Notes: generated by a model from the letters alone, not told the origin. 64,000 bases of DNA from Pseudactinotalea suaedae (GCF_009733815.1 NZ_WNXY01000003.1:62001-126000); one strand, 5' to 3'. Counted from the first letter of the stretch, positions 1 through 64,000 are shown. A program made the numbers and translations.

Positions 1-1
1 C

Positions 2-1465
2 GGGGTGCCGGTCGACCAGACCCGCACCGCCCCGGTGTTCAACCCCGCGACCGGTGCCGAGATCGGCCGTGTCGCGCTGGCGAACCAGTCCGAGACCGCG
101 GCCGCGGTCAGCTCGGCCGTTGCGGCGCAGCTCACGTGGGGTGCGCTCTCGATCGGCAAGCGCGCAGGCGTGCTGTTCCGGTTCCGTGAGCTGCTCGCCG
201 CCCACGCCGACGAGCTCGCCGCCGTCATCAGCCGCGAGCACGGCAAGGTGTTCTCGGACGCGCGTGGCGAGGTGGCCCGCGGGCTCGAGGTCGTCGAGTA
301 CGCATGCGGCCTGCCGCAGCTGATGAAGGGTGAGCTGAGCGACGAGGCGGCCACGGGTATCGAGGTCTTCACCACCCGGGAGCCGCTCGGTGTGGTCGTG
401 GGGATCACGCCCTTCAACTTCCCGGCGATGGTGCCGCTCTGGATGTCACCGGTGGCGATCGCCACGGGCAACGCCTTCATCCTGAAGCCGTCCGAGCGCG
501 ACCCTTCCGCGGCGAACGTGCTGGCGCGGCTCTGGCAGCAGGCTGGCCTTCCCGACGGCGTCTTCACGGTGCTGCACGGCGACAAGGACACGGTCACCGC
601 CCTGCTCGAGCACCCTGACGTCGCCGCGGTCTCGTTCGTGGGCTCGACGCCGATCGCGCGGCACGTGCACGCCACCGCGACCGCTACCGGCAAGCGCGTG
701 CAGGCCCTGGGCGGCGCCAAGAACCACGGTGTCATCCTCGCCGACGCCGATCTCGAGGACGCCGCCGACCACCTGACCGCAGCCGCTTTCGGCTCCGCGG
801 GTGAGCGCTGCATGGCGCTCTCGGTGGCGGTCGTCACGGACGAGGTCGCGGACGAGCTGGTGTCGCTGCTCGCCGACCGTGCACGAGCCGTCAAGGTCGC
901 CCCCGGCGACCAGCCCGACGCCGACATGGGACCGGTCATCACCGCGGCAGCGAAGGAACGCATCGAAGGGCTCATCAGCTCGGCCGAGCGGGAGGGCGCC
1001 GACCTCGTGGTCGACGGCCGCGGCCTGCAGGTCGAGGGTCACGAGGAGGGCTTCTTCGTGGGCCCGACGCTCATCGACAACGTCTCCCCCGAGCACCAGG
1101 TCTACCGAGAGGAGGTCTTCGGCCCGGTGCTGGACATCGTGCGCGTCTCCGGCCTGGACGAGGCGATCGAGCTCGTCAACGCCAACCCCTACGGCAACGG
1201 CACCGCGATCTTCACGGCCTCCGGCGCCGCCGCGCGCGAGTACCGGCGTCGCGTCAAGGTCGGCATGGTCGGTGTCAACGTGCCGATCCCGGTGCCGGTC
1301 GCGTGGCACTCCTTCGGCGGCTGGAAGGACTCGCTGTTCGGTGACAGCCCGATCTACGGCCCGGAGGGCGTCAACTTCTACACGCGTCCCAAGGTGACCA
1401 CGCAGCGCTGGCCCGCCCGCGCGGTGGCGGCCTCGTTCCACTTCTCCGGCGACAGCGAGAAGTAG
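2..1465 (+). CDS. iolA: Methylmalonate-semialdehyde dehydrogenase, CoA-acylating (5' end outside window)
   Basis: Aldehyde dehydrogenase family enzyme that oxidises malonate or methylmalonate semialdehyde to acetyl-CoA or propionyl-CoA with NAD and CoA; last step of myo-inositol or valine breakdown. Visible are the NAD-binding segment PFNFPAMVPLWM, KPSERDPSAAN, FVGSTPIARH and the catalytic cysteine in GERCMALS (codon 809-811). The C-terminal GGWKDSLFGDSPIYGPEG is typical of the MmsA/IolA branch. The frame is open to the window edge. A GTG at position 5 could start it, but the residues G-V-P-V before it resemble the usual IDG-x-PV opening of the family, so about 15 residues are probably missing upstream. 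iolG follows after 6 nt, so I assign it to inositol rather than valine catabolism. Confidence 0.93.
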   Translation, partial: GVPVDQTRTAPVFNPATGAEIGRVALANQSETAAAVSSAVAAQLTWGALSIGKRAGVLFRFRELLAAHADELAAVISREHGKVFSDARGEVARGLEVVEYACGLPQLMKGELSDEAATGIEVFTTREPLGVVVGITPFNFPAMVPLWMSPVAIATGNAFILKPSERDPSAANVLARLWQQAGLPDGVFTVLHGDKDTVTALLEHPDVAAVSFVGSTPIARHVHATATATGKRVQALGGAKNHGVILADADLEDAADHLTAAAFGSAGERCMALSVAVVTDEVADELVSLLADRARAVKVAPGDQPDADMGPVITAAAKERIEGLISSAEREGADLVVDGRGLQVEGHEEGFFVGPTLIDNVSPEHQVYREEVFGPVLDIVRVSGLDEAIELVNANPYGNGTAIFTASGAAAREYRRRVKVGMVGVNVPIPVPVAWHSFGGWKDSLFGDSPIYGPEGVNFYTRPKVTTQRWPARAVAASFHFSGDSEK

Positions 1466-1471
1466 GGCGAC

Positions 1472-2473
1472 ATGACCGACCGTCTCAGGATCGCCGTCAT
1501 CGGCGCCGGGCGCATCGGCGCCGTGCATGCACGGACGATCCGCCACCACCTCCGTGCCGACCTCGTGCTGGTCGCGGACGCGCACGCCGGCGCGGCCGCA
1601 CGGCTCGCCGAGGACCTGGGAGCCGAGTCGACGGACGACGTCGACGCCGCGCTCACCAGCGACGCGGTGGACGCCGTCGTCGTGGCCTCCCCCACGCCCC
1701 TGCACGTCCCCCACACGCTCACCGCCGTCGGCGCCGGCAAGTCCGTGCTGATGGAGAAGCCGGTGGCGCTCGAGGTCGAGCAGGTCGATGCCTGCATCGC
1801 CGAGCTCGGTGACCGCGCGGGCCGCGTCATGGTGGGCTTCAACCGACGCTTCGACCCCAGCGTGTCCGAGGTCCACGCCCGCGTACGGGCCGGCGACATC
1901 GGTACGGTCGAGCAGGTGACGATCGTCAGCCGGGACCCGGCGCCGCCGCCGTCGGAGTACCTGAAGGTCTCGGGAGGGATCTTCAAGGACATGACGATCC
2001 ACGATCTCGACATGGCGCGACACCTGATCGGTGACGTCCGGAGCGTGCACGCCGTGGGTCAGCACCTCGACCCCGAGGTGGACGACCTCTACGACGCCGC
2101 CACGGTCACGCTCACCGGCCGCTCCGGCGCCGTGGCGGTGATCGTCAACTCCCGCCACAGCGTGGCCGGCTACGACCAGCGCATCGAGGTTTTCGGCAGC
2201 GCCGGAGCCCTCGAGGTCACCAACCAGCGCTCGAGCTCGGTGCGGCTGCACAACGCCGACGGGACCGAGCAGTCCGGACCCTTCCTGCCGTTCTTCCTCG
2301 AGCGCTACCAGCGCGCCTACGCGGCCGAGCTCGACACGTTCGTCGAGGCCGCGGTCACGGGGGCGGCGCAGTCGCCCTCGATCGCCGACGGGCGCGCCGC
2401 GCTCGCACTCGCCGAGGCCGCCGGCAGCTCGGCTCGCACCGGAACCACGATCACGTTGGAGGACCCCTCATGA
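1472..2473 (+). CDS. iolG: Inositol 2-dehydrogenase (Gfo/Idh/MocA family)
   Basis: A 333-aa NAD(P)-dependent oxidoreductase expected to oxidise myo-inositol to 2-keto-myo-inositol (scyllo-inosose). The N-terminal Rossmann fold has IAVIGAGRIGAVHART at residues 7-22. The family motif EKPVALE follows near residue 92, and the C-terminal domain carries GGIFKDMTIHDLDMARHL with the catalytic Asp/His pair. Length is normal for the family. It starts 6 nt after iolA and its TGA overlaps the ATG of the next gene (ATGA), so the three genes form one operon. Other Gfo/Idh sugar dehydrogenases look similar; the inositol assignment rests mostly on the neighbours. Confidence 0.85.
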   Translation: MTDRLRIAVIGAGRIGAVHARTIRHHLRADLVLVADAHAGAAARLAEDLGAESTDDVDAALTSDAVDAVVVASPTPLHVPHTLTAVGAGKSVLMEKPVALEVEQVDACIAELGDRAGRVMVGFNRRFDPSVSEVHARVRAGDIGTVEQVTIVSRDPAPPPSEYLKVSGGIFKDMTIHDLDMARHLIGDVRSVHAVGQHLDPEVDDLYDAATVTLTGRSGAVAVIVNSRHSVAGYDQRIEVFGSAGALEVTNQRSSSVRLHNADGTEQSGPFLPFFLERYQRAYAAELDTFVEAAVTGAAQSPSIADGRAALALAEAAGSSARTGTTITLEDPS

Positions 2474-3324
2474 GAGTCGCTGGAGCACCGATCAGCTGGG
2501 GTGTGTGCGAGGTGCCGGGCTGGGGCCTGCAGCTCGAGCCCGACCGGGTGCTGCGCGAGATGCGCGAGGTCGGTCTGAGCGCCACCGAGTTCGGTCCGCA
2601 GGGGTGGCTGCCCGAGGCACCCACCGCCCGGGCCGGTGTGCTCGCCGAGGCCGGGCTGGCGGCCGTCGGCGCCTTCGTGCCGGTGCTGCTGCACGTGCCC
2701 GACCACGACCCGCTGCCCGGCCTGGACGCCGAGCTCGACGCGTTCGACGCCGCCGGGGGCGACGTCCTGGTGCTCGCCGCCGCCACCGGAAGCGACGGCT
2801 ACGACGCCCGGCCCGAGCTGTCCGGCGAGGAGTGGGCGCTGCTGCTCGCGAACCTCGACCGCCTGGCCGATCACGCCCGCTCCCGTGGCATCACCCCCAG
2901 CCTGCACCCCCACGTGGGCACGCTCGTGGAGACCTCCGACGACGTGGCCCGCGTCCTGGACGGCGCCGCCGTGCCGCTGTGCCTGGACACCGGTCACCTG
3001 CTGATCGGTGGCACCGACCCGGCCGAGCTCGCGCGCCGGCACGCGGACCGCATCGGCCACGTCCACGCGAAGGACGTCCGCGCCGACCTGGCCGCCCGCG
3101 TCCAGTCCGGTGAGCTCACCTACACCGACGCCGTCCGCGCCGGGATGTACGTGCCGCTGGGCGACGGCGACGTCGACCTCGCCGCCATCGTCACGGCCCT
3201 CCGCGACGTCGGGTACGACGGCTGGTGGGTGCTCGAGCAGGACACTATCCTCAGCGGCGAGCCCGAGGGCGAAGGACCGGTCGCCGACGTGCGCCGCTCC
3301 CTCGCGCACCTCCGCAGCCTCTGA
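2470..3324 (+). CDS. Sugar phosphate isomerase/epimerase-like TIM barrel, inosose dehydratase candidate
   Basis: A 284-aa xylose-isomerase-like TIM barrel. The opening RVAGAPISWGVCEVPGWG resembles inosose dehydratase (IolE) and IolH/IolI relatives, which act after IolG on 2-keto-myo-inositol. Metal-ligand regions are visible in SLHPHVGTLVET, CLDTGHLLIGG, GHVHAKDV and WWVLEQDT, the usual Glu/Asp/His/Glu set of this fold. The ATG overlaps the iolG stop by 4 nt, so translation is probably coupled. It is the last gene of the visible inositol operon. Whether it is the dehydratase, the epimerase IolI or IolH cannot be decided from sequence reading alone. Confidence 0.78.
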   Translation: MRVAGAPISWGVCEVPGWGLQLEPDRVLREMREVGLSATEFGPQGWLPEAPTARAGVLAEAGLAAVGAFVPVLLHVPDHDPLPGLDAELDAFDAAGGDVLVLAAATGSDGYDARPELSGEEWALLLANLDRLADHARSRGITPSLHPHVGTLVETSDDVARVLDGAAVPLCLDTGHLLIGGTDPAELARRHADRIGHVHAKDVRADLAARVQSGELTYTDAVRAGMYVPLGDGDVDLAAIVTALRDVGYDGWWVLEQDTILSGEPEGEGPVADVRRSLAHLRSL

Positions 3325-3338
3325 CCCGAAGCTCCCCG

Positions 3339-3356
3339 ATCCACCGATCGGTGGAT
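3339..3356. promoter_or_regulatory. Perfect 18-bp palindrome after the inositol operon
   Basis: ATCCACCGATCGGTGGAT is a perfect palindrome 15 nt downstream of the iolE-like stop and 80 nt upstream of the ABC exporter start. With no loop it fits a dimeric repressor operator better than a terminator, though it could also help terminate the inositol transcript. Confidence 0.5.
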
Positions 3357-3365
3357 GCCCGCCTC

Positions 3366-3423
3366 CTCCGCCCGTCGGCGGAGATCATCCGGACCTGTCG
3401 ATCCGCCGCGCATCGCGCGGCGG
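3366..3423 (+). terminator. Two GC-rich hairpins before the ABC exporter
   Basis: A 7-bp stem CTCCGCC/GGCGGAG with a CGTC loop spans 3366-3383. A 9-bp stem CCGCCGCGC/GCGCGGCGG with an ATC loop spans 3403-3423, ending 12 nt before the ATPase ATG. They probably end the inositol transcript, as actinomycete terminators often lack a U-tract. The second stem is so close to the start codon that it could also limit translation of the ABC ATPase. Confidence 0.5.
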
Positions 3424-3435
3424 CAGGCTCGGAGC

Positions 3436-4353
3436 ATGACCATCATCGAAGTCGACCGACTCACCAAACGCTACGGCGACCAGACCGTCGTCGACGGGGT
3501 GAGCTTCGCCGTCGAGCAGGGCGAGATCTTCGGCATCCTCGGACCCAACGGGGCCGGCAAGACCACCACCGTGGAGTGCATCGAGGGGCTACGCACCCCC
3601 GACGCCGGGTCGATCAGGGTCGCCGGGCTGGACCCGCAGCAGCACGGAGCCGAGCTGAAGGAACTCCTCGGCGTGCAGCTGCAGTCCAGCGAGCTGCCGG
3701 CCAAGATCACGGTCGGCGAGGCGATGAAGCTGTACTCCTCCTACTATCGCGCCCCGGCCGGCTGGCGCGACCTCCTCGAGGAGCTGAACCTCACCGACAA
3801 GCTCGGCACACAGTTCCGCCGCCTCTCCGGCGGCCAGAAGCAGCGTCTGTCGATCGCGCTGGCGCTGGTGGGGAACCCCGAGGTTGCTGTGCTCGACGAG
3901 CTCACCACCGGGCTCGACCCGCAGGCGCGCCGGGACACCTGGGGGCTGATCGAACGGATCCGGGACCGGGGCGTCACCGTTCTCCTGGTCACCCACTTCA
4001 TGGAGGAGGCCGAACGGCTCTGCGACCGGCTGGCCGTGATCGACCGCGGCCGGCTCGTCGCGCTCGACACCCCCGCCGGGCTCGTGGCGCGGGTGGCGGA
4101 GGGTCAGCGGATCCGGTTCCGACCCTCCGGTCCCTTCGACGTGGCCGTCCTGGAGCAGCTCGAGGAGGTCACCTCCGTGGAGCGGGCCGGTCCGCAGGTC
4201 GTGGTCACGGGCACCGGCAACCTGCTGCTCGCCGTCACCACCGAGCTGGCCCGGCACCAGGTGATCGCCGGCGACCTGCGCGTCGAGCAGGTCACGCTCG
4301 ACGACGCCTTCGTCGCCCTGACCGGCCGCCGCCCCCTGACCGAAGGAGCCTGA
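3436..4353 (+). CDS. ABC-2 type exporter, ATP-binding subunit
   Basis: A 305-aa ATPase that powers export of a drug, lipid or peptide through the partner permease. The Walker A motif is GPNGAGKTTT, the signature LSGGQKQRLSIA, Walker B VAVLDELTTGLDP, and the H-loop VTHFMEEAERL. A C-terminal extension of about 80 residues after the ATPase core is usual for DrrA/CcmA-like proteins. I start it at the ATG at 3436 because the domain begins immediately (TIIEVDRLTKRYGD). The permease follows 1 nt after the stop and a two-component system comes next, an arrangement typical of envelope-stress or antibiotic-resistance exporters. The substrate is unknown. Confidence 0.93.
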   Translation: MTIIEVDRLTKRYGDQTVVDGVSFAVEQGEIFGILGPNGAGKTTTVECIEGLRTPDAGSIRVAGLDPQQHGAELKELLGVQLQSSELPAKITVGEAMKLYSSYYRAPAGWRDLLEELNLTDKLGTQFRRLSGGQKQRLSIALALVGNPEVAVLDELTTGLDPQARRDTWGLIERIRDRGVTVLLVTHFMEEAERLCDRLAVIDRGRLVALDTPAGLVARVAEGQRIRFRPSGPFDVAVLEQLEEVTSVERAGPQVVVTGTGNLLLAVTTELARHQVIAGDLRVEQVTLDDAFVALTGRRPLTEGA

Positions 4354-4354
4354 C

Positions 4355-5095
4355 ATGACCGCTCTGCGCCTGCTCACCCTCACCGAGATCCGGCTGTTCC
4401 TGCGGGAGTGGATGAACTGGGCCTTCGTGATCGGCCTCCCGCCCCTGCTGCTGGTCATCCTCGGCGCCGTCCCCGATCTGCGGGAACCGGACCCGGGGCT
4501 CGGTGGCCTGCGAGCGATCGACGTGTACACGCCCATCCTGATCGCCATGGCGGTGTGCTTCATGGCGTTCACGTCGCTGCCCACGGTCATCGCGGACTAC
4601 CGCGCCAAGGGGGTCCTGCGCCGGATGCGGACCACCCCGGTCCGACCGCAGGCCGTCCTCGGTGCCCACCTGGTGATGTCCTTGCTGATGGCGGTGCTCA
4701 CACTGACGCTCCTGCTGGTGCTGAGCTCCGTCGTCTCGGGCGTGGCGCTGCCCGGCAACCCCGTCGGATACCTCGCTGCCTACCTGCTGATGGCCGCGTC
4801 GCTGTTCGCGCTCGGCCTGCTCGTCGCCGCCCTGGCACCGAGCGGCCAGGCCGCCAGCGGGATCGGGACCGTGCTGTTCTTCCCGGTGCTCTTCTTCGGC
4901 GGCCTGTGGGTGCCGCGCGAGGCGATGAACGACACGCTGCGGACCATCAGTGACTTCTCGCCGTTGGGTGCTGGCGTGCAGTCGTTGCAGGACGCCGGCG
5001 CCGGTGGCTGGCCTCAGCTCGTGCCGCTGCTCGTCCTGGTCGGATGGACGTTGGTGGCCGGTGGGCTGGCCGCCCGGTACTTTCGGTGGGAGTGA
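4355..5095 (+). CDS. ABC-2 type exporter, permease subunit
   Basis: A 246-aa integral membrane protein with about six hydrophobic segments (for example FVIGLPPLLLVILG, PILIAMAVCFMAFTSLPTV, LVMSLLMAVLTLTLLLVL, YLAAYLLMAASLFALGLLVAAL, GTVLFFPVLFFGGLWVP). It carries the ABC-2 family signature region around YRAKGVLRRMRTTPVRP. A strong GAAGGAG site lies inside the end of the ATPase gene. It forms the channel for the ATPase encoded immediately upstream; no substrate is evident. Confidence 0.92.
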   Translation: MTALRLLTLTEIRLFLREWMNWAFVIGLPPLLLVILGAVPDLREPDPGLGGLRAIDVYTPILIAMAVCFMAFTSLPTVIADYRAKGVLRRMRTTPVRPQAVLGAHLVMSLLMAVLTLTLLLVLSSVVSGVALPGNPVGYLAAYLLMAASLFALGLLVAALAPSGQAASGIGTVLFFPVLFFGGLWVPREAMNDTLRTISDFSPLGAGVQSLQDAGAGGWPQLVPLLVLVGWTLVAGGLAARYFRWE

Positions 5096-5153
5096 CGGCT
5101 CCCACCGACGTCGGGGACGCGGCTCGCAGGCACCCGGAGCGGGAGGGATGACG

Positions 5154-6455
5154 ATGGCCATGGAGGCTGAGCTGCGCCACGCGCTCGAGCGTGCCGAACG
5201 CCGCCGCAGCGTCGTCATGCGGGTGCTGCCGTACGTCCTGCTCGCGGTCAGCCTGGTGTTCACGCTGCTGCAGGCGCTCGTGGACCCCGGCGTCAACGTG
5301 GCCGCCGTCCTCGTGCTGACGGCCGCGGCTGCCGGGTGGGTCCACCTCTTCGGCCGGCACCCGGAGTGGCACCAGCGCCCGGCCCTGATGGGCGTCCAGG
5401 TGGCCGGCGTCGTCGCGCTGGCCGGAGGACTCGTCGCCGCCTCACCCTGGTACGGGTTCTTCGCCTTCATGGGCTACGTCTACGCCGAGATGCACCTGCG
5501 GCGGCGGTGGAAGTACGTGGGGGTGGTCGCCACCGCGGTGGTCACGTCGGCGGCATACCTCGGTGGCTATGCGGGGCTCTCGGCGGGGCAGGCATGGCTG
5601 GCCTGGCCGCCTGTCGCGGTGGTGGTGGCCGTGCTCGCCAGCGCGTTCATGCGCTTCGCCGAGCAGGAGGACAAGCGCAGCCTGTGGCAGCGACAGTCCC
5701 TGGACGAGCTGCACGCCGCCAACGTCCAGCTCGAGGAGGCCCTGCGGGACAACGCCGCGCTGCACGCCCAGCTGCTCGTCCAGGCCCGCGAGGCCGGCGT
5801 GCAGGACGAACGGCAGCGGATGGCCCGGGAGATCCACGACACGCTGGCTCAGGGGCTCGCCGGCATCCTCGCCCAGCTCCAGGCGGCCGAGCAGACCCTG
5901 CGAGTCGGCTCCCCGGAACGCCGGCAGGTCACCGCGGCGATCGTGCTGGCCCGCGAGGGCCTCACCGAGGCCCGACGGACCGTGCACGCCGTCGAGCCGC
6001 AGGTGCTGGCCGACTCCCGGTTGCCCGAGGCCATCCAGGGTGCGGTCGCCCGCTGGTCCGAGGAGCACGGCGTCGAGGGGGTGCTGACCACGACCGGGCA
6101 TCCCCGGCCACTGCGCACGGACGTCGAGGTGACCCTGCTGCGCACGGCCCAGGAGGCGCTGGCCAACGTGGCCAAGCACGCGCGTGCCGGCCGCGTGGTG
6201 CTCACGCTCTCCTACATGGAGGACGTCGTCACCCTGGACGTGCTCGATGACGGCATCGGGTTCGAGGCCGCCGCGGTGCGCGGCCCTGGCGCGTCGCAGG
6301 GTCAGACGGCTCCGGCCGGCGGTTTCGGGCTGGCGGGCATGCGCCAACGGGTCCAGCGACTGGCGGGCAAGCTCGAGGTGGAGTCCGAGCCGGGCGGCGG
6401 CACCGCGATCTCGGCGACCGTGCCCGCGATCCCGGCTGCGGAGGAGGCGGCATGA
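5154..6455 (+). CDS. Two-component sensor histidine kinase (NarL/DesK-type)
   Basis: A 433-aa membrane kinase. Residues about 20-180 hold some five to six membrane segments with almost no extracellular domain, as in intramembrane-sensing kinases. A coiled region (DELHAANVQLEEALRDNAALHAQ) leads to the HisKA_3 box REIHDTLAQG (His about residue 228). The HATPase domain has EALANVAKHARAG, DVLDDGIGFEA and GGFGLAGMRQRV. Three in-frame ATGs occur at 5148, 5154 and 5160; GGAGG at 5142-5146 gives a workable spacing only to 5154. The stop overlaps the response regulator start. It probably senses the stress handled by the upstream ABC exporter. Confidence 0.92.
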   Translation: MAMEAELRHALERAERRRSVVMRVLPYVLLAVSLVFTLLQALVDPGVNVAAVLVLTAAAAGWVHLFGRHPEWHQRPALMGVQVAGVVALAGGLVAASPWYGFFAFMGYVYAEMHLRRRWKYVGVVATAVVTSAAYLGGYAGLSAGQAWLAWPPVAVVVAVLASAFMRFAEQEDKRSLWQRQSLDELHAANVQLEEALRDNAALHAQLLVQAREAGVQDERQRMAREIHDTLAQGLAGILAQLQAAEQTLRVGSPERRQVTAAIVLAREGLTEARRTVHAVEPQVLADSRLPEAIQGAVARWSEEHGVEGVLTTTGHPRPLRTDVEVTLLRTAQEALANVAKHARAGRVVLTLSYMEDVVTLDVLDDGIGFEAAAVRGPGASQGQTAPAGGFGLAGMRQRVQRLAGKLEVESEPGGGTAISATVPAIPAAEEAA

Positions 6456-7084
6456 TCTCGGTGCTCATCGTCGACGACCACCCGGTGGTCAGGGACGGGT
6501 TGCGCAGCATGCTCAGCGCGGACGGCCGCTTCGAGGTGGTGGGCGAGGCCGGCGACGGGAAGCGAGCCGTGGCCGAGGCGGCCAGGCTTCGACCCGACGT
6601 CGTCCTCATGGACCTGCGGATGCCGGAGGGCGACGGCGTCACCGCCATCCGCGAGCTGTCCCGGCAGCAGGTCCCGGTGCGGGTGCTGGTGCTGACGACG
6701 TACGACACCGACCACGACGTGCTGCTGGCGATCGACGCCGGCGCGACCGGCTATCTGCTCAAGGACACGCCGCGCGAGGAGCTCTTCCGAGCGGTCGAGG
6801 CCGCCTCCCGCGGGGAGTCGGTGCTCTCCCCCTCCGTGACCTCCCGCCTGATGGGCCAGATGCGCCAGCCGCCGGCCGAGACGCCGTCACCACGGGAGCT
6901 GGACGTGCTGCGCCTCATCGCGGGCGGAGCGACCAACCGGGAGGTCGCGAAGCGGTTGTACATCAGCGAGACCACCGTCAAGACCCACCTGCTGCACGTC
7001 TACGCCAGGCTCGGTGTGCACGACCGCGCCGCCGCCGTGGCCGCCGCCTTCTCCCGTGGCTACCTGACGCCTCCCGGTCGGTGA
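6452..7084 (+). CDS. LuxR/NarL-family response regulator
   Basis: A 210-aa DNA-binding regulator paired with the upstream kinase (4-nt ATGA overlap). The receiver domain has acidic residues D8/D9 (IVDDHPVVRDG), phospho-acceptor D54 in VVLMDLRMPEGDG, and the conserved Thr and Lys in LVLTTYDTDH and GYLLKDTPREEL. The GerE helix-turn-helix is LIAGGATNREVAKRLYISET followed by VKTHLLHVYARLGV. It likely controls the ABC exporter genes upstream. The following gene is convergent, 30 nt away. Confidence 0.94.
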   Translation: MISVLIVDDHPVVRDGLRSMLSADGRFEVVGEAGDGKRAVAEAARLRPDVVLMDLRMPEGDGVTAIRELSRQQVPVRVLVLTTYDTDHDVLLAIDAGATGYLLKDTPREELFRAVEAASRGESVLSPSVTSRLMGQMRQPPAETPSPRELDVLRLIAGGATNREVAKRLYISETTVKTHLLHVYARLGVHDRAAAVAAAFSRGYLTPPGR

Positions 7085-7114
7085 CCGGCCTGCCGGGACC
7101 CTGCGGGTGAGCCC

Positions 7115-8740
7115 TCAGGCGGGACGAAGGCGCAGGGTCCAGGCACCGGGCGTCGTACCGGTGAGGTACAGCCTGGGACCTGCGAGCGCGTCGGTGCCGC
7201 CGAGGAAGCTGAAGGTCTCGCCGGGGGCGTAGAACCCGGCTCCCTCGGGTTCGGGGTCGAGCGTCGTCTCGATGACGACGGCGTCGCTCCCGTGGCGTAG
7301 CTCCGCGCGGCTCCCGGTCATGCGGTAGGTGTCGGGGCCGGTCGCGACCACGCCGGTCAGGTCGCCCTCGCCCAGGGCGACCTCGAGCGACCAGCGGGTG
7401 TGCGCCCCGGTGGTCTCGACGCTCACCTCGAGACCGCGCCCCCCGGTGCGCACCGTGACGTCGGTGACCAGGGACACCGCGTCGTGGGGGCGCTCGTCGA
7501 AGGCCATCGAGGCCGTGAAGCGGCCGTCGTCCACGAGCGGGTACGCCCCGTCCGAGCGACGACGAGCCGCAGGCAGCGGCTGGTAGTAGCGAGCCGTGAC
7601 GGTCTCACGGAGGTGAGCACCGCCGTCGTCGGTCACCTCCAGGCTCTCGGCCCGGAACGGGCCCAGGCCGAAGAACACGCGCGAGAGCCGCAGCGACCGC
7701 ACCACGGCGTCGCCGGAGCGATAGCGCAGGAAGGTCGGGTTGCCGGCCAGCCCCGATCCGACGCGACCGACGTGCGGCACGTCGGAGCCGCCGTACACGA
7801 CCGTGCGCGTGCGCCTGTGCGAGGCCACCAGCAGCCCGACGCCGGCGAGGTGGCGCACGGCCGGCTCCTGCGACCGGGCCTCGGCGACCGCGACCTCGAC
7901 GTCGGCGCCCAGCTCGGGCTCGGCCGCGAGCTCCAGCAGCGCGATCGCCGCGAGCGCACCCGCGCGCGGCTCCGAGCGCGCGGCACCGGCAGCGCACGTG
8001 GTGCAACCCCGGACGGCGTACCGCCGCAGCTGGGTGTGGAACGCCTCGACCGGGATCGAGCCGCCCTGGTCCTGGCGTCGCGAGAACACGGTCTCGACGG
8101 CGCCGTCGGCGTCCGTCAGGTCGAGGATGGTGTGGAGGTTCCGGTGGACGATCTCCTCGAGGTCGTCGCGGCCCAGGACCTCCGCGAGCACCAGCAGGCA
8201 CGGGTTGCTCACGAACGCCGCGTAGTTGGCGCTCCGCTCGGAGTAGATGCCATCGGCGTCGACGTCCACGCCCTCGGCGAGCCACTCCCGCGCGCGAGGC
8301 ACCGCACGGTCGTCGAACGGCGCGAGCCGCACCAGCGCGGAGCTGATCTCCCACCGGTGATTCGGTGTGTGCACTCCCCCGACCACGAGCGCCGGCACGG
8401 CGGCGGCCGCGACCGCGCGCAACCTGGCCTCGAGCTCGCGTGCCTGTGGTGCACCGACCTCCGGCAGCAGATCGAGCGCGATGCCCACGTCGTTGAGCGT
8501 GAACGCGCTGTCGGGTGGCGAGTGCAGATTGCCGTCGGAGGAGAACAGCCCGTCCGGCCCCTGCAGGGCGGCGAGCCGATCCGCGAGCCCGACGGCGGTG
8601 CTCAGTCTGGTCCCGGAGCCCACCTGGGGTCGGACCGCCTCGAGCGCGACCGCCGTCGCCACGAGCCGCATCAGCGCGCGGTGACCCGGCGCAGGATCCT
8701 CGACCTCGGCGTCCCACCAGGCCTCGACGAGATCGGCCAT
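7115..8740 (-). CDS. Unassigned 541-aa protein of the sugar importer 1 operon (possible alpha/alpha-toroid enzyme)
   Basis: I do not recognise this with confidence. The first ~330 residues are helical and repeat-like, with motifs such as GPDGLFSSDGNLHSPPDSAF, GGVHTPNHRWEISSALVRL and YSERSANYAAFVSNP; aromatic and polar clusters of this kind occur in alpha/alpha-barrel polysaccharide lyases and glycosidases. The last ~200 residues look like beta-sandwich (ARYYQPLPAARRRSDGAYP, GPRLYLTGTTPGAWTLRLRP). No signal peptide is seen, so it is cytoplasmic. I start it at the ATG at 8740; the frame is open further upstream but runs into the permease gene. It is last in the operon after the two permeases, so it probably processes the imported sugar. 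A heparinase II/III-like role is only a guess. Confidence 0.7.
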   Translation of the reverse strand: MADLVEAWWDAEVEDPAPGHRALMRLVATAVALEAVRPQVGSGTRLSTAVGLADRLAALQGPDGLFSSDGNLHSPPDSAFTLNDVGIALDLLPEVGAPQARELEARLRAVAAAAVPALVVGGVHTPNHRWEISSALVRLAPFDDRAVPRAREWLAEGVDVDADGIYSERSANYAAFVSNPCLLVLAEVLGRDDLEEIVHRNLHTILDLTDADGAVETVFSRRQDQGGSIPVEAFHTQLRRYAVRGCTTCAAGAARSEPRAGALAAIALLELAAEPELGADVEVAVAEARSQEPAVRHLAGVGLLVASHRRTRTVVYGGSDVPHVGRVGSGLAGNPTFLRYRSGDAVVRSLRLSRVFFGLGPFRAESLEVTDDGGAHLRETVTARYYQPLPAARRRSDGAYPLVDDGRFTASMAFDERPHDAVSLVTDVTVRTGGRGLEVSVETTGAHTRWSLEVALGEGDLTGVVATGPDTYRMTGSRAELRHGSDAVVIETTLDPEPEGAGFYAPGETFSFLGGTDALAGPRLYLTGTTPGAWTLRLRPA

Positions 8741-8763
8741 CCGGTCGGTGAAGATCAGCGGGA

Positions 8764-9585
8764 TCAGTCCTTCAGGCCGGAGTTGATGTCGGCGGACATG
8801 ATCTGCCGCTGGAAGATGATGAACAGGATCACCATCGGGATCAACGAGATCACCGAGGCCGACAGCAGCACCGACCAGTCGATGTTGTCCGCGCCGACGA
8901 TCGAGCGCAGGGCGATCTGCAACGTGTACTTGTTCGGGTCGTTCAGCACGATCAGCGGCCAGATGTAGTCGTTCCAGCGCCACTGGAAGGAGAAGATCGC
9001 GAGCACCACGGCGATCGGCTTCGCGATCGGCAGCATGATCTGGAAGAACGCCCGGAACTCGCCGACGCCATCGATGCGGGCCGCCTCGAGCAGCTCGTCC
9101 GGCACGGTCCGGAAGTACTGCCGGAACATGAAGATGCCGGTCGCGGTGATGATCGACGGGACGATGATGCCGGCCAGGCTGTTGTACAGGCCGAGGTCAC
9201 GGATGATCGCGAACGTCGAGGGCATGATGACCTCGGTCGGGAGCATCGTGGTGATGAGGATGCACACGAAGAAGGCCTGCAGCCACCATGCCTTGTACTT
9301 GGCGAACGCGTACCCCGTCATCGCCGAGACCAGCACGGTGAACACCGTCGTGATCACCGCGACGGTGCCGGTGTTGGCGAAGTAGCGCCAGAAGTCGAAC
9401 CGGGTCCAGGCCGTCTCGTAGCCGGAGGAGGTCCAGCTCTTCGGGAACAACGACAGCGGCAGGCTGAAGAGCTCGCTGCCGGGCTTGAAGGAGCTGAGCA
9501 GGAACCACAGCATCGGGAACGCGAACAGCGCCGCGAGCACGACCAGCAGCGCGGTCAGCCAGATGTTGACGCCACGGATCCTCAC
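8764..9585 (-). CDS. Carbohydrate ABC transporter permease (MalG type), importer 1
   Basis: A 273-aa inner-membrane subunit with six predicted membrane segments and the EAA loop EAARIDGVGEFRAFFQIMLP, which contacts the ATPase. The start is a GTG at 9585 overlapping the stop of the MalF-type partner (GTGA), preceded by GGAGAGAGG. The end FQRQIMSADINSGLKD is the usual MalG tail. Like most actinomycete sugar importers, no dedicated ATPase is encoded here, so a shared MsiK-type ATPase elsewhere is probably used. Confidence 0.95.
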   Translation of the reverse strand: MRIRGVNIWLTALLVVLAALFAFPMLWFLLSSFKPGSELFSLPLSLFPKSWTSSGYETAWTRFDFWRYFANTGTVAVITTVFTVLVSAMTGYAFAKYKAWWLQAFFVCILITTMLPTEVIMPSTFAIIRDLGLYNSLAGIIVPSIITATGIFMFRQYFRTVPDELLEAARIDGVGEFRAFFQIMLPIAKPIAVVLAIFSFQWRWNDYIWPLIVLNDPNKYTLQIALRSIVGADNIDWSVLLSASVISLIPMVILFIIFQRQIMSADINSGLKD

Positions 9586-10511
9586 GAGAGGTCCTCTCTC
9601 CGGTCGAAGCGCATCTGGATGAGCGCGATGACGATGAGGATGACCATGAGCACCATCGACACGGCACTCGCGTAGCCGATCTGCGCTCGCTGGAACCCCG
9701 TCTGGTAGATGTACTGGACGATGAACATGTTCTCGGTGCCCGGCCCGCCGCCGTTGAGCGCCTGGACCATCGCGAACTCCTTCATCGCACCGAGGGTGCC
9801 GAGCAGGACCACCATGAAGGAGGTCGGCCGCAGCAGCGGCAGCGTGATCCGGAAGAACCGCTGCGAGGCCGAGGCGCCGTCGAGCTGGGCCGCCTCGAGG
9901 TAGGACTTCGGGATGTTCCGCAGTGCTGCGATGAACAGCAGCATGGTGAAGGCCGTCCCCGCCCAGGTGCCCGCGAGGATGACGACCCCGAGGGCGAGGT
10001 CGCCGTTGGTCTCCCACTGCTGGCGCGGCAGGTTGATCGAGGTCAGCACGAAGTTGATCAGGCCGAAGTTCTCGCCGAACATCCAGCGCCAGATGACACC
10101 GGTGACGATCGGCGAGATCAGCCACGGGACGAAGAAGATCACGCGACCGGCGCTGCGGAACCGGGTGGCGGCCGAGGTCAGCAGCAGGGCGATGCCCAGC
10201 GCGGCGACGTAGTGCACCGGGACCGCGAGCACGGTGTAGAGCACGGTGCGGACGATCGAGCGGTAGAACTGCTCGTCGCCGAAGAGCTTCTCGTAGTTGG
10301 CGAGCCCGATGAACTCCGGGTCACCCACTCCCGTGTACTCGGTCAGCGAGTAGTACATGCCGAGCGAACCGGGGCCGACGAAGAACACCGCGAACAGCAC
10401 GAACGCCACCGAGATGAACAGCAGCGGCGCCACGGTCTGCCCCGGGCGGCGGATCCGCCGAGGTCGGGGTGCGGCCGCCGGAGCGGCGACCGCGGGTGAG
10501 TCCTGGACCAT
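9582..10511 (-). CDS. Carbohydrate ABC transporter permease (MalF type), importer 1
   Basis: A 309-aa permease starting MVQDSPAVAAPAAAPRPRR, a charged cytoplasmic tail typical of MalF/UgpA proteins. Six membrane segments follow, with the EAA loop LEAAQLDGASASQRFFRITLP and the conserved ALNGGGPGTENMF near the C-terminus. The AGGAGGAAGAAG ribosome site directly precedes the ATG at 10511. A perfect 40-bp palindrome separates it from the binding-protein gene. Confidence 0.95.
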   Translation of the reverse strand: MVQDSPAVAAPAAAPRPRRIRRPGQTVAPLLFISVAFVLFAVFFVGPGSLGMYYSLTEYTGVGDPEFIGLANYEKLFGDEQFYRSIVRTVLYTVLAVPVHYVAALGIALLLTSAATRFRSAGRVIFFVPWLISPIVTGVIWRWMFGENFGLINFVLTSINLPRQQWETNGDLALGVVILAGTWAGTAFTMLLFIAALRNIPKSYLEAAQLDGASASQRFFRITLPLLRPTSFMVVLLGTLGAMKEFAMVQALNGGGPGTENMFIVQYIYQTGFQRAQIGYASAVSMVLMVILIVIALIQMRFDRREDLS

Positions 10512-10531
10512 CTTCTTCCTCCTACCTATGC

Positions 10532-10571
10532 GCAGCGGTGCGCTCCGGGACGTCCCGGAGCGCACCGCTGC
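10532..10571 (-). terminator. Perfect 40-bp palindrome between binding protein 1 and its permease
   Basis: Two 20-nt arms centred on GGGACGTCCC (between 10551 and 10552) pair perfectly. It begins 5 nt after the binding-protein stop and ends 20 nt before the permease start. This position suggests an attenuating or mRNA-stabilising hairpin that raises binding-protein output relative to the permeases. Similar hairpins of different sequence occupy the same place in importers 2 and 3. Confidence 0.75.
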
Positions 10572-10576
10572 CGGTC

Positions 10577-11872
10577 TCAGCTGGCGGAGCCGCAGGCCAC
10601 CGGCCACAGCTCACCCATACAAGTGATGCACTCGTCGATGCCGATCTCGTCGTTCAGGTACCGGATGACGTTGTCGCGCAGCGGGTCGCCGTCGACGCTC
10701 AGGCCGGCCACCTCGAACCCGAGCTCCATCTGCTTGATCTGGCTGACGATCGGGTCGGAACCCGCGATCTCGGCGTTGTACAGGTCGAACGCCACCTGCT
10801 GGTCGCCGTAGTCGACGGTCGCGCCCTCGACGGCGGGCAGGAAGCCCGAGGTCGTGGCGAGCTCGTCGTAGTTCTCCTTCGTGAACAGCCAGTTCACGAA
10901 GTCGTAGGCGGCCTGGTCCTGCCCGGTGCCCTCGAACACGACGATCGAGGCGGCGTTGCCGAACTGGATGGCGCGGGTGGGCTGGCGCGGCGTGGGCACG
11001 GCCACCCACTCGAAGTCGGCGATGTTGACCGCGAAGTCCGCGATCTGCCACGAGCCCGAGTAGTACGAGACGACGTCGCCGCTCTTGAACAGGGCGTTGC
11101 CGTCGGCTTCGCTCAGCCACACCGAGCGAGGCATGAAGCTGTCGTCGTTGAGCTCGTAGAAGTACTCGAGCGCGGTCTTGGTGGCATCGTTCGTGGTGAA
11201 GGTGCCGCTGTCGTCGGGCTGCCACAGCGTGGAGCCGAACTCGTAGAGGAACGACTTGAGGCGGTGCGAGCTGCGGTCCATCGCCATGCCGTAGGAGGCA
11301 CCGGTGGCTTCCTGGACCTGCTTGACGGCGGCCACGTAGTCGTCCCAGGACCAGACGTCGCCCTCGGGGTCGGTCGGGAAGGCCACGCCGGCCTCGTCGA
11401 AGAGCGACTTGTTGAGGAAGAGCCCGACGCCGGTGACGTCGGTCGGCAGGGACATGACCTTGCCGTCCTCGTCCTTGGCCGACAGGTCTTCCATCACGTT
11501 GTTGGCCGTCATGATCTCGGCCAGGTCCATCGTGGCGTTCTGCCAGACCGGGTCGACGGCGCCCACGCGAGCGAGGGCGGGGAGGTCGTCGGCCTGCGCG
11601 GCGTTCTTGAGCCGTGTGGTGAGGTCCTCGTTGGCGACGTCGACGATCTCGATGTCGATCCCGGTCTCCTCCTTGTACTTCGCCGCCATCGCGGCGAAGC
11701 CACCGCCCTGGTTGGCGTCACCGGAGAGGAAGAACTGCAGGGTGCCGACCTCGGCGGGGTCGGTGGACCCACCGCCCGCGTCGTCGCTGCCGCAGGCGGC
11801 CGTGAGACCGATCACAGCGGCTCCGGAGAGTCCGCCGAGCAGGAGCTGACGGCGGCTGAAGGTAGAGCTCAT
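10577..11872 (-). CDS. Extracellular sugar-binding lipoprotein, importer 1
   Basis: A 431-aa family 1 solute-binding protein. The N-terminus has a twin-arginine-like SRRQLLLGGLSG motif followed by lipobox LTAAC (Cys27), so it is probably a Tat- or Sec-exported lipoprotein. The mature part shows the usual features of the family (EVGTLQFFLSGD, YKEETGIDIEIVDV, KSGDVVSYYSGSWQIADFA). The two cysteines near the end (IDECITCMGELWPVACG) are seen also in other actinomycete oligosaccharide-binding proteins. A promoter with an embedded palindrome lies upstream. The sugar is unknown; operator sharing with the arabinose-type operon hints at arabino-oligosaccharides. Confidence 0.93.
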   Translation of the reverse strand: MSSTFSRRQLLLGGLSGAAVIGLTAACGSDDAGGGSTDPAEVGTLQFFLSGDANQGGGFAAMAAKYKEETGIDIEIVDVANEDLTTRLKNAAQADDLPALARVGAVDPVWQNATMDLAEIMTANNVMEDLSAKDEDGKVMSLPTDVTGVGLFLNKSLFDEAGVAFPTDPEGDVWSWDDYVAAVKQVQEATGASYGMAMDRSSHRLKSFLYEFGSTLWQPDDSGTFTTNDATKTALEYFYELNDDSFMPRSVWLSEADGNALFKSGDVVSYYSGSWQIADFAVNIADFEWVAVPTPRQPTRAIQFGNAASIVVFEGTGQDQAAYDFVNWLFTKENYDELATTSGFLPAVEGATVDYGDQQVAFDLYNAEIAGSDPIVSQIKQMELGFEVAGLSVDGDPLRDNVIRYLNDEIGIDECITCMGELWPVACGSAS

Positions 11873-11941
11873 AGGTGCCTCTTCTCTGAGACGCGGCCGA
11901 CCGACGCGACGCGCGCTGGATGCCTGGAAGGCGGTTACCGC

Positions 11942-11956
11942 GTGAACGTTAACATC
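11942..11956. promoter_or_regulatory. LacI-type operator over the importer 1 -10 box
   Basis: On the minus strand GATGTTAACGTTCAC, a CG-centred near-palindrome (GTKAACGTTMAC core), covers the -10 hexamer. The same GATGTTARCGTTCAC word is found at 40796 in front of the dehydrogenase/GH27/GH51 operon. Confidence 0.6.
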
Positions 11957-11974
11957 GGTCCGACACCGGGTCAA
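11946..11974 (-). promoter_or_regulatory. Promoter of sugar importer 1
   Basis: The -35 TTGACC (plus-strand GGTCAA 11969-11974) is separated by 17 nt from the -10 TAACGT (plus-strand ACGTTA 11946-11951), about 75 nt upstream of the binding-protein ATG. Confidence 0.65.
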
Positions 11975-12136
11975 CATTTGTCCTGACATTCGCACGTAAC
12001 GTCTTTTCACGGGCAACTTTCGGCGTCCTCGACAGCCCTCATCCCGACCCGTGGAGAGCTCGTCGGAGCCTCGTGTTACTGGACCCGTGACGTCCCCGAA
12101 ACGCTGCGGACACGCCCGCCGCCTAGCGTCCGAGAC

Positions 12137-14353
12137 ATGTTCACGGACGTCGACCCGTTCATCGGCACGGAGGTCACCGACCTCCCGCCGCGCAGCGGGC
12201 TCGCGGCGACCTGGTGGTGGCCCAAGCCCCAGGTCGGCAACACCCACCCGGGCGCCTGCTACCCGCTCGGCATGGTGTCGGCGTGCGCCTACTCGGGCGC
12301 CTACCCCACCGGGTACGGCCGCTACGGCCTCGCGACCGAGGGCGTGCCGCCGGAGATCCACGACCGCAAGGTGGCGTCCGGCTTCACCCACTTCCAGCAG
12401 TCCGGCACCGGCGCGATCCGCAAGTACTACAACTACGTCCGCGTGACGCCGATGGCGCTGCCGCTCGACGACCTCGGCACCACCTGGGAGATCACGGACG
12501 AGCACGCCGAGCCGGGGTACTACCGGGCGACGCTCGCCTCCGGCGTCACCGCCGAGATCAGCGTGGGTCCCAAGTCGGCCGTGCACCGGTACACGTTCGG
12601 TGCCCACCGCGACGCTCGGGTCGTCGTCGATCTCTCGCTCGGCGGCCTCGCCATCCCGAACGGGGCCACGGTCCCGCTGCGCGCGCACCTGCAGTCCCTC
12701 GGTCAGGGCACAGCTCAGGGTGAGATCGTCGTCGAGGGCGCGCCGCTGGCCGTCCACATCGAGTGCGACGCACCGGGCTGGCGGCAGATGCTCTGGTACG
12801 ACCGCCGGCTGATGCCGGGCGGTTCACGCCTCGACTTCGACTCGATCCGCCCGACGACGTTGCGCGACTTCGGGATCATGTGGGCCGGCCCCACGCTGCC
12901 GGGCCAGGTCATCGAGCTCCGGCTCGGCTTCAGCCTCCGCGGCGTCGACCAGGCCAGGACGAACCTCGAGGCCGACCAGGCCTCGGGCACCGGGGGCTTC
13001 GAGCGCCGACGCGCAGCGACGGCGGCCACGTGGCGCAGCGAGCTCGACGCCATCGCGATCGACAGCCCCAGCGCGGCTCGCCGCACCGTGATGGCGACGT
13101 CGCTCTACCACTCGCTGATCAAGCCGTGCCTGGCGCCGGACGAGAGCCCGTTCTGGCCGGTCGACGGTCCGTTCGTGTTCGACCTCTGCACGATGTGGGA
13201 CATCTACCGCACGCAGCTGCCGCTGCTGATCGCGCTGCAGCCGGAACGAGCGGTCGAGATCGCCAACGCGCTCCTGCACATCTGCGAGGAGGAGGGCAAC
13301 TTCCCGATCGGGTACCGGATGGCCCGCGGTGCCGACCGGTTCAGCAGGCAGGCGAGCGCGCTCGCGCACACGTTCCTGGCCGACCTGTGCCACCTCGGCA
13401 TCCCGGGGATCGACTGGGACTGGGCGCTCGTGCACATGCAGGCGGACCTGCGCCGCACCTACGGCGAGGACTACCTGCTCAACGGGCGGGCCGAGCCGAT
13501 CACCCACACGCTCGACCTCGCGCTCGGCTACTGGTGCACGGCCTCGGTGGCGACCGCCGTCGGGGACCACGTGCTCGCCGAGGAGCTGCGCTCGCTCGCC
13601 GGCGCCTGGCGCAACGCCTTCGACCCGGGCACCGGGCTGCTGCTGGACTCGACCTTCTACGAGGGTGGGAAGTGGAACTACTCCTTCCGACTCCTCCACG
13701 ACATGGCCGCGCGCATCGAGCTCGCCGGCGGACCCGTGGCCTTCACGCAGCTGCTCGACACCTTCTTCGGCTTCGGCAGTGCTCCGGTGACCCAGCCGGG
13801 CCTGCACCCGAGCAAGGACGAGATGGCTGCCGGGTACGCGCTCGAGGTGTTCGAAGGGCTCAACAACGAGCCAGACATGGACGCGCCGTGGGCCTATCAC
13901 TACGTCGGCCGCCCGGACCGGACCGCCGAGGTGGTGCACGCCGCGCTGCACCAGACCTTCGGCACCGGTCCCGGCGGGCTGCCCGGCAACGACGACTCCG
14001 GCGGGCTGTCCTCCTGGTACGTGTGGGCGTCGCTGGGCCTGTTCCCGGTCGCCGGGCAGAGCCTCGTCATGGTGAACGCGCCCTCCTGGCGGTCGGCCCG
14101 GCTCGCCGTCGCGCACGGGACGCTCGAGATCGAGGCGATCGGGTTCCAGGAGGGTCCCGCGCCGCAGTACGTCCAGCAGGCGGCGCTCGACGGCGTCCCC
14201 CTGGACCGTGCGTGGCTCACCGGTGCCGAGCTCCACCGCGGCGGGCGGCTCGAGCTGACGCTCGGCGAGAAGCCGAGCTCCTGGGGCACGACCCGGCTCC
14301 CGCCGTCGGCCTCCACGGCTCTCGACCCGATGCGAACGGAGGTGCCGGCGTGA
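12137..14353 (+). CDS. GH92 family glycosidase, exo-alpha-mannosidase candidate
   Basis: A 738-aa protein with hallmarks of glycoside hydrolase family 92, calcium-dependent exo-acting alpha-mannosidases. Visible are VDPFIGT at the start, GNTHPGACYPLGMV, MWDIYRTQLPLL, EEEGNFPIGYR, NNEPDMDAPWAYHYVGRP and the near-diagnostic PGNDDSGGLSSWYVWASLG with the catalytic Asp residues. No signal peptide is present, whereas many GH92 enzymes are secreted, so this one should act on imported oligosaccharides. Its GTGA overlap with the next glycosyltransferase gene implies coupled translation. It is divergent from importer 1. A TAGCGT sequence ends 7 nt before the ATG, so the message may be leaderless. Confidence 0.9.
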   Translation: MFTDVDPFIGTEVTDLPPRSGLAATWWWPKPQVGNTHPGACYPLGMVSACAYSGAYPTGYGRYGLATEGVPPEIHDRKVASGFTHFQQSGTGAIRKYYNYVRVTPMALPLDDLGTTWEITDEHAEPGYYRATLASGVTAEISVGPKSAVHRYTFGAHRDARVVVDLSLGGLAIPNGATVPLRAHLQSLGQGTAQGEIVVEGAPLAVHIECDAPGWRQMLWYDRRLMPGGSRLDFDSIRPTTLRDFGIMWAGPTLPGQVIELRLGFSLRGVDQARTNLEADQASGTGGFERRRAATAATWRSELDAIAIDSPSAARRTVMATSLYHSLIKPCLAPDESPFWPVDGPFVFDLCTMWDIYRTQLPLLIALQPERAVEIANALLHICEEEGNFPIGYRMARGADRFSRQASALAHTFLADLCHLGIPGIDWDWALVHMQADLRRTYGEDYLLNGRAEPITHTLDLALGYWCTASVATAVGDHVLAEELRSLAGAWRNAFDPGTGLLLDSTFYEGGKWNYSFRLLHDMAARIELAGGPVAFTQLLDTFFGFGSAPVTQPGLHPSKDEMAAGYALEVFEGLNNEPDMDAPWAYHYVGRPDRTAEVVHAALHQTFGTGPGGLPGNDDSGGLSSWYVWASLGLFPVAGQSLVMVNAPSWRSARLAVAHGTLEIEAIGFQEGPAPQYVQQAALDGVPLDRAWLTGAELHRGGRLELTLGEKPSSWGTTRLPPSASTALDPMRTEVPA

Positions 14354-15636
14354 CGACAGGGCGACTGGTGATCGTGGTCCGCGCCGATCCGGTGATCTGC
14401 GGCCACTCGGGTGAGGCGCGCAATCTCGCCGAGGCCGCGCTGCTGCGGGGCTTCGACGACGTCCGCATCGTGACATGGCCGATCGAGCGGCTGCAGGAGA
14501 GCGGGTTGCCGCTCAAGCCGCTCGACGAGATCTCCCCGTACAGCGAGGGCATCGTGGTCGAGCGGCCGGAGCCGGTGGGCGACTACAAGGTGCCGGACGG
14601 CCGGTACCTCGCGGGCATCGTCGGACGTCTGGTCGAGCTGTTCACCGACGGCGTGCCCACGCTGTGCCTGTCGCTGTACCTCAGCCCTCACACGGTGGCG
14701 GTCTCCGAGGCGCTGCGGATCGCCGAGGGCACCGGCCTGCCGGTGAACGTGCGGACCATCGCCGAGGCGGTCGGGTCGGACATCACGAACGTGGTGCGCT
14801 CCGCCGTCGCCGAGGGGCGGTTCGGGGCCGCTGCGCAGGTGCTCAGCGCCTATCTCTCCAGCGACGTGTGCGCGGCCGTCTCGCAGTACACGAAGACGAT
14901 GATCGTGGAGTCGGCGGCCGAGCTCGACCTGCTGCACGGCACCGGCTACGCGCGCCGGTGCCGTGAGCGCGTCAGGGTCTCCTACCCGGCGATCGACACC
15001 GCCGCCTACACGAGCCTGTCGGTCGCCCGGCGTGACAGCGCCCTGGCCAGGCGTGGGTTGCGCGCGGGCGGCTACGTGCTGTTCCTGTCGCGGCTCGGGC
15101 GTGCGAAGGGTGTCGAGGACCTGATCGACGGCTACGGCCGCAGCCAGACCCGGCACCGGATCCCGCTGGTGATCTGCGGCAACGGGCCGGAGCGCGACGA
15201 GTTGCACGCCTGGGCCGAGCGCACCGGGGCCGCCGACCGCATCATGTTCCTGCACGACGTCTCCGACGCCGAGAAGCCGGCGCTGATGGCCGGGAGCCTG
15301 GCGTACGTGCTGCCCAGCAAGCCGAGGCCCGAGTTCACCGAGACGTTCGGCATCGCGCTGGTGGAGCAGATGCTCGCCGGCGGCGGCCCGGTGATCACCT
15401 GCGACACCGGCGGCATCAGGGAGGCGGTGGGCGACGCCGCGATCTTCGTCCCCCCGAGCGACCCCGGCGCCATCGCGGCCGCGCTGGACCGCGTGGTCAT
15501 CGGCATGGACGCGCCCGAGCGGGCCGCGTGGTCGGCGCGCGCCCGGCAGCACGCGCTGCAGTTCGACCGGATGTCGATCTTCGACAACCTGCTCGTGCAG
15601 GTCGACGCGGTCACCCCGCTGCGCGCGGCGTCCTGA
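14350..15636 (+). CDS. GT4-family glycosyltransferase
   Basis: A 428-aa retaining glycosyltransferase of the GT4/GT-B fold. The N-terminal part has VRADPVICGHSGEARNLAEAA. The C-terminal half shows the donor-binding region GGYVLFLSRLGRAKGVEDLI, PLVICGNGPERDELHAWA, VLPSKPRPEFTETFGIALVEQM with the E-x7-E pattern, and GGPVITCDTGGIREAV. The frame is open for a long way upstream inside the GH92 gene, but the GTG at 14350 overlapping the GH92 stop is the sensible start. A sucrose-phosphate-synthase-like or mannosyl-transfer reaction is possible; the acceptor is unknown. Its coupling to a mannosidase is unusual. Confidence 0.88.
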   Translation: MTTGRLVIVVRADPVICGHSGEARNLAEAALLRGFDDVRIVTWPIERLQESGLPLKPLDEISPYSEGIVVERPEPVGDYKVPDGRYLAGIVGRLVELFTDGVPTLCLSLYLSPHTVAVSEALRIAEGTGLPVNVRTIAEAVGSDITNVVRSAVAEGRFGAAAQVLSAYLSSDVCAAVSQYTKTMIVESAAELDLLHGTGYARRCRERVRVSYPAIDTAAYTSLSVARRDSALARRGLRAGGYVLFLSRLGRAKGVEDLIDGYGRSQTRHRIPLVICGNGPERDELHAWAERTGAADRIMFLHDVSDAEKPALMAGSLAYVLPSKPRPEFTETFGIALVEQMLAGGGPVITCDTGGIREAVGDAAIFVPPSDPGAIAAALDRVVIGMDAPERAAWSARARQHALQFDRMSIFDNLLVQVDAVTPLRAAS

Positions 15637-15680
15637 CCGCCTCGCTCCGCTCCCCCGTCGCTACGAGCCTCCGCTTGCCT

Positions 15681-15748
15681 CGAGATCGGACCTGCGGGAC
15701 GAGATCGGACTGCAGGGGGTCCGATCTCGCCCCGCAGGTCCGATGTCG
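15681..15748. repeat. Nested inverted repeat built from CGAGATCGGAC units
   Basis: Outer arms 15681-15698 and 15731-15748 pair over 17 of 18 bases. Inner arms CGAGATCGGAC (15700-15710) and GTCCGATCTCG (15719-15729) pair perfectly around an 8-nt loop. The whole can fold as one 68-nt hairpin and would act as a strong terminator after the glycosyltransferase. CGAGATCGGAC recurs at 45496 and 46551, also between genes. Confidence 0.7.
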
Positions 15749-15796
15749 TGGGCAGGTAGCTGGCCGCGCGGACATCTCCACCCCTACCTTGGGGCG

Positions 15797-16243
15797 ATGA
15801 GGTGGGCGACGGCGGCCGGAGCTGGTGTGGTGGGCGCGCTCACCCTGTGCGCCGCGTGCTCGCAGGCACAGCGGCCCTCGCTTCCCTCCCCGCTGCCGAC
15901 CGACGTCCCGTACGCCTATCACCTGCAGACCGAGTCGGGAGGGGATGGCGCCCTCCTCGAGGGGACGCTCGCACTGCAGGACGGCTGCCTTGTGGTGCTG
16001 CGTTCCTACGAAGGTCTTGACGACGACCTGCCGCCGGTCGTGCCGGTGCTCCCGATCGCCGTCACCACCTGGGACGGGACGACCCTGACCATCAACGGTG
16101 AGAGCGCCGCCGTCGGCGAGCTCATCTCGGTCGGCGGCGGTTATCGGCCGGAGACGGGGGACTGGTTCGTCCCGGACGGATGCCCGGCGCTCGACGAGTC
16201 TCCCGACGGCGCGAACTACTTCGGCGTCGGGATCTACGGCTGA
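15797..16243 (+). CDS. Small secreted lipoprotein of unknown function
   Basis: A 148-aa protein with a lipoprotein signal peptide: MRWATAAGAGVVGALTLCAAC, lipobox LCAAC with Cys21. The mature part is acidic and predicted beta-rich (ALLEGTLALQDGCLVVL, TTWDGTTLTINGESAAVGELIS, GGGYRPETGDWFVPDGCP) and has two further cysteines that might pair. I do not recognise a named family. It stands alone between the hairpin at 15748 and the convergent mutarotase gene 16 nt away. Confidence 0.7.
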   Translation: MRWATAAGAGVVGALTLCAACSQAQRPSLPSPLPTDVPYAYHLQTESGGDGALLEGTLALQDGCLVVLRSYEGLDDDLPPVVPVLPIAVTTWDGTTLTINGESAAVGELISVGGGYRPETGDWFVPDGCPALDESPDGANYFGVGIYG

Positions 16244-16259
16244 CTCGATCCCAACGCGA

Positions 16260-16607
16260 TCAGGCGGTGGGCAGGCCCGCCGCCCGGAGCTGGTCCTCGA
16301 GGTGGAAGATCTCGGGGAGCAGCTGGAAGCCCTCGTCGGGGTTGCCGGGATCGACGAAGAACCGCTCCATGCTCGCCTGCCAGCGCGGGTTCACCTCGGT
16401 GCGGGTCATCGCCTCCTGGGCGGCGGCGTAGTCGTCGGACTCGAAGTGACCCACCAGCAAGCCGTCCTCCGACAGGTACAGCGAGTAGTTCCGCCACCCT
16501 GAGTCGCGCAGCGCCTCGAGCATCTCGGGCCAGACCGCGGCGTGCGCGGCGGTGTACTCCGCCAGTCGGTCCGGCCGGACCCGGTTGATGAAGCAGTAGC
16601 GGGTCAC
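16260..16607 (-). CDS. rhaM: L-rhamnose mutarotase
   Basis: A 115-aa protein of the RhaM/YiiL family, which interconverts alpha and beta anomers of L-rhamnose so that rhamnose isomerase is supplied. Family features are the opening RYCFINRVRPDRLAEYTAAH (catalytic His), VWPEMLEALRDSGWRNYSLYL and GHFESDDYAAAQEAM. The start is a GTG at 16607 overlapping the stop of the oxidoreductase gene (GTGA). It lies just beyond the rhaB-rhaD-rhaI operon on the same strand. Confidence 0.92.
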   Translation of the reverse strand: MTRYCFINRVRPDRLAEYTAAHAAVWPEMLEALRDSGWRNYSLYLSEDGLLVGHFESDDYAAAQEAMTRTEVNPRWQASMERFFVDPGNPDEGFQLLPEIFHLEDQLRAAGLPTA

Positions 16608-17935
16608 GCCGGCGCGCCCGCCTCGACCGAGCTCGCCGCCGGGTCGACGCCGAGGTCGAGGTCGGCGATGCGGACCGCCTGACCCGAGACGAGCGAGGCG
16701 TTGCCGGCGATCCCGACGCACACGGCGCGGACGCCGTCGAGCACCCCAGCCGCCTGACGCAACGGGTCGGGGCGGGTGCCGGGCTGGAAGACGTCCTGCA
16801 GCAGGAACGCGTCGCCACCACCGTGACCGCCGATGCCCTCGGGGATCTCGACCTCGCGCGCGGCCTCCCAGTGGCGCTGCACCAGCAGCCGCGCACCCTT
16901 GGGCCGGGTGGCCTCGGCCTGCTCGACCTCGTTGGCGCTGGGGTCCACGACGGCGCCCTTGGCCTCGACGAAGGACCGCTCGACCACCTCGAGCTCGGCG
17001 CGGCCCTCGGAGCCGTTGACGAACACCCGGTAGCCCTCCCACGGCGAGTGCGCCGTGAGGTTATAGGTCATGAACGGGCCGCCGGCGTAGTCGATCACCA
17101 GGCCCAGGTCGTCCTCGATCGTGATCCCCGGGCCGAAGACGTCCTGGTCACGGATGTAGCCGTCGTGCTTCTCGGCGTCGTAGTAGAGCTCCTTGAGCTT
17201 CTCATCGGCCGAGATGTCCAGCGACCACGGGTCGTCCGGGCGGCCCTCGGAACCACGCGCCGGCCGCTCCCCCGCACCGGCGGCACCGGCGCCGTCGGGG
17301 CCGTAGAACTTCAGGCCACCGGTCGCGTACACGCGGGTCGGGACGTCCTGGAGCCACCAGTTCACGAGGTCGAAGTGGTGGCTGGACTTGTGGATCAGCA
17401 GGCCACCGGAGCGGTCCTTGAGCCGGTGCCAGCGGCGGAAGTAGTCCGCGCCGTGGGCCGTGTCGAGCACCCACTCGAAGTGCACCGAGAGCACGCGGCC
17501 GATCTCACCTTCGGCGATGATCCGGCGCAGCTCGCTGTTGCGCGGCGAGTAGCGGTAGTTGAAGGTCATCACGAGCTCGCGGCCGGTCTCGCGCATCGCG
17601 TCGGTGATGAGGCGGCAGCCCGCCTCGGAGATCGTCAACGGCTTCTCGACGACGACGTCGGCACCCGCCCGCATCGCGCGCGCCACCACCTCGGCGTGCG
17701 CGTGGTCGGGAGTGGTGACGACCAGCCGGTCGACACGCTCCTCGACGATCATCTTCTCGAGGTCGGCCGGCGTGTACCGGGGAAGCTCGGCCGAGATCAG
17801 GTTGTCGTACCACGAGGCCCGCACCGGGTTCGGTTCGCACCAGGCGACCAGCTCTCCGGCCTCGGCGTGGTCACCGGTCAGCGCTCCGACGTACATCCCT
17901 GCGCGCGAGCCGGTACCGGCGACGGCGTACCTCAT
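16604..17935 (-). CDS. Gfo/Idh/MocA family oxidoreductase
   Basis: A 443-aa NAD(P)-dependent sugar oxidoreductase. N-terminal Rossmann fold MRYAVAGTGSRAGMYVGAL, then VVTTPDHAHAEVV, VVEKPLTISEAGCRLI, and the catalytic-domain segment SGGLLIHKSSHHFDLVNWWL. It is about 80 residues longer than typical members, with an insertion near residues 215-260 (DGAGAAGAGERPARGSEGRP). It is translationally coupled to the rhamnose mutarotase, so its substrate may be rhamnose-derived, for example a rhamnoside or rhamnonic acid, but this is inference. Some members of this superfamily act as GH109-like glycosidases. Confidence 0.87.
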   Translation of the reverse strand: MRYAVAGTGSRAGMYVGALTGDHAEAGELVAWCEPNPVRASWYDNLISAELPRYTPADLEKMIVEERVDRLVVTTPDHAHAEVVARAMRAGADVVVEKPLTISEAGCRLITDAMRETGRELVMTFNYRYSPRNSELRRIIAEGEIGRVLSVHFEWVLDTAHGADYFRRWHRLKDRSGGLLIHKSSHHFDLVNWWLQDVPTRVYATGGLKFYGPDGAGAAGAGERPARGSEGRPDDPWSLDISADEKLKELYYDAEKHDGYIRDQDVFGPGITIEDDLGLVIDYAGGPFMTYNLTAHSPWEGYRVFVNGSEGRAELEVVERSFVEAKGAVVDPSANEVEQAEATRPKGARLLVQRHWEAAREVEIPEGIGGHGGGDAFLLQDVFQPGTRPDPLRQAAGVLDGVRAVCVGIAGNASLVSGQAVRIADLDLGVDPAASSVEAGAPA

Positions 17936-18061
17936 CCTGATCTGTCCTCTCGACTGCGAAAGCGTGCTGGCTCAGCGTGCCCCACCCGGCTCCGGAACCG
18001 CTACGCGTTGCCGGTAGTTGCGGATCCGTTACGGTGGCGGTGCCGAACATCGGGGGGCCGC

Positions 18062-18595
18062 ATGACCGCTGACGAGCGCACCGCCGCGCGTGTCCACGAG
18101 CTCGAGCGGCGCACCGACGCGCTCGAGTCGCTGCTGCTGCGCGGATGGTGCTTCGTGGTCGCCGCGCTCCTGGTCGCCGGGCTGCTGGTGCCGTACGGGC
18201 ACGAGGGTCTCGACGACGACCGCACCACCTGGTCGGTGCTCACCACCCCGTTCGTCGCCCTCAACGACGGGACCGACGGTCTCGAGGGCAGCGACCTCAC
18301 GCTGGGGATCCTGTACCTCGGTGGGTTCGTCGGCCTGATCCTCGTGGCCCTCGGGCTGCTCGGCGGGCTGGTGATCATCGGCGGCAGGGCCGCCTGCACC
18401 CGCGCCCCGCGGGTGCTCCGCGTCCTGGTCGTCCTCGCAGTCGTCGGGTCCGTCGTGGTGCTGCTCCTGACCGGCATGATCGCGAACCTCGACCGGGGCG
18501 AGGGCGGCCCAGGTGGGCTCGTGCTGCTGGCCGGCGCGCTCGCCTTCGTCCCGCTGCTGACCGCACGCGGCCGATCCCTCTGGGCCGACCGCTAG
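18062..18595 (+). CDS. Small integral membrane protein, unknown function
   Basis: A 177-aa protein with a short charged N-terminal helix (TADERTAARVHELERRTDALE) and four predicted membrane segments (WCFVVAALLVAGLLVP, GILYLGGFVGLILVALGLLG, VLRVLVVLAVVGSVVVLLL, GGLVLLAGALAFVPLL). GGGGGG precedes the ATG. It is an isolated forward gene between two reverse rhamnose transcripts. Its TAG stop and the rhaB TAG stop share CTAG, so the convergent genes overlap by 4 nt. No family recognised. Confidence 0.75.
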   Translation: MTADERTAARVHELERRTDALESLLLRGWCFVVAALLVAGLLVPYGHEGLDDDRTTWSVLTTPFVALNDGTDGLEGSDLTLGILYLGGFVGLILVALGLLGGLVIIGGRAACTRAPRVLRVLVVLAVVGSVVVLLLTGMIANLDRGEGGPGGLVLLAGALAFVPLLTARGRSLWADR

Positions 18596-20100
18596 CCGTG
18601 GACGCGTGCCTCGGCCTCGGCCCAGACACGCGGGTCGAGGTCGCTGGCCGGCCGATAGCTCACCAGCGTGACGCCCCGCGCGGCGACCTCCCGCAGCGCA
18701 CCCAGGCCACCGCCGTCCGGGAGCGCACCGAGCGCGCGAGCCTGCACGAGCGCGTTCCCGAGCGCCGTCGACTCCTCCGGACCGGCGACCACCTCGAGCC
18801 CGGTCGCGTCCGCGGTCAGCTGCATCAGCAACGCGTTCCGCGACCCGCCGCCGACGACGTGGACGACGCCGACCTGCTGCTCGGAGAGCTCGGTGGCGTC
18901 CCGCACCGCGCGCCGATAGGCCACCGCGAGCGAGTCCAGGATGCAGCGCGTCACCTCGGCGGGCGTGGTCGGCACCGGCTGTCCACAGGCACGCGCATGG
19001 GCGGCGATCCGTGCGGGCATGTCACCGGGAGGCAGGAAGTCGGCGTGGTCGACATCGATCACGGTGCGCCGCTCGGGCACGTCGGCAGCATCCGCGAGCA
19101 GCTGCTGCAGCTCGACCGCCTCGCCCCGCTCCGCCCAGGTGCGCTGCGACTCCTGCAGCACCCACAGCCCCATGACGTTGCGCAGGTAGCGCACCGTGCC
19201 GTCGACGCCGAGCTCGTTGGTGAAGTTCTTCGCACGGCTCGCCTCGGTCCGGATCGGCTCGTCGAGCTCGACACCCACGAGCGACCACGTCCCGCACGAG
19301 ATGTAGGCGAAGTCGGCCCGCTGCGCGGGCACGCCGACGACGGCGGAGGCCGTGTCGTGCGATCCCACCGCCACGACCGGGACCTCGCCCAGGCCGGTGC
19401 GCTCGGCCACCGCAGGCGTGAGGGTGCCGATCACGGTGCCGGGACGCACGACGTCGGGCAGCAGCTCGCGCGGGATGCCGAGGCGGTGCAGCAGCTGCGG
19501 CGACCAGTCACCGGCGGCGACGTCGAGCAGCGCCGTCGTGGAGGCGTTGGTCTGCTCGGCGACCCGCGCGCCGGTCAGCAGGTAGGCGAGGAGATCGGGC
19601 ACGAGCAGCACCGTGCGCGCCCGGTCCCACAGCTGCCCCTGCTGCTCGGCGTCGAGCTGGTAGACCGTGTTGAACGGCAGGTGCTGCATGCCGCCGATCG
19701 CGTACAGCTCCTCCGGGGAGACCCGTTCGTGCACGCGCGGCACAGCGGCCTCGGTCCGGCCGTCCCGATAGGCGACCGGCTCGGCCAGGAGCGCTCCGTG
19801 CTCGTCGAGGAGGCCGTAGTCCACGGCCCAGGTGTCGATCCCGATCGAGGCCACCGGCCCCTGCTCCCCAGCCGCCGTCAACCCGTCGAGGATCGCCTCG
19901 AGGAGGCCGGTCAGGTCCCAGCGCAGCGTCCCCTCGGCATCCGGGGACGCGCCGTTGGGGAACCGGGCGACCTCGGTGAGCGAGAGCGCCGGACCCGCCG
20001 GCTCGGCGTCCACGACAGCGCGGATCACCCGACCGCTCGAGGCCCCCAGGTCGACGGCGACGAACGCACCGGGCCCGGTGTCGGCAGCACCTCCGGACAT
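18592..20100 (-). CDS. rhaB: Rhamnulokinase (FGGY family)
   Basis: A 502-aa carbohydrate kinase that phosphorylates L-rhamnulose at O-1. The N-terminal ATPase motif is FVAVDLGASSGRVIRA; further marks are GIDTWAVDYGLLDEHG, the rhamnulokinase-like LPFNTVYQLDAEQQ, VGSHDTASAVVGVPA and the C-terminal VVGGGSRNALLMQLTADATG. The ATG at 20100 lies 4 nt after the rhaD stop. It is the last gene of the rhaI-rhaD-rhaB operon. The rhamnulose identity is supported by the isomerase and aldolase beside it. Confidence 0.94.
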   Translation of the reverse strand: MSGGAADTGPGAFVAVDLGASSGRVIRAVVDAEPAGPALSLTEVARFPNGASPDAEGTLRWDLTGLLEAILDGLTAAGEQGPVASIGIDTWAVDYGLLDEHGALLAEPVAYRDGRTEAAVPRVHERVSPEELYAIGGMQHLPFNTVYQLDAEQQGQLWDRARTVLLVPDLLAYLLTGARVAEQTNASTTALLDVAAGDWSPQLLHRLGIPRELLPDVVRPGTVIGTLTPAVAERTGLGEVPVVAVGSHDTASAVVGVPAQRADFAYISCGTWSLVGVELDEPIRTEASRAKNFTNELGVDGTVRYLRNVMGLWVLQESQRTWAERGEAVELQQLLADAADVPERRTVIDVDHADFLPPGDMPARIAAHARACGQPVPTTPAEVTRCILDSLAVAYRRAVRDATELSEQQVGVVHVVGGGSRNALLMQLTADATGLEVVAGPEESTALGNALVQARALGALPDGGGLGALREVAARGVTLVSYRPASDLDPRVWAEAEARVHG

Positions 20101-20104
20101 CGGA

Positions 20105-22141
20105 TCAGCGCAGGAACGCGGCCGCGACACCGGAGTCGACCGGGATGTGCAGACCGGTGGTCTGCTCCAGGTCGCCACCCGCGATCGCGAACGCCGCCGC
20201 GGCCACGTGCTCGGGGAGCACCTCCTTCTTGAGGAGGGTGCGCCGGGCGTAGTAGGCGCCGAGCTCGGACTCCGGCACGCCGTAGACCGCCGCCCGCTTG
20301 GCGCCCCAGCCGCCGGAGAAGATCCCGGAGCCGCGCACCACGCCGTCGGGGTTGATGCCGTTGACGCGGATGCCGTGCTCGCCCAGCTCGGCCGCGAGCA
20401 GCCGCACCTGGTGCGCCTGGTCGGCCTTGGTGGCGGAGTAGGCGATGTTGTTCGGGCCGGCGAAGATCGAGTTCTTCGAGCTGATGTAGATGATGTCGCC
20501 ACCGAGCTTGGCGGCGATCATCGCGCGTGCCGCCTCGCGCGAGACGAGGAAGCTGCCGCGCGCCATCACGTTGTGCTGCAGGTCCCAGTCGGCGACCTCG
20601 GTCTCGAGCAGCGGCTTGCTCACCGACAGCCCGGCGTTGTTGACCACGAGGTCCACACCGCCGAACGCGAGGTTCGCGGCGGCGAGCATCGCCTTCACGT
20701 CGGCCTCGCTGGTGACGTCGGCGCGCACCGCGATCGCCTTGTCGGGGCCGCCCAGCTCGGCTGCCACGGCGGCCGCGCTCTCCTCGTTGAGGTCGGCGAC
20801 CACGACGCACGCGCCCTCGGCCGCGAACCGCTCGGCGATCGCCTTGCCGATCCCGGAACCGGCGCCGGTCACGAGCGCGATCCGGGAGGCGAGCGGCTTC
20901 GGCTTCGGCATCCGCTGCAGCTTCGCCTCCTCCAGCGCCCAGTACTCGATGCGGAACTTCTCGCTGTCCGAGATCGGGGCGTAGGTCGAGAGCCCCTCGG
21001 CGCCGCGCATCACGTTGATGGCGTTGATGTAGAACTCGCCGGCCACCCGGGCGGTCTGCTTGTCCTTGCCGTAGGAGAACATGCCGATGCCGGGGACGAG
21101 GACGATCAGCGGATCGGCTCCCCTCATGGCGGGGCTGTCCTTGGTGGCGTGTCGCTCGTAGTAGGCGGCGTAGTCGGCGCGGTAGGCCTGGTGCAGCTCC
21201 TCGACGCGGGCGACGACCTTCTCCCACGGTGCGTCCGGAGCGAGGTCCAGCACCATCGGCTTCACCTTGGTGCGCAGGAAGTGGTCGGGGCAGCTGGTGC
21301 CGAGCTCGGCCAGTCGCGCGAGGTTGCGGGAGGCGAGGAAGTCGAGGACGACCTTGTCGTCGGTGAAGCTGCCGACCATCGCCTTGTCGTGCGAGGCCAC
21401 GCCGCGCAGCAGCGGCGCCAGCTCGGCGGCGCGCGCGAGCCGCTTGGCCCTGGTCAGCGGCTCGTACTTCTTCACGCGCGCGCCGAACGGGTTCTTCTTG
21501 CTGTTCGCCTTGATGTACTTCTCGGCGGTGCGGATCATCCAGAGCGAGTTCTTCTGCGCCTGCGCCGAGGTGTCACCCCACGCCGTGATGCCGTGTCCCC
21601 CGAGGATGCAGCCCACCGCCTGCGGGTTGGCCTCCTTGATGGCGGCGATGTCGAGCCCGAGCTGGAAGCCGGGCCGGCGCCACGGCACCCAGACGACCTT
21701 GTCCCCGAAGATCCGCGAGGTGAGCTCCTCGCCGTCGGCGGCGGTCGCGATCGCGATGCCCGAGTCGGGGTGCAGGTGGTCCACGTGCGCGGCGTCGACG
21801 AGCCCGTGCATCGCGGTGTCGATCGAGGGTGCGGCCCCGCCCTTGCCGTGCAGGCAGTAGTCGAACGCGGCGACCATCTCGTCCTCGCGCTCGACGCCGG
21901 GGTAGACGTCCACCAGCGCGCGCATCCGGTCGAGCCGGAGCACGGCCAGCCCCGACTCGGTCAGGGTGCCGAGGTCGCCGCCCGACCCCTTCACCCACAG
22001 CAGCTCCACGGGCTGGCCGGTCACCGGGTCGGTGTCGGTGCCCTTGGCGGAGGTGTTGCCCCCCGCGTAGTTGGTGTTGCGCGGATCGGCCCCGAGCGCG
22101 TTCGAGCGGGCGATCAGGTCGGCTGCTGCCTGGTTCGTCAT
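20105..22141 (-). CDS. rhaD: Bifunctional rhamnulose-1-phosphate aldolase / lactaldehyde dehydrogenase
   Basis: A 678-aa fusion. Residues ~1-400 are a class II aldolase domain with zinc-ligand histidines in HVDHLHPDSG and GGHGITAWG; it splits L-rhamnulose-1-phosphate into dihydroxyacetone phosphate and L-lactaldehyde. Residues ~425-678 are a short-chain dehydrogenase with TGAGSGIGKAIAERF, NNAGLSVS and the catalytic YSATKAD, expected to oxidise lactaldehyde to lactate. This fused form is known from several actinobacteria and proteobacteria. The AGGAAG ribosome site precedes ATG 22141. Neighbours rhaI upstream and rhaB downstream complete the pathway. Confidence 0.94.
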   Translation of the reverse strand: MTNQAAADLIARSNALGADPRNTNYAGGNTSAKGTDTDPVTGQPVELLWVKGSGGDLGTLTESGLAVLRLDRMRALVDVYPGVEREDEMVAAFDYCLHGKGGAAPSIDTAMHGLVDAAHVDHLHPDSGIAIATAADGEELTSRIFGDKVVWVPWRRPGFQLGLDIAAIKEANPQAVGCILGGHGITAWGDTSAQAQKNSLWMIRTAEKYIKANSKKNPFGARVKKYEPLTRAKRLARAAELAPLLRGVASHDKAMVGSFTDDKVVLDFLASRNLARLAELGTSCPDHFLRTKVKPMVLDLAPDAPWEKVVARVEELHQAYRADYAAYYERHATKDSPAMRGADPLIVLVPGIGMFSYGKDKQTARVAGEFYINAINVMRGAEGLSTYAPISDSEKFRIEYWALEEAKLQRMPKPKPLASRIALVTGAGSGIGKAIAERFAAEGACVVVADLNEESAAAVAAELGGPDKAIAVRADVTSEADVKAMLAAANLAFGGVDLVVNNAGLSVSKPLLETEVADWDLQHNVMARGSFLVSREAARAMIAAKLGGDIIYISSKNSIFAGPNNIAYSATKADQAHQVRLLAAELGEHGIRVNGINPDGVVRGSGIFSGGWGAKRAAVYGVPESELGAYYARRTLLKKEVLPEHVAAAAFAIAGGDLEQTTGLHIPVDSGVAAAFLR

Positions 22142-22207
22142 CTGTCTTCCTGTGGCTGATCTGGGTAGGGAGGTCTGGCCTGGGCTGCCCGACGGCGAGG
22201 GGTCGCC

Positions 22208-23380
22208 TCAGGCTCCCCAGCTCGCCTGGGTGCCGCCGACGCGCTCCTCGCTGACCTTCTCGACGTAGCCGGAGGCGCGGAACGCGGCGATCGGGTCGCC
22301 GTCGAGCCCCTTGGCCTCGCGGACCTCGGCGAGCAGCGGGCGGACGTCGGTGTTGTAGGCGTCCATGAGCACAGCGTTGGCGCCGAGCACGTCACCCGAG
22401 CGCTGCGCCTCGGCGAGCGCGTCGCGGTCGACGAGCAGCGCCTTCGCGGTGGCCTCCTGCACGTTCATGACCGAACGGATCTGCCCCTGGATCTTCGCCT
22501 CGATGTTGTGGCACTGGTCGAGCATGAAGTTGACGCCCGAGTCGGGACGCAAGGCGTCCGAGATGACGATCTCGTTCATGATCCGGAACAGCTGGAACGG
22601 GTCGGCGGCGCCGACCATCAGGTCGTCGTCGGCGTAGAAGCGCGAGTTGAAGTCGAAGGCACCGAGGCGGCCGACGCGCAGCAGCTGCGCGACGATGAAC
22701 TCGATGTTGGTGCCGGGTGCGTGGTGACCGGTGTCGAGCACCACGGTCGCCTGGTCGCCGAGCGCCATGCAGTGCACCAGCGAGGTGCCCCAGTCCGGGA
22801 TGTCCGTGGTGTAGAAGTACGGCTCGAAGAACTTGTACTCCAGCAGCAACCGCATGTGCGGCTCGAGCGCCGCATAGATCTCCGCCAGGCTCTCGGCGAG
22901 GCGGTCCTGCCGCGAACGGATGTCGTCCTGGCCCGGGTAGTTGGTGCCGTCCGGCAGCCAGATCTTCAGGTCCGTGGAGCCGGTCGCGCGCATCACGTCG
23001 ATGCAGTCGAGATGGTGCCGCACCGCCTTGGCGCGGATCGTGGGGTCGGCGTGCGTGAGCGAGCCGAGCTTGAAGTCCTCGTCCTGGAAGACGTTCGAGT
23101 TGATGGCGCCGATCTGGACACCGTGCGCACGCGCGTGCCGGGCGAGGTCGTCGAAGTCGTCGACGAGGTCCCACGGGATGTGCAGCGAGACGCGCGGCGC
23201 GGTGCCCGTATAGGTGTTGACCTGCGCGACGTCGGCGATCTTCTCGTACGGGTCGCGCGGGACGCCGGGGGTGCTGAACACCTTGAACCGGGTACCGGAG
23301 TTCCCGAACGCCCAGGAGGGCAGCTCGATCGTCTGGGCTGCGAGGGCGGACCGGACGTCGGCGTCCGACAGCGTGCTCAT
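22208..23380 (-). CDS. rhaI: L-rhamnose isomerase
   Basis: A 390-aa TIM-barrel isomerase of the rhizobial/Pseudomonas stutzeri type, converting L-rhamnose to L-rhamnulose. Characteristic segments: NTYTGTAPRVSLHIPWD, GAINSNVFQDEDFKLGSLTH, LLLEYKFFEPYFYTTDIPDW, VVLDTGHHAPGTNIEFIVAQL, AFDFNSRFYADDDLMVGAADP and LDQCHNIEAKIQGQIRSV; the Glu, Asp and His residues in these blocks bind the metals. First gene of the rhamnose operon. It has a TTGACA promoter and a near-perfect LacI-type operator upstream, and it is divergent from the first LacI gene. Confidence 0.95.
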   Translation of the reverse strand: MSTLSDADVRSALAAQTIELPSWAFGNSGTRFKVFSTPGVPRDPYEKIADVAQVNTYTGTAPRVSLHIPWDLVDDFDDLARHARAHGVQIGAINSNVFQDEDFKLGSLTHADPTIRAKAVRHHLDCIDVMRATGSTDLKIWLPDGTNYPGQDDIRSRQDRLAESLAEIYAALEPHMRLLLEYKFFEPYFYTTDIPDWGTSLVHCMALGDQATVVLDTGHHAPGTNIEFIVAQLLRVGRLGAFDFNSRFYADDDLMVGAADPFQLFRIMNEIVISDALRPDSGVNFMLDQCHNIEAKIQGQIRSVMNVQEATAKALLVDRDALAEAQRSGDVLGANAVLMDAYNTDVRPLLAEVREAKGLDGDPIAAFRASGYVEKVSEERVGGTQASWGA

Positions 23381-23415
23381 GAGATGGCTCCTTGGTCAGC
23401 GATTCAGCGTCGATG

Positions 23416-23429
23416 TTGAAACGTTTCAG
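23416..23429. promoter_or_regulatory. LacI-type operator upstream of rhaI
   Basis: TTGAAACGTTTCAG contains the perfect 12-bp palindrome TGAAACGTTTCA. It lies just downstream of the rhaI -10 box on the minus strand, where bound repressor would block transcription. The adjacent LacI genes are the obvious candidates to bind it. Confidence 0.8.
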
Positions 23430-23440
23430 GTGAAGACGAC

Positions 23441-23468
23441 TCTATAAATCCAGCCTGGCACCTGTCAA
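23441..23468 (-). promoter_or_regulatory. Promoter of the rhaI-rhaD-rhaB operon
   Basis: A consensus -35 TTGACA (plus-strand TGTCAA 23463-23468) lies 16 nt from -10 TATAGA (plus-strand TCTATA 23441-23446); TAGAGT with 18-nt spacing is an alternative. The operator follows 11 nt later. Confidence 0.75.
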
Positions 23469-23555
23469 GACGCGGCGCGGCCGATCGGAGCCGGCCCGCG
23501 CGGCTCGGCGCGGAGTCGGCCCTACGATGACGCCACACCAGCGACTGGAGAGATC

Positions 23556-24608
23556 ATGCTCAGGGGCGCCCAGCCCGACGGCGACGACCTCGGGATCCCC
23601 CGGGGCAAGAAGCCCGCCATCAAGGACGTGGCTCGCCTCGCCGGGGTCGCCGTCGGCACCGTCTCGAACGTGCTCAACGACCGCCCGACCGTGACGCCGG
23701 ACACCCGGGAACGCGTGCTCGCGGTCATCGAGAGGATCGGGTACGTCCCGAACGCCACCGCCCGGCGGCTGCGCAACGGCGAGGTCACGACGATCGGCGC
23801 GGTGGTCCTCGATCTCGCCAACCCCTTCTTCACCGAGATGGCCCGCGGCGTCGAGGACCGGCTCTCGCAGGACGGCTACACGCTGATGCTGTCGAGCTCC
23901 GACGAGGACGCCGGACGCGAGCGCCGCTACCTCGACCTGCTCCTGCAGCAGGGCGTCCGCGGGCTGCTCGTGACGCCGTCGGGCAACGACCTGTCCTACC
24001 TCGCCGAGATCCGCGAGCGCGGCACCGACGTCGTGCTGCTCGACTCCTTCTCGCGCGAGTTCGACTCGGTCTGGGTCGACGACGTGGCGGGCGGCGCGCT
24101 GGCCGCCGCTCACCTGCTCGACGGCGGCCGGACGCGACTCGCGCTCCTCAACGGACCGCACACCGTGCGTCAGTGCGAGGCGCGCTATCACGGCGTCGAG
24201 CGGGCGATCCTGACCCGGGAGCTCGACCTGGCCGGCGTGCTGACCGAGGTGGAGCTGCAGGCGCCGATGACGGCCGAGCTCGCCGGGATCGCCACCCACG
24301 CCCTCCTCGACGCCCCCGGCGGGCCGCCCGACGGCATCCTCTGCGTCAACGACATCGTCGCGCTCGGTGTGCTGCAGGCCCTGCACGCCCGCGGTGTCTC
24401 GGTGCCCGACGACGTCGCGGTGGTCGGCTACGACGACATCATGTTCTCGGCGATGCTCAGCACCCCGCTGACATCGGTCCGGCAACCGACGCGACAGCTC
24501 GGCTGGACCGCCGCCGACGTCCTGCTGCGCGGCGAGCCGGGCCGGTGCGCCCAGCACGTCGAGTTCACACCCGAGCTGATCGTGCGGGCCTCGAGCCAGC
24601 CGCGGTGA
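23556..24608 (+). CDS. LacI-family transcriptional regulator (first of a tandem pair)
   Basis: A 350-aa repressor. The helix-turn-helix is IKDVARLAGVAVGTVSNVLN (residues about 23-42) and the hinge region PNATARRLRNGEVTTIG. The periplasmic-binding-like effector domain has VVLDLANPFFTEMARGVEDRL, LLNGPHTVRQCEARYHG, DGILCVNDIVALGVLQAL and VVGYDDIMFSAMLSTPLTSV. GGAGAG precedes ATG 23556. Divergent from the rhaI operon, it is a good candidate to repress it, with rhamnose or rhamnulose as inducer; this is inference from position and the operator. Confidence 0.93.
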   Translation: MLRGAQPDGDDLGIPRGKKPAIKDVARLAGVAVGTVSNVLNDRPTVTPDTRERVLAVIERIGYVPNATARRLRNGEVTTIGAVVLDLANPFFTEMARGVEDRLSQDGYTLMLSSSDEDAGRERRYLDLLLQQGVRGLLVTPSGNDLSYLAEIRERGTDVVLLDSFSREFDSVWVDDVAGGALAAAHLLDGGRTRLALLNGPHTVRQCEARYHGVERAILTRELDLAGVLTEVELQAPMTAELAGIATHALLDAPGGPPDGILCVNDIVALGVLQALHARGVSVPDDVAVVGYDDIMFSAMLSTPLTSVRQPTRQLGWTAADVLLRGEPGRCAQHVEFTPELIVRASSQPR

Positions 24609-24628
24609 ACCGGTGGCGGGCGAACGCG

Positions 24629-24642
24629 TTGAAACGATACAC
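24629..24642. promoter_or_regulatory. Degenerate LacI-type operator between the two LacI genes
   Basis: TTGAAACGATACAC matches the rhaI operator in the left half (TTGAAACG) and partly in the right. It lies 47 nt upstream of the second LacI start, fitting autoregulation or cross-regulation. Confidence 0.5.
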
Positions 24643-24688
24643 TGATCGCTTCCGGGCGCCGAGGCCCGCTGATGATGGGGGCCGCGCG

Positions 24689-25726
24689 ATGTCGACCGAG
24701 ACACCCGAGGCTGCACTGAGCGCTCGCGTGCGCCGCCCGAGCGTCACCGACGTCGCCCGGCTGGCGGGGGTGTCGGTCGGCACCGTCTCGAACGTGCTGA
24801 ACCGGCCGGACCGGGTGGCCACCGCGACGCGGGACCGCGTGCTGGCCGCTATCGAGGACCTCGGGTTCGTGCGCAACGCCTCGGCCCGGCAGCTGCGCAG
24901 CGGCGAGATCACCACGATCGGAGCGGTCGTCCTCGACATCGCCAACCCGTTCTTCACCGAGATCGCCCGCGGCATCGAGGACCGCCTCGCCGAGGACGAC
25001 CTCACCCTGATGCTCGCGAGCTCCGACGAGGACCCCGAGCGCGAGGCGCGCTACCTGCGGCTGTTCGCCGAGCACGGCGTCCGCGGCGTGCTGGCGACGC
25101 CCTCCCACGGCAGCATCGACGCCCTGCTCGCGCTGCGCGAGAAGGGGATCCCGGTCGTGCTGCTCGACCACACCTCGCCGGTCCCGGAGCTGGGCTCGGT
25201 CGCGGTCGACGACGTCAGCGGTGGTGGGCTCGCCATCTCGCACCTGCTCGATCTCGGCCACCAGCGGATCGGGTTCGTCAACGGCCCGCTCACGCTGCGG
25301 CAGTGCGTCGACCGCCGCGACGGCGCGGTGCAGGCCTTGATCGAGCGCGGTCTCGACCCGGCCGAGTCCCTGGTCGAGGTCAGCGTCGACAACCTCAACG
25401 CCGATGCCGGCGATGCGGCGACCCGGCGCCTGCTGGCCCGCGAGGACCGCCCCACGGCGATCTTCTGCGTCAACGACCTGACCGCGCTCGGCAGCCTGCG
25501 TGCGCTGCGCGAGGGCGGCGTCGCGGTGCCTGACGACATCGCCGTGGTGGGCTACGACGACGTCTCGTTCGCGTCGATGCTGTCGACGCCGCTGACCTCT
25601 GTGCGTCAGCCCACGCACACGCTCGGCTGGACCGCCGCCGACATCCTGCTGCGCACCGGGCTCGACGACGTCGAGCAGGTCACCTTCACACCCGAGCTGA
25701 TCGTGCGGGGTTCGAGCGCGACCTGA
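24689..25726 (+). CDS. LacI-family transcriptional regulator (second of a tandem pair)
   Basis: A 345-aa repressor closely similar to the preceding one: HTH VTDVARLAGVSVGTVSNVLN, hinge RNASARQLRSGEITTIGAVV, effector domain VLDIANPFFTEIARGIEDRL, FVNGPLTLRQCVDRRDG and VVGYDDVSFASMLSTPLTSV. The matching C-terminal segments (QVTFTPELIVRGSS against HVEFTPELIVRASS) indicate a tandem duplication. I start it at ATG 24689; the frame is open upstream through the first gene without coding meaning. It may control a different member of the TTGAAACGTTTCAA operator set, such as GH78 or importers 2 and 3. Confidence 0.93.
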   Translation: MSTETPEAALSARVRRPSVTDVARLAGVSVGTVSNVLNRPDRVATATRDRVLAAIEDLGFVRNASARQLRSGEITTIGAVVLDIANPFFTEIARGIEDRLAEDDLTLMLASSDEDPEREARYLRLFAEHGVRGVLATPSHGSIDALLALREKGIPVVLLDHTSPVPELGSVAVDDVSGGGLAISHLLDLGHQRIGFVNGPLTLRQCVDRRDGAVQALIERGLDPAESLVEVSVDNLNADAGDAATRRLLAREDRPTAIFCVNDLTALGSLRALREGGVAVPDDIAVVGYDDVSFASMLSTPLTSVRQPTHTLGWTAADILLRTGLDDVEQVTFTPELIVRGSSAT

Positions 25727-25735
25727 CCCAGCGGG

Positions 25736-27064
25736 TCAGGCTCCCTCCACCGCGAGGGCGGGAACGCCGTCGTCGACCGGCGCGTCCTGGACAGCCGAGT
25801 CGGGACGTGCCTCGCGCGCCCATCCCCGAGCCACGAGCAGCAGCAGTCCGGCGGCCACGAGGATGGTCCCGCTCATCACCGCCGCCATGGTGAGGGCGCT
25901 GACCTCGCCGAACAGCCCGGTCACCGGTGCGATCGCGGCACCCACGCCGAACTGCGAGGCGCCGAGGAGCGCGGCTGCGCTGCCCGCCTGGTGGGCGTTC
26001 CGTTCGAGCGCGATGGCCGGCACGGAGGGCATCACGAAGCCGGCGGTGCCGAGCACCAGCACCAGTGCGGCGACGAGGGGGCCGATGCCGGCGATCGTCC
26101 TGCCGACCGTCGCCGCCACGACCACGAGCACCAGCGACAGCACGACGCCGACGGGCACCACCACGGACAGGATCCGCTCGGGCGTCACCCTGCCCGCGAG
26201 CGCACCGTTGATCTGCGACCCGGCGGTCACAGCGATGGCACCCGCACCGAAGATGAGCGCGAACTGCTGCGCGGTCAGACCGAAACCCTCCTGGAACACG
26301 AAGGTCGATGTCGAGACATAGGTGAACATCGCGGCCATGTAGAACCCGGCCAGCAGTGCGAGAGCCACGAACGAGCGGTCCCGGAGCAAGGACCCGTACG
26401 AGGCGAGCGCAGGGCGGATACCGCCCGAGCGGCGGTACTGCGCGGGCAAGGACTCCTGCAAGAACAGGAGCACGAGGGCCAGCAGCGCAGCTCCGACCAC
26501 CGCGAGCACGAAGAACATCGCGCGCCAGTCGCCGAAGCGCAGGATCTGCGCGCCCAGCGTCGGTGCCAGGATCGGCGCGACACCCACGATCAGCATGAGC
26601 CGGGCGATGACCTTGGCGACCCGCGGACCCGAGAACCGGTCCCGCACGATGGCCATCGACATCACCATGCCCGCAGCGGCCGCGAAGCCCTGGATCCCGC
26701 GCAGGGCGGCGAGCGCGGCGATCGAGGTGGTGAACGCGATCGCCAGCGACGTGGCCCCGTACAGGGCGAACGCCGCGACCAGTGGCCGGCGGCGCCCCAG
26801 CGCGTCCGAGAGCGAGCCGATGACGAGCTGACCGAGCGCCAGCCCGATCAGCGTGGTCGTCATCGTGAGCTGCACGCTCGCGCGGGAGGTGCCGAGGTCG
26901 ATCGCGATCTCGGGGAACGCGGCCAGGTAGAGGTCGATCGTCAGCGGCCCCACGGCGGTGAGCGCCGACAGCAGCAGCACCAGACCGGCCGGGATCCGGC
27001 CGCTGAAGGAGGGCTGGACTCGAACGGGCGGGCCCGCAGACGCGGCAGGCTCAGAAGTTCCCAT
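25736..27064 (-). CDS. Multidrug efflux MFS transporter (Bcr/CflA type)
   Basis: A 442-aa membrane protein with about 12 hydrophobic segments. The start PAGLVLLLSALTAVGPLTIDLYLAAFPEIA and the loop SDALGRRRPLVAAFALYGA, followed by GFAAAAGMVMSMAIVRDRF, are typical of the Bcr/CflA drug/H+ antiporter group. ATG 27064 is used because the membrane domain begins about 25 residues later; the open frame upstream runs into the divergent regulator gene. It is convergent with the second LacI gene (9 nt apart). No link to the sugar genes is evident. Confidence 0.92.
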   Translation of the reverse strand: MGTSEPAASAGPPVRVQPSFSGRIPAGLVLLLSALTAVGPLTIDLYLAAFPEIAIDLGTSRASVQLTMTTTLIGLALGQLVIGSLSDALGRRRPLVAAFALYGATSLAIAFTTSIAALAALRGIQGFAAAAGMVMSMAIVRDRFSGPRVAKVIARLMLIVGVAPILAPTLGAQILRFGDWRAMFFVLAVVGAALLALVLLFLQESLPAQYRRSGGIRPALASYGSLLRDRSFVALALLAGFYMAAMFTYVSTSTFVFQEGFGLTAQQFALIFGAGAIAVTAGSQINGALAGRVTPERILSVVVPVGVVLSLVLVVVAATVGRTIAGIGPLVAALVLVLGTAGFVMPSVPAIALERNAHQAGSAAALLGASQFGVGAAIAPVTGLFGEVSALTMAAVMSGTILVAAGLLLLVARGWAREARPDSAVQDAPVDDGVPALAVEGA

Positions 27065-27182
27065 GGCGAGCGCAACGCGCGCCCGGTGCCGCCTCATTCC
27101 CGCCCGGGCCGGCGTCTCAGCCGGTGGGCAACCGCGGGGAGGTTCGATCGCGGGACGACGGGCAGGGTGGGAGGATCGCGCT

Positions 27183-28010
27183 GTGGCGGAGCGGCTCGAG
27201 ATCCACGTCGTCGCAGACTCGACGGGCGACACGGCCGCGCGGGTCGCGCGCGCGGCGAGAGCGCAGTACGCCGATCGCGAGATCCGCATCGTGCGACACC
27301 CGCGGATCCTGTCGGAGGCGATGCTGCGGACGGCGATCGAGCCGCTCGCCGGCCGGTCCAGCACCGTCGTGGTGTTCTCGACCCTCGTCGACGAGCAGAT
27401 GCGCTCGCTTCTCGCCCAGCTCTGCGCGGAGGGCCGCCTGGTGCACGCGGATCTCCTCGACCCCGCGGTCACGGCACTGCAGCAGGCGATCGGCGAGGCA
27501 CCCTCACGCACGGTGACATCGGTCGGGGTCGGGGAGGACTACTTCAAGCGCATCCAGGCGATGGAGTTCGCCATCGCGAACGACGACGGCAAGCTCACCC
27601 ATCCCCTGTCCGCCGCCGACATCGTGCTGGTCGGGGTCTCGCGGACCGGCAAGACGCCGCTCTCGATGTACCTGGGCTACCTCGGCTACAAGACGACGAA
27701 CATCCCGCTCGTGCCCGGGCTGCCCGCTCCGCGTGCGCTGTTCGAGGTGGACCGGTGGAAGATCGTCGGGCTGACGATCGACCCGCAGCGGCTGCACGAC
27801 ATCCGGCGCCGGCGGGTGAGCACGCTGGGCATCACGCAGGGCAAGGACGGATACGCCGAGCTGGCGAAGATCTACGACGAGCTCGACGAGATCGCGGCGG
27901 TGCTCCGGCGGCTGGGATGCCCGGTCATCGACACCACGTCGGTCGCCCTGGAGGAGGCCGCGATCCGGGTCATCGAGGTGGTCGAGCAGCGGCGGGACGC
28001 GCTCGCCTGA
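27183..28010 (+). CDS. PPDK regulatory protein (kinase/pyrophosphorylase, DUF299 family)
   Basis: A 275-aa bifunctional enzyme that inactivates PEP-forming dikinases by ADP-dependent phosphorylation of a threonine and reactivates them by phosphorolysis. The family markers are IHVVADSTGDTAARVARAA at the start, the P-loop GVSRTGKTPLSMYLGYLGYK, and NIPLVPGLPAPRALFEVD. The GTG start at 27183 is preceded by GGGAGG with 9-nt spacing. It sits 147 nt upstream of pyruvate phosphate dikinase on the same strand, which is its expected target. Confidence 0.92.
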   Translation: MAERLEIHVVADSTGDTAARVARAARAQYADREIRIVRHPRILSEAMLRTAIEPLAGRSSTVVVFSTLVDEQMRSLLAQLCAEGRLVHADLLDPAVTALQQAIGEAPSRTVTSVGVGEDYFKRIQAMEFAIANDDGKLTHPLSAADIVLVGVSRTGKTPLSMYLGYLGYKTTNIPLVPGLPAPRALFEVDRWKIVGLTIDPQRLHDIRRRRVSTLGITQGKDGYAELAKIYDELDEIAAVLRRLGCPVIDTTSVALEEAAIRVIEVVEQRRDALA

Positions 28011-28157
28011 CCCGGGAGTGTGGGGTTCGTCACGGTGGATCGATTCGGCGCAGGCGGCCGACGACCGCGGAGCCCCCAGCCGCGCAGGGCACCGCTACTG
28101 TGCCCGCACGTGCCGGCACCGCGCCGGTGAGGATCGTGTCCCGACGGAGTGAGACCG

Positions 28158-30797
28158 ATGACGCAGCAGCGCTACCTGTACGACCTCGCCGACGGAGACG
28201 CGTCGATGAAGGCCCTCCTCGGTGGGAAGGGCGCAGGCGTCGCTCAGATGCTGCGCCTGGGTGTCCCCGTCCCGGACGGGTTCACCGTCAGCACCGCAGC
28301 CTCGGTCGACACCACGGCGAACGACGGCGAGTGGCCGGCTGGGCTGTGGGAGGAGACTCTCGCAGCGCTCACCCGGCTGGAGGAGCGCACCGGGCGGGGT
28401 CTGGGCGACCCGGAGCGGCCGTTGCTCGTGTCGGTGCGTTCGGGTGCGGTGGTCTCGATGCCGGGGATGATGGACACGATCCTCAACCTCGGCATCAGCG
28501 ATGCGACCGTCGAGGCGTTGGGGCGGGAGGCCGGAGATCCGCGGTTCGCGTGGGACTCCTACCGGCGGTTCCTGCAGATGTACGGCGAGGTCGTCGAGGG
28601 CGTGCCGGCGCACGCGTACGAGGATGCACTGACGGCGATGAAGCGCGACCGGGGCGCGGCGCAGGACACCGACCTGTCCACCGACGACCTGCGTGAGCTG
28701 GTCGAGGTCTTCAAGATCGTCAGCCGTACGCACATCGGCTCGGATCTGCCTGCCGACCCGCAGGAGGCGTTGCGCCGTGCGATCGACGCGGTCTTCCGGT
28801 CCTGGCTGAACCCGCGGGCGGGCGTGTACCGCCGCGCGAACGGCATCCCGGACGATCTCGGCACCGCGGTGAACGTCATGCAGATGGTGTTCGGCAACCG
28901 GGGCGAGACGTCCGCCACCGGCGTCTGCTTCACGCGCAACCCGGCGACCGGTGCGAAGGAGCTGTACGGCGAGTTCCTGCTGAACGCCCAGGGCGAGGAC
29001 GTCGTCGCAGGGATCCGCACACCCCGACCGCTGGCCGAGATGGAGGCCGTGCTGCCGCAGGCCTACGCCCAGCTGCTCGAGGTCATGGGCACCTTGGAGT
29101 CGTACTACCGCGACATGCAGGACATCGAGTTCACGGTCGAGGACACCGTGCTCTACCTGCTCCAGACCCGGGCCGGCAAGCGCACCGCCGCCGCCGCGCT
29201 CAAGGTCGCGCGCGATCTCGTCGAGGAGGGGGTCCTCACCCGCGAGGAGGCGATCGGCCGGATCGAGCCCGCCCAGCTGGATCAGCTGCTGCACCCCGCG
29301 CTCGGCGACCACGGACAGACCCCGGCCACCCGCGGCCTGGCCGCCTCCCCCGGCGCTGCGGTGGGCGAGGTGGTGCTCGACTCCGACACCGCCGAACGTC
29401 GAGGCAAGGCAGGAGAGGCCGTCGTGCTGGTCCGGTGGGAGACCACCCCCGACGACATCGCCGGCACCCTGGTCGCTCAAGGCGTGCTGACGGCGCACGG
29501 CGGCATGACCAGCCACGCCGCCGTGGTGGCACGGGGCATGGGCAAGCCCTGCGTGGCCGGCGCCTCTGACATCAGCATCGACACCGACGCCAAGACCCTC
29601 AGGATCGGCGACGTCACGCTGGCCGAGGGTGACGTCATCACCCTCGACGGATCCACCGGCGAGGTGTTCGCCGGCGCCCTCGAGCTGGTGCCGCCGCAGA
29701 TCAACGCCGACTTCGCCGCCGTCGTCGGCTGGGCCGACGAGGTGCGCCGCCTGGGGGTACGCGCCAACGCCGACAACGGCCCCGACGCCGCCAAGGCCCG
29801 CGAGTTCGGCGCCGAAGGCATCGGGCTGTGCCGCACCGAGCACATGTTCATGGAGCAGGACAGGTTGCCGGCTGTCAGGAAGATGATCCTGGCCGGCGAC
29901 GACGCCGAACGCGCCACCGCGCTCGAGGAGATCCTGCCGATGCAGCAGGCCGACTTCGAGGCCATCCTCGAAGCGATGAGCGGGCTGCCGGTCACGATCC
30001 GGCTGCTCGACCCGCCGCTGCACGAGTTCCTCCCCAGCCTCGTGGACCAGGCCCTCGAGGTCCAGCGACTCGAGCTCACCGAGGGCACCCACCCCACCGA
30101 CCTCCGGCACGCCCGCGCCCTGCTGGCCCAGATCAAGAAGCTCACCGAGCAGAACCCGATGCTCGGCACCCGCGGCGTCCGCCTTGCCCTGCTGCACCCC
30201 GAGATCCCCCAGATGCAGGTGCGAGCGATCGCCCGAGCAGCCTTCGCCGTCGCCGATCGAGGGAGTGACCCCCGGGTCGAGATCATGGTCCCGCTCGTGG
30301 CCTACGCCGAAGAGCTGCGCCGGATGCGGGCCATCATCGAGACCACCCTCGAGGACGAGTTCGATCGGGCCGGCCGCCGCCTCGAGATCCCCGTCGGCAC
30401 CATGATCGAGCTCCCCCGGGCCGCCGTCGTCGCCGATCAGATCGCCGAGCACGCCGACTTCTTCTCCTTCGGCACCAACGACCTCACCCAGACCGGCGTC
30501 GGCATCTCCCGGGACGACGCCGAGGGCGCCTTCCTGTCGCACTACCTCGACAGCGACGTCGTGCCCGACAACCCCTTCTCCACCATCGATGTCGACGGCG
30601 TCGGCGGCCTCGTCGAGCTCGGCGCCGAGCGTGGGCGCTCCGCCAGGCCCGACCTCAAGCTCGGCGTCTGCGGCGAGCACGGCGGCGACCCCGCCTCGAT
30701 CGCCGTCTTCGAGCGCCTCGGCCTCGACTACGTGTCCTGCTCCCCCTACCGCGTCCCGATCGCCCGGTTCGCCGCCGCGCAGGCCACGCTCGAGTAG
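28158..30797 (+). CDS. ppdK: Pyruvate, phosphate dikinase
   Basis: A 879-aa enzyme that interconverts pyruvate + ATP + Pi and PEP + AMP + PPi. The N-terminal ATP-grasp part begins LGGKGAGVAQMLRLGVPVPDGF and contains SVRSGAVVSMPGMMDTILNLG. The swivelling domain has the phospho-histidine motif GGMTSHAAVVARGMGKPC (His about 453). The C-terminal PEP/pyruvate barrel shows GIGLCRTEHMF, VEIMVPLVAY, GTMIELPRAA, FFSFGTNDLTQT and KLGVCGEHGGDP. ATG 28158 has GGAG at 8-nt spacing; a GTG at 28149 would add three residues. It gives gluconeogenic PEP when lactate or triose units from rhamnose and inositol are used. Confidence 0.96.
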   Translation: MTQQRYLYDLADGDASMKALLGGKGAGVAQMLRLGVPVPDGFTVSTAASVDTTANDGEWPAGLWEETLAALTRLEERTGRGLGDPERPLLVSVRSGAVVSMPGMMDTILNLGISDATVEALGREAGDPRFAWDSYRRFLQMYGEVVEGVPAHAYEDALTAMKRDRGAAQDTDLSTDDLRELVEVFKIVSRTHIGSDLPADPQEALRRAIDAVFRSWLNPRAGVYRRANGIPDDLGTAVNVMQMVFGNRGETSATGVCFTRNPATGAKELYGEFLLNAQGEDVVAGIRTPRPLAEMEAVLPQAYAQLLEVMGTLESYYRDMQDIEFTVEDTVLYLLQTRAGKRTAAAALKVARDLVEEGVLTREEAIGRIEPAQLDQLLHPALGDHGQTPATRGLAASPGAAVGEVVLDSDTAERRGKAGEAVVLVRWETTPDDIAGTLVAQGVLTAHGGMTSHAAVVARGMGKPCVAGASDISIDTDAKTLRIGDVTLAEGDVITLDGSTGEVFAGALELVPPQINADFAAVVGWADEVRRLGVRANADNGPDAAKAREFGAEGIGLCRTEHMFMEQDRLPAVRKMILAGDDAERATALEEILPMQQADFEAILEAMSGLPVTIRLLDPPLHEFLPSLVDQALEVQRLELTEGTHPTDLRHARALLAQIKKLTEQNPMLGTRGVRLALLHPEIPQMQVRAIARAAFAVADRGSDPRVEIMVPLVAYAEELRRMRAIIETTLEDEFDRAGRRLEIPVGTMIELPRAAVVADQIAEHADFFSFGTNDLTQTGVGISRDDAEGAFLSHYLDSDVVPDNPFSTIDVDGVGGLVELGAERGRSARPDLKLGVCGEHGGDPASIAVFERLGLDYVSCSPYRVPIARFAAAQATLE

Positions 30798-30798
30798 G

Positions 30799-31188
30799 TC
30801 AGGCGCGGTCCTGCGGCGGGACGTACAGGTTCTCGGTGGGGATCGGCTGGCCGGAGGGCGTGTCGAAGATCCGGATGCCGTGCTCGTCCCGCACCACCTG
30901 CAGCTCCGACCCCACCGCCAGATCCCAGATCCCGATGAGGGCGGGCTCGATCGCGCAGACCTGGTTGAAGTCGGTGATCCTCCAGCTCGACGGATCCGAC
31001 AGGTACTCGCTGGTGTCGATGTGGCTCATGATGCGCCAACCGTTGTCGGCCGGGCCTCGAGAGGGCTTGCGCTGCATCCACCGCACCTTGCCCGCGCCGC
31101 TGAGGACGTTGAGCGTCGCCAGGCACGCACCTGCTGCGGGGATGAACTCGGGATAGCGGGCCCGCGGGCCGCCCGGGGTCTCCGTCAT
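30799..31188 (-). CDS. DUF2185/Imm33-like immunity protein candidate
   Basis: A 129-aa protein. Segments CLATLNVLSGAGKVRWMQRKP, NGWRIMSHIDTSEYLSDPSSW and ALIGIWDLAVGSELQV resemble the DUF2185 family, which is also described as immunity protein Imm33. It overlaps the ankyrin gene by 1 nt and is last in the toxin cassette, a usual position for immunity genes. Its stop is 1 nt from the convergent ppdK stop. Family assignment is from memory of the pattern; a profile search would settle it. Confidence 0.72.
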   Translation of the reverse strand: MTETPGGPRARYPEFIPAAGACLATLNVLSGAGKVRWMQRKPSRGPADNGWRIMSHIDTSEYLSDPSSWRITDFNQVCAIEPALIGIWDLAVGSELQVVRDEHGIRIFDTPSGQPIPTENLYVPPQDRA

Positions 31189-31736
31189 CAGGCCGCTCCC
31201 CCGCTCGCCTCACGGTCGCGAACCATCTGCTGCAGGATCGGACGATTCCGTGGCGCGGCATCCATGATCCACTCGCGCACCGTGCGGGCGCTCGTCGCCC
31301 GGGCATCGAGGTCGAGATCGGCGCGTGCGAGGAACACCTCGTACAGCGGCACCGCCTCCTCGTCGGAGATCGAGGTGTTGTAGAGCATGGCCAGGGGTGC
31401 GCCGTACTTGGCGTCGGCCGCGTTGACATCGGCGCCGCCGTCCAGCAACCGCGACACCAGCGCGGCCTCGCCCGCGGGATCGTGTGCCCGCTGCCCGAGC
31501 AGCACGTGCAGCAGTGTCGTCCCGGTCGTGGTGACCACCGAGGCGTCAGCGCCGTCGTCGAGAAGGCGGTTCGCGATCGCGACCCGTGTCTGCGGATCAC
31601 GGTTCGCGAGGGCACCGAACAGCGCCGTCTGGCCCGTGGAGGGCGACGAGTACCGCGGCGTCACCTCCGGGTCGTAGTCGGCGAGGAACGCCTCCAGCGA
31701 GGCTGCCCGCTTCGCGCCAAGGATCGGATCTGCCAC
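31188..31736 (-). CDS. Ankyrin-repeat protein, possible immunity factor
   Basis: A 182-aa cytoplasmic protein with three to four ankyrin-like repeats. Clear repeat starts are GQTALFGALANRDPQTRVAI with LLDDGADASVVT, then GTTLLHVLLGQRA with LLDGGADVNAADAKYG. Ankyrin proteins are common partners in bacterial polymorphic toxin loci and may bind the toxin or its target. It lies 64 nt downstream of the toxin gene and is coupled to the Imm33-like gene, so it may be the cognate antidote or a second one. Confidence 0.8.
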   Translation of the reverse strand: MADPILGAKRAASLEAFLADYDPEVTPRYSSPSTGQTALFGALANRDPQTRVAIANRLLDDGADASVVTTTGTTLLHVLLGQRAHDPAGEAALVSRLLDGGADVNAADAKYGAPLAMLYNTSISDEEAVPLYEVFLARADLDLDARATSARTVREWIMDAAPRNRPILQQMVRDREASGGAA

Positions 31737-31800
31737 GTGTGTCTCACTCGCTTCCGTCTCGGACGCCGTCGAACATCATCATGCTGCCACAGCGCCGAAC

Positions 31801-34326
31801 TCACTCGTCCATGTGCGACTGGTTGCGTGCCGATCCCTCGGCGACGTAGTTCTCGTCGTTCACGTACTCCTCGAGGAAGATCTCCAGGTTCTCGACCGGG
31901 TCGTCGGAGAGCTCGTGGTTGAGGTAGCGCTGCCGGAGCTCGCTGTACTTGGAGCCAGGCACGTGACCCATGTCCCAGAGGCCCTGCCTCGGCTCACCCG
32001 GACGCCACGTGATCAGCTCCCACGAGCCGTCGACGTGCTGGATGTAGATCTGGTCGCGCCCCGGAGCGGGGAGCGGGTTGCCGTTCTCGTCGTTCAGCAG
32101 CCCGGCAGCGGCATCGTCGACCTGCGACTCGTGGGTGTTGTTGAAGACGTCCTCGACCTGACCGTCGGCGTACGGCGGGCGGTTGTTGGCGTACGGCATC
32201 AGGTCGCCGTTGGCGTCGTACCCGAAGCTGTTGGGCGCGCCGGTGTCTGGCATCCCCGAGGGGTATCCGTTGCCGTGCAGCTGCGCGACCCACTCCTGCG
32301 CCACCGGGTCCCAGCGCATCTCCCAGCCGCGGTTGCCGTTGACATCGGTGAGCCTCAGCGGCTCACCGGTGCGGGGATCGACGGGACGGCCGTTCTCGTC
32401 GACCGGAGCCCGGTCCAGCGCGTTCTGCACGTCCTTGTCCGTGTACGGCGGCACGTTGTCACCGCTGGATGGCACGGTGTCGGGCGCGTCGGCGTCGGGG
32501 TTGTAGCGCGTCTCCGGCGCACCTGGGCTCCGCTCCGTCCCAGGCTTCGGCTCCGCGGGGGCCTCCGGCTCAGCGGGCGTGTCAGGCCCGTCAGGGTTGG
32601 TCGGCCCGTTCGGCTCCTCCCCGTTCATGTCCGGGTTGGTCGGTCCGGCAGGTTCCTCGGGCGCCGCCGGTCCCTCCGGCTCGTCAGGGTTGGTCGGCCC
32701 CTCGGGCTCCTCGGGCCTGACCGGGGTGGTCGGGTCGTCGGGACGGGTCGGGGTGGTCGGGTCGTCGGGCCTGACCGGGGTGGTCGGGTCGTCGGGGCGG
32801 GTCGGTGTGGTCGGGTCGTCGGGCTGGGTCGGGCGCGTCGGCTCGACGGGGTCGTTCACGCGCGGAGGCGGGTTGTCGCCGCCGATCTCGGGCGTCCGTG
32901 GGCCGCCGTCGCCGTGCGGGCCGAAGATGTCGTTGGTGACCGGGGTGGTGTCCCGGACCGACGGGATCTCCGTGACCTCGTCGATCAGCCCGGCGGGGTT
33001 GAACCGGGTGGTGGACCCGGGGCCCACAGGCACATCGTCACCGAACCGGATGGCGTTGCGCAGGCCGGCGAGGAAGTGCGTGCCGCCCTTGACGGCGAAG
33101 GACCCGCCCGGCACCACGAAGTCACTGACGACGCCGGTGATCTTCGCGAGCCGCGACCCGAGGGAGCCGGTCTTGAGCGCGGCGCCCGCCTGACCCGCGC
33201 CAGGGATGAAGAAGGTTCCGACGTTGAGGAGCGACTCGGTCCCGGTGGACCAGCCGTCCTCCTTCCACTTGTGCCAGCCGTCGCCGCCATCCATGGCCGC
33301 CTGGAGGTCGTAGCCGACCAGGCTCGACCAGCCGCCCGCGGCGACCTCGAGGCGCTCGGTGTACCAGTCGCCGAACGCGTTGTCCGGGACATCGGTCCCG
33401 GTCGCGATCATGACGGCGTTCGGGATGGTGCCCACGACCATCACCACGGTCGAGCCGAGGAAGTTGCCCAGGCCGCCCCAGGCGTTCCCGGCGACGTCCC
33501 AGCCCCACTCGCCCGCCTCGGTGTCGTACCCGATGAGCGATGCAGCGCCGGAGTAGAGCCCGTACCCGAAGTTCGACACACCGTTGCCGACCGACTCGTG
33601 GCAGTTGCGGTCCTCCTCCCGTGCGGTGCCCCAGGGCATCGGCATCTCGGGGTTGGTGAACGCCTCGGCGGGGATCGCCTCGACCTCGGCGACGCACGCG
33701 TTGACGATCAGGCCGTTGATGCTGTTGGCGCAGGTGGTCACGGCGGTCGAGATGTCGGCCAGGATGCCGGCGTACTCCTCGAGCAGCTCCTTGTTGCGGT
33801 CGACCGAGTCCCCGTGCTCGTACCAGGGGACCTCCACCATCTCCTCGTTGCCGATGCCGATGGCGGCGAGCGCCGACTCCCCCGCGTCGAGGAGGTTCGC
33901 GTCCTTCGCCTCCGACTCCGGCACCATGACACCGTGCTGGACCTCGTTCCGGAACGCCCAGGCATCGGCCTCGCAGGACTCCAGCCTCGACTTCAGGCCG
34001 CTCAGCTCGCTCGCGTAGGTGTCGAGGTGCCCGGCGGCGCTGTGAAGCGCCTCCTTCAGGTCGGTCGCATCGGTGACCGCGGGGTCGATCAGCGTGTAGA
34101 CCGATTCCTGCTCGGGTGCCTTGTAGTGAGCGGGGATACCTGACCAGGTGGTGTCGATCGCGGTGGTCTCGGTGAGCACCGTGCTGCCCATGGTGCGGAT
34201 GTTGGTCGCGGACGTCTCGATCGCGCTGGTGTCCAGGTCGTGCGCTCGGCACGGGAAGTTCGCAGGGTTGATGAGCCCACCGTCGACTCCCTCGGCCGTG
34301 CAGACCGACATCGTCTCGTCGCCCAT
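31801..34326 (-). CDS. Polymorphic toxin with WXG100-like N-terminus and GH-E nuclease C-terminus
   Basis: An 841-aa protein. Residues ~1-210 are helical with TTWSGIPAHYKAPEQES, a W-x-G-like element typical of type VII (ESX)-exported toxins. Residues ~260-430 contain glycine-rich hydrophobic stretches (GGLGNFLGSTVVMVVGTIPNA). A Pro/Asp/Glu-rich linker with PDDPTTPT/VR repeats covers ~475-600. The C-terminal ~150 residues match the GH-E family of HNH/EndoVII nucleases: WDMGHVPGSKYSELRQRYL (Gly-His at 787-788), EIFLEEYVNDENY and the terminal NQSHMDE. No classical signal peptide is seen. It overlaps the small WXG100-like gene by 1 nt and is followed by two candidate immunity genes. Confidence 0.9.
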   Translation of the reverse strand: MGDETMSVCTAEGVDGGLINPANFPCRAHDLDTSAIETSATNIRTMGSTVLTETTAIDTTWSGIPAHYKAPEQESVYTLIDPAVTDATDLKEALHSAAGHLDTYASELSGLKSRLESCEADAWAFRNEVQHGVMVPESEAKDANLLDAGESALAAIGIGNEEMVEVPWYEHGDSVDRNKELLEEYAGILADISTAVTTCANSINGLIVNACVAEVEAIPAEAFTNPEMPMPWGTAREEDRNCHESVGNGVSNFGYGLYSGAASLIGYDTEAGEWGWDVAGNAWGGLGNFLGSTVVMVVGTIPNAVMIATGTDVPDNAFGDWYTERLEVAAGGWSSLVGYDLQAAMDGGDGWHKWKEDGWSTGTESLLNVGTFFIPGAGQAGAALKTGSLGSRLAKITGVVSDFVVPGGSFAVKGGTHFLAGLRNAIRFGDDVPVGPGSTTRFNPAGLIDEVTEIPSVRDTTPVTNDIFGPHGDGGPRTPEIGGDNPPPRVNDPVEPTRPTQPDDPTTPTRPDDPTTPVRPDDPTTPTRPDDPTTPVRPEEPEGPTNPDEPEGPAAPEEPAGPTNPDMNGEEPNGPTNPDGPDTPAEPEAPAEPKPGTERSPGAPETRYNPDADAPDTVPSSGDNVPPYTDKDVQNALDRAPVDENGRPVDPRTGEPLRLTDVNGNRGWEMRWDPVAQEWVAQLHGNGYPSGMPDTGAPNSFGYDANGDLMPYANNRPPYADGQVEDVFNNTHESQVDDAAAGLLNDENGNPLPAPGRDQIYIQHVDGSWELITWRPGEPRQGLWDMGHVPGSKYSELRQRYLNHELSDDPVENLEIFLEEYVNDENYVAEGSARNQSHMDE
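32714..32823 (-). repeat. 27-bp tandem repeats in the toxin linker
   Basis: About four in-frame copies of a 27-nt unit encode PDDPTTPTR and PDDPTTPVR alternately, so the pattern also reads as two 54-nt units. They form a flexible acidic/proline linker between the export domain and the nuclease. Confidence 0.8.
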
Positions 34327-34691
34327 CAGCCCTGGTATCCGTTCTCGACGAAGTAGGTGAAGTCACCAGTGGCCGCCGACTCGATCGCCTTGGACTGGAA
34401 CGTGGCCGCCATGTCCTCCTGGCCGTTGTTGTAGGCGATCGTCGCGTTGGCGACGCCGACGGTGGCCGCGTTGATCCGGTTGCTGATGTTCGTCAGCCGG
34501 ATCGACTGGTCCTCGAGCAGGGCCTGGACCGCCGTCGGGACATCGACCGTGACACCTCCGCCCCAGGTGAGGCCCTCGAAGATGTCGGTGAACTTCTGGT
34601 CCTTCAGGGCCTTCCCGAGGTCGGTCGTGTCGGTGCTCACCGTGTTCAGGATCTGCTGCACGCCGCTCGGGTTGATGCTCCACTGGCTCAT
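34326..34691 (-). CDS. WXG100-like (DUF6507-type) small secreted partner
   Basis: A 121-aa helical protein beginning SQWSINPSGVQQILNTV, the opening seen in DUF6507 proteins of actinomycetes, with LTWGGG in the middle as a possible W-x-G turn between two helices. No signal peptide, as expected for ESX substrates or chaperones. The start ATG is 34691 and its stop overlaps the toxin start (TGATG). By analogy with ESX partner proteins it probably pairs with the toxin N-terminus for export. Confidence 0.82.
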   Translation of the reverse strand: MSQWSINPSGVQQILNTVSTDTTDLGKALKDQKFTDIFEGLTWGGGVTVDVPTAVQALLEDQSIRLTNISNRINAATVGVANATIAYNNGQEDMAATFQSKAIESAATGDFTYFVENGYQG

Positions 34692-34701
34692 GTCGGTCTC
34701 C

Positions 34702-35037
34702 TCACACCCGTTCCTTGATGACCCCGCCGACGGCGGTCGCGATCGCTTCGGCGACCGCGCGGCCGGACCCGGTGTCTCCATAGGGAATGTTCAGCTCGGT
34801 CCACAGCGCAAAGCTCGCCGGTGGGTCGACGACGGCGGCCGCGGCCTCCCGCGGGTGGGACACCGGCCGCGAGGCATAGATCGTCAGCACCGGCCTGGCC
34901 TCGACGTCGACGAGCTGCCCGATGTCTCCCCCGCGATAGGTGACATAGGTCCCGTCGGGGTGGGCATCGGCGGCTGCCCGCACGACGCGTTCCGCGGTCA
35001 CCTCGATGTCGGACAGAAGCACCAGCTCGGTAGCCAT
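34702..35037 (-). CDS. 111-aa protein of the toxin cassette, unknown function
   Basis: No family recognised. It reads as a compact alpha/beta domain: LVLLSDIEVTAERVVRAAAD, then TYVTYRGGDIGQLVDVEARP, VLTIYASRPVSHP, and a C-terminal helix SGRAVAEAIATAVGGV. No signal peptide or membrane segment. It is 1 nt overlapped with the upstream DUF6177-like gene and 10 nt before the WXG100-like gene, so it belongs to the export part of the cassette and may be an EspG-like chaperone; that is inference only. Confidence 0.75.
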   Translation of the reverse strand: MATELVLLSDIEVTAERVVRAAADAHPDGTYVTYRGGDIGQLVDVEARPVLTIYASRPVSHPREAAAAVVDPPASFALWTELNIPYGDTGSGRAVAEAIATAVGGVIKERV

Positions 35038-36065
35038 CACGCGGTCCTTCCGTCGAGCATCATCGTGCGACCGATCGCCTCGGGACCGAGATCCCGGGCG
35101 AACGCGATCATCTGGTCCCACATGCCACGGTCAGGTGCGCCGAAGCAGACGAGAAGACTCGGCGTGCGCTGCCGGCCGAGCACGGTCACGTCGTGGCGCC
35201 GGCGCAGCCAGTCGAGGTCGACCTCGAGGCCGTGCACGGCGGCAGGGCCGAGCAGCACGGCGAGCGGCGCCTCCGGGCGGCGGGCAGCCGCGCGCTGGGT
35301 GGCGCCCGCGTCGAGCTCGGCCACCGACACCAGCCCGATCGAGGGCAGGAACGCACCGTGCACATGGGTGAGCATCCGCCGCGCGCGTCCGACGAGCTCG
35401 GTCTTCGCGGGGGCGTACGGGCCGGCCGGCACACCACCCTTGACCAGCTCGTGCACCCCGCGCCGGGTGCGCCCGGCACTGATGGCGACGAACGAGCCGT
35501 CGGCAGCCCGGCCATGGACCACATCGGAGTCGGGCATGCTCCGGCGGATCACCTCGGTGAGCGCGCCGTCGTTCCAGTCCTCGGCCAGCGGCTCGACCGT
35601 TCCCCACACGTCCAGCCGGCTGCCGCCGAGGCTGCTGACGACCTGCTCGGCCAGCGCGCCCATGCTGAGCGAGCTGCTGACCCTGTGGTGGGCGTACACC
35701 TCGAACATGAGCGCCGCGATCGAGTCGGTCTGCGGCTGCCCGAAGCCTGGGAGCCGCCGCCGGTCCGCCACCGGTGGTGCCCACAGGTCGGCGAACGAGG
35801 TGATCTCCAGGCCGCTCAGACCGTCGTAGACGCCGCTGTCGTCACGCACGGCCCAGAACGCGCCGCAGCGGCCGAGCGCCAGGGTCGCGAGCGAGCTGAT
35901 GCGAGCGTCGGGGCGCGTCAGCACGACCGGGCGCCGCCCCACCTCGACCGTCGTCGTCAGGAACGTCGACAACGCTTCGGTGAGCAGCACCGAGCGGCCG
36001 GAGGCGGCGTACAGGGCGTACTCCTGCGTCCACTCGTCGGCCACGGGGTTCACTGTCTCGATCAT
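35037..36065 (-). CDS. DUF6177-like protein heading the toxin cassette
   Basis: A 342-aa soluble protein. RRPVVLTRPDARISSLATLAL, AFWAVRDDSGVYDGLSGLEI and the central QTDSIAALMFEVYAHHRVSS resemble the DUF6177 family found beside WXG100-type genes in actinomycetes. No catalytic motif is obvious. It is the first gene of a six-gene unit (TGATG overlap with the next) and is divergent from the small kinase gene. Function unknown; an ESX-associated chaperone or regulator is likely. Confidence 0.78.
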   Translation of the reverse strand: MIETVNPVADEWTQEYALYAASGRSVLLTEALSTFLTTTVEVGRRPVVLTRPDARISSLATLALGRCGAFWAVRDDSGVYDGLSGLEITSFADLWAPPVADRRRLPGFGQPQTDSIAALMFEVYAHHRVSSSLSMGALAEQVVSSLGGSRLDVWGTVEPLAEDWNDGALTEVIRRSMPDSDVVHGRAADGSFVAISAGRTRRGVHELVKGGVPAGPYAPAKTELVGRARRMLTHVHGAFLPSIGLVSVAELDAGATQRAAARRPEAPLAVLLGPAAVHGLEVDLDWLRRRHDVTVLGRQRTPSLLVCFGAPDRGMWDQMIAFARDLGPEAIGRTMMLDGRTA

Positions 36066-36203
36066 GACTGGCTCTCGGTTCGGGGCGAGGCTTCCCGCAC
36101 GAGGCTATGTCCGGTCACGACTGCGGACAACGGGGAGTCCTCCCCACCCACGTGGCTCGATACCGACCTGGCCGGCTCTGTCGAGGGTTCGCGCGATCCC
36201 CCC

Positions 36204-36209
36204 GATAAT
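36204..36209 (+). promoter_or_regulatory. -10 box of a probably leaderless gene
   Basis: GATAAT ends 6 nt before the GTG start at 36216 and there is no ribosome-binding site between, so transcription should start at or next to the start codon. Confidence 0.55.
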
Positions 36210-36215
36210 GGTGCG

Positions 36216-36878
36216 GTGTCAGCCGATCCTCCCGCCGAGACCGACGCCCCCGGGCTCTTCGAGATCCCGGCTGGTTCGCGCAGGGTCGCCCACCGGATCG
36301 TCCTGCTCACCGGGCCATCCGGTTCCGGCAAGTCGTCGTTGAGCCGCCGGCTCGGTGTGCCGACGGTCGCGCTCGACGACTTCTACTTCGACATCGACCG
36401 CCCGGGCATGCCGCAGCGGTACGGCAGCGTGGACTGGGACAGCCCGGCCTCGTGGGATCACGCAGGTGCGCTGGCCGCGCTGCTCGACCTGTGCCGCGAG
36501 GGCGAGACCGAGCTACCGGTCTATGACATCCCGACCTCGCGCCGCACCGGTGAGACCCGGCTGGTGATCGACGGCGACGACCCGATCGTGGTCGCCGAGG
36601 GCATCTTCGCGGCCGAGCTCGTCGCGGACCTGCGTCGCGAGGACGTTCTCGCCGACGCGATCTGCCTGGTCCGGCCCCGCCTGAGCACGTTCTGGTTCCG
36701 CCTGCTCCGCGACTTCGGCGAGAGCCGCAAGCCACCGATCACGCTGCTGCGCCGCGGCAGCTCGCTGCTCCGGGCCGAGCCTGCCCTCGTCCGCGGCTGG
36801 GTGGCGAAGGGCTGCCGCCCGCTCTCCCCCGCGGCCGCGGAGGCGGCCATCGGCGCGCTCGCCTCCGGCCGCCCCTGA
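36216..36878 (+). CDS. Uridine-kinase-like P-loop ATPase
   Basis: A 220-aa P-loop kinase: VLLTGPSGSGKSSLSRRLG (Walker A), VALDDFYFDIDRPGMP, SVDWDSPASWDHAGALAAL, VYDIPTSRRTG and VVAEGIFAAELV. The D-D-F-Y and W-D-x-P pattern is that of uridine kinase and phosphoribulokinase relatives. The start GTG 36216 follows the GATAAT box. The C-terminal half (CLVRPRLSTFWFRLLRDFGE) is shared by many actinomycete ATP-binding proteins annotated only as uridine kinase. Substrate uncertain; it may be a nucleoside salvage enzyme. Confidence 0.85.
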   Translation: MSADPPAETDAPGLFEIPAGSRRVAHRIVLLTGPSGSGKSSLSRRLGVPTVALDDFYFDIDRPGMPQRYGSVDWDSPASWDHAGALAALLDLCREGETELPVYDIPTSRRTGETRLVIDGDDPIVVAEGIFAAELVADLRREDVLADAICLVRPRLSTFWFRLLRDFGESRKPPITLLRRGSSLLRAEPALVRGWVAKGCRPLSPAAAEAAIGALASGRP

Positions 36879-36880
36879 CC

Positions 36881-36982
36881 CGCTTTCACCGCACTTTCGA
36901 CCGTCGCCCGCTTTCACCGCACTTTCGACCGTCGCCCGATGTCACCGCACTTCTGACCGTGTCGGACGTGCGGTGACATCGC
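36881..36982. repeat. Three 28-bp tandem units ending in a 14-bp-stem hairpin
   Basis: Units 36881-36908 and 36909-36936 are identical; 36937-36964 is a diverged copy. CGATGTCACCGCAC at 36938-36951 pairs perfectly with GTGCGGTGACATCG at 36969-36982. It lies between two convergent genes, directly after the kinase stop and 9 nt from the GH51 stop, so it is probably a bidirectional terminator that has been amplified. Confidence 0.8.
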
Positions 36983-36991
36983 GCGGTGGCC

Positions 36992-38500
36992 TCAGCCGAG
37001 GCGCAGGACGCTCCAGGAGACCGGCGGAAGGGTCACGGTGAGGACGCCGTCGGCCACAGCAGCGGTGGCGTTCGCCACGGGCAGCACCGAGCTGTCGTCG
37101 TCAGCCGTGGCCGCCCAGGTGTGGTCGTCGTTGGTGTAGGTCAGCGCCTCGACCAGACCGAGCTCTCCCAACGCCGCGACCGACACCGTCAGCTCCAACG
37201 GACCCTCGGTGCTGCGGTTCACGGCGAACACCGACACCGCACCCGTCTCGGGGTCGCGCGTGGCGACGGCGTCGAGCGAGGTGACGTCGCCGAACTTCGC
37301 GGTGGGGTGCGTCGGCGAGTCGAGCGCCACCTGGAGCACGTCGCCCTGCGCGTGCTTCGCGGTGAGCGAGAACGGGTGGAACGTCGTCTGCTTCCACACC
37401 CGCCCGCCCGGCTCGGTCATGATCGGCGCGATCACGTTGACGAGCTGGGCCAGGCTCGCCGAGTGCACACGGTCGGTGTGGCGCAGCAGCGAGATCAGCA
37501 GCGAGCCCACCACCACGGCGTCGGCCACGTTGTACTTGTCCTCGAGGATGATGGGCGCGACCGGCCAGTCGTCACCCTTCGCGAGGTCGGTGGCCACGCG
37601 GTCCTGGTACCAGACGTTCCACTCGTCGAAGCTGATGTTGATGCGCTTGGAGTGCCGGCCCACGGCGCGCACGTAGTCCGCGGTCGCCACGACCGAGGAG
37701 ATGAAGTGGTCCATGTCGACGGCGGAGGCGAGGAAGCTCGCCAGGTCGCCGTCCTTCTCCTGGTAGTAGGCGTGGGCGGAGATGTAGTCGATGTTCTCGT
37801 ACGTCTCGGCCAGCACGGTCGCCTCCCAGGCGCCGAAGGTCGGCATGCTGGAGTTCGACGACCCGCACACCACGAGCTCGAGGCCGGGGTCGATCATCCG
37901 CATCGCGTTGGCGGTCTCCTTGGCGAGCCGCGCGTACTCCTCGGCCGTCTTGTGGCCGATCTGCCACGGGCCGTCCATCTCGTTGCCGAGGCACCACATG
38001 CCGATGCGGTAGGGCTCCTCGCGGCCGTGGGCGCGCCGCAGGTCGGCGAAGTGCGTGCCGCCGACGACGTTCGTGTACTCGAGGATGTCGAGCGCCTCCT
38101 GCACGCCGCGCGTGCCGAGGTTGACGGCCATCATCGGCTCGATGTCAGCCTTCTCGCACCAGCGCATGAACTCGTCGACCCCCACCGTGTTCGGGTCGGT
38201 CGAGTGCCAGGCGAGGTCGAGCCGGCGCGGCCGGTCCTCGACCGGACCGACGCCGTCCTCCCAGCGGTAGCCGGAGACGAAGTTGCCGCCCGGGTAGCGC
38301 ACGGTGCCGACCCCCAGCTCCTTGACCAGGTCGATGACGTCCTGGCGGAAGCCGTCGGCGTCGGCGGTCGGGTGCTCGGGGTCGTGGATGCCGGTGTAGA
38401 CGCACCGGCCCAGGTGCTCGACGAACGAGCCGAAGGTGCGGCGGCGGACCGGCCCGACGACGAAGGCCGGGTCGAGGGTGAGGCTGGCGGTGGATGTCAC
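36992..38500 (-). CDS. abfA: GH51 alpha-L-arabinofuranosidase, cytoplasmic
   Basis: A 502-aa family 51 enzyme releasing terminal L-arabinofuranose from arabino-oligosaccharides. Visible are FGSFVEHLGRCVYTGIHDP, VRYPGGNFVSGYRWEDGVGP, the acid/base Glu174 in LGNEMDGPWQ, and the nucleophile Glu293 in ISFDEWNVWY. Length and the C-terminal beta domain are typical. No signal peptide. GTG start with AGGAG upstream; it is the last gene of the dehydrogenase/GH27/GH51 operon, 29 nt after GH27. Confidence 0.96.
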   Translation of the reverse strand: MTSTASLTLDPAFVVGPVRRRTFGSFVEHLGRCVYTGIHDPEHPTADADGFRQDVIDLVKELGVGTVRYPGGNFVSGYRWEDGVGPVEDRPRRLDLAWHSTDPNTVGVDEFMRWCEKADIEPMMAVNLGTRGVQEALDILEYTNVVGGTHFADLRRAHGREEPYRIGMWCLGNEMDGPWQIGHKTAEEYARLAKETANAMRMIDPGLELVVCGSSNSSMPTFGAWEATVLAETYENIDYISAHAYYQEKDGDLASFLASAVDMDHFISSVVATADYVRAVGRHSKRINISFDEWNVWYQDRVATDLAKGDDWPVAPIILEDKYNVADAVVVGSLLISLLRHTDRVHSASLAQLVNVIAPIMTEPGGRVWKQTTFHPFSLTAKHAQGDVLQVALDSPTHPTAKFGDVTSLDAVATRDPETGAVSVFAVNRSTEGPLELTVSVAALGELGLVEALTYTNDDHTWAATADDDSSVLPVANATAAVADGVLTVTLPPVSWSVLRLG

Positions 38501-38529
38501 GGGGAGCTCCTGTCGGGCGGGTGGTGCGG

Positions 38530-39789
38530 TCAGGTGACCAGGCGCAGCAGCCGAACGCCGTGCGCCGGGATGGTCAGGTCGTTCACGGTGGCGGGTGTGC
38601 CGGTCCAGAGGTCGACGGCGGAGGCCGTCCGGATGTCCACGAGCGCCGGCAGGTCGATCACGGCGGGCGTCGTGCCGAGCCAGAAGGCGGCGACGTAGCG
38701 CGCCCCGGTCTCGGCGTCCTGGGCGGTCCAGATCCGGAGGTCGCCGTCACGCCGGATCTCGGCGCCGCCGGTCGAGCCGGAGAGGATCCGGAGCACGTCG
38801 GGGTTGGTGAGGAGGTCGAACGTGGCGTCGTCCGTCTCCGGCAGGTGGCCACCCATCATGAGCGGCGAGCGCCCGAGGACCCAGAGGCTCAGCAGCGTCC
38901 GCTGCTCGTCGGGCGTGAGCCGGGAGTCGCGGGGGTCACCGCGCTCGGCGCGGATGCCGATCCGCCCGAGCGGCAGCATGTCGGCGTCCGCCCAGCCGCC
39001 TGGCTGCTGCAGCGGCGCCCAGCGCGCGAGACGGTCGAACTGCTCGACGACGTCCTCCCAGCGGTCCCAGAGGTCGTCCGAGATCCGCCACATCGTGGCG
39101 TTCTGGCGCAGGTGGTCGAGGTGAGCCGGGTCGAGCCCGGTGCCGGGCGAGAGGCTGAGCTGGATGTCGCGGCCGCTGCGGCGGATCGCCTCGGCGTAGG
39201 CCGCGATCTCGCGCTCGTGGTACGGCGCCAGCATGTCGTCGGCCTTGATGAAGTCGACGCCCCAGCCCGCGAACGTGGCGAGCTGGGCGTCGTAGTACGC
39301 CTGCGCGCCGGGGTGGTCGTGGTTCAGCCCGTAGTTGTCGGGGTTCCAGGGACAGGTCGAGGACGTGTCCGCGATGTCGCGGGCGCTGAAGTCGGTACCC
39401 CTCACGGGAAGCTCCTGCTCGACCGCGATCTTGGGGATCCCGCGCATGATGTGGAGGCCGAACCTCAGCCCCAGGTCGTGCACACGGGCCGCGAGGGCCG
39501 TGAAGCCGGTGCCGTCGGCGGCTGAGGGGAAGCGGTTCGGCGCAGGCTGGTGGATGCCGAAGTCGTCGAGGAGCAGCGGCGCGTCGTCGTTGTAGCCGTG
39601 CGCGCGTGCGGTCGGGTCGTACCACTGGATGTCGACCACCACGGTGTCCCAGCCGAACGGCAGCAACCGCTCCGCCATCACCTCGGCGTTGGCGATCACC
39701 TCGGCCTCGGTGACGGTGGTGCCGAAGCAGTCCCAGGAGTTCCACCCCATCGGTGGTGTCGCGCTCACGTTCTCGGGTGGTGCGCTCAC
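38530..39789 (-). CDS. GH27 family alpha-galactosidase or beta-L-arabinopyranosidase
   Basis: A 419-aa clan GH-D enzyme. TPPMGWNSWDCFGTTVTEAE is the family opening, VVVDIQWYDP follows, and GVDFIKADDML carries the catalytic nucleophile Asp. A second conserved block is ISDDLWDRWEDV with the acid/base Asp. GGWADADMLPLG and RSPLMMGG complete the GH27 set. GTG start at 39789 overlaps the dehydrogenase stop (GTGA). In an operon with an arabinofuranosidase, the known GH27 activity on beta-L-arabinopyranosides is as plausible as galactose release. Cytoplasmic. Confidence 0.9.
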   Translation of the reverse strand: MSAPPENVSATPPMGWNSWDCFGTTVTEAEVIANAEVMAERLLPFGWDTVVVDIQWYDPTARAHGYNDDAPLLLDDFGIHQPAPNRFPSAADGTGFTALAARVHDLGLRFGLHIMRGIPKIAVEQELPVRGTDFSARDIADTSSTCPWNPDNYGLNHDHPGAQAYYDAQLATFAGWGVDFIKADDMLAPYHEREIAAYAEAIRRSGRDIQLSLSPGTGLDPAHLDHLRQNATMWRISDDLWDRWEDVVEQFDRLARWAPLQQPGGWADADMLPLGRIGIRAERGDPRDSRLTPDEQRTLLSLWVLGRSPLMMGGHLPETDDATFDLLTNPDVLRILSGSTGGAEIRRDGDLRIWTAQDAETGARYVAAFWLGTTPAVIDLPALVDIRTASAVDLWTGTPATVNDLTIPAHGVRLLRLVT

Positions 39790-40790
39790 GCGAGCCCGAT
39801 CACGGTCTTGAGCCCGGTGCGGGCCGTGGCGCGGGTGAAGGCACCGGCGACGTCGTCGAGCGGGGCGCGCTCGGTGACGACCGAGCGCACGTCGATCAGG
39901 CCCTGCTCGACCAGCCGGATCGAGCGCGGGTACATCTCCTTCATGCGGCGCACCATCGTGAAGGTCAGCCCCTTGCGGCGGGCGACGTGCGCCGGGAAGG
40001 AGGACCGTTCGTCGTCGGGGATCCCGGCGAGCACGACCCGCCCACCGGGTCGGACCGCGGTGACCGCGATGTCGATCGCGGTGTCGGTGCCGGCGATCTC
40101 CATGACGACGTCGGCGCCCAGGCCCCACTGCTTCCACGTCGCCGACTCCTGGGCCTCCTCGACGTCGAGCACGACGTCGGCGCCGTAGCGCGCCGCCGCT
40201 TCCCGGCGGTGCTCACGCGGCTCGACGGCGATGACCCGGCCCGCTCCTGCGGCCTTCGCGAGCTGGATGGCGAGCAGGCCGATCGGTCCGCACCCGACGA
40301 CGGCGATCGTGTCGCCGACCCTGCTGTGCGCGAGGTCCCAGGCGTGCAGCGCCACCCCGAGCGGCTCGAGCATCGCCCCGTCGGCGCCCGTGAGCCCGTC
40401 GGGCAGCGGGTGCAGCAGGTGGGTGGGCCAGGCGATCAGCTCGGCCATGCCGCCGTCGAGGGTGCTGTGCCCGGCGAACTGGATGCGGACGCAGAGGTTG
40501 CGGTGCCCGGCCTCGCACATCTCGCACCGGCCGCACGGGATGGCGGGATCGACCGCGACAGGGACGCCGTCGAGATCGCCCGAGGCGCCGACGCCCGCGA
40601 ACTCATGGCCGGGGATCGTGGGGCGGGTCAGCGTGGCGTCGCCGATGCCGCCCTCGCCGAACCAGTGCAGGTCGGACCCGCAGAGCCCGACGTCGGTCAC
40701 CCGGACCAGGGTGTGACCCTCAGGCACCTCTGGTTCAGGGGCCTCCTCGACCCGGACGTCTCCGACACCGTGCAACATCGCCACGCGCAT
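39786..40790 (-). CDS. Zinc-dependent medium-chain dehydrogenase (sugar/polyol type)
   Basis: A 334-aa alcohol dehydrogenase-like protein. The catalytic zinc site shows GLCGSDLHWFG and PGHEFAG. The structural zinc Cys cluster is PCGRCEMCEAGHRNLC, and the NAD site is AVVGCGPIGLLAIQLAKAAGA. It resembles threonine, sorbitol and galactitol dehydrogenases; with GH27 and GH51 downstream, oxidation of L-arabinose, arabinitol or galactose is likely. First gene of the operon, read from a promoter whose -10 lies 6 nt before the ATG. Confidence 0.88.
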   Translation of the reverse strand: MRVAMLHGVGDVRVEEAPEPEVPEGHTLVRVTDVGLCGSDLHWFGEGGIGDATLTRPTIPGHEFAGVGASGDLDGVPVAVDPAIPCGRCEMCEAGHRNLCVRIQFAGHSTLDGGMAELIAWPTHLLHPLPDGLTGADGAMLEPLGVALHAWDLAHSRVGDTIAVVGCGPIGLLAIQLAKAAGAGRVIAVEPREHRREAAARYGADVVLDVEEAQESATWKQWGLGADVVMEIAGTDTAIDIAVTAVRPGGRVVLAGIPDDERSSFPAHVARRKGLTFTMVRRMKEMYPRSIRLVEQGLIDVRSVVTERAPLDDVAGAFTRATARTGLKTVIGLA

Positions 40791-40795
40791 GCCTC

Positions 40796-40813
40796 GATGT
40801 TAGCGTTCACATC
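40796..40813. promoter_or_regulatory. LacI-type operator of the arabinose-type operon
   Basis: GATGTTAGCGTTCACATC is a CG-centred interrupted palindrome (GATGT...ACATC arms) that covers the -10 box and ends 5 nt before the start codon. GATGTTARCGTTCAC also occurs at importer 1. Confidence 0.65.
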
Positions 40814-40825
40814 TGCTGCTGTCAT
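40797..40825 (-). promoter_or_regulatory. Promoter of the dehydrogenase/GH27/GH51 operon
   Basis: -35 ATGACA (plus-strand TGTCAT 40820-40825), 17-nt spacer, -10 TAACAT (plus-strand ATGTTA 40797-40802). Only 6 nt separate the -10 from the ATG at 40790, which implies a leaderless transcript. The -35 overlaps the tetR stop codon. Confidence 0.6.
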
Positions 40826-41478
40826 CTCGATGGCGGCCCGATCGACCGGGTCAGGACCCCGACCGGCACGTCGAGGATGTGGCGCAGGTAGTCGAGGAGC
40901 TCGTCGGCCATGTCGAGGCTGTCCCGGTCGAGCAGCCACTGCACCTGGACCCCGTCCCAGAGGGCGATCATGCGCGCCGCGGCGTGCGCCGGGTCGACAC
41001 CCTCGCGCAGCTTCCCGGTGGCCCGCGCCCGCTCGAGCGCACGCCGGATCTGCGCACGCAGCCGCGCGTACCGCGCGACGAAGAAGTCGTGGGCCGGGTG
41101 GTCCGGCGACGTCGCCTCGGCGGCCAGCACGCAGTAGAGCTCGACGACGCCGGGTTCCGTGGCGTTGAGACGCGCGAGCTCGAGCATGCCGCGCAGCGTC
41201 TCCATGCCGTCCTCGGCCTCGTGGTCGACGATCCGGTTCGCGCGCTCGTCGCGGTGCTCGAGAACCGCCTCGAGCAGGGCCATCTTGCTCGGGAAGTGGT
41301 GCAGCAGGCCGGCTTCGCTCATCTCGACGCGCGTCGCGATCTCACGGAGCGAACCGCTGCGGTAGCCGCACTGGGCGAACACCTCGAGCGCGGCGTCGAG
41401 GATCCGCTGCCGGACCTCCCGGCTCTTGCGATAGGGGCCGCGCGGCTGACCGGCGCCCCTGCCCGTTCGAGGCGTCAC
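40822..41478 (-). CDS. TetR/AcrR-family transcriptional regulator
   Basis: A 218-aa repressor. The DNA-binding domain is RQRILDAALEVFAQCGYRSG followed by LREIATRVEMSEAGLLHHFPSKMALLEAVL. The C-terminal ligand domain is helical. Two in-frame GTG starts exist, at 41478 and 41496; neither has a strong ribosome site. I use 41478 because the later start resembles family N-termini (TPRTGRGAGQPRG). A 19-bp palindrome lies just upstream, fitting autoregulation. It precedes the arabinose-type operon on the same strand and may also affect the divergent GH78 gene. Confidence 0.9.
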   Translation of the reverse strand: MTPRTGRGAGQPRGPYRKSREVRQRILDAALEVFAQCGYRSGSLREIATRVEMSEAGLLHHFPSKMALLEAVLEHRDERANRIVDHEAEDGMETLRGMLELARLNATEPGVVELYCVLAAEATSPDHPAHDFFVARYARLRAQIRRALERARATGKLREGVDPAHAAARMIALWDGVQVQWLLDRDSLDMADELLDYLRHILDVPVGVLTRSIGPPSR

Positions 41479-41499
41479 CGTTGCCGCCAGGCACACATC

Positions 41500-41518
41500 A
41501 CCGGCTCATTGTGCCGGT
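41500..41518. promoter_or_regulatory. TetR operator candidate
   Basis: ACCGGCTCATTGTGCCGGT has 6-bp perfect outer arms ACCGGC/GCCGGT plus matching inner CA/TG pairs. It starts 4 nt upstream of the earlier possible tetR start. A half-site (ACCGGCAC) recurs near 41570 towards GH78. Confidence 0.65.
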
Positions 41519-41595
41519 TCGGTGCCGCCGACCGATTCCGATCCGGGGGACGTTTCTGACCGGGAGGACCGGCACGAATCCTTTCGATCGCCCCC

Positions 41596-41624
41596 TCGAC
41601 AGCATCGGCCAGATGGGGTTGAAT
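41596..41624 (+). promoter_or_regulatory. Promoter of the GH78 gene
   Basis: -35 TCGACA (41596-41601), 17-nt spacer, -10 TTGAAT (41619-41624). The -10 is the left half of the operator. Confidence 0.5.
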
Positions 41625-41632
41625 CGTTAAAC
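41619..41632. promoter_or_regulatory. LacI-type operator at GH78
   Basis: TTGAATCGTTAAAC matches the TTGAATCGTTGCAA site of importer 3 in 11 of 14 positions. It overlaps the probable -10, so binding would block transcription of the rhamnosidase. Confidence 0.6.
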
Positions 41633-41657
41633 ACCCACGACCTCGAGGATGAGACCA

Positions 41658-44459
41658 GTGACTGCTGCGCCGCCCGTGCCCACGCCCACCATCGCCACGC
41701 TCAGCGCCGAGCTGCGCACCGACTCGCCGTTCGTCGCGACGCCGACGCCGCGGCTGTCCTGGACGGTCGCCACCGAGCAGGCGGGTTGGATCCAGACCTG
41801 GGCCGAGCTCCGCGCGGGCGAGCAGACCATCCGGCTGGAGGGTCGCGACAGCGTCCTGGTCGAGTGGCCGTTCCCGCCCCTTGGCCCCGGCGAGAGCGTC
41901 GAGGTGAGCGTCCGCGCCGGCTCGGCCGAGAACGCCGAGACCGGCTGGAGCGCGCCGCTGACGGTGCGTGCGGGCTTCCTCGGAGACGGCGGCTGGGTCG
42001 CCGAGCCCGTGCGCCTGGCGAGCCCGCCCGATCGCTCACGGCCTGCGCTGCTGCGCACCACGTTCGACGCCGCCGACGTGGTCAGCGCCACGCTGTACTG
42101 GACCGCCCTGGGCGTCGCCGAGATCCGGGTCAACGGCGAGCTGATCGACGGCGACGTGCTCTCCCCCGGCTGGTCGGCCTACCAGCACCGGCTGGTGCAC
42201 GAGACCGTTGACGTGACCGCGTCGGTCCGCGCGGGCACCAACGCGATCGCCGCGGAGATCGGCGGCGGCTGGTACACCGAGCGCTGGGGCTTCCGGGAGA
42301 ACGCGGCCGAGGTGTACGGCAGCCAGCCGGCGCTCGCGCTGCAGCTGCACGTGGTGCATGCCGACGGCACCACCACCGTGGTCACGACCGACGAGACCTG
42401 GCGCGGCCGCACCGGCCCGACCCTGGCGAGCAGCCTCTACCAGGGCGAGTCCTACGACGCTCGCGAGGCCGTGCCGGGATGGGACCAGCCCGACTTCGAC
42501 GACTCGGCCTGGACCGCCGTCGAGAGGGCCGACGACGCGTTCCTCACCCCCGAGGCCCGGATCGCTCCGCCGATCCGGCGGACCGAGGAGATCGCCGTCG
42601 TCGAGGTCATCCGCACCCCGGCCGGGGCGACGGTGCTCGACTTCGGTCAGAACCTCGTGGGCCGGTTGCGCCTGACCGCCCGCGGCGCGGCCGGGACGAC
42701 GATCACGCTCAAGCACGCCGAGGTGCTCGAGCACGGCGAGCTCGGCACCCGGCCGCTTCGTTCCGCCGCGGCGACCGACACCTGGACGCTCGCGGGGTCG
42801 GGTGAGGAGACCTGGGAGCCGCGGTTCACCTTCCACGGCTTCCGCTACGCCCAGATCGAGGGCTGGCCGGGCGAGCTCGACCCGAGCGACGTCGTCGCCG
42901 TCGTCCTCCACAACGACATGGACCGCACCGGAACCTTCAGCACGAGCCACCCGCTGCTGCAGCAGCTGCACGACAACGTCGTGTGGGGCATGCGCGGCAA
43001 CTTCCTGGCCGTGCCGACCGACTGCCCCCAGCGTGACGAGCGGCTCGGCTGGACCGGCGACATCGAGGTGTTCGGCCCCACCGCCAGCTCGCTCTACGAC
43101 GTGCGCGGGTTCCTCACCAGCTGGCTGCGCGACCTCGCCCTGGAGCAGGAAGCGGCCGACGGCGTGGTCCCGTTCGTGGTGCCCAACGTGCTGCAGCTCA
43201 GCGGCCGGGTCACGCCTGCGGCTGCGTGGAGCGACGCTGCCGCCATCGTCCCGTGGACCCTCTACGAGCGGTACGGCGACGTCGGGGTGCTGCGCGAGGC
43301 CTACCCCTCGATGCGCAGCTGGGTCGAGGTGCTGCTCGAGATCTCCGGCGGCACGGGGCTGTGGGAGGGCGGGTTCCAGTTCGGTGACTGGCTCGACCCG
43401 GCGGCTCCGCCCGATCGCCCCGCCGAGGCCACGACCTCGCCCGACGTCGTGGCCGGCGCCTACCTGGCGCTCTCGGCGCGGATCGTCGCCGACGCTGCCG
43501 CGCTCCTCGGTCACACCGAGGACGAGGCGACCTACCGCGCCGCCGCCGATCAGGCGCGCGAGGCGTGGTGCCGCGAGTACGTCACCCCGGCCGGCCGGAT
43601 GATGTCCGACGGCCAGACCGCGTACGCGATGGCCATCGCGTTCGATCTCGTGACCGACGCCGAGATGCGGCAGCGACTCGGTGATCGGCTCGCGGACCTC
43701 GTCCGCGAGGACGGCTACCGGATCGGCACCGGCTTCGTCGGTACGCCGATCGTGTGCGACGCCCTCACGGTCACCGGCCACCTGGACGCCGCGACCCGCC
43801 TGCTCCTGCAGACCGAGAACCCCTCCTGGCTGTACCCGGTGACGATGGGGGCCACCACGATCTGGGAGCGCTGGGACTCGATGCTGCCCGACGGCACGAT
43901 CAACCCGGGGCAGATGACGTCCTTCAACCACTACGCGCTCGGCGCCGTGGCGGACTGGATGCACCGGGTCGTGGCGGGGCTGGCGCCGGTCGAGCCGGGG
44001 TACCGGACGCTCCGGATCGGCAGCCGCCCGCTGGTCGGGATCGACGCGGCCGCGGCGTCGCTGGACACGCCCTACGGTCCCGCCCGCGTGAGCTGGGAGC
44101 GCGACGGCGACCGGGTCACCGTGAGCGCCCTGGTGCCGCCGAACACGACGGCGCAGGTCGACCTTCCGGGCGTGCAGCCCGGCGAGATCGGCTCGGGCGA
44201 GCACACCTGGGTGATCGCGGCGCCGGAGGCACCGGTTCCGGCGCGCCCGCTCACGGTGGACTCCCCGAGCGCCGCGATCATCGACGACCCCGAGGCCTAC
44301 GCGCTGGTGGCCGAGACGATCGGGCGCATCACGCCGTCGAACCTCGACGCCTTCCACCGCACGCGGTGGAGCGAGCGTGCGACGCTGCGCGACCGGGTGC
44401 GCTACGCCTCCAACGAGCTGGTCGAGGAGCTGAACCGGGTGCTGGCGACGCTGACCTGA
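41658..44459 (+). CDS. GH78 alpha-L-rhamnosidase, cytoplasmic
   Basis: A 933-aa multidomain glycosidase removing terminal L-rhamnose. N-terminal beta domains carry LYWTALGVAEIRVNGELID, GGGWYTERWGFRENA and NLVGRLRLTARG. The (alpha/alpha)6 catalytic domain has FLAVPTDCPQRDERLGWTGD with the catalytic acid region, FGDWLDPA, TIWERWDSM and MTSFNHYALGAVADWM. The C-terminal beta domain follows, with about 60 extra residues (LVAETIGRITPSNLDAFHR). The GTG at 41658 is favoured because GAGG at 41645-41648 abuts the alternative ATG at 41649. No signal peptide. It supplies rhamnose to the rha operon. Confidence 0.95.
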   Translation: MTAAPPVPTPTIATLSAELRTDSPFVATPTPRLSWTVATEQAGWIQTWAELRAGEQTIRLEGRDSVLVEWPFPPLGPGESVEVSVRAGSAENAETGWSAPLTVRAGFLGDGGWVAEPVRLASPPDRSRPALLRTTFDAADVVSATLYWTALGVAEIRVNGELIDGDVLSPGWSAYQHRLVHETVDVTASVRAGTNAIAAEIGGGWYTERWGFRENAAEVYGSQPALALQLHVVHADGTTTVVTTDETWRGRTGPTLASSLYQGESYDAREAVPGWDQPDFDDSAWTAVERADDAFLTPEARIAPPIRRTEEIAVVEVIRTPAGATVLDFGQNLVGRLRLTARGAAGTTITLKHAEVLEHGELGTRPLRSAAATDTWTLAGSGEETWEPRFTFHGFRYAQIEGWPGELDPSDVVAVVLHNDMDRTGTFSTSHPLLQQLHDNVVWGMRGNFLAVPTDCPQRDERLGWTGDIEVFGPTASSLYDVRGFLTSWLRDLALEQEAADGVVPFVVPNVLQLSGRVTPAAAWSDAAAIVPWTLYERYGDVGVLREAYPSMRSWVEVLLEISGGTGLWEGGFQFGDWLDPAAPPDRPAEATTSPDVVAGAYLALSARIVADAAALLGHTEDEATYRAAADQAREAWCREYVTPAGRMMSDGQTAYAMAIAFDLVTDAEMRQRLGDRLADLVREDGYRIGTGFVGTPIVCDALTVTGHLDAATRLLLQTENPSWLYPVTMGATTIWERWDSMLPDGTINPGQMTSFNHYALGAVADWMHRVVAGLAPVEPGYRTLRIGSRPLVGIDAAAASLDTPYGPARVSWERDGDRVTVSALVPPNTTAQVDLPGVQPGEIGSGEHTWVIAAPEAPVPARPLTVDSPSAAIIDDPEAYALVAETIGRITPSNLDAFHRTRWSERATLRDRVRYASNELVEELNRVLATLT

Positions 44460-44471
44460 TCGCCGCGCCGG

Positions 44472-45419
44472 TCAGGCGAGCAGCGCGCGGGCGGTGTTGG
44501 AGTCGGTGACGAGGACATCGATCCAGCCGCCGCGGGCTGCCGCACGGATCGCCTCGACCTTGCGCTCGCCACCGGCGACGCCGATCTTCCTCGGCACGGC
44601 ACGCAGCGTCTCGGCGTCGATCCCGAGGACGCGGTGGTGCAGGTCGCTGTCGACGAGCCGACCCTCGGCGTCGAAGAAGTTGAGGCAGACGTCACCGACG
44701 GCGCCGAGCCCGGCGAGCTCGTCGAGATCCGGCTGCGGGAGCGCGTTGCCCGAGGAGACGAGCAGCGGCGACGGCTGCACGCTGCCGATGCCGACCAGCA
44801 CGACGCTCAGATCGGACCAGGCCGCGACGACGTCGGCCACGTAGGGGTCCGCGAGCAGGGCGTCGCGCACCTGCTCGCTCGCGACGACTCCCGGCGCGGG
44901 GAAGTACATCGCCTCGCCGCCGGTGACCTGGGCGAGCCGGTCCGCCAGCCGGGTCGCCTGCACCTGCACCGATGCCGCGCCGACACCGCCGAGGATCTGC
45001 ACCACGCGCTCGGCCCCGCGGCTGGGACGAGGCGCCATCGCCTCGACGACCGCGAGCAGCGACGCCGACCACGAGGACAGCCCGACCCGCTCGGTCGGCA
45101 TCAGCGTGCTCTCGAGATACGCGGCGCCGGCCGCACCGATCGCGGCGAGCGAGGTGGGCTCGTCGGAGGTCGAGGAGCCGGCCACGACGACGTCGGTCAG
45201 TCCGAGCGCGGTGCGCACCTCTTCCTCGAGATCGGCGAACGAGCCCGGGGGCGCGACGACGACCGTCCGCACGATCCCCCGCGTGACCGCTTCCTTCAGC
45301 AGCCGCGAGACACGCGACTGCGAGACGTGCAACCGGTCCGCGATCTCGGGCTGGCGCAGCCCTTGCTCGTGGTACATCCGCGCGACCTTGACGAGCATCG
45401 ACAACCGGTCCTCGGGCAT
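44472..45419 (-). CDS. SorC/DeoR-type sugar-binding transcriptional regulator
   Basis: A 315-aa regulator. N-terminal helix-turn-helix: LVKVARMYHEQGLRQPEIAD, then RLHVSQSRVSRLLKEAVTRG. The C-terminal sugar-phosphate-binding domain has VVVAGSSTSDEPTSLAAIG, VQILGGVGAASVQVQATRLA, VLVGIGSV and the closing KIGVAGGERKVEAIRAAARG typical of the SorC family. A minus-strand GATAGT ends 8 nt before the ATG, so it may be leaderless. It is convergent with GH78 (12 nt). Likely inducer: a phosphorylated sugar, perhaps apulose-4-phosphate from the operon at 49.8-54.9 kb. Confidence 0.93.
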   Translation of the reverse strand: MPEDRLSMLVKVARMYHEQGLRQPEIADRLHVSQSRVSRLLKEAVTRGIVRTVVVAPPGSFADLEEEVRTALGLTDVVVAGSSTSDEPTSLAAIGAAGAAYLESTLMPTERVGLSSWSASLLAVVEAMAPRPSRGAERVVQILGGVGAASVQVQATRLADRLAQVTGGEAMYFPAPGVVASEQVRDALLADPYVADVVAAWSDLSVVLVGIGSVQPSPLLVSSGNALPQPDLDELAGLGAVGDVCLNFFDAEGRLVDSDLHHRVLGIDAETLRAVPRKIGVAGGERKVEAIRAAARGGWIDVLVTDSNTARALLA

Positions 45420-45538
45420 GGGGCGAGACTATCGGGGCGGCGCGGGCAGAACGGACGTGAGAGGCCGCTCGCCGGCCGCGAGACCCCCCAGCCCACGAGA
45501 TCGGACAGCGGAGGCTTGCTGCACCGCGCTGCCGGTCG

Positions 45539-46484
45539 TCAGCGGCCGGGTGGCCGATAGAGCGCAGGCACGGGTCGGTAGCCGTTGACGACCTCGCGCG
45601 CGATCTGCTGCGTGATCTTGGTGAACACCCAGCCCTCCTCGGCGATCTCGTCCCAGTACACCCGCACGACCGAGTCACCGGGGTCCGCGCGGTACTTGCC
45701 GGCGCCGTCGAACTCCACGTGCAGCCACATGCGGGTGCCGTTCCTGCGGAAACGCCATGCGACGTCGGTGAAGACAGGTCCGCGGCTTGTTCGGACCTCC
45801 TTCTGCAGGACGGGTATGGGCATCCCGCGACTGATCGCGATCCAGCGCACCACCGACTCCGGCGCCGACTCCGCCAGCGGGTCGGCTGCGGTGATGACGG
45901 CGCGCGCCTGAACGGCGCCACGGGACCGCGGCTCGATCCGAGCAAGGCGTGGAGCCCGCAGCTCGGCGGCGCGGGCCTCGACATCGGCGTGCGGTTCGGC
46001 ACGCTGGGGTCGGACCACGGACCACGGACCGCATGCCGCTGTCCGCGATCACCAGGGCGTCACGCGGGTGGAGCGACCGCGCACAGTCCACGATGGTGCG
46101 TTCGAGACCGGTCACGCGGGACGGACCGACCTGCATGACGTCGGCGTCGTCGAGCGAGCACGCGCGGCGTCGGACGTCGCGCGGCAGCCCTGCTCGCGGG
46201 TTGGAGGGCTGGATCACCGTGGTGACGGAGGGGATGCGCCACACCGCGAAGTCGTGCGCCAGCGCCGCCGATTCCTCCGCCAGTGCGGCGTTCACCAGCT
46301 GTCGTTGTGCGGCCAGAGCGGTCGCCAGGGCTCGCTGGCGGTCCTGCTCCCACCGCTCTCCCACGGGCGACTCCGCGTACGCACCCCGCCGGACGCGGGT
46401 CCAGACACCCTCACGAAGCAGCTGATCGGCAACAGGACGGCTGACATCTCGACGCAGGTAGACCTCGGGAAGTCGCGCAGCCAT
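45539..46484 (-). pseudogene. AbiEi/DUF559-like gene with a frameshift at a 7-bp tandem repeat
   Basis: From ATG 46484 (AARLPEVYLRRDVSRPVADQ) the frame codes for a protein with an AbiEi-antitoxin-like winged-helix start and a central region ending ALVIADSGMRSVVR. There the frame slips: the natural continuation (PQRAEPHADVEARAAELRAP) lies in another frame down to 45539. That part holds the DUF559-type nuclease core TDVAWRF and LHVEFDGAGKY, a PD-(D/E)XK-like D...E-x-D-x4-K pattern. The break coincides with tandem CGGACCA units at 46011-46030. Removing one 7-nt unit restores a single frame of about 312 codons, so the gene is either recently broken, phase-variable, or affected by a sequencing error. 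Confidence 0.85.
46011..46030. repeat. CGGACCA tandem repeat (2.9 copies) causing the frameshift
   Basis: Two full CGGACCA units and a third lacking its last base. The unit length is not a multiple of three, and one unit too many exactly accounts for the frame change. Confidence 0.9.
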
Positions 46485-46543
46485 GTGTCGATGGTGCCGG
46501 GATCGGGCCAGATCCCGCTGAGGCCCTGTGGACGACGGCCCGG

Positions 46544-46566
46544 CCGCCGACGAGATCGGACGGCGG
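46544..46566 (-). terminator. Hairpin downstream of importer 2
   Basis: CCGCCG/CGGCGG 6-bp stem enclosing the intergenic word ACGAGATCGGA, 5 nt after the permease stop on the minus strand. Confidence 0.45.
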
Positions 46567-46571
46567 GGTGC

Positions 46572-47408
46572 TCAGCCCTTCACGGCGCCGCTGGTCATGC
46601 CGGCCACGATCTGCCGGTTGAAGAAGATGTACATCACCAGGGGCGGGATCGTGATCAGCAGGATGTCGGTGAACAGCAGGTTCCACTGGTTCAGCGTCTG
46701 GCTCTGGAAGTTGTAGAGCGTCAGCTGCACGGTCGCGTTCTCGTCGCCGGGGAGGAAGTAGAGCGGACCGGTGAAGTCGTTGAACACGTTGACCGCCTGC
46801 ACCACGACGACCGTGACCATGGCGGGTCGCAGCAGCGGTGCCACCACCCCGAAGAAGACCCGGAGCGGGCCGGCGCCGTCGATGGTGGCCGCCTCGTCGA
46901 GCTCCTTGGGGATCGTCGAGACGAAGGCACGGAACAGCAGGACGCAGAAGGACAGCCCGAAGGTCGCCTGGATGAAGATCATCCCGGGGATCGTCTTGAA
47001 GATCCCCAGCGCCTGCATGACCCAGATCGTCGGGACGACGGCGGGCGGCACGATCAGGCCCGCCAGCACCAGGAAGTTGACCGTGGGGTTCCAGCGCGAG
47101 CGCCGCCGCTGCAGCACGTACCCGACCATGGCGGCGAAGATGACCATGAGCGTGACGCTCAGCACCGTGATGACGGTGCTGTTGATGAACGCCCGCACCA
47201 CCAGACCGTTCCGGATGGTCAGCACCTCGGTGATGTTCTCCCAGAGCGCCCACTCGGTCGGCAGCGAGAAGCCGAACAGCGAAGCCTCGGCGGGTGTCTT
47301 GCCCGCCATCAGGAAGATGAACGCGAACGGCACGATGAACACGATCACCGACAGCAGGATCGCGATCGTCCCGACGACGACGGAGCGGATCTTCGCCCTG
47401 CGCCTCAT
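46572..47408 (-). CDS. Carbohydrate ABC transporter permease (MalG type), importer 2
   Basis: A 278-aa permease with six membrane segments and the EAA loop LDEAATIDGAGPLRVFFGVVAP. The tail IFFNRQIVAGMTSGAVKG is typical of MalG proteins. The ATG at 47408 overlaps the MalF-type stop (ATGA). Last gene of importer 2; a short hairpin follows. Confidence 0.95.
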   Translation of the reverse strand: MRRRAKIRSVVVGTIAILLSVIVFIVPFAFIFLMAGKTPAEASLFGFSLPTEWALWENITEVLTIRNGLVVRAFINSTVITVLSVTLMVIFAAMVGYVLQRRRSRWNPTVNFLVLAGLIVPPAVVPTIWVMQALGIFKTIPGMIFIQATFGLSFCVLLFRAFVSTIPKELDEAATIDGAGPLRVFFGVVAPLLRPAMVTVVVVQAVNVFNDFTGPLYFLPGDENATVQLTLYNFQSQTLNQWNLLFTDILLITIPPLVMYIFFNRQIVAGMTSGAVKG

Positions 47409-48307
47409 CGCTCCACCTCCCGCCGGTTGAGCAGGTACGAGACCGGGATGACGATCGCCGTCACGACGATGAAGAGCACGACGTTGCCGGCGGTCGAGAG
47501 GCCGTAGAAGCCGGCCTGGTACTGCTTGTAGATGACCGACGCGATCACGTCGCTGGTGAACCCGGGGCCGCCGCGGGTCGTCGCCCAGATCAGGTCGAAC
47601 GAGCGCAGCCCGCCGATCAGCGAGAGCAGCACCACGGTGGCGGTCGCCGGCCGGACCAGCGGCAGCGTGATGTGCCGGAAGTTCTTCCAACCTCCTGCGC
47701 CGTCCACCTTGGCCGCCTCGTAGTACTCGGTGGGGATCGCGGCCAGACCCGCGATGTAGATCAGGGTGGCGATGCCGACGCCCTTCCAGACGTCGATCAG
47801 GGCCACCGAGAACAACGCCCACTGCGGGTCGGTGAGCCAGGCGGGCCCCGTGATCCCGAGCGTGGCGAGCGAGCTGTTGATCAGCCCGTCGAAGGGGTCC
47901 ATCAGCACCTTGAAGGTGATGCCGACCCCGATCGCCGAGACGAGCACGGGGAAGAACACCACCGAGCGCAGGTAGCCACGCGCGATCAGCTGGCTCGTGA
48001 GCAGCAGCGCGAGGGCAAGTCCGAGCACCACCTTGAAGCCGGAGGTGACGAACCCGTAGATGAAGGTGTTGATGAACCCGGTGCGCAGCTGGGGCTCGCT
48101 GAAGAACGTGATGAAGTTCTGCATCCCCGTGAACTCCACGTCCTGCAGCGACCACCGCGTGAACGCGAAGTAGAACGACGCGAAGGTCGGGATCGCGAAC
48201 AGCACGACGTACAGCAGCCCGGCGGGCAGGTAGAACCACGTGGGGTAGATGCTCCTGACGGAGCGTCGCTTCTTCGTGACACCGGGATCGATGACGGCCT
48301 GAGCCAT
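47405..48307 (-). CDS. Carbohydrate ABC transporter permease (MalF type), importer 2
   Basis: A 300-aa permease. A charged N-terminal tail (DPGVTKKRRSVRSIYPTW) precedes six membrane segments; the EAA loop is YEAAKVDGAGGWKNFRHITLP and TTRGGPGFTSDVI is the conserved loop near the C-terminus. The start at 48307 lies 39 nt after a hairpin that separates it from the binding-protein gene. Confidence 0.95.
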   Translation of the reverse strand: MAQAVIDPGVTKKRRSVRSIYPTWFYLPAGLLYVVLFAIPTFASFYFAFTRWSLQDVEFTGMQNFITFFSEPQLRTGFINTFIYGFVTSGFKVVLGLALALLLTSQLIARGYLRSVVFFPVLVSAIGVGITFKVLMDPFDGLINSSLATLGITGPAWLTDPQWALFSVALIDVWKGVGIATLIYIAGLAAIPTEYYEAAKVDGAGGWKNFRHITLPLVRPATATVVLLSLIGGLRSFDLIWATTRGGPGFTSDVIASVIYKQYQAGFYGLSTAGNVVLFIVVTAIVIPVSYLLNRREVER

Positions 48308-48346
48308 CGCTCACCTACTTCCTGTTCGAGGGCGGTGGGGTGCCGA

Positions 48347-48382
48347 CACCCGCCCCGCGCCGATGGTGGCGCGGGGCGGGTG
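48347..48382 (-). terminator. 15-bp-stem hairpin between binding protein 2 and its permease
   Basis: CACCCGCCCCGCGCC (48347-48361) pairs perfectly with GGCGCGGGGCGGGTG (48368-48382) around a 6-nt loop. It begins 6 nt after the binding-protein stop, the same place as the hairpins of importers 1 and 3. Confidence 0.75.
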
Positions 48383-48388
48383 CACGGA

Positions 48389-49699
48389 TCACCAGCCGTC
48401 GAGACCGAGCTGCTGCGCCTGCTTGATGACGTCCTCGTCGTAGAGGGCCGCGCCCTCCTCAGCGGTCGAGATGCCGGAACCGACCTGGACCGTGATGTTC
48501 TCCAGGTTCGGGCCCTTGATCGGCGACACGAACTCCAGCGCCGGGTTGGCGAGCTCGTTGTCCACCCAGACCTGCAGGTCCTGCGTGGCCTGCGGGACAT
48601 CCGCGGGAAGCTCGCACAGGCTGGTGGCGAACGGGCCGGCGGGGACGTTCAGCTCGACCTGCAGGCGGCAGCCCTCGGGCGAGTTCACGAACTCCACCAG
48701 CAGCTTGGCCGCCTCCAGCTCCTCACCCTCGGTCGTGCTGGGGATGTAGACGGCGTTGGGCAGCCAGATCGTGGCGCGGGTGTCGTCCTCCTCCTGTGCC
48801 GGGAGCGGGAAGAAGCCGACGTCACCGATGTTGTCCGGGTAGTTCTGCGAGATGGTGGAGACGCCACCGCTGAGGATCGGGTAGTGCGCACCCTCGCCCG
48901 TGGCGACCATCCGCAGACCGTCGTCGAAGAGCGCCGAGGCGAAGTCCTCGTTGAAGTAGCCGCCCTCGTACGCCTCCTGCTGGTTGAGGAAGCTCTGCAG
49001 CGCCGGCTGCTCGGCGTAGCGGCGCTCGTTGGCGGTGTACCCCTCGGCCCAGTCCGGGTCCTGCGCCGCGACGTTGCCGAAGTCGCCCAGCACGAACAGC
49101 TGGCTGGTCCAGGTGTCGCCGTAGGTCTGGATGATCGCGGTGTGCCCGGCGGCCTTGATCGCATCGTTGTTGGCCATGAAGTCGGCCCACGTCGTGGGGA
49201 CCTCGAGGCCGAGCTCCTCGTACATCGGGATGTTGTAGAGGATGCCGCCTGCCTGCGACGTGCCGTTCGGTGCGCCGTAGAGGCCGTTCTCGGTGGACAC
49301 GACCGGGATGAAGGGCTCGATGAGCGAGTCCGTCCACTCCTGGTCGCTCAGGTCCACCAGGTTCTGGTCGGGGTTGATCGCCTGCAGCAGCGAGCCGGTG
49401 TTGTAGGTGAACACATCCTCCATCTCGCCGGTGGCGAGCTTGGTCTTGACCAGGTTGTCGCCCTCGGTGCCGCCGGGCTGGGAGTTCATCGTGACCGTGA
49501 TCTCGGGATGCTCCTCGTTGAAGGCCGCGATCAGGGCCTCGCCCCACGCCGGACCCGTGCCGCCCGTCTGCACCAGCAGCGTGATCTCGACGTTCTCGCC
49601 GTCACCGGAACCGCCGCCCCCGCCGGAGCACGCCGCCACTGCCGCCAGCGCGGTAGCAGCAAACCCCGCCGCAAGGACGCGTCGCTTGTGAACTGCCAT
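48389..49699 (-). CDS. Extracellular sugar-binding lipoprotein, importer 2
   Basis: A 436-aa family 1 solute-binding protein. Signal peptide MAVHKRRVLAAGFAATALAA with lipobox AVAAC (Cys24) and a glycine/serine-rich linker. The mature part contains ITLLVQTGGTGPAWGEALIA, FNEEHPEITVTMNSQPGG, GLYGAPNGTSQAGGILYNIP and GEGAHYPILSGGVSTISQ. It lies directly downstream of the split-transketolase operon on the same strand, so the imported sugar may feed that pathway. Its own promoter and LacI-type operator are upstream. Confidence 0.94.
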   Translation of the reverse strand: MAVHKRRVLAAGFAATALAAVAACSGGGGGSGDGENVEITLLVQTGGTGPAWGEALIAAFNEEHPEITVTMNSQPGGTEGDNLVKTKLATGEMEDVFTYNTGSLLQAINPDQNLVDLSDQEWTDSLIEPFIPVVSTENGLYGAPNGTSQAGGILYNIPMYEELGLEVPTTWADFMANNDAIKAAGHTAIIQTYGDTWTSQLFVLGDFGNVAAQDPDWAEGYTANERRYAEQPALQSFLNQQEAYEGGYFNEDFASALFDDGLRMVATGEGAHYPILSGGVSTISQNYPDNIGDVGFFPLPAQEEDDTRATIWLPNAVYIPSTTEGEELEAAKLLVEFVNSPEGCRLQVELNVPAGPFATSLCELPADVPQATQDLQVWVDNELANPALEFVSPIKGPNLENITVQVGSGISTAEEGAALYDEDVIKQAQQLGLDGW

Positions 49700-49745
49700 T
49701 CCCTGACCTCCTCGTCATGGACCAAGCAGCACTCCATCGGCTGCC

Positions 49746-49759
49746 TTGAAACGTTCCAA
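49746..49759. promoter_or_regulatory. LacI-type operator of importer 2
   Basis: TTGAAACGTTCCAA (12 of 14 positions palindromic), immediately downstream of the -10 on the minus strand; an adjoining CCAAACGTTAAG extends the pattern across the -10. Confidence 0.75.
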
Positions 49760-49789
49760 ACGTTAAGCGCGAACCGCTAGCCCCGTCAA
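49760..49789 (-). promoter_or_regulatory. Promoter of importer 2
   Basis: -35 TTGACG (plus-strand CGTCAA 49784-49789), 18-nt spacer, -10 TAACGT (plus-strand ACGTTA 49760-49765). The same -10 hexamer is used by importer 1. Confidence 0.65.
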
Positions 49790-49830
49790 GGTTTTCGCAG
49801 TCACGATCCCGTAACGCGGCGGGAGCCGCC

Positions 49831-50649
49831 TCAGCTCATGAACATGCCGCCGTCGACGTTGATCGCCTGCCCGGTGATGTAGCTGCCGGCGTCGGAGGCC
49901 AGGAACAGCAGCAGGTTGGCCACGTCGGACACCGCCGCGGGTCGCCGCAGCGGGATGTCGGCGATCCACTCGGCGATCAGCTCTCCGGGCTGGTAGTCGC
50001 CGAGCCGGCGGCCCCACTCGGCGTCGTTGTACTGCCACATCTCGGTCTCGACGATGCCGGGGCAGTAGCAGTTGACCCGGATCCCGTCCGGCGCCAGCTC
50101 CTTGGCGAGCGACTGCGACATCCCGATGACGCCCATCTTGGACGCCGCGTAGTGCGGCGTGTAGATGAAGCCCTGCCGCCCCTGCCCGGAGCTCGCGTTC
50201 AGGACGCTGCCACCACCGGCGGCACGCAGCAGCGGCACCGCCTCCCGGGTGGCGACGAACGCGGCCGTGGTGTTGACGGCGAGCACACGCGCGAAGTCGG
50301 CCGTGCTGAGCTCGTCGATCTCGGAGATCGTGATGATGCCCGCGTTGTTGACCAGCACGTCGAGCGCGCCCCAGCGCTCACGCACCCCCTCGAAGACGGC
50401 CGCCACCTGGGCGTCGTCGGTGAGATCGACGACGGCGGAGCTCACCTCGTGCCCCCGGCTCGCCATGTCCGTCGCGGCGGCGACCACGGCCTCGTCGCGG
50501 TCCAGCAGCAGCACGGCAGCACCGCTCGAGGCGAACGCCTCCGCGATCCCGAGCCCGATGCCGCGCGCCGCCCCCGTCACCACGACCCGCCGGCCGGTGA
50601 AGTGACCGGCGAAGATCGGGGACGCGACGACCGCGCTGCCGTCGGTCAC
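49831..50649 (-). CDS. Short-chain dehydrogenase/reductase
   Basis: A 272-aa NAD(P)-dependent [48 protein letters not shown], active-site Ser in [10 protein letters not shown] and catalytic [10 protein letters not shown]; the C-terminus [16 protein letters not shown] is typical. GTG start at 50649 overlaps the isomerase stop (GTGA). It is last in the transketolase operon; it probably oxidises or reduces a sugar or polyol feeding that pathway (for example apiitol or apiose), which is inference. Confidence 0.9.
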
Positions 50650-51635
50650 GGCTGCGACTCGTAGCCCTTGAACAGCGCCCGCTGCACGAGCGCGAGCGCA
50701 CCGAGGGCGTCGTGCTGCTCCTGAGCGGCGCGCACGCCTTCCACGTCGAGCTCGTCGAGGCCACGCTCGACGGCCTTGAGGAAGTCGATCGCGTGGTCGG
50801 CGGCCCTCACCGAGTCCTCCCGGAACGGGAACTGGTCGAGCTGCCAGACGCCCTCCCAGCCGTTCTTGCGCAGCGTGTAGAAGAACTCGAAGAGCTCGAT
50901 CGGGTGCACGGTGCCGGCGACCATGTCGTCGTCCCAGCCCCGCATGTTGTCGTTGACGTCCATGCCGAACAGGCGCCCGTAGTCGATCGCGAGCTGGGCG
51001 GAGTCGGCGGGCGACTCGCCGCCGAACAGCGCGTGCCCGAAGTCGAGCAGGATGCCGACGTTCGGCAGGCCGATCTTCTCGATGCCGAGCAGCGTGCGGG
51101 ACACCGAGTCGAAGCTCATGTGGACGCGCGGCTCGCGCGGCTTGTACTCGATGACGAACTTGAGGTCGGGGTTCTCCGACGCGAGCTGGCCCACGCCGTC
51201 GAGCGAGGCCTTCCAGAGTGCGCCGTGGTCCACCTGGAACGGGTAGTCCCAACCGTCCTGTCCGGGCCACAGCTTGACGTACTCGGCGCCGAAGTGCCGC
51301 ACCACGTCGGCCGCCTCGGTGACCAGCTCGTGGGTGAGCCGACGCACACCCGGGTCGGGGTTGGTGAAGGACCCCTTCATGAAGGTGCGGGTGTAGATCT
51401 CGGGCGTGATGCCGATGGCGCTGAGCCCGGCACGCTCGAGCGCCTCGCCGACCTGCTCGTTGCTGAACTCCCCGCCCCAGAACGGGTAGTTGAGGTCGAC
51501 GACCGACAGGTCGCGCACCTTGCCCGCGAGCTCGATGGCCTCGAGGATCGTCATCGGGTCGCCGTAGCCATCGGTGGCGTACCGGTCCACGTAGGTGGCG
51601 AAATGCCAGATGCCGGCTCCGTAGCGCTGTGCCAT
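50646..51635 (-). CDS. Xylose-isomerase-like TIM barrel, D-apiose isomerase candidate
   Basis: A 329-aa sugar isomerase. Metal-binding and active-site blocks are seen in [74 protein letters not shown] and [14 protein letters not shown] 51635 is chosen over the GTG at 51638 because AAGGAG is 7 nt away; it overlaps the kinase stop by 1 nt. The set isomerase + FGGY kinase + split transketolase equals the known D-apiose route, in which D-apiose is converted to apulose. Rhamnose- or lyxose-type isomerase activity is the main alternative. Confidence 0.85.
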
Positions 51636-53101
51636 CACTGCTCTCCTTGGTGTCGTGCGTCTCGTGACGTGGTGCGAGCCAGCCCGACGGCGTGGTGCCA
51701 GGCCGCGCGGGCGGATCGGGTGTGCTCGGGGTCGCCCTGGGGTGTGAAGCGGGTGGTGCTCCGGTCGCGCGTGGGAGCCAGACCCGCCGAGACGGCGGCG
51801 AGCTCGGCCGCGCCCAGCACGGACAGCGCGGCGGTCTCGGGGCGCAGCACCTCGCGCTCGGAGACGTCCGCCTGGAGCTGCATCAGCGCGTCGTCGCGCG
51901 CCGGTGCGCCGTCGGCGTAGACCGAGCGCACCACGCCGGCCGCGTCAGCCGCGGCGAGCACGTCCTCCACCTGGTGGACGATCGACTCCATACCGGCGCG
52001 GGCGAGCGCTGCCGCATCGGTGCCCAGGTCGAAACCGTGCAGCACGGCGCGCGCGGAGCCGTCCCAGTAGGGAGCTCCCAGCCCGGCGACCGCGGGCACC
52101 AGCACGATCCCGTGGTCGGCGGGCGCGGTGCGGGCCAGCGCCGCGAGCTCGCCGACCTCGCGCCCGAGCAGCCGTGACAGCCAGGCCATGGTGGCGCCGG
52201 TGGCCAGGATGTTGCCCTCGACGGCGCGCTGCGGGGCCGCGCCGCCGAGCTGCCAGGCGATCGTGCCGACCAGGCCGGCGGGCACGTCGTCGGCCCCGCT
52301 CAGACCCATGACCGACGACCCGGTGCCGTAGGTGACCTTGACCGCGCCCGGCTCGCGCACACCGTGGCCGTACAGCGCGGCGTGGGAGTCGCCGAGGACG
52401 CCATGGAACCGCCAGCCGTGGAGGCCCTGCGCAGGCCGGCTGACCTCGTCGGACGCCGTCACCTGCGGCAGCACGGCCGCCGGGATGTCGAACAGCTCGA
52501 GGAGCTCGGGCGACCAGTCGCCGGTGCCGAGATCGAGCAGCTGCGTGCGCGAGGCGTTGCCGGTCTCGATGCGGTGCTCACCGGTGAGCGCGAACAGCAG
52601 CCAGGAGTCGACCGTGCCGACGGCGAGCTCGCCCCGCCGTGACCGACGGCGGTCCGGGTCGACCTGGTCGAGCAGCCAGGCGATCTTGACGGCGGAGAAC
52701 ATCGGGTCGAGCGGAAGCCCGGTGACCTCCCGGACCCGTGCGGCGTGCGGGGCCAAGCGGTCCACCAGCTCGACCGTGCGCCGGTCCTGCCAGCCGAGCA
52801 TCGGGCCCACCGGCGTGCCGGTGCCACGGTCCCAGACCACGGCGGACTCGCGCTGGCTGCTCAGCCCGAGCGCGACGACCCGGTCCTCGAGCCCCTCGCT
52901 CGCCTCGAGCACGGCGGTGCGCACGCTGTCGAGGATCTCGACAGCGTCCTGCTCGACCCAGCCCGGCCGGGGATGATGCTGCCCGACCGCGACGCCGACC
53001 TCGCGCACGAGGTGCCCGGCACGGTCGACGCAGGCGACCTTGGTCGAGCTGGTGCCCTGGTCGATCGCGACGACCAGCGGACCGGCGTCAGCGCCGCTCA
53101 T
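51635..53101 (-). CDS. FGGY-family ketose kinase, apulose kinase candidate
   Basis: A 488-aa carbohydrate kinase. ATPase motif [37 protein letters not shown]; sugar-site region [20 protein letters not shown]; the FGGY signature area is replaced by [20 protein letters not shown]-terminal [20 protein letters not shown]. It is closest in look to glycerol/xylulose kinases. Its neighbours (isomerase downstream, transketolase subunits upstream, ATGA overlap) point to a ketopentose such as D-apulose as substrate, phosphorylated at C4. Confidence 0.9.
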
Positions 53102-54051
53102 GCCCGCAGTGCCTCGTTCGCCACACGGACGATGTTCTCAGAGGTGAGGCCGAAGTGCTCGAGCAGCATGTCGTTGCTGCCGGTCGGGGCGAACTCGGTG
53201 AGCCCGAGCGGCACGACCCGCACGCCGAGGCCCTCGCGCGCGACCAGCTGTGCGACGGCGGCGCCGAGGCCGCCGGCGATGTTCGCCTCCTCGGCGACGA
53301 TCACGGCGCGGGTGCCGCGGGCGGCGTCGAGGATCGTCGCCTGGTCGAGCGGCGCGATCCAGGCGGCGTTGAGCACACGGGCCGAGACGCCGTCGTCGGA
53401 CAGGCGGCGCGCGGCCTCGAGAGCGCGCGAGACGAGCGTGCCGGTCGCCACGATCGCGACGTCGTCGCCGCCCCGGGCGACGTCGATGCGGCCGCGCACG
53501 AGGACCTCGCCCTCGGTCGTGACGTCGGGCACCTTGTGACGTCCGATCCGGATGTAGGTGGGGCGCGGCTCGGCGGCGAGCATCCGCAGCGCCTGCCGGG
53601 TCTGCCGCCGGTCGGCCGGGACCACGATGTCCAGACCGGGCAGCGCCCGCATCCAGGACAGGTCCTCGACCGAGTGGTGGGTCGGTCCGAGCTCGCCGTA
53701 GGCCATCCCCGGGCTCATGCCGCAGAGGATGACCGGGTGCTGGGAGTAGGCGACGTCGGCCTTGACCTGCTCGGTCGCGCGACCGGTCAGGAACGGGCCG
53801 GCCCCGCACACGAACGGGATCAGCCCGGCCGCAGCCAGGCCGGCGCCGACACCGACCATGTTCTGCTCGGCGATCCCGACGTTGATCAACCGGTCACCGA
53901 ACTCCTCGCGGAACGCGCCGAGGTTGGAGGATCCGACCGAGTCGTTGCAGACGGCGACGATGCGCTCGTCGGCGCGGGCCAGCACAGCCAGCTCCTCGGC
54001 GAACGCGGTCCGGTTGTCGTACCCGGTCGCGGTGGGGGCATCGGTCCTCAT
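53098..54051 (-). CDS. Transketolase, C-terminal subunit (apulose-4-phosphate transketolase subunit B candidate)
   Basis: A 317-aa protein with the pyrimidine-binding and C-terminal domains of transketolase: TAFAEELAVLARADERIVAV, RLINVGIAEQNMVGVGAGLA with the catalytic Glu of IAEQ, SHHSVEDLSWMRALPGL-type loop (THHSVEDLSWMRALPGLDIV), and VIVAEEANIAGGLGAAVAQL. ATG 54051 overlaps the stop of the N-terminal subunit (ATGA). Split transketolases of this type act on specialised sugar phosphates rather than in the central pentose phosphate pathway. Confidence 0.93.
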   Translation of the reverse strand: MRTDAPTATGYDNRTAFAEELAVLARADERIVAVCNDSVGSSNLGAFREEFGDRLINVGIAEQNMVGVGAGLAAAGLIPFVCGAGPFLTGRATEQVKADVAYSQHPVILCGMSPGMAYGELGPTHHSVEDLSWMRALPGLDIVVPADRRQTRQALRMLAAEPRPTYIRIGRHKVPDVTTEGEVLVRGRIDVARGGDDVAIVATGTLVSRALEAARRLSDDGVSARVLNAAWIAPLDQATILDAARGTRAVIVAEEANIAGGLGAAVAQLVAREGLGVRVVPLGLTEFAPTGSNDMLLEHFGLTSENIVRVANEALRA

Positions 54052-54938
54052 GAGCCCTGCTCCCCCAGCTCGGCGAGCGCGGCGGTGACCTGCTCGGCCG
54101 TGGGCACCTTGTGGTGCCACTCGACGCGGTCCTCCATGAACGAGACCCCCTTGCCCTTGATCGTGTTGGCGACGACGGCGACCGGGCGGCCCGTCGTCGA
54201 CGGCGCGAACGCGCCGAGCAGCTGGGTGACGTCGTGGCCATCGATCTCACGGACCTCGCAGCCGAACGCCGCCAGCCGCTCGGCGAGCGGGTCCAGGGCG
54301 TTGGTGTCCTCGGTGCGGGCACCCTGCTGCAGCCGGTTCCGGTCGACCACCAGGGTGAGGTTGCCGAGGCGGTAGTGGGCGGCCGACATGATCGCCTCCC
54401 AGTTCGAGCCCTCCTGCATCTCACCGTCTCCGGTGACCACGTACACGCGCCGGTCCAGACCCTGCAGCCGCAGCCCGAGGGCCTCACCGACCGCGACCGG
54501 CAGCCCGTGCCCGAGCGGACCGGTGTTGGTCTCCACACCGGGGACCTTGGTGCGGTTCGGGTGCCCGTTGAGGGCCGACATCGGCGCCATGAAGGTGGCG
54601 AGCTCGGAGGTCGGGAAGTACCCGCTGTGCGCGAGCACGGAGTACAGCGCGGCAGCGCAGTGGCCCTTGGACAGGATGAACCGGTCGCGGTCGCGCCGGG
54701 TCGGGTCGGCGGGGTCGATCTCCAGCACGCCGAGGTACAGCGTGGTGAGGATGTCCGTCACCGACAGGTCACCACCGATGTGGCCGGCCCGAGCGGCGTC
54801 GATGGTCCGCACCACGGACCGCCGCACGCCTTGCGCGGCGTCGTGGATGAGCCGCGCGCGCTCGCGCTCGTCGGCCGCGGCCACGGCGGCCCGCTGCTGC
54901 CGCCAGAGGGCGACCTGCTCCAGGTCTGTGCTCAACAT
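54048..54938 (-). CDS. Transketolase, N-terminal subunit (apulose-4-phosphate transketolase subunit A candidate)
   Basis: A 296-aa thiamine-diphosphate-binding subunit. Motifs: ARAGHIGGDLSVTDILTTLY, RFILSKGHCAAALYSVLAHS, TGPLGHGLPVAVGEALGLRL and the ThDP motif VTGDGEMQEGSNWEAIMSAA ending in LTLVVDRNRLQQG. I prefer ATG 54938, preceded by GCGGGGG, over ATG 54974, which lies inside an operator-like sequence. First gene of a five-gene operon with the C-terminal subunit, FGGY kinase, isomerase and SDR. With glyceraldehyde-3-phosphate as acceptor it would yield dihydroxyacetone phosphate and xylulose-5-phosphate in the apiose route. Confidence 0.93.
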   Translation of the reverse strand: MLSTDLEQVALWRQQRAAVAAADERERARLIHDAAQGVRRSVVRTIDAARAGHIGGDLSVTDILTTLYLGVLEIDPADPTRRDRDRFILSKGHCAAALYSVLAHSGYFPTSELATFMAPMSALNGHPNRTKVPGVETNTGPLGHGLPVAVGEALGLRLQGLDRRVYVVTGDGEMQEGSNWEAIMSAAHYRLGNLTLVVDRNRLQQGARTEDTNALDPLAERLAAFGCEVREIDGHDVTQLLGAFAPSTTGRPVAVVANTIKGKGVSFMEDRVEWHHKVPTAEQVTAALAELGEQGS

Positions 54939-54970
54939 CGAGACCCCCGCTCGTGCGTCACTCTGCGTCA

Positions 54971-54989
54971 GCATATCTATTCCATATCG
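54971..54989. promoter_or_regulatory. Operator-like repeat before the transketolase operon
   Basis: On the minus strand GATATGGAATAGATATGC contains a direct repeat of GATATG separated by GAATA. It lies about 35 nt upstream of the chosen start. The SorC regulator at 44.5 kb is a possible binder; GAATAnnTATGC recurs upstream of importer 3. Confidence 0.4.
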
Positions 54990-55055
54990 ACTCGTCTTGC
55001 ACCATGGTAGCGCCTTCTCCCTGTCGAGCCGCTCTCGACGGCCTCTTCCGGCCTC

Positions 55056-58025
<2,970 letters not shown>

Positions 58026-58964
58026 TCAGTCGGTCAGTGTCGAGGGCGGAGCGCCGAGGCCGGCGACGTCGTCCCACAGCTGCGCGGGCACGTCCTCGGC
58101 GAGGAGGCTGTCGAGCTCGGCGAGCCGCCGCAGGCTGCTGATGCCGACGACCGTGCTGCGCACCGCCGGGTTGCGCATCGAGAACCGCAGCGCGACCGCA
58201 CCGGTGCTGACGCCGTGGTCGGCGCAGACCTGCCGCAGCCGCGCCACCCAGTCGAGCAGCTCCTGCGGAGCGTCGCGGTACCCGTACCTCGTCGTGTTGG
58301 TCGAGCCGTTGGCCAGCAGCCCGCCGCCGAAGGGCGCGGCGTTGAGCACCGTGAGCCCGCGCTCGGCGGCCTCCTGCATGAGGTCGCCGGCGGAGGAGTC
58401 CACGAGCGTGTACCGGTTGTGGCTGAGCAGCACGTCGAACACACCCGTGCGCACGTACCGGGCCAGGAGGTCGCTGGGGCCGGCTGCGACCCCGATCAGC
58501 TCGATGAGACCTTGGTCGCGCAGCTCGACGAGGCCCTGCACGGCGCCGTTCGCGCCGTCCATGGCTTGCTCGAAGGTCACCGTGTAGGGGTCGTGCAGCT
58601 GGTAGAGCGGCAGCCGTTCCAGGCCCAACCGGGTACGCGACTCCTCGAACGACCGCCAGACCCGGTCCCTGTCGAAGGCGCCGGACCCGAGGTCACGATC
58701 CGCCTTCGAGAGCACCTCCGTGCCCTCCGGCAGCCCGTCGAGCTCACGGATCGCCGCACCCAGCACGGCCTCGCTGCGCCCGCGTGCGTACATGTTCGAG
58801 GTGTCCACGAGCCGATGGGGGCTCGTCAGCATGCCGATCGCGAGCTCCACCTCGGTCCGCGTCGGCGCGAGGAGCGGATCGCCGTCGGGGCCGAGGTCGC
58901 CGAGCCCGGACGTGCCGATCGTGAGGGGCGAGCCGTGCCAACGGGCCGCTGCGTCCGCCGTCAT
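58026..58964 (-). CDS. Aldo/keto reductase
   Basis: A 312-aa NAD(P)-dependent reductase/dehydrogenase of the AKR fold: LTIGTSGLGDLGP, LVDTSNMYARGRSEAVLGAA with catalytic Asp and Tyr, EVLSKADRDLG with the Lys, and LPLYQLHDPYT with the His. The layout resembles D-threo-aldose/L-fucose dehydrogenases. ATG 58964 overlaps the MalG stop (ATGA). In an importer operon with GH2 it probably oxidises the released aldose (galactose, arabinose or fucose). Confidence 0.9.
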   Translation of the reverse strand: MTADAAARWHGSPLTIGTSGLGDLGPDGDPLLAPTRTEVELAIGMLTSPHRLVDTSNMYARGRSEAVLGAAIRELDGLPEGTEVLSKADRDLGSGAFDRDRVWRSFEESRTRLGLERLPLYQLHDPYTVTFEQAMDGANGAVQGLVELRDQGLIELIGVAAGPSDLLARYVRTGVFDVLLSHNRYTLVDSSAGDLMQEAAERGLTVLNAAPFGGGLLANGSTNTTRYGYRDAPQELLDWVARLRQVCADHGVSTGAVALRFSMRNPAVRSTVVGISSLRRLAELDSLLAEDVPAQLWDDVAGLGAPPSTLTD

Positions 58965-59839
58965 CCCTTGATCGCCCCCGACGCCATGCCCCTCATGATC
59001 TGCTTGCTGAGCATCAGGAAGATCACCAGCGTGCCGAACACGTTGATGCAGATGGCAGCGAACAGGGGTCCGTAGTTGGTCGCTCCGTACTCGCCCGAGA
59101 AGTTCAGCAGACCCACCTGGATGGTGGCCAGGTCGGGGTTGGTCACGAAGGTCAGGGCGACCAGCAGGTCGTTCCAGATCGAGAAGAACTGCACGAGCCC
59201 GAGCGTGACGATCGCGTTGGTCACCATCGGGACGCCGACCGACACGAACGAGCGGAGCATGCTGGCGCCGTCGATCGTGGCCGCCTCGAAGATCTCGCGC
59301 GGCAGGGACCGGAAGTACGCCGCCATCATGAAGACCGTCAGCGGCAGCCCCATCGCCGTGTAGGTCAGGATGAAGGGCCAGTACGTCTCGGTCAGGCCGA
59401 GCTGGAAGTAGGAGATGAACAGCGGCACCAGCAGCATCTGGCCCGGCACCATGATGCCCGCGAGGAACAGCAGCAGCGTGGTGTTGCGACCCTTCCACAC
59501 CATCACCTCGAGCGCGAACCCGGCAGCGACGCCGGTCAACAGCAGCAGGAACAGCGAGGGCAGCGTCGCGATCACCGAGTTGCGCACGTTCGTGGCGAAG
59601 TCGCCGGTGACCCAGGCCTCGATGTAGTTGCCCCACTGCCAGCTCTCCGGCAGATCGAAGATGCCACCGGTGAGGAACTCGTTCTGGGTCTTGAACGAAC
59701 TGATCAGCAGCCAGACCATCGGCGCCGCCATCGTGAACAGCAGGAGGCCGGTGAGCACCCAGATGACGATCTGGCCGGGCGTCACGCGAGCCATGCGCGA
59801 ACGTCGACGGCGGATCGTGCCGACCGTTGCAGCAGTCAC
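58961..59839 (-). CDS. Carbohydrate ABC transporter permease (MalG type), importer 3
   Basis: A 292-aa permease; basic N-terminus (VGTIRRRRSRMARVTPG), six membrane segments, EAA loop FEAATIDGASMLRSFVSVGVP, tail MLSKQIMRGMASGAIKG. GTG start at 59839 overlaps the MalF stop (GTGA). Confidence 0.94.
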   Translation of the reverse strand: MTAATVGTIRRRRSRMARVTPGQIVIWVLTGLLLFTMAAPMVWLLISSFKTQNEFLTGGIFDLPESWQWGNYIEAWVTGDFATNVRNSVIATLPSLFLLLLTGVAAGFALEVMVWKGRNTTLLLFLAGIMVPGQMLLVPLFISYFQLGLTETYWPFILTYTAMGLPLTVFMMAAYFRSLPREIFEAATIDGASMLRSFVSVGVPMVTNAIVTLGLVQFFSIWNDLLVALTFVTNPDLATIQVGLLNFSGEYGATNYGPLFAAICINVFGTLVIFLMLSKQIMRGMASGAIKG

Positions 59840-60735
59840 TTCTTCGCACCTCCCGCGGCGGTCACGTCGCGGCGCGAGCTGCGGAACACGACGATCGTGA
59901 TGAGGAACGCCACCACGGTCAGCGCGAGCGCCAGCGTGGACCCGTACCCGTACTCGTTGTAGGTGAAGGTGGTGCGGAACATGTAGAGCGTCAGCGGCGT
60001 GGTGTCGTTGCCCGGTCCGCCGTTCGTCAGGGCGATCACCGAGTCGAAGACCTTGAATGTCGAGTTGATCGCGAACACGATGGCCGAGAGCAGCACCGGC
60101 AGCGACAGCGGGATGATCATGTGTCGCACGAGCCGCAGCCCGTTGGCGCCGTCGATGCGTGCCGACTCGATGATCTCCTCGGGGATGTCGACCAGCCCGG
60201 CGAACAGCAGCACCGCGAAGAACCCCATCGACTTCCACACGTCCATGATCATGAAGACCCAGAACGCGGTCGTGGCGTCACCGAGCCAGTCGATGCTCTG
60301 CCCGCCGAAGAACTCGATCAGGGCGTTCACCGGCCCGGGCTGCGGGTTGATCGCGAACAGCCGCTTGAAGAGCTGGGCCACGGCCACGGTCGGCAGGATC
60401 ACCGGGAAGAAGCAGATGGTGCGCACGATCACCGAGGAACGCTTGAGCGCGAACACGTACAGCAGCGCCAGCAGGTAGCCGGCGGTGACCTGCAGCACCG
60501 TGGCGACCGCCGCGTACTTGAAGGAGAAGGTCAACGACTCCCAGAAGTTGCTGTCCCCGACCAGCCGGGTGAAGTTCGCGAAGCCCGCCGGCGTGAAGCC
60601 GCGCAGCACGTTGCCGTCGAAGAACGTCAGACCGAGCGACCAGAAGATCGGGACGACCTTGATCAGGGTGTAGAACAGCAGCGCGGGTGCCAGCAGGATG
60701 ACGATGGCTCTCTTGTCACCCAGGACGCTCTGCAT
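59836..60735 (-). CDS. Carbohydrate ABC transporter permease (MalF type), importer 3
   Basis: A 299-aa permease with six membrane segments, EAA loop IESARIDGANGLRLVRHMIIP and ALTNGGPGNDTTP near the C-terminus. AGGAGG precedes ATG 60735. A 14-bp-stem hairpin lies between it and the binding-protein gene. Confidence 0.95.
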   Translation of the reverse strand: MQSVLGDKRAIVILLAPALLFYTLIKVVPIFWSLGLTFFDGNVLRGFTPAGFANFTRLVGDSNFWESLTFSFKYAAVATVLQVTAGYLLALLYVFALKRSSVIVRTICFFPVILPTVAVAQLFKRLFAINPQPGPVNALIEFFGGQSIDWLGDATTAFWVFMIMDVWKSMGFFAVLLFAGLVDIPEEIIESARIDGANGLRLVRHMIIPLSLPVLLSAIVFAINSTFKVFDSVIALTNGGPGNDTTPLTLYMFRTTFTYNEYGYGSTLALALTVVAFLITIVVFRSSRRDVTAAGGAKK

Positions 60736-60808
60736 GGCCCGGTCCTCCTCGTGGTCGCGACACCGCGCTCAGGGCGCGGTGGTGGTCATCGCCGTTGCGG
60801 CGCGGGTG

Positions 60809-60840
60809 CGCGGTGCGGGTGCCGGAGCACCCGCACCGCG
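60809..60840 (-). terminator. 14-bp-stem hairpin between binding protein 3 and its permease
   Basis: CGCGGTGCGGGTGC (60809-60822) pairs perfectly with GCACCCGCACCGCG (60827-60840) around a CGGA loop. It starts 8 nt after the binding-protein stop codon. Confidence 0.75.
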
Positions 60841-60848
60841 TCGATGGA

Positions 60849-62189
60849 TCAGCCGTCGGCGGCGATGGCCTCTTCGAGGACCGCGGCGTAGTCCTCGGGC
60901 GTGATCCCGCCGTCGAGCAGCGGCCCGGCGTTGGTGCCGGCGGCGTCGCCGAAGCGGGCGCCGAACGGAGCCTCGAACCAGATGACCGCACCGGTGGCGC
61001 TCTCCATCTGGGTCACGATCTCGCTGACCAGCTCAGGCGTCTCCACTTCGGTGTTCTGCACGAAACCGGAGATGGCGCCCTGGTTCTCCATGAGGCTGCT
61101 GCCGTAGTTCTCGGCGATGCAGACCAGCCAGTCGCCGACCTTGTCGTTGTACAGGTCGGCCGAGAGCGCCGTCACGGTACCGGTGTTGGCGGGGTAGTCC
61201 GAGATGCTGCCGGAGCCACCCTCGACCTCCGGGAACGGGAAGAAGCCGAAGCTGTCGGGGCCGAGCGGGTTCTGCGCCTCGTCGTAGACCGAGGACAGCG
61301 TCCAGGAGCCGTTGTACATCATGCCGACGTTGCCCGCGAAGAACTGCGACGTCACCGTGTCGATGTCACGCGAGGTCACGCCCTCGCCGAAGTAGCCGGC
61401 CTCGCCGAGCGAGGAGACCTCCTCGATGGCGGTCAGGTACTCGGGGTCGGAGAAGCTGGCGTTGCCGTCGACCACGTTCTGGAGGGCGTCGACGCCCTGC
61501 GAGCGAGCGAGGTAGGTGCTGAGGTAGCGCGTGATGGTCCAGCCCTGGGTGCCTGCGGCCGTGAGCGGCTGCACACCCGCCGTGTCCAGCGTGGCGGCCG
61601 CGGCCTTGAAGTCCTCCCACGTGGTCGGCACCTCGATGCCGTTCGCCTCGAAGAGGTCCTTGTTGTACCAGAAGCCCTCGACGTTGTACTGGAACGGGAT
61701 CGAGACCATCGAGCCGTAGATCGTCTTGACCGTCTCCGCGGCTGCCGGCAGCACGTTGTCCATGATGCCGAGCTCGTCGAAGGTGGTCTCGAGGTCGAGC
61801 AGCGCGCCCGACTCGTACATGTCTCCGCCGACCTTGGACTCGGTGGTCGGCGAGATGAACATGACCGGCAGCGCTTCCTGGCTGGCCAGCAGCGGCACGC
61901 GGTTGTTGACCTCGGCCTGGGCGATGGACTCGATGCTGAGGGGCAGTGCGGCGTTGGCGTCGGCGCACGCGCCCTCGGAGAGGCGCGTGAGCTCCTCGCC
62001 GATCTGGGGGTTCTCGGTGATGGTCAGGAAGCTGAACTCGGTGGCGCCGCCGTCGGCGCTGTCGCCGCCGGTCGGGTCCGAGCCGCCACCATCGGCAGGG
62101 CCGCAGGCGGTGGCGATGAGGGCGAGCGCGGCGGCACCCGCGACGGCGGGTGCGAAGCGCCTGCGCATGAGGCGAGACGAGCGGGGCAT
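60849..62189 (-). CDS. Extracellular sugar-binding lipoprotein, importer 3
   Basis: A 446-aa family 1 solute-binding protein. Signal peptide with MRRRFAPAVAGAAALALIATAC (written in two parts: MRRRFAPAVAG and ALALIATAC, lipobox Cys29). The mature part shows FSFLTITENPQIGEELTRLS, SIPFQYNVEGFWYNKDLFEA, FKAAAATLDTAGVQPLTAAG and GNVGMMYNGSWTLSSVYDEA. AAGGAGG precedes ATG 62189. Heads the operon MalF-MalG-AKR-GH2, so a beta-galactoside or related oligosaccharide is likely carried. Confidence 0.94.
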   Translation of the reverse strand: MPRSSRLMRRRFAPAVAGAAALALIATACGPADGGGSDPTGGDSADGGATEFSFLTITENPQIGEELTRLSEGACADANAALPLSIESIAQAEVNNRVPLLASQEALPVMFISPTTESKVGGDMYESGALLDLETTFDELGIMDNVLPAAAETVKTIYGSMVSIPFQYNVEGFWYNKDLFEANGIEVPTTWEDFKAAAATLDTAGVQPLTAAGTQGWTITRYLSTYLARSQGVDALQNVVDGNASFSDPEYLTAIEEVSSLGEAGYFGEGVTSRDIDTVTSQFFAGNVGMMYNGSWTLSSVYDEAQNPLGPDSFGFFPFPEVEGGSGSISDYPANTGTVTALSADLYNDKVGDWLVCIAENYGSSLMENQGAISGFVQNTEVETPELVSEIVTQMESATGAVIWFEAPFGARFGDAAGTNAGPLLDGGITPEDYAAVLEEAIAADG

Positions 62190-62211
62190 GGGTCCTCCTT
62201 GACGGGCAACA

Positions 62212-62225
62212 TTGAATCGTTGCAA
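62212..62225. promoter_or_regulatory. LacI-type operator of importer 3
   Basis: TTGAATCGTTGCAA, a CG-centred near-palindrome, 5 nt downstream of the -10 box on the minus strand. Confidence 0.7.
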
Positions 62226-62230
62226 GCCGG

Positions 62231-62259
62231 ATCGTAGGCACCGCACGCCGCGGCGTCAA
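62231..62259 (-). promoter_or_regulatory. Promoter of importer 3
   Basis: -35 TTGACG (plus-strand CGTCAA 62254-62259), 17-nt spacer, -10 TACGAT (plus-strand ATCGTA 62231-62236), about 40 nt before the start codon. Confidence 0.75.
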
Positions 62260-62336
62260 GTCTGCTCGCCACTGAATACCTATGCATCAACGGATCGTGG
62301 CGTCGCGGCGCGCCGGCGAGCCCGGCTCCTCAGGCG

Positions 62337-63320
62337 TCAGGAGGAGGCCGCGAAGGCGCGGATCTTGGCGAACATGTCCTCGAAGAGGTACCGGGTGTCG
62401 AAGGTCTCGACGACGTCGACCGTGCGACCTGCGAGGCCCAGCGCGAGCGCGCCGTCGTCGGTGAAGCGCGGAGCGGGTCGCCGGCGGATCACCCCGCCAC
62501 CGGCGTTCAGGACGAGCCCGACGGCGGGTGAGTCGCCGAGCGAACGCCGCTCGATGGCCGACGGGTTCCAGCGGTCGTTCCACTCGATGAGCTGGCGGAC
62601 CAGGTAGGCGCCGAGCTCGCCCGCCTCGCCGATCTTCTCCTGCAGCTCGTGATAGCCGACCGAGCACATCCGGTACGTGGACTCGGGCACCTGGATCACC
62701 CGCACACCGGAGCCCAGCACGACGTTGGCGGCCGCGATGTCGTTGGAGAGGTTGAACTCGATACCGGCATCACCGCCGGTCCGGCCGAGGACGCCGTCGT
62801 AGGGCGGCCCGCCGATCCAGATCACCGTGAGGTCGCGCTCCACGAGGCGCGGCTCGAGCAGGAGCGCCGAGGCGACGGTGCTGAGCGGCCCGAGGACGAG
62901 CACGCTGAGCGGGGCGTCCTCGGACATCGCCTCCTCGATGATCAGGCGGGCTCCCTCGCAGTCGATCGGCGTCGCCTCGTCGGGGATCCACGTCTCCGCG
63001 CCGTCCACGACCCGCGTGGTGGTGTCCCCCAGCAGAGCGAGGAGCCGGTCGATCTCGGCCCGGCTGTCCGCGAGGCTCGTGGTGCTGCGACGCAGACCGA
63101 AGTGGGCCGCCACGACGCCTCGCACGTCCAGCGTCGGCGACAGCAGGGCGTGCACGATCGCGAACTGGTCGTCGGCCTCGTTGGCGGCATCGGTGTCGAG
63201 GACGACGCGGTGCCGCGGCGGAGGCGCCGCGTTGGGCTGGTCCTGCACGGTCGGCGGGTTCAGGCTCGAGGTCTGCCGGGCCCGGTCGAGGGCGTCGAGG
63301 GCGTCACGGTGCGAGGTCAT
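62337..63320 (-). CDS. Nucleoside-hydrolase-like protein (IUNH superfamily, variant group)
   Basis: A 327-aa protein. The N-terminal calcium-site motif reads VVLDTDAANEADDQFAIVHA, a variant of the DTDxxxDDA motif of purine/pyrimidine nucleoside hydrolases; LSVLVLGPLSTVASALLLEP, VIWIGGPPYDG and IEFNLSNDIAAANVVL are also family regions. The NEADDQF form marks a subgroup whose substrate may be a ribosylated or other glycosylated compound rather than inosine/uridine. ATG 63320 is chosen; the frame could begin three codons earlier with TTG. It lies upstream of importer 3 on the same strand, 78 nt from its -35. Confidence 0.87.
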   Translation of the reverse strand: MTSHRDALDALDRARQTSSLNPPTVQDQPNAAPPPRHRVVLDTDAANEADDQFAIVHALLSPTLDVRGVVAAHFGLRRSTTSLADSRAEIDRLLALLGDTTTRVVDGAETWIPDEATPIDCEGARLIIEEAMSEDAPLSVLVLGPLSTVASALLLEPRLVERDLTVIWIGGPPYDGVLGRTGGDAGIEFNLSNDIAAANVVLGSGVRVIQVPESTYRMCSVGYHELQEKIGEAGELGAYLVRQLIEWNDRWNPSAIERRSLGDSPAVGLVLNAGGGVIRRRPAPRFTDDGALALGLAGRTVDVVETFDTRYLFEDMFAKIRAFAASS

Positions 63321-63339
63321 GCCAGCCAAGCGTAGACCT

Positions 63340-63353
63340 ACCCACTACTGGGT
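63340..63353. promoter_or_regulatory. Inverted repeat upstream of the nucleoside-hydrolase-like gene
   Basis: ACCCA-CTAC-TGGGT lies 20 nt upstream of the start codon in the 70-nt intergenic space. It has the size of a small operator half-site pair; no binder is known. Confidence 0.4.
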
Positions 63354-63390
63354 CGATATGCGCGAAGCGCCGGCTGCGGCCGGCGGCGGT

Positions 63391-63834
63391 TCAGCCGCGG
63401 GCCGCCCTCCGCAGCGCGAACCAGGACCGGGAGGGGGCCAGGAACAGCAGCACCAGCGCACCGACCACGAGAGCTGCGTCGATCGCCACCAGCGCCAGGT
63501 CGGACGCCCGCAGCTCACCGAGGGCCACGACCAGCCGCACCAGGCCGTAGAGCACGACGGGCAGGAGCAGGTACCGCGCCCAGCCGTGCCCGCGCCACAC
63601 GAGCACGGCGGCGACCACCTCGAGGATCGCGGGCAGCGACAGCAGTGCGCCCACGGCCAGCACGAGGGCGTCGACGCCTCCCGGTCCGGCGATCCCGGCC
63701 ATGGCGCGGGGAAGCTCGACGAGCCACCACCCGATCGAGACCGCGAGGAGCGCTACGCCGGCGACGACCGTGGTGGGGCGCCGCGCGGCGGATGCCTCGG
63801 CGGGCGCGACGACGGTCGGATCGATGTCACTCAT
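63391..63834 (-). CDS. Small integral membrane protein, unknown function
   Basis: A 147-aa protein with a ~20-residue cytoplasmic start and four predicted membrane segments (VAGVALLAVSIGWWLVELP, VDALVLAVGALLSLPAILEV with VVAAVLVW, YLLLPVVLYGLVRLVVAL, LALVAIDAALVVGALVLLFL). The C-terminus SRSWFALRRAARG is basic. No family recognised. It lies 70 nt upstream of the nucleoside-hydrolase-like gene on the same strand. Confidence 0.78.
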   Translation of the reverse strand: MSDIDPTVVAPAEASAARRPTTVVAGVALLAVSIGWWLVELPRAMAGIAGPGGVDALVLAVGALLSLPAILEVVAAVLVWRGHGWARYLLLPVVLYGLVRLVVALGELRASDLALVAIDAALVVGALVLLFLAPSRSWFALRRAARG

Positions 63835-64000
63835 ACCGCGTAACCGTAGGGCTGATGTGCGCTCGTGAAGTCCGGATGGACCCGGTTGCGACGGGGAGGA
63901 CTGCCCTCACGGGGGCGCCGGCGCGCACGTGGTAGCGCCGCCGCACGCGCCCGGTGACGGCGCCGCCCGGCGCCTCCCGCACGTGCACGAAGGGCAGCCG
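63827..64000 (-). other. Possible 3' end of a gene running off the window
   Basis: The minus strand is open from the window edge to a TGA at 63827 (57 codons, beginning RLPFVHVREAPGGAVTGRVR). It would overlap the start of the following membrane-protein gene by 8 nt, as operons here often do. The fragment is too short to name; the other minus frames are interrupted or low in coding character. Confidence 0.3.

Follow-up and report, generated by a model that had tools for sequence, protein, structure and literature searches.

How might a soil-type actinobacterium that appears to carry every enzyme of an established route for D-apiose make use of a further oxidoreductase encoded in the same operon? 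Apiose is a branched sugar of the plant cell wall. In the pectin rhamnogalacturonan II (RG-II) it is the sugar to which the borate cross-link is attached, and it is also found in the pectin of duckweed and seagrass. The known transketolase-type D-apiose pathway (Pectobacterium; MetaCyc PWY-8089) employs an isomerase (ApsI), a kinase (AplK) and a two-subunit transketolase (AptA/AptB). An E. coli apiose cluster without apsI was described in 2026; strains carrying it grow on D-apiose and K-12 does not, and it has been proposed that two oxidoreductases of the cluster stand in for the isomerase (PMC13001218). In strain SE15 the cluster encodes AptA and AptB, an FGGY kinase and two SDRs, along with a SorC-type regulator and an importer of the CUT2 type. 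The name SDR2 is used here for the clade that contains one of these SDRs, ECSF_RS02675, and the SDR of the present locus, and SDR1 for the partner SDR in the E. coli cluster.

The operon and its neighbours

The locus lies in a stretch of 64,000 nucleotides from Pseudactinotalea suaedae (NZ_WNXY01000003.1:62001-126000), the whole of which is referred to as the window. Five ORFs, all on the minus strand, occupy positions 49831-54938:

54048-54938, minus strand: split transketolase, thiamine-diphosphate (N-terminal) subunit, AptA-like, called TkA (Transketolase_N 3e-42; GDG motif at residue 170)
53098-54051, minus strand: split transketolase, pyrimidine-binding/C-terminal subunit, AptB-like, called TkB (Transket_pyr 5e-40, Transketolase_C 3e-30)
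51635-53101, minus strand: FGGY kinase, predicted D-apulose kinase, AplK-like (38% to E. coli AplK; altered GlpK pocket)
50646-51635, minus strand: predicted D-apiose isomerase, an ApsI-like xylose-isomerase-like TIM barrel (62.5% to PDB 3KTC, metal ligands kept)
49831-50649, minus strand: SDR of the SDR2 clade, predicted NAD-dependent apiitol/apiose oxidoreductase (GTG start at 50649; orthologue of ECSF_RS02675)

Adjacent ORFs overlap by 4 nt, except that the kinase and isomerase overlap by 1 nt if the isomerase starts at its ATG. Pfam identifies the expected domains in each ORF (Transketolase_N; Transket_pyr and Transketolase_C; FGGY_N/C; AP_endonuc_2; adh_short), and the five-gene operon with overlaps of 1-4 nt put forward in the sequence-only reading is borne out. 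The order TkA-TkB-kinase-isomerase is kept across many other genomes and is thus not due to chance; isomerase, split transketolase and kinase are grouped in dozens of loci from actinobacteria and alphaproteobacteria. In its overlapping and conserved arrangement the operon is clustered as are the genes of the transketolase-type pathway.

The operon is part of a longer run, co-directional throughout from 63.3 kb to 44.5 kb, in which a nucleoside-hydrolase-like protein, a CUT1 importer, an aldo-keto reductase, a GH2 enzyme, the five genes, a second CUT1 importer and a SorC-type regulator follow one another, the last two separated by a gap of 1.15 kb. Genes in and beside this run include:

62337-63329, minus strand: nucleoside-hydrolase-like protein, candidate apioside hydrolase (IU_nuc_hydro 4e-16; co-directional)
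55056-58007, minus strand: GH2 beta-galactosidase-like enzyme, directly upstream of the operon (GH2/Bgal domains)
48389-49699, minus strand: CUT1 solute-binding protein (SBP_bac_1; three Devosia loci have homologues of 49-54% identity no more than 10 kb from ApsI)
47405-48307, minus strand: CUT1 permease A (65-66% to permeases adjoining ApsI in Devosia loci L027 and L074)
46572-47408, minus strand: CUT1 permease B (4-nt overlap with permease A; 60-62% to Devosia homologues)
44472-45419, minus strand: SorC/DeoR-type sugar-binding regulator (Sugar-bind 3e-61; 39% to the E. coli apiose-cluster regulator)
41649-44459, plus strand: GH78 alpha-L-rhamnosidase (Bac_rhamnosid domains)
38530-40137: alpha-galactosidase
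36992-38500: arabinofuranosidase C-terminal domain

A genome scan returned 359 relatives of the isomerase, and 80 loci were kept for comparison of neighbourhoods. A homologue of the SorC/DeoR-type regulator adjoins ApsI in 20 of the 80, GH78 lies within 10 kb in 13, nucleoside-hydrolase-like homologues lie within the same distance in 11, and a GH2 enzyme is present elsewhere only in Pseudactinotalea terrae. Many relatives have a CUT2 importer at the ApsI locus, and that of the window is CUT1. It is probable that the SorC-type regulator and the CUT1 importer belong to the same regulon as the operon. The rhamnosidase, arabinofuranosidase and galactosidase that had been claimed nearby are all present, in the form of GH78, the arabinofuranosidase C-terminal domain, the alpha-galactosidase and GH2, and a protein of the PF13204 apiosidase family is encoded on another contig of the genome (345 bits). 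These features support a plant-glycan context; the link to RG-II as the source of the sugar is circumstantial. Among the closest counterparts is P. terrae KACC 16542 (L012), which has the same operon, with the five enzymes 80-95% identical, and the same CUT1 genes and GH2, but more DNA between importer and regulator.

The isomerase, kinase and split transketolase

The likeliest start of the isomerase is the ATG at 51635, which has a good ribosome site and lies shortly after AAGGAG (a GTG at 51638 being the alternative). Its best solved relative is PDB 3KTC (4.6e-137, 460 bits, 200 of 320 aligned residues identical), which bears only the title 'Xylose isomerase' in the PDB and which we take to be the protein of Pectobacterium atrosepticum that was subsequently identified as the D-apiose isomerase ApsI. 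Grouping of the isomerase with the clade of some other sugar had been named beforehand as a result that would count against apiose; it is placed apart from the xylose and rhamnose isomerases, and true xylose isomerases reach at most 71 bits. Kept motifs, LDQFPF among them, align with the acidic residues and histidines that bind the metal in xylose isomerase, and it is this alignment and the identity to 3KTC, presumed to be ApsI, that identify an ApsI-type enzyme with its metal site. Such isomerases are found in 25 of 396 genomes of the organism's order, and most of the 80 loci retained have the split transketolase and kinase beside the isomerase.

The best profile for the kinase is glycerol kinase, yet its 402 bits fall short of the curated GlpK cutoff of 590, and its score is below the XylB cutoff too. 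A separate, canonical GlpK is encoded in the same genome (L123, 53.6% to E. coli GlpK) and keeps Y/Q/F at the positions that concern us here: compared with E. coli GlpK, the window kinase retains R83, E84 and D245 and has the changes Y135M, Q246S and F270S. At positions 135, 246 and 270 M, S and S are found in all the actinobacterial apiose-cluster kinases sampled, while L, S and S are found in E. coli AplK, in Klebsiella and in the kinases at ApsI loci of Devosia, Rhizobium and Sphingomonas; other rhizobial cluster kinases have M, S and S, and the exceptions are Caballeronia and one myxobacterial copy (Y, S, S) together with marine copies. The wider pocket that these changes predict may suit a branched pentulose better than glycerol. 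In the kinase tree the window enzyme groups with the actinobacterial apiose-cluster kinases; the kinases of apiose clusters do not form a clean clade there, because GlpK is nested among them. That the nearest relatives of the kinase would be glycerol kinases had not been foreseen.

TkA is 46% identical to AptA of E. coli SE15 and 70% to a subunit from a Streptomyces apiose cluster, and TkB, which has its catalytic Glu within IAEQN, is 37% identical to AptB and 62% to the Streptomyces counterpart, so that the pair is a two-subunit transketolase related to AptA/AptB. The Streptomyces copy of the operon sits among pectinesterase, GH28, arabinofuranosidase and GH95 genes. TkA/TkB is the only split transketolase in the genome, and it is not the housekeeping enzyme, since a separate full-length transketolase is encoded on another contig.

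When reactions are assigned from homology, residues, gene neighbourhood and the published pathway, ApsI would convert D-apiose to D-apulose, the GlpK-derived FGGY kinase would form D-apulose 4-phosphate, and the AptA/AptB transketolase would pass a ketol unit to glyceraldehyde 3-phosphate, yielding dihydroxyacetone phosphate and xylulose 5-phosphate. It is likely that the five genes form an operon for D-apiose catabolism of the transketolase type, to which a redox branch has been added. The transketolase-type set proposed earlier finds support in the 3KTC match, the AplK-type pocket, the kinship with AptAB and the conserved loci. As these are assignments by homology, and as isomerases near in sequence are found on Croceibacterium and Pantoea plasmids at loci without AptAB nearby, one may ask whether the four core enzymes act on some other small or branched sugar. 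We consider this improbable in view of the extent of identity to 3KTC, of the dozens of loci in which the isomerase, the split transketolase and the GlpK-like kinase with its altered pocket recur together, of the relationship to the E. coli set that is tied to growth on apiose, and of the pectin-degrading neighbours. The D-apiose operon that we favour resembles the PWY-8089 pathway in having an isomerase, a GlpK-like FGGY kinase and a two-subunit transketolase in one operon, and is unlike it in the added SDR and in an adjoining importer of the CUT1 rather than the CUT2 type. The pathway is known, and the operon is a good actinobacterial member of it.

The SDR and its cofactor

The window SDR is about 53-54% identical to ECSF_RS02675, and in the SDR tree it is placed in the SDR2 clade with support of 88/86; among plasmids, SDR2 matches show a gap in identity from 48% down to 39%. 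A generic FabG-like enzyme was considered and rejected, as ECSF_RS02675 searched against the window genome prefers the operon SDR (280 bits) to the next SDR (107 bits) by 173 bits. The SDR had earlier been thought a possible new entry step, such as apiitol oxidation. Since orthologues occur in the E. coli cluster and in those of rhizobia, the enzyme is no novelty among apiose clusters. Apiitol oxidation is plausible and is tentatively predicted. With the Escherichia (ST131, ST14) cluster the window shares this orthologous SDR2, an AplK-like kinase, AptA/AptB and a SorC-type regulator; it differs in possessing ApsI and lacking an SDR1 orthologue, where E. coli has SDR1 and SDR2, no ApsI and a CUT2 importer, and it is therefore not of the Escherichia type, in which the two SDRs occur without apsI.

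Since the SDR is placed between the isomerase and the CUT1 genes, and since Devosia ApsI loci have related CUT1 genes without SDR2, the enzyme could conceivably serve the cargo of the downstream importer and have nothing to do with apiose. Its translational coupling to ApsI through a 4-nt overlap, and the occurrence of the SDR2 clade with AptAB in E. coli, Klebsiella, rhizobia and the genome G246, all with CUT2-type importers, make this very improbable indeed.

The cofactor offers a further guide to function. An Asp that closes the second strand is the usual mark of NAD in SDRs; the window SDR has Asp50 at the end of beta-2, with YAASK at 167. Nearly all SDR1 proteins have Asp at this point. 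The proteobacterial SDR2 proteins are without it, and their glycine motif often contains Arg or Lys, a sign of NADP(H) as the predicted cofactor. This pattern resembles the pairing of an NADPH xylose reductase with an NAD xylitol dehydrogenase, and it suggests by analogy that in proteobacteria SDR2 may be an apiose reductase and SDR1 an apiitol dehydrogenase. The Asp is present in the actinobacterial SDR2 proteins (window, P. terrae and G246). It was considered as a mark of SDR1 loss and rejected as such: G246 has SDR1 as well as an Asp-bearing SDR2, and the NAD signature is therefore a trait of the actinobacterial branch.

Glucose 1-dehydrogenase-like SDRs are among the profile matches of the window SDR, and this could be taken to mean that it oxidises D-apiose to apionolactone in an oxidative route beside that of the transketolase. 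ApsD, an apiose dehydrogenase, is not known to be an SDR, and the only other enzymes in the E. coli cluster that holds SDR2 lead through apulose phosphate; an apionolactone-forming role thus seems about as doubtful as the action of the core enzymes on another sugar.

ApsI, SDR1 and SDR2 across genomes

SDR1, SDR2, kinase and AptAB are found together without ApsI on a Klebsiella plasmid, in Agrobacterium, several Rhizobium, Neorhizobium, Sinorhizobium and Shinella; G246, a genome from the window organism's own family with no ApsI anywhere, has the set as well. Caballeronia pairs SDR2 with a GolD/DthD-type SDR in place of SDR1. An AptA-like subunit is present in 19 of the 20 distinct SDR2 loci inspected. 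The rhizobial and Agrobacterium plasmid clusters (e.g. L106, L109, L113, L116) are like the window in their SDR2 clade, AptAB, kinase and SorC-type regulator, and differ in having no ApsI, an SDR2 without the NAD-type Asp, and ribB often and tpiA sometimes nearby. In these isomerase-less clusters of E. coli, Klebsiella and rhizobia, SDR1 and SDR2 would most likely replace the isomerase by taking apiose through apiitol to apulose. A strict mutual exclusion of ApsI and the SDR pair was rejected: marine alphaproteobacteria have ApsI, SDR1 and SDR2 together and some rhizobia have ApsI alongside SDR1 and/or SDR2, so more than simple replacement must be involved. SDR2 was also present in 11 of 48 ApsI genomes searched whole, and is rare in the window organism's order (3 of 396 genomes) and in a sample of the class (1 of 395). 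By sequence assignment, ApsI and SDR2 without SDR1, as in the window, is an unusual combination.

Could both routes have been kept, with a complete redox bypass beside ApsI, the operon SDR as apiose reductase and a distant SDR as SDR1? The SDR2 clade is usually paired with SDR1, and the Caballeronia example indicates that another SDR may be the partner. No SDR1 orthologue was found in the window genome, where the best match, outside the operon, is 41% identical (149 bits; the true SDR1 of G246 is 58%), and the NAD-type Asp is better suited to oxidation than to reduction. We regard the retention of both routes as unlikely, though less so than the other alternatives considered.

NAD-linked apiitol oxidation would be a sensible role for the window SDR2, given that ApsI makes a reductase step needless and that an SDR1 orthologue is absent; apiitol, or substrates that contain it, could then also enter the pathway. 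Tentatively, we suggest that SDR1 and SDR2 may constitute a widespread isomerase-free entry for apiose, and that SDR2 has here been retained beside ApsI and redirected to NAD-linked oxidation of apiitol. What is new is the link that the SDR provides to this wider form of the pathway, as well as the unusual combination of ApsI with SDR2.

The use of apiose by bacteria without apsI, the pandemic E. coli ST131 included, is in print only as a hypothesis (PMC13001218). The window presents one of the two candidate enzymes apart from its partner and beside a normal isomerase, and because of this natural separation of SDR2 from SDR1 the roles of both SDRs can be tested with three purified proteins. 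If the proposed role is true, apiitol would be a growth substrate.

Nucleoside-hydrolase-fold proteins near ApsI

Proteins of the nucleoside-hydrolase fold recur in the neighbourhood of ApsI, the predicted D-apiose isomerase (11 of the 80 loci compared: L014, L016, L019, L020, L023, L034, L036, L048, L053, L063 and L064), and in three Devosia the gene lies immediately downstream of ApsI. Others are:

62337-63329 (-), window: nucleoside-hydrolase-fold protein
L009:10002-11456: nucleoside-hydrolase-fold protein

Because apiofuranose resembles ribofuranose, all of these proteins may represent a new type of apioside hydrolase.

Other features of the window

20105-22141 (-): aldolase-SDR fusion
22364-23101 (-): second xylose-isomerase-like barrel (27%)
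45539-46484 (-): a pair of ORFs that overlap but differ in reading frame, located between the genes for permease B and the regulator

The first two, some 20 kb from the rhamnosidase gene GH78, look like an L-rhamnose pathway, and the ORF pair looks like a single frameshifted gene.

SDR1 and SDR2 in other genomes

ApsI, SDR1 (the partner SDR of the E. coli apiose cluster), SDR2 (the clade of the operon SDR) and the split transketolase AptAB all occur in marine alphaproteobacteria (L041, L073, L079, L081, L091), one labelled Pelagibacteraceae. Apiose is abundant in seagrass pectin (PMC8815203), a possible source for these bacteria.

A cluster of SDR1, SDR2, AptAB and FGGY kinase, frequently with ribB and occasionally tpiA, is conserved on rhizobial plasmids (L106, L109, L113, L116 and others); annotated only generically, these sets look like apiose clusters without ApsI. 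In Pararhizobium A13 (L115) the SDR1-SDR2 pair is accompanied by an FGGY kinase that is only distantly related (29%), and there is no AptA/AptB match; the two SDRs may therefore also supply another route.
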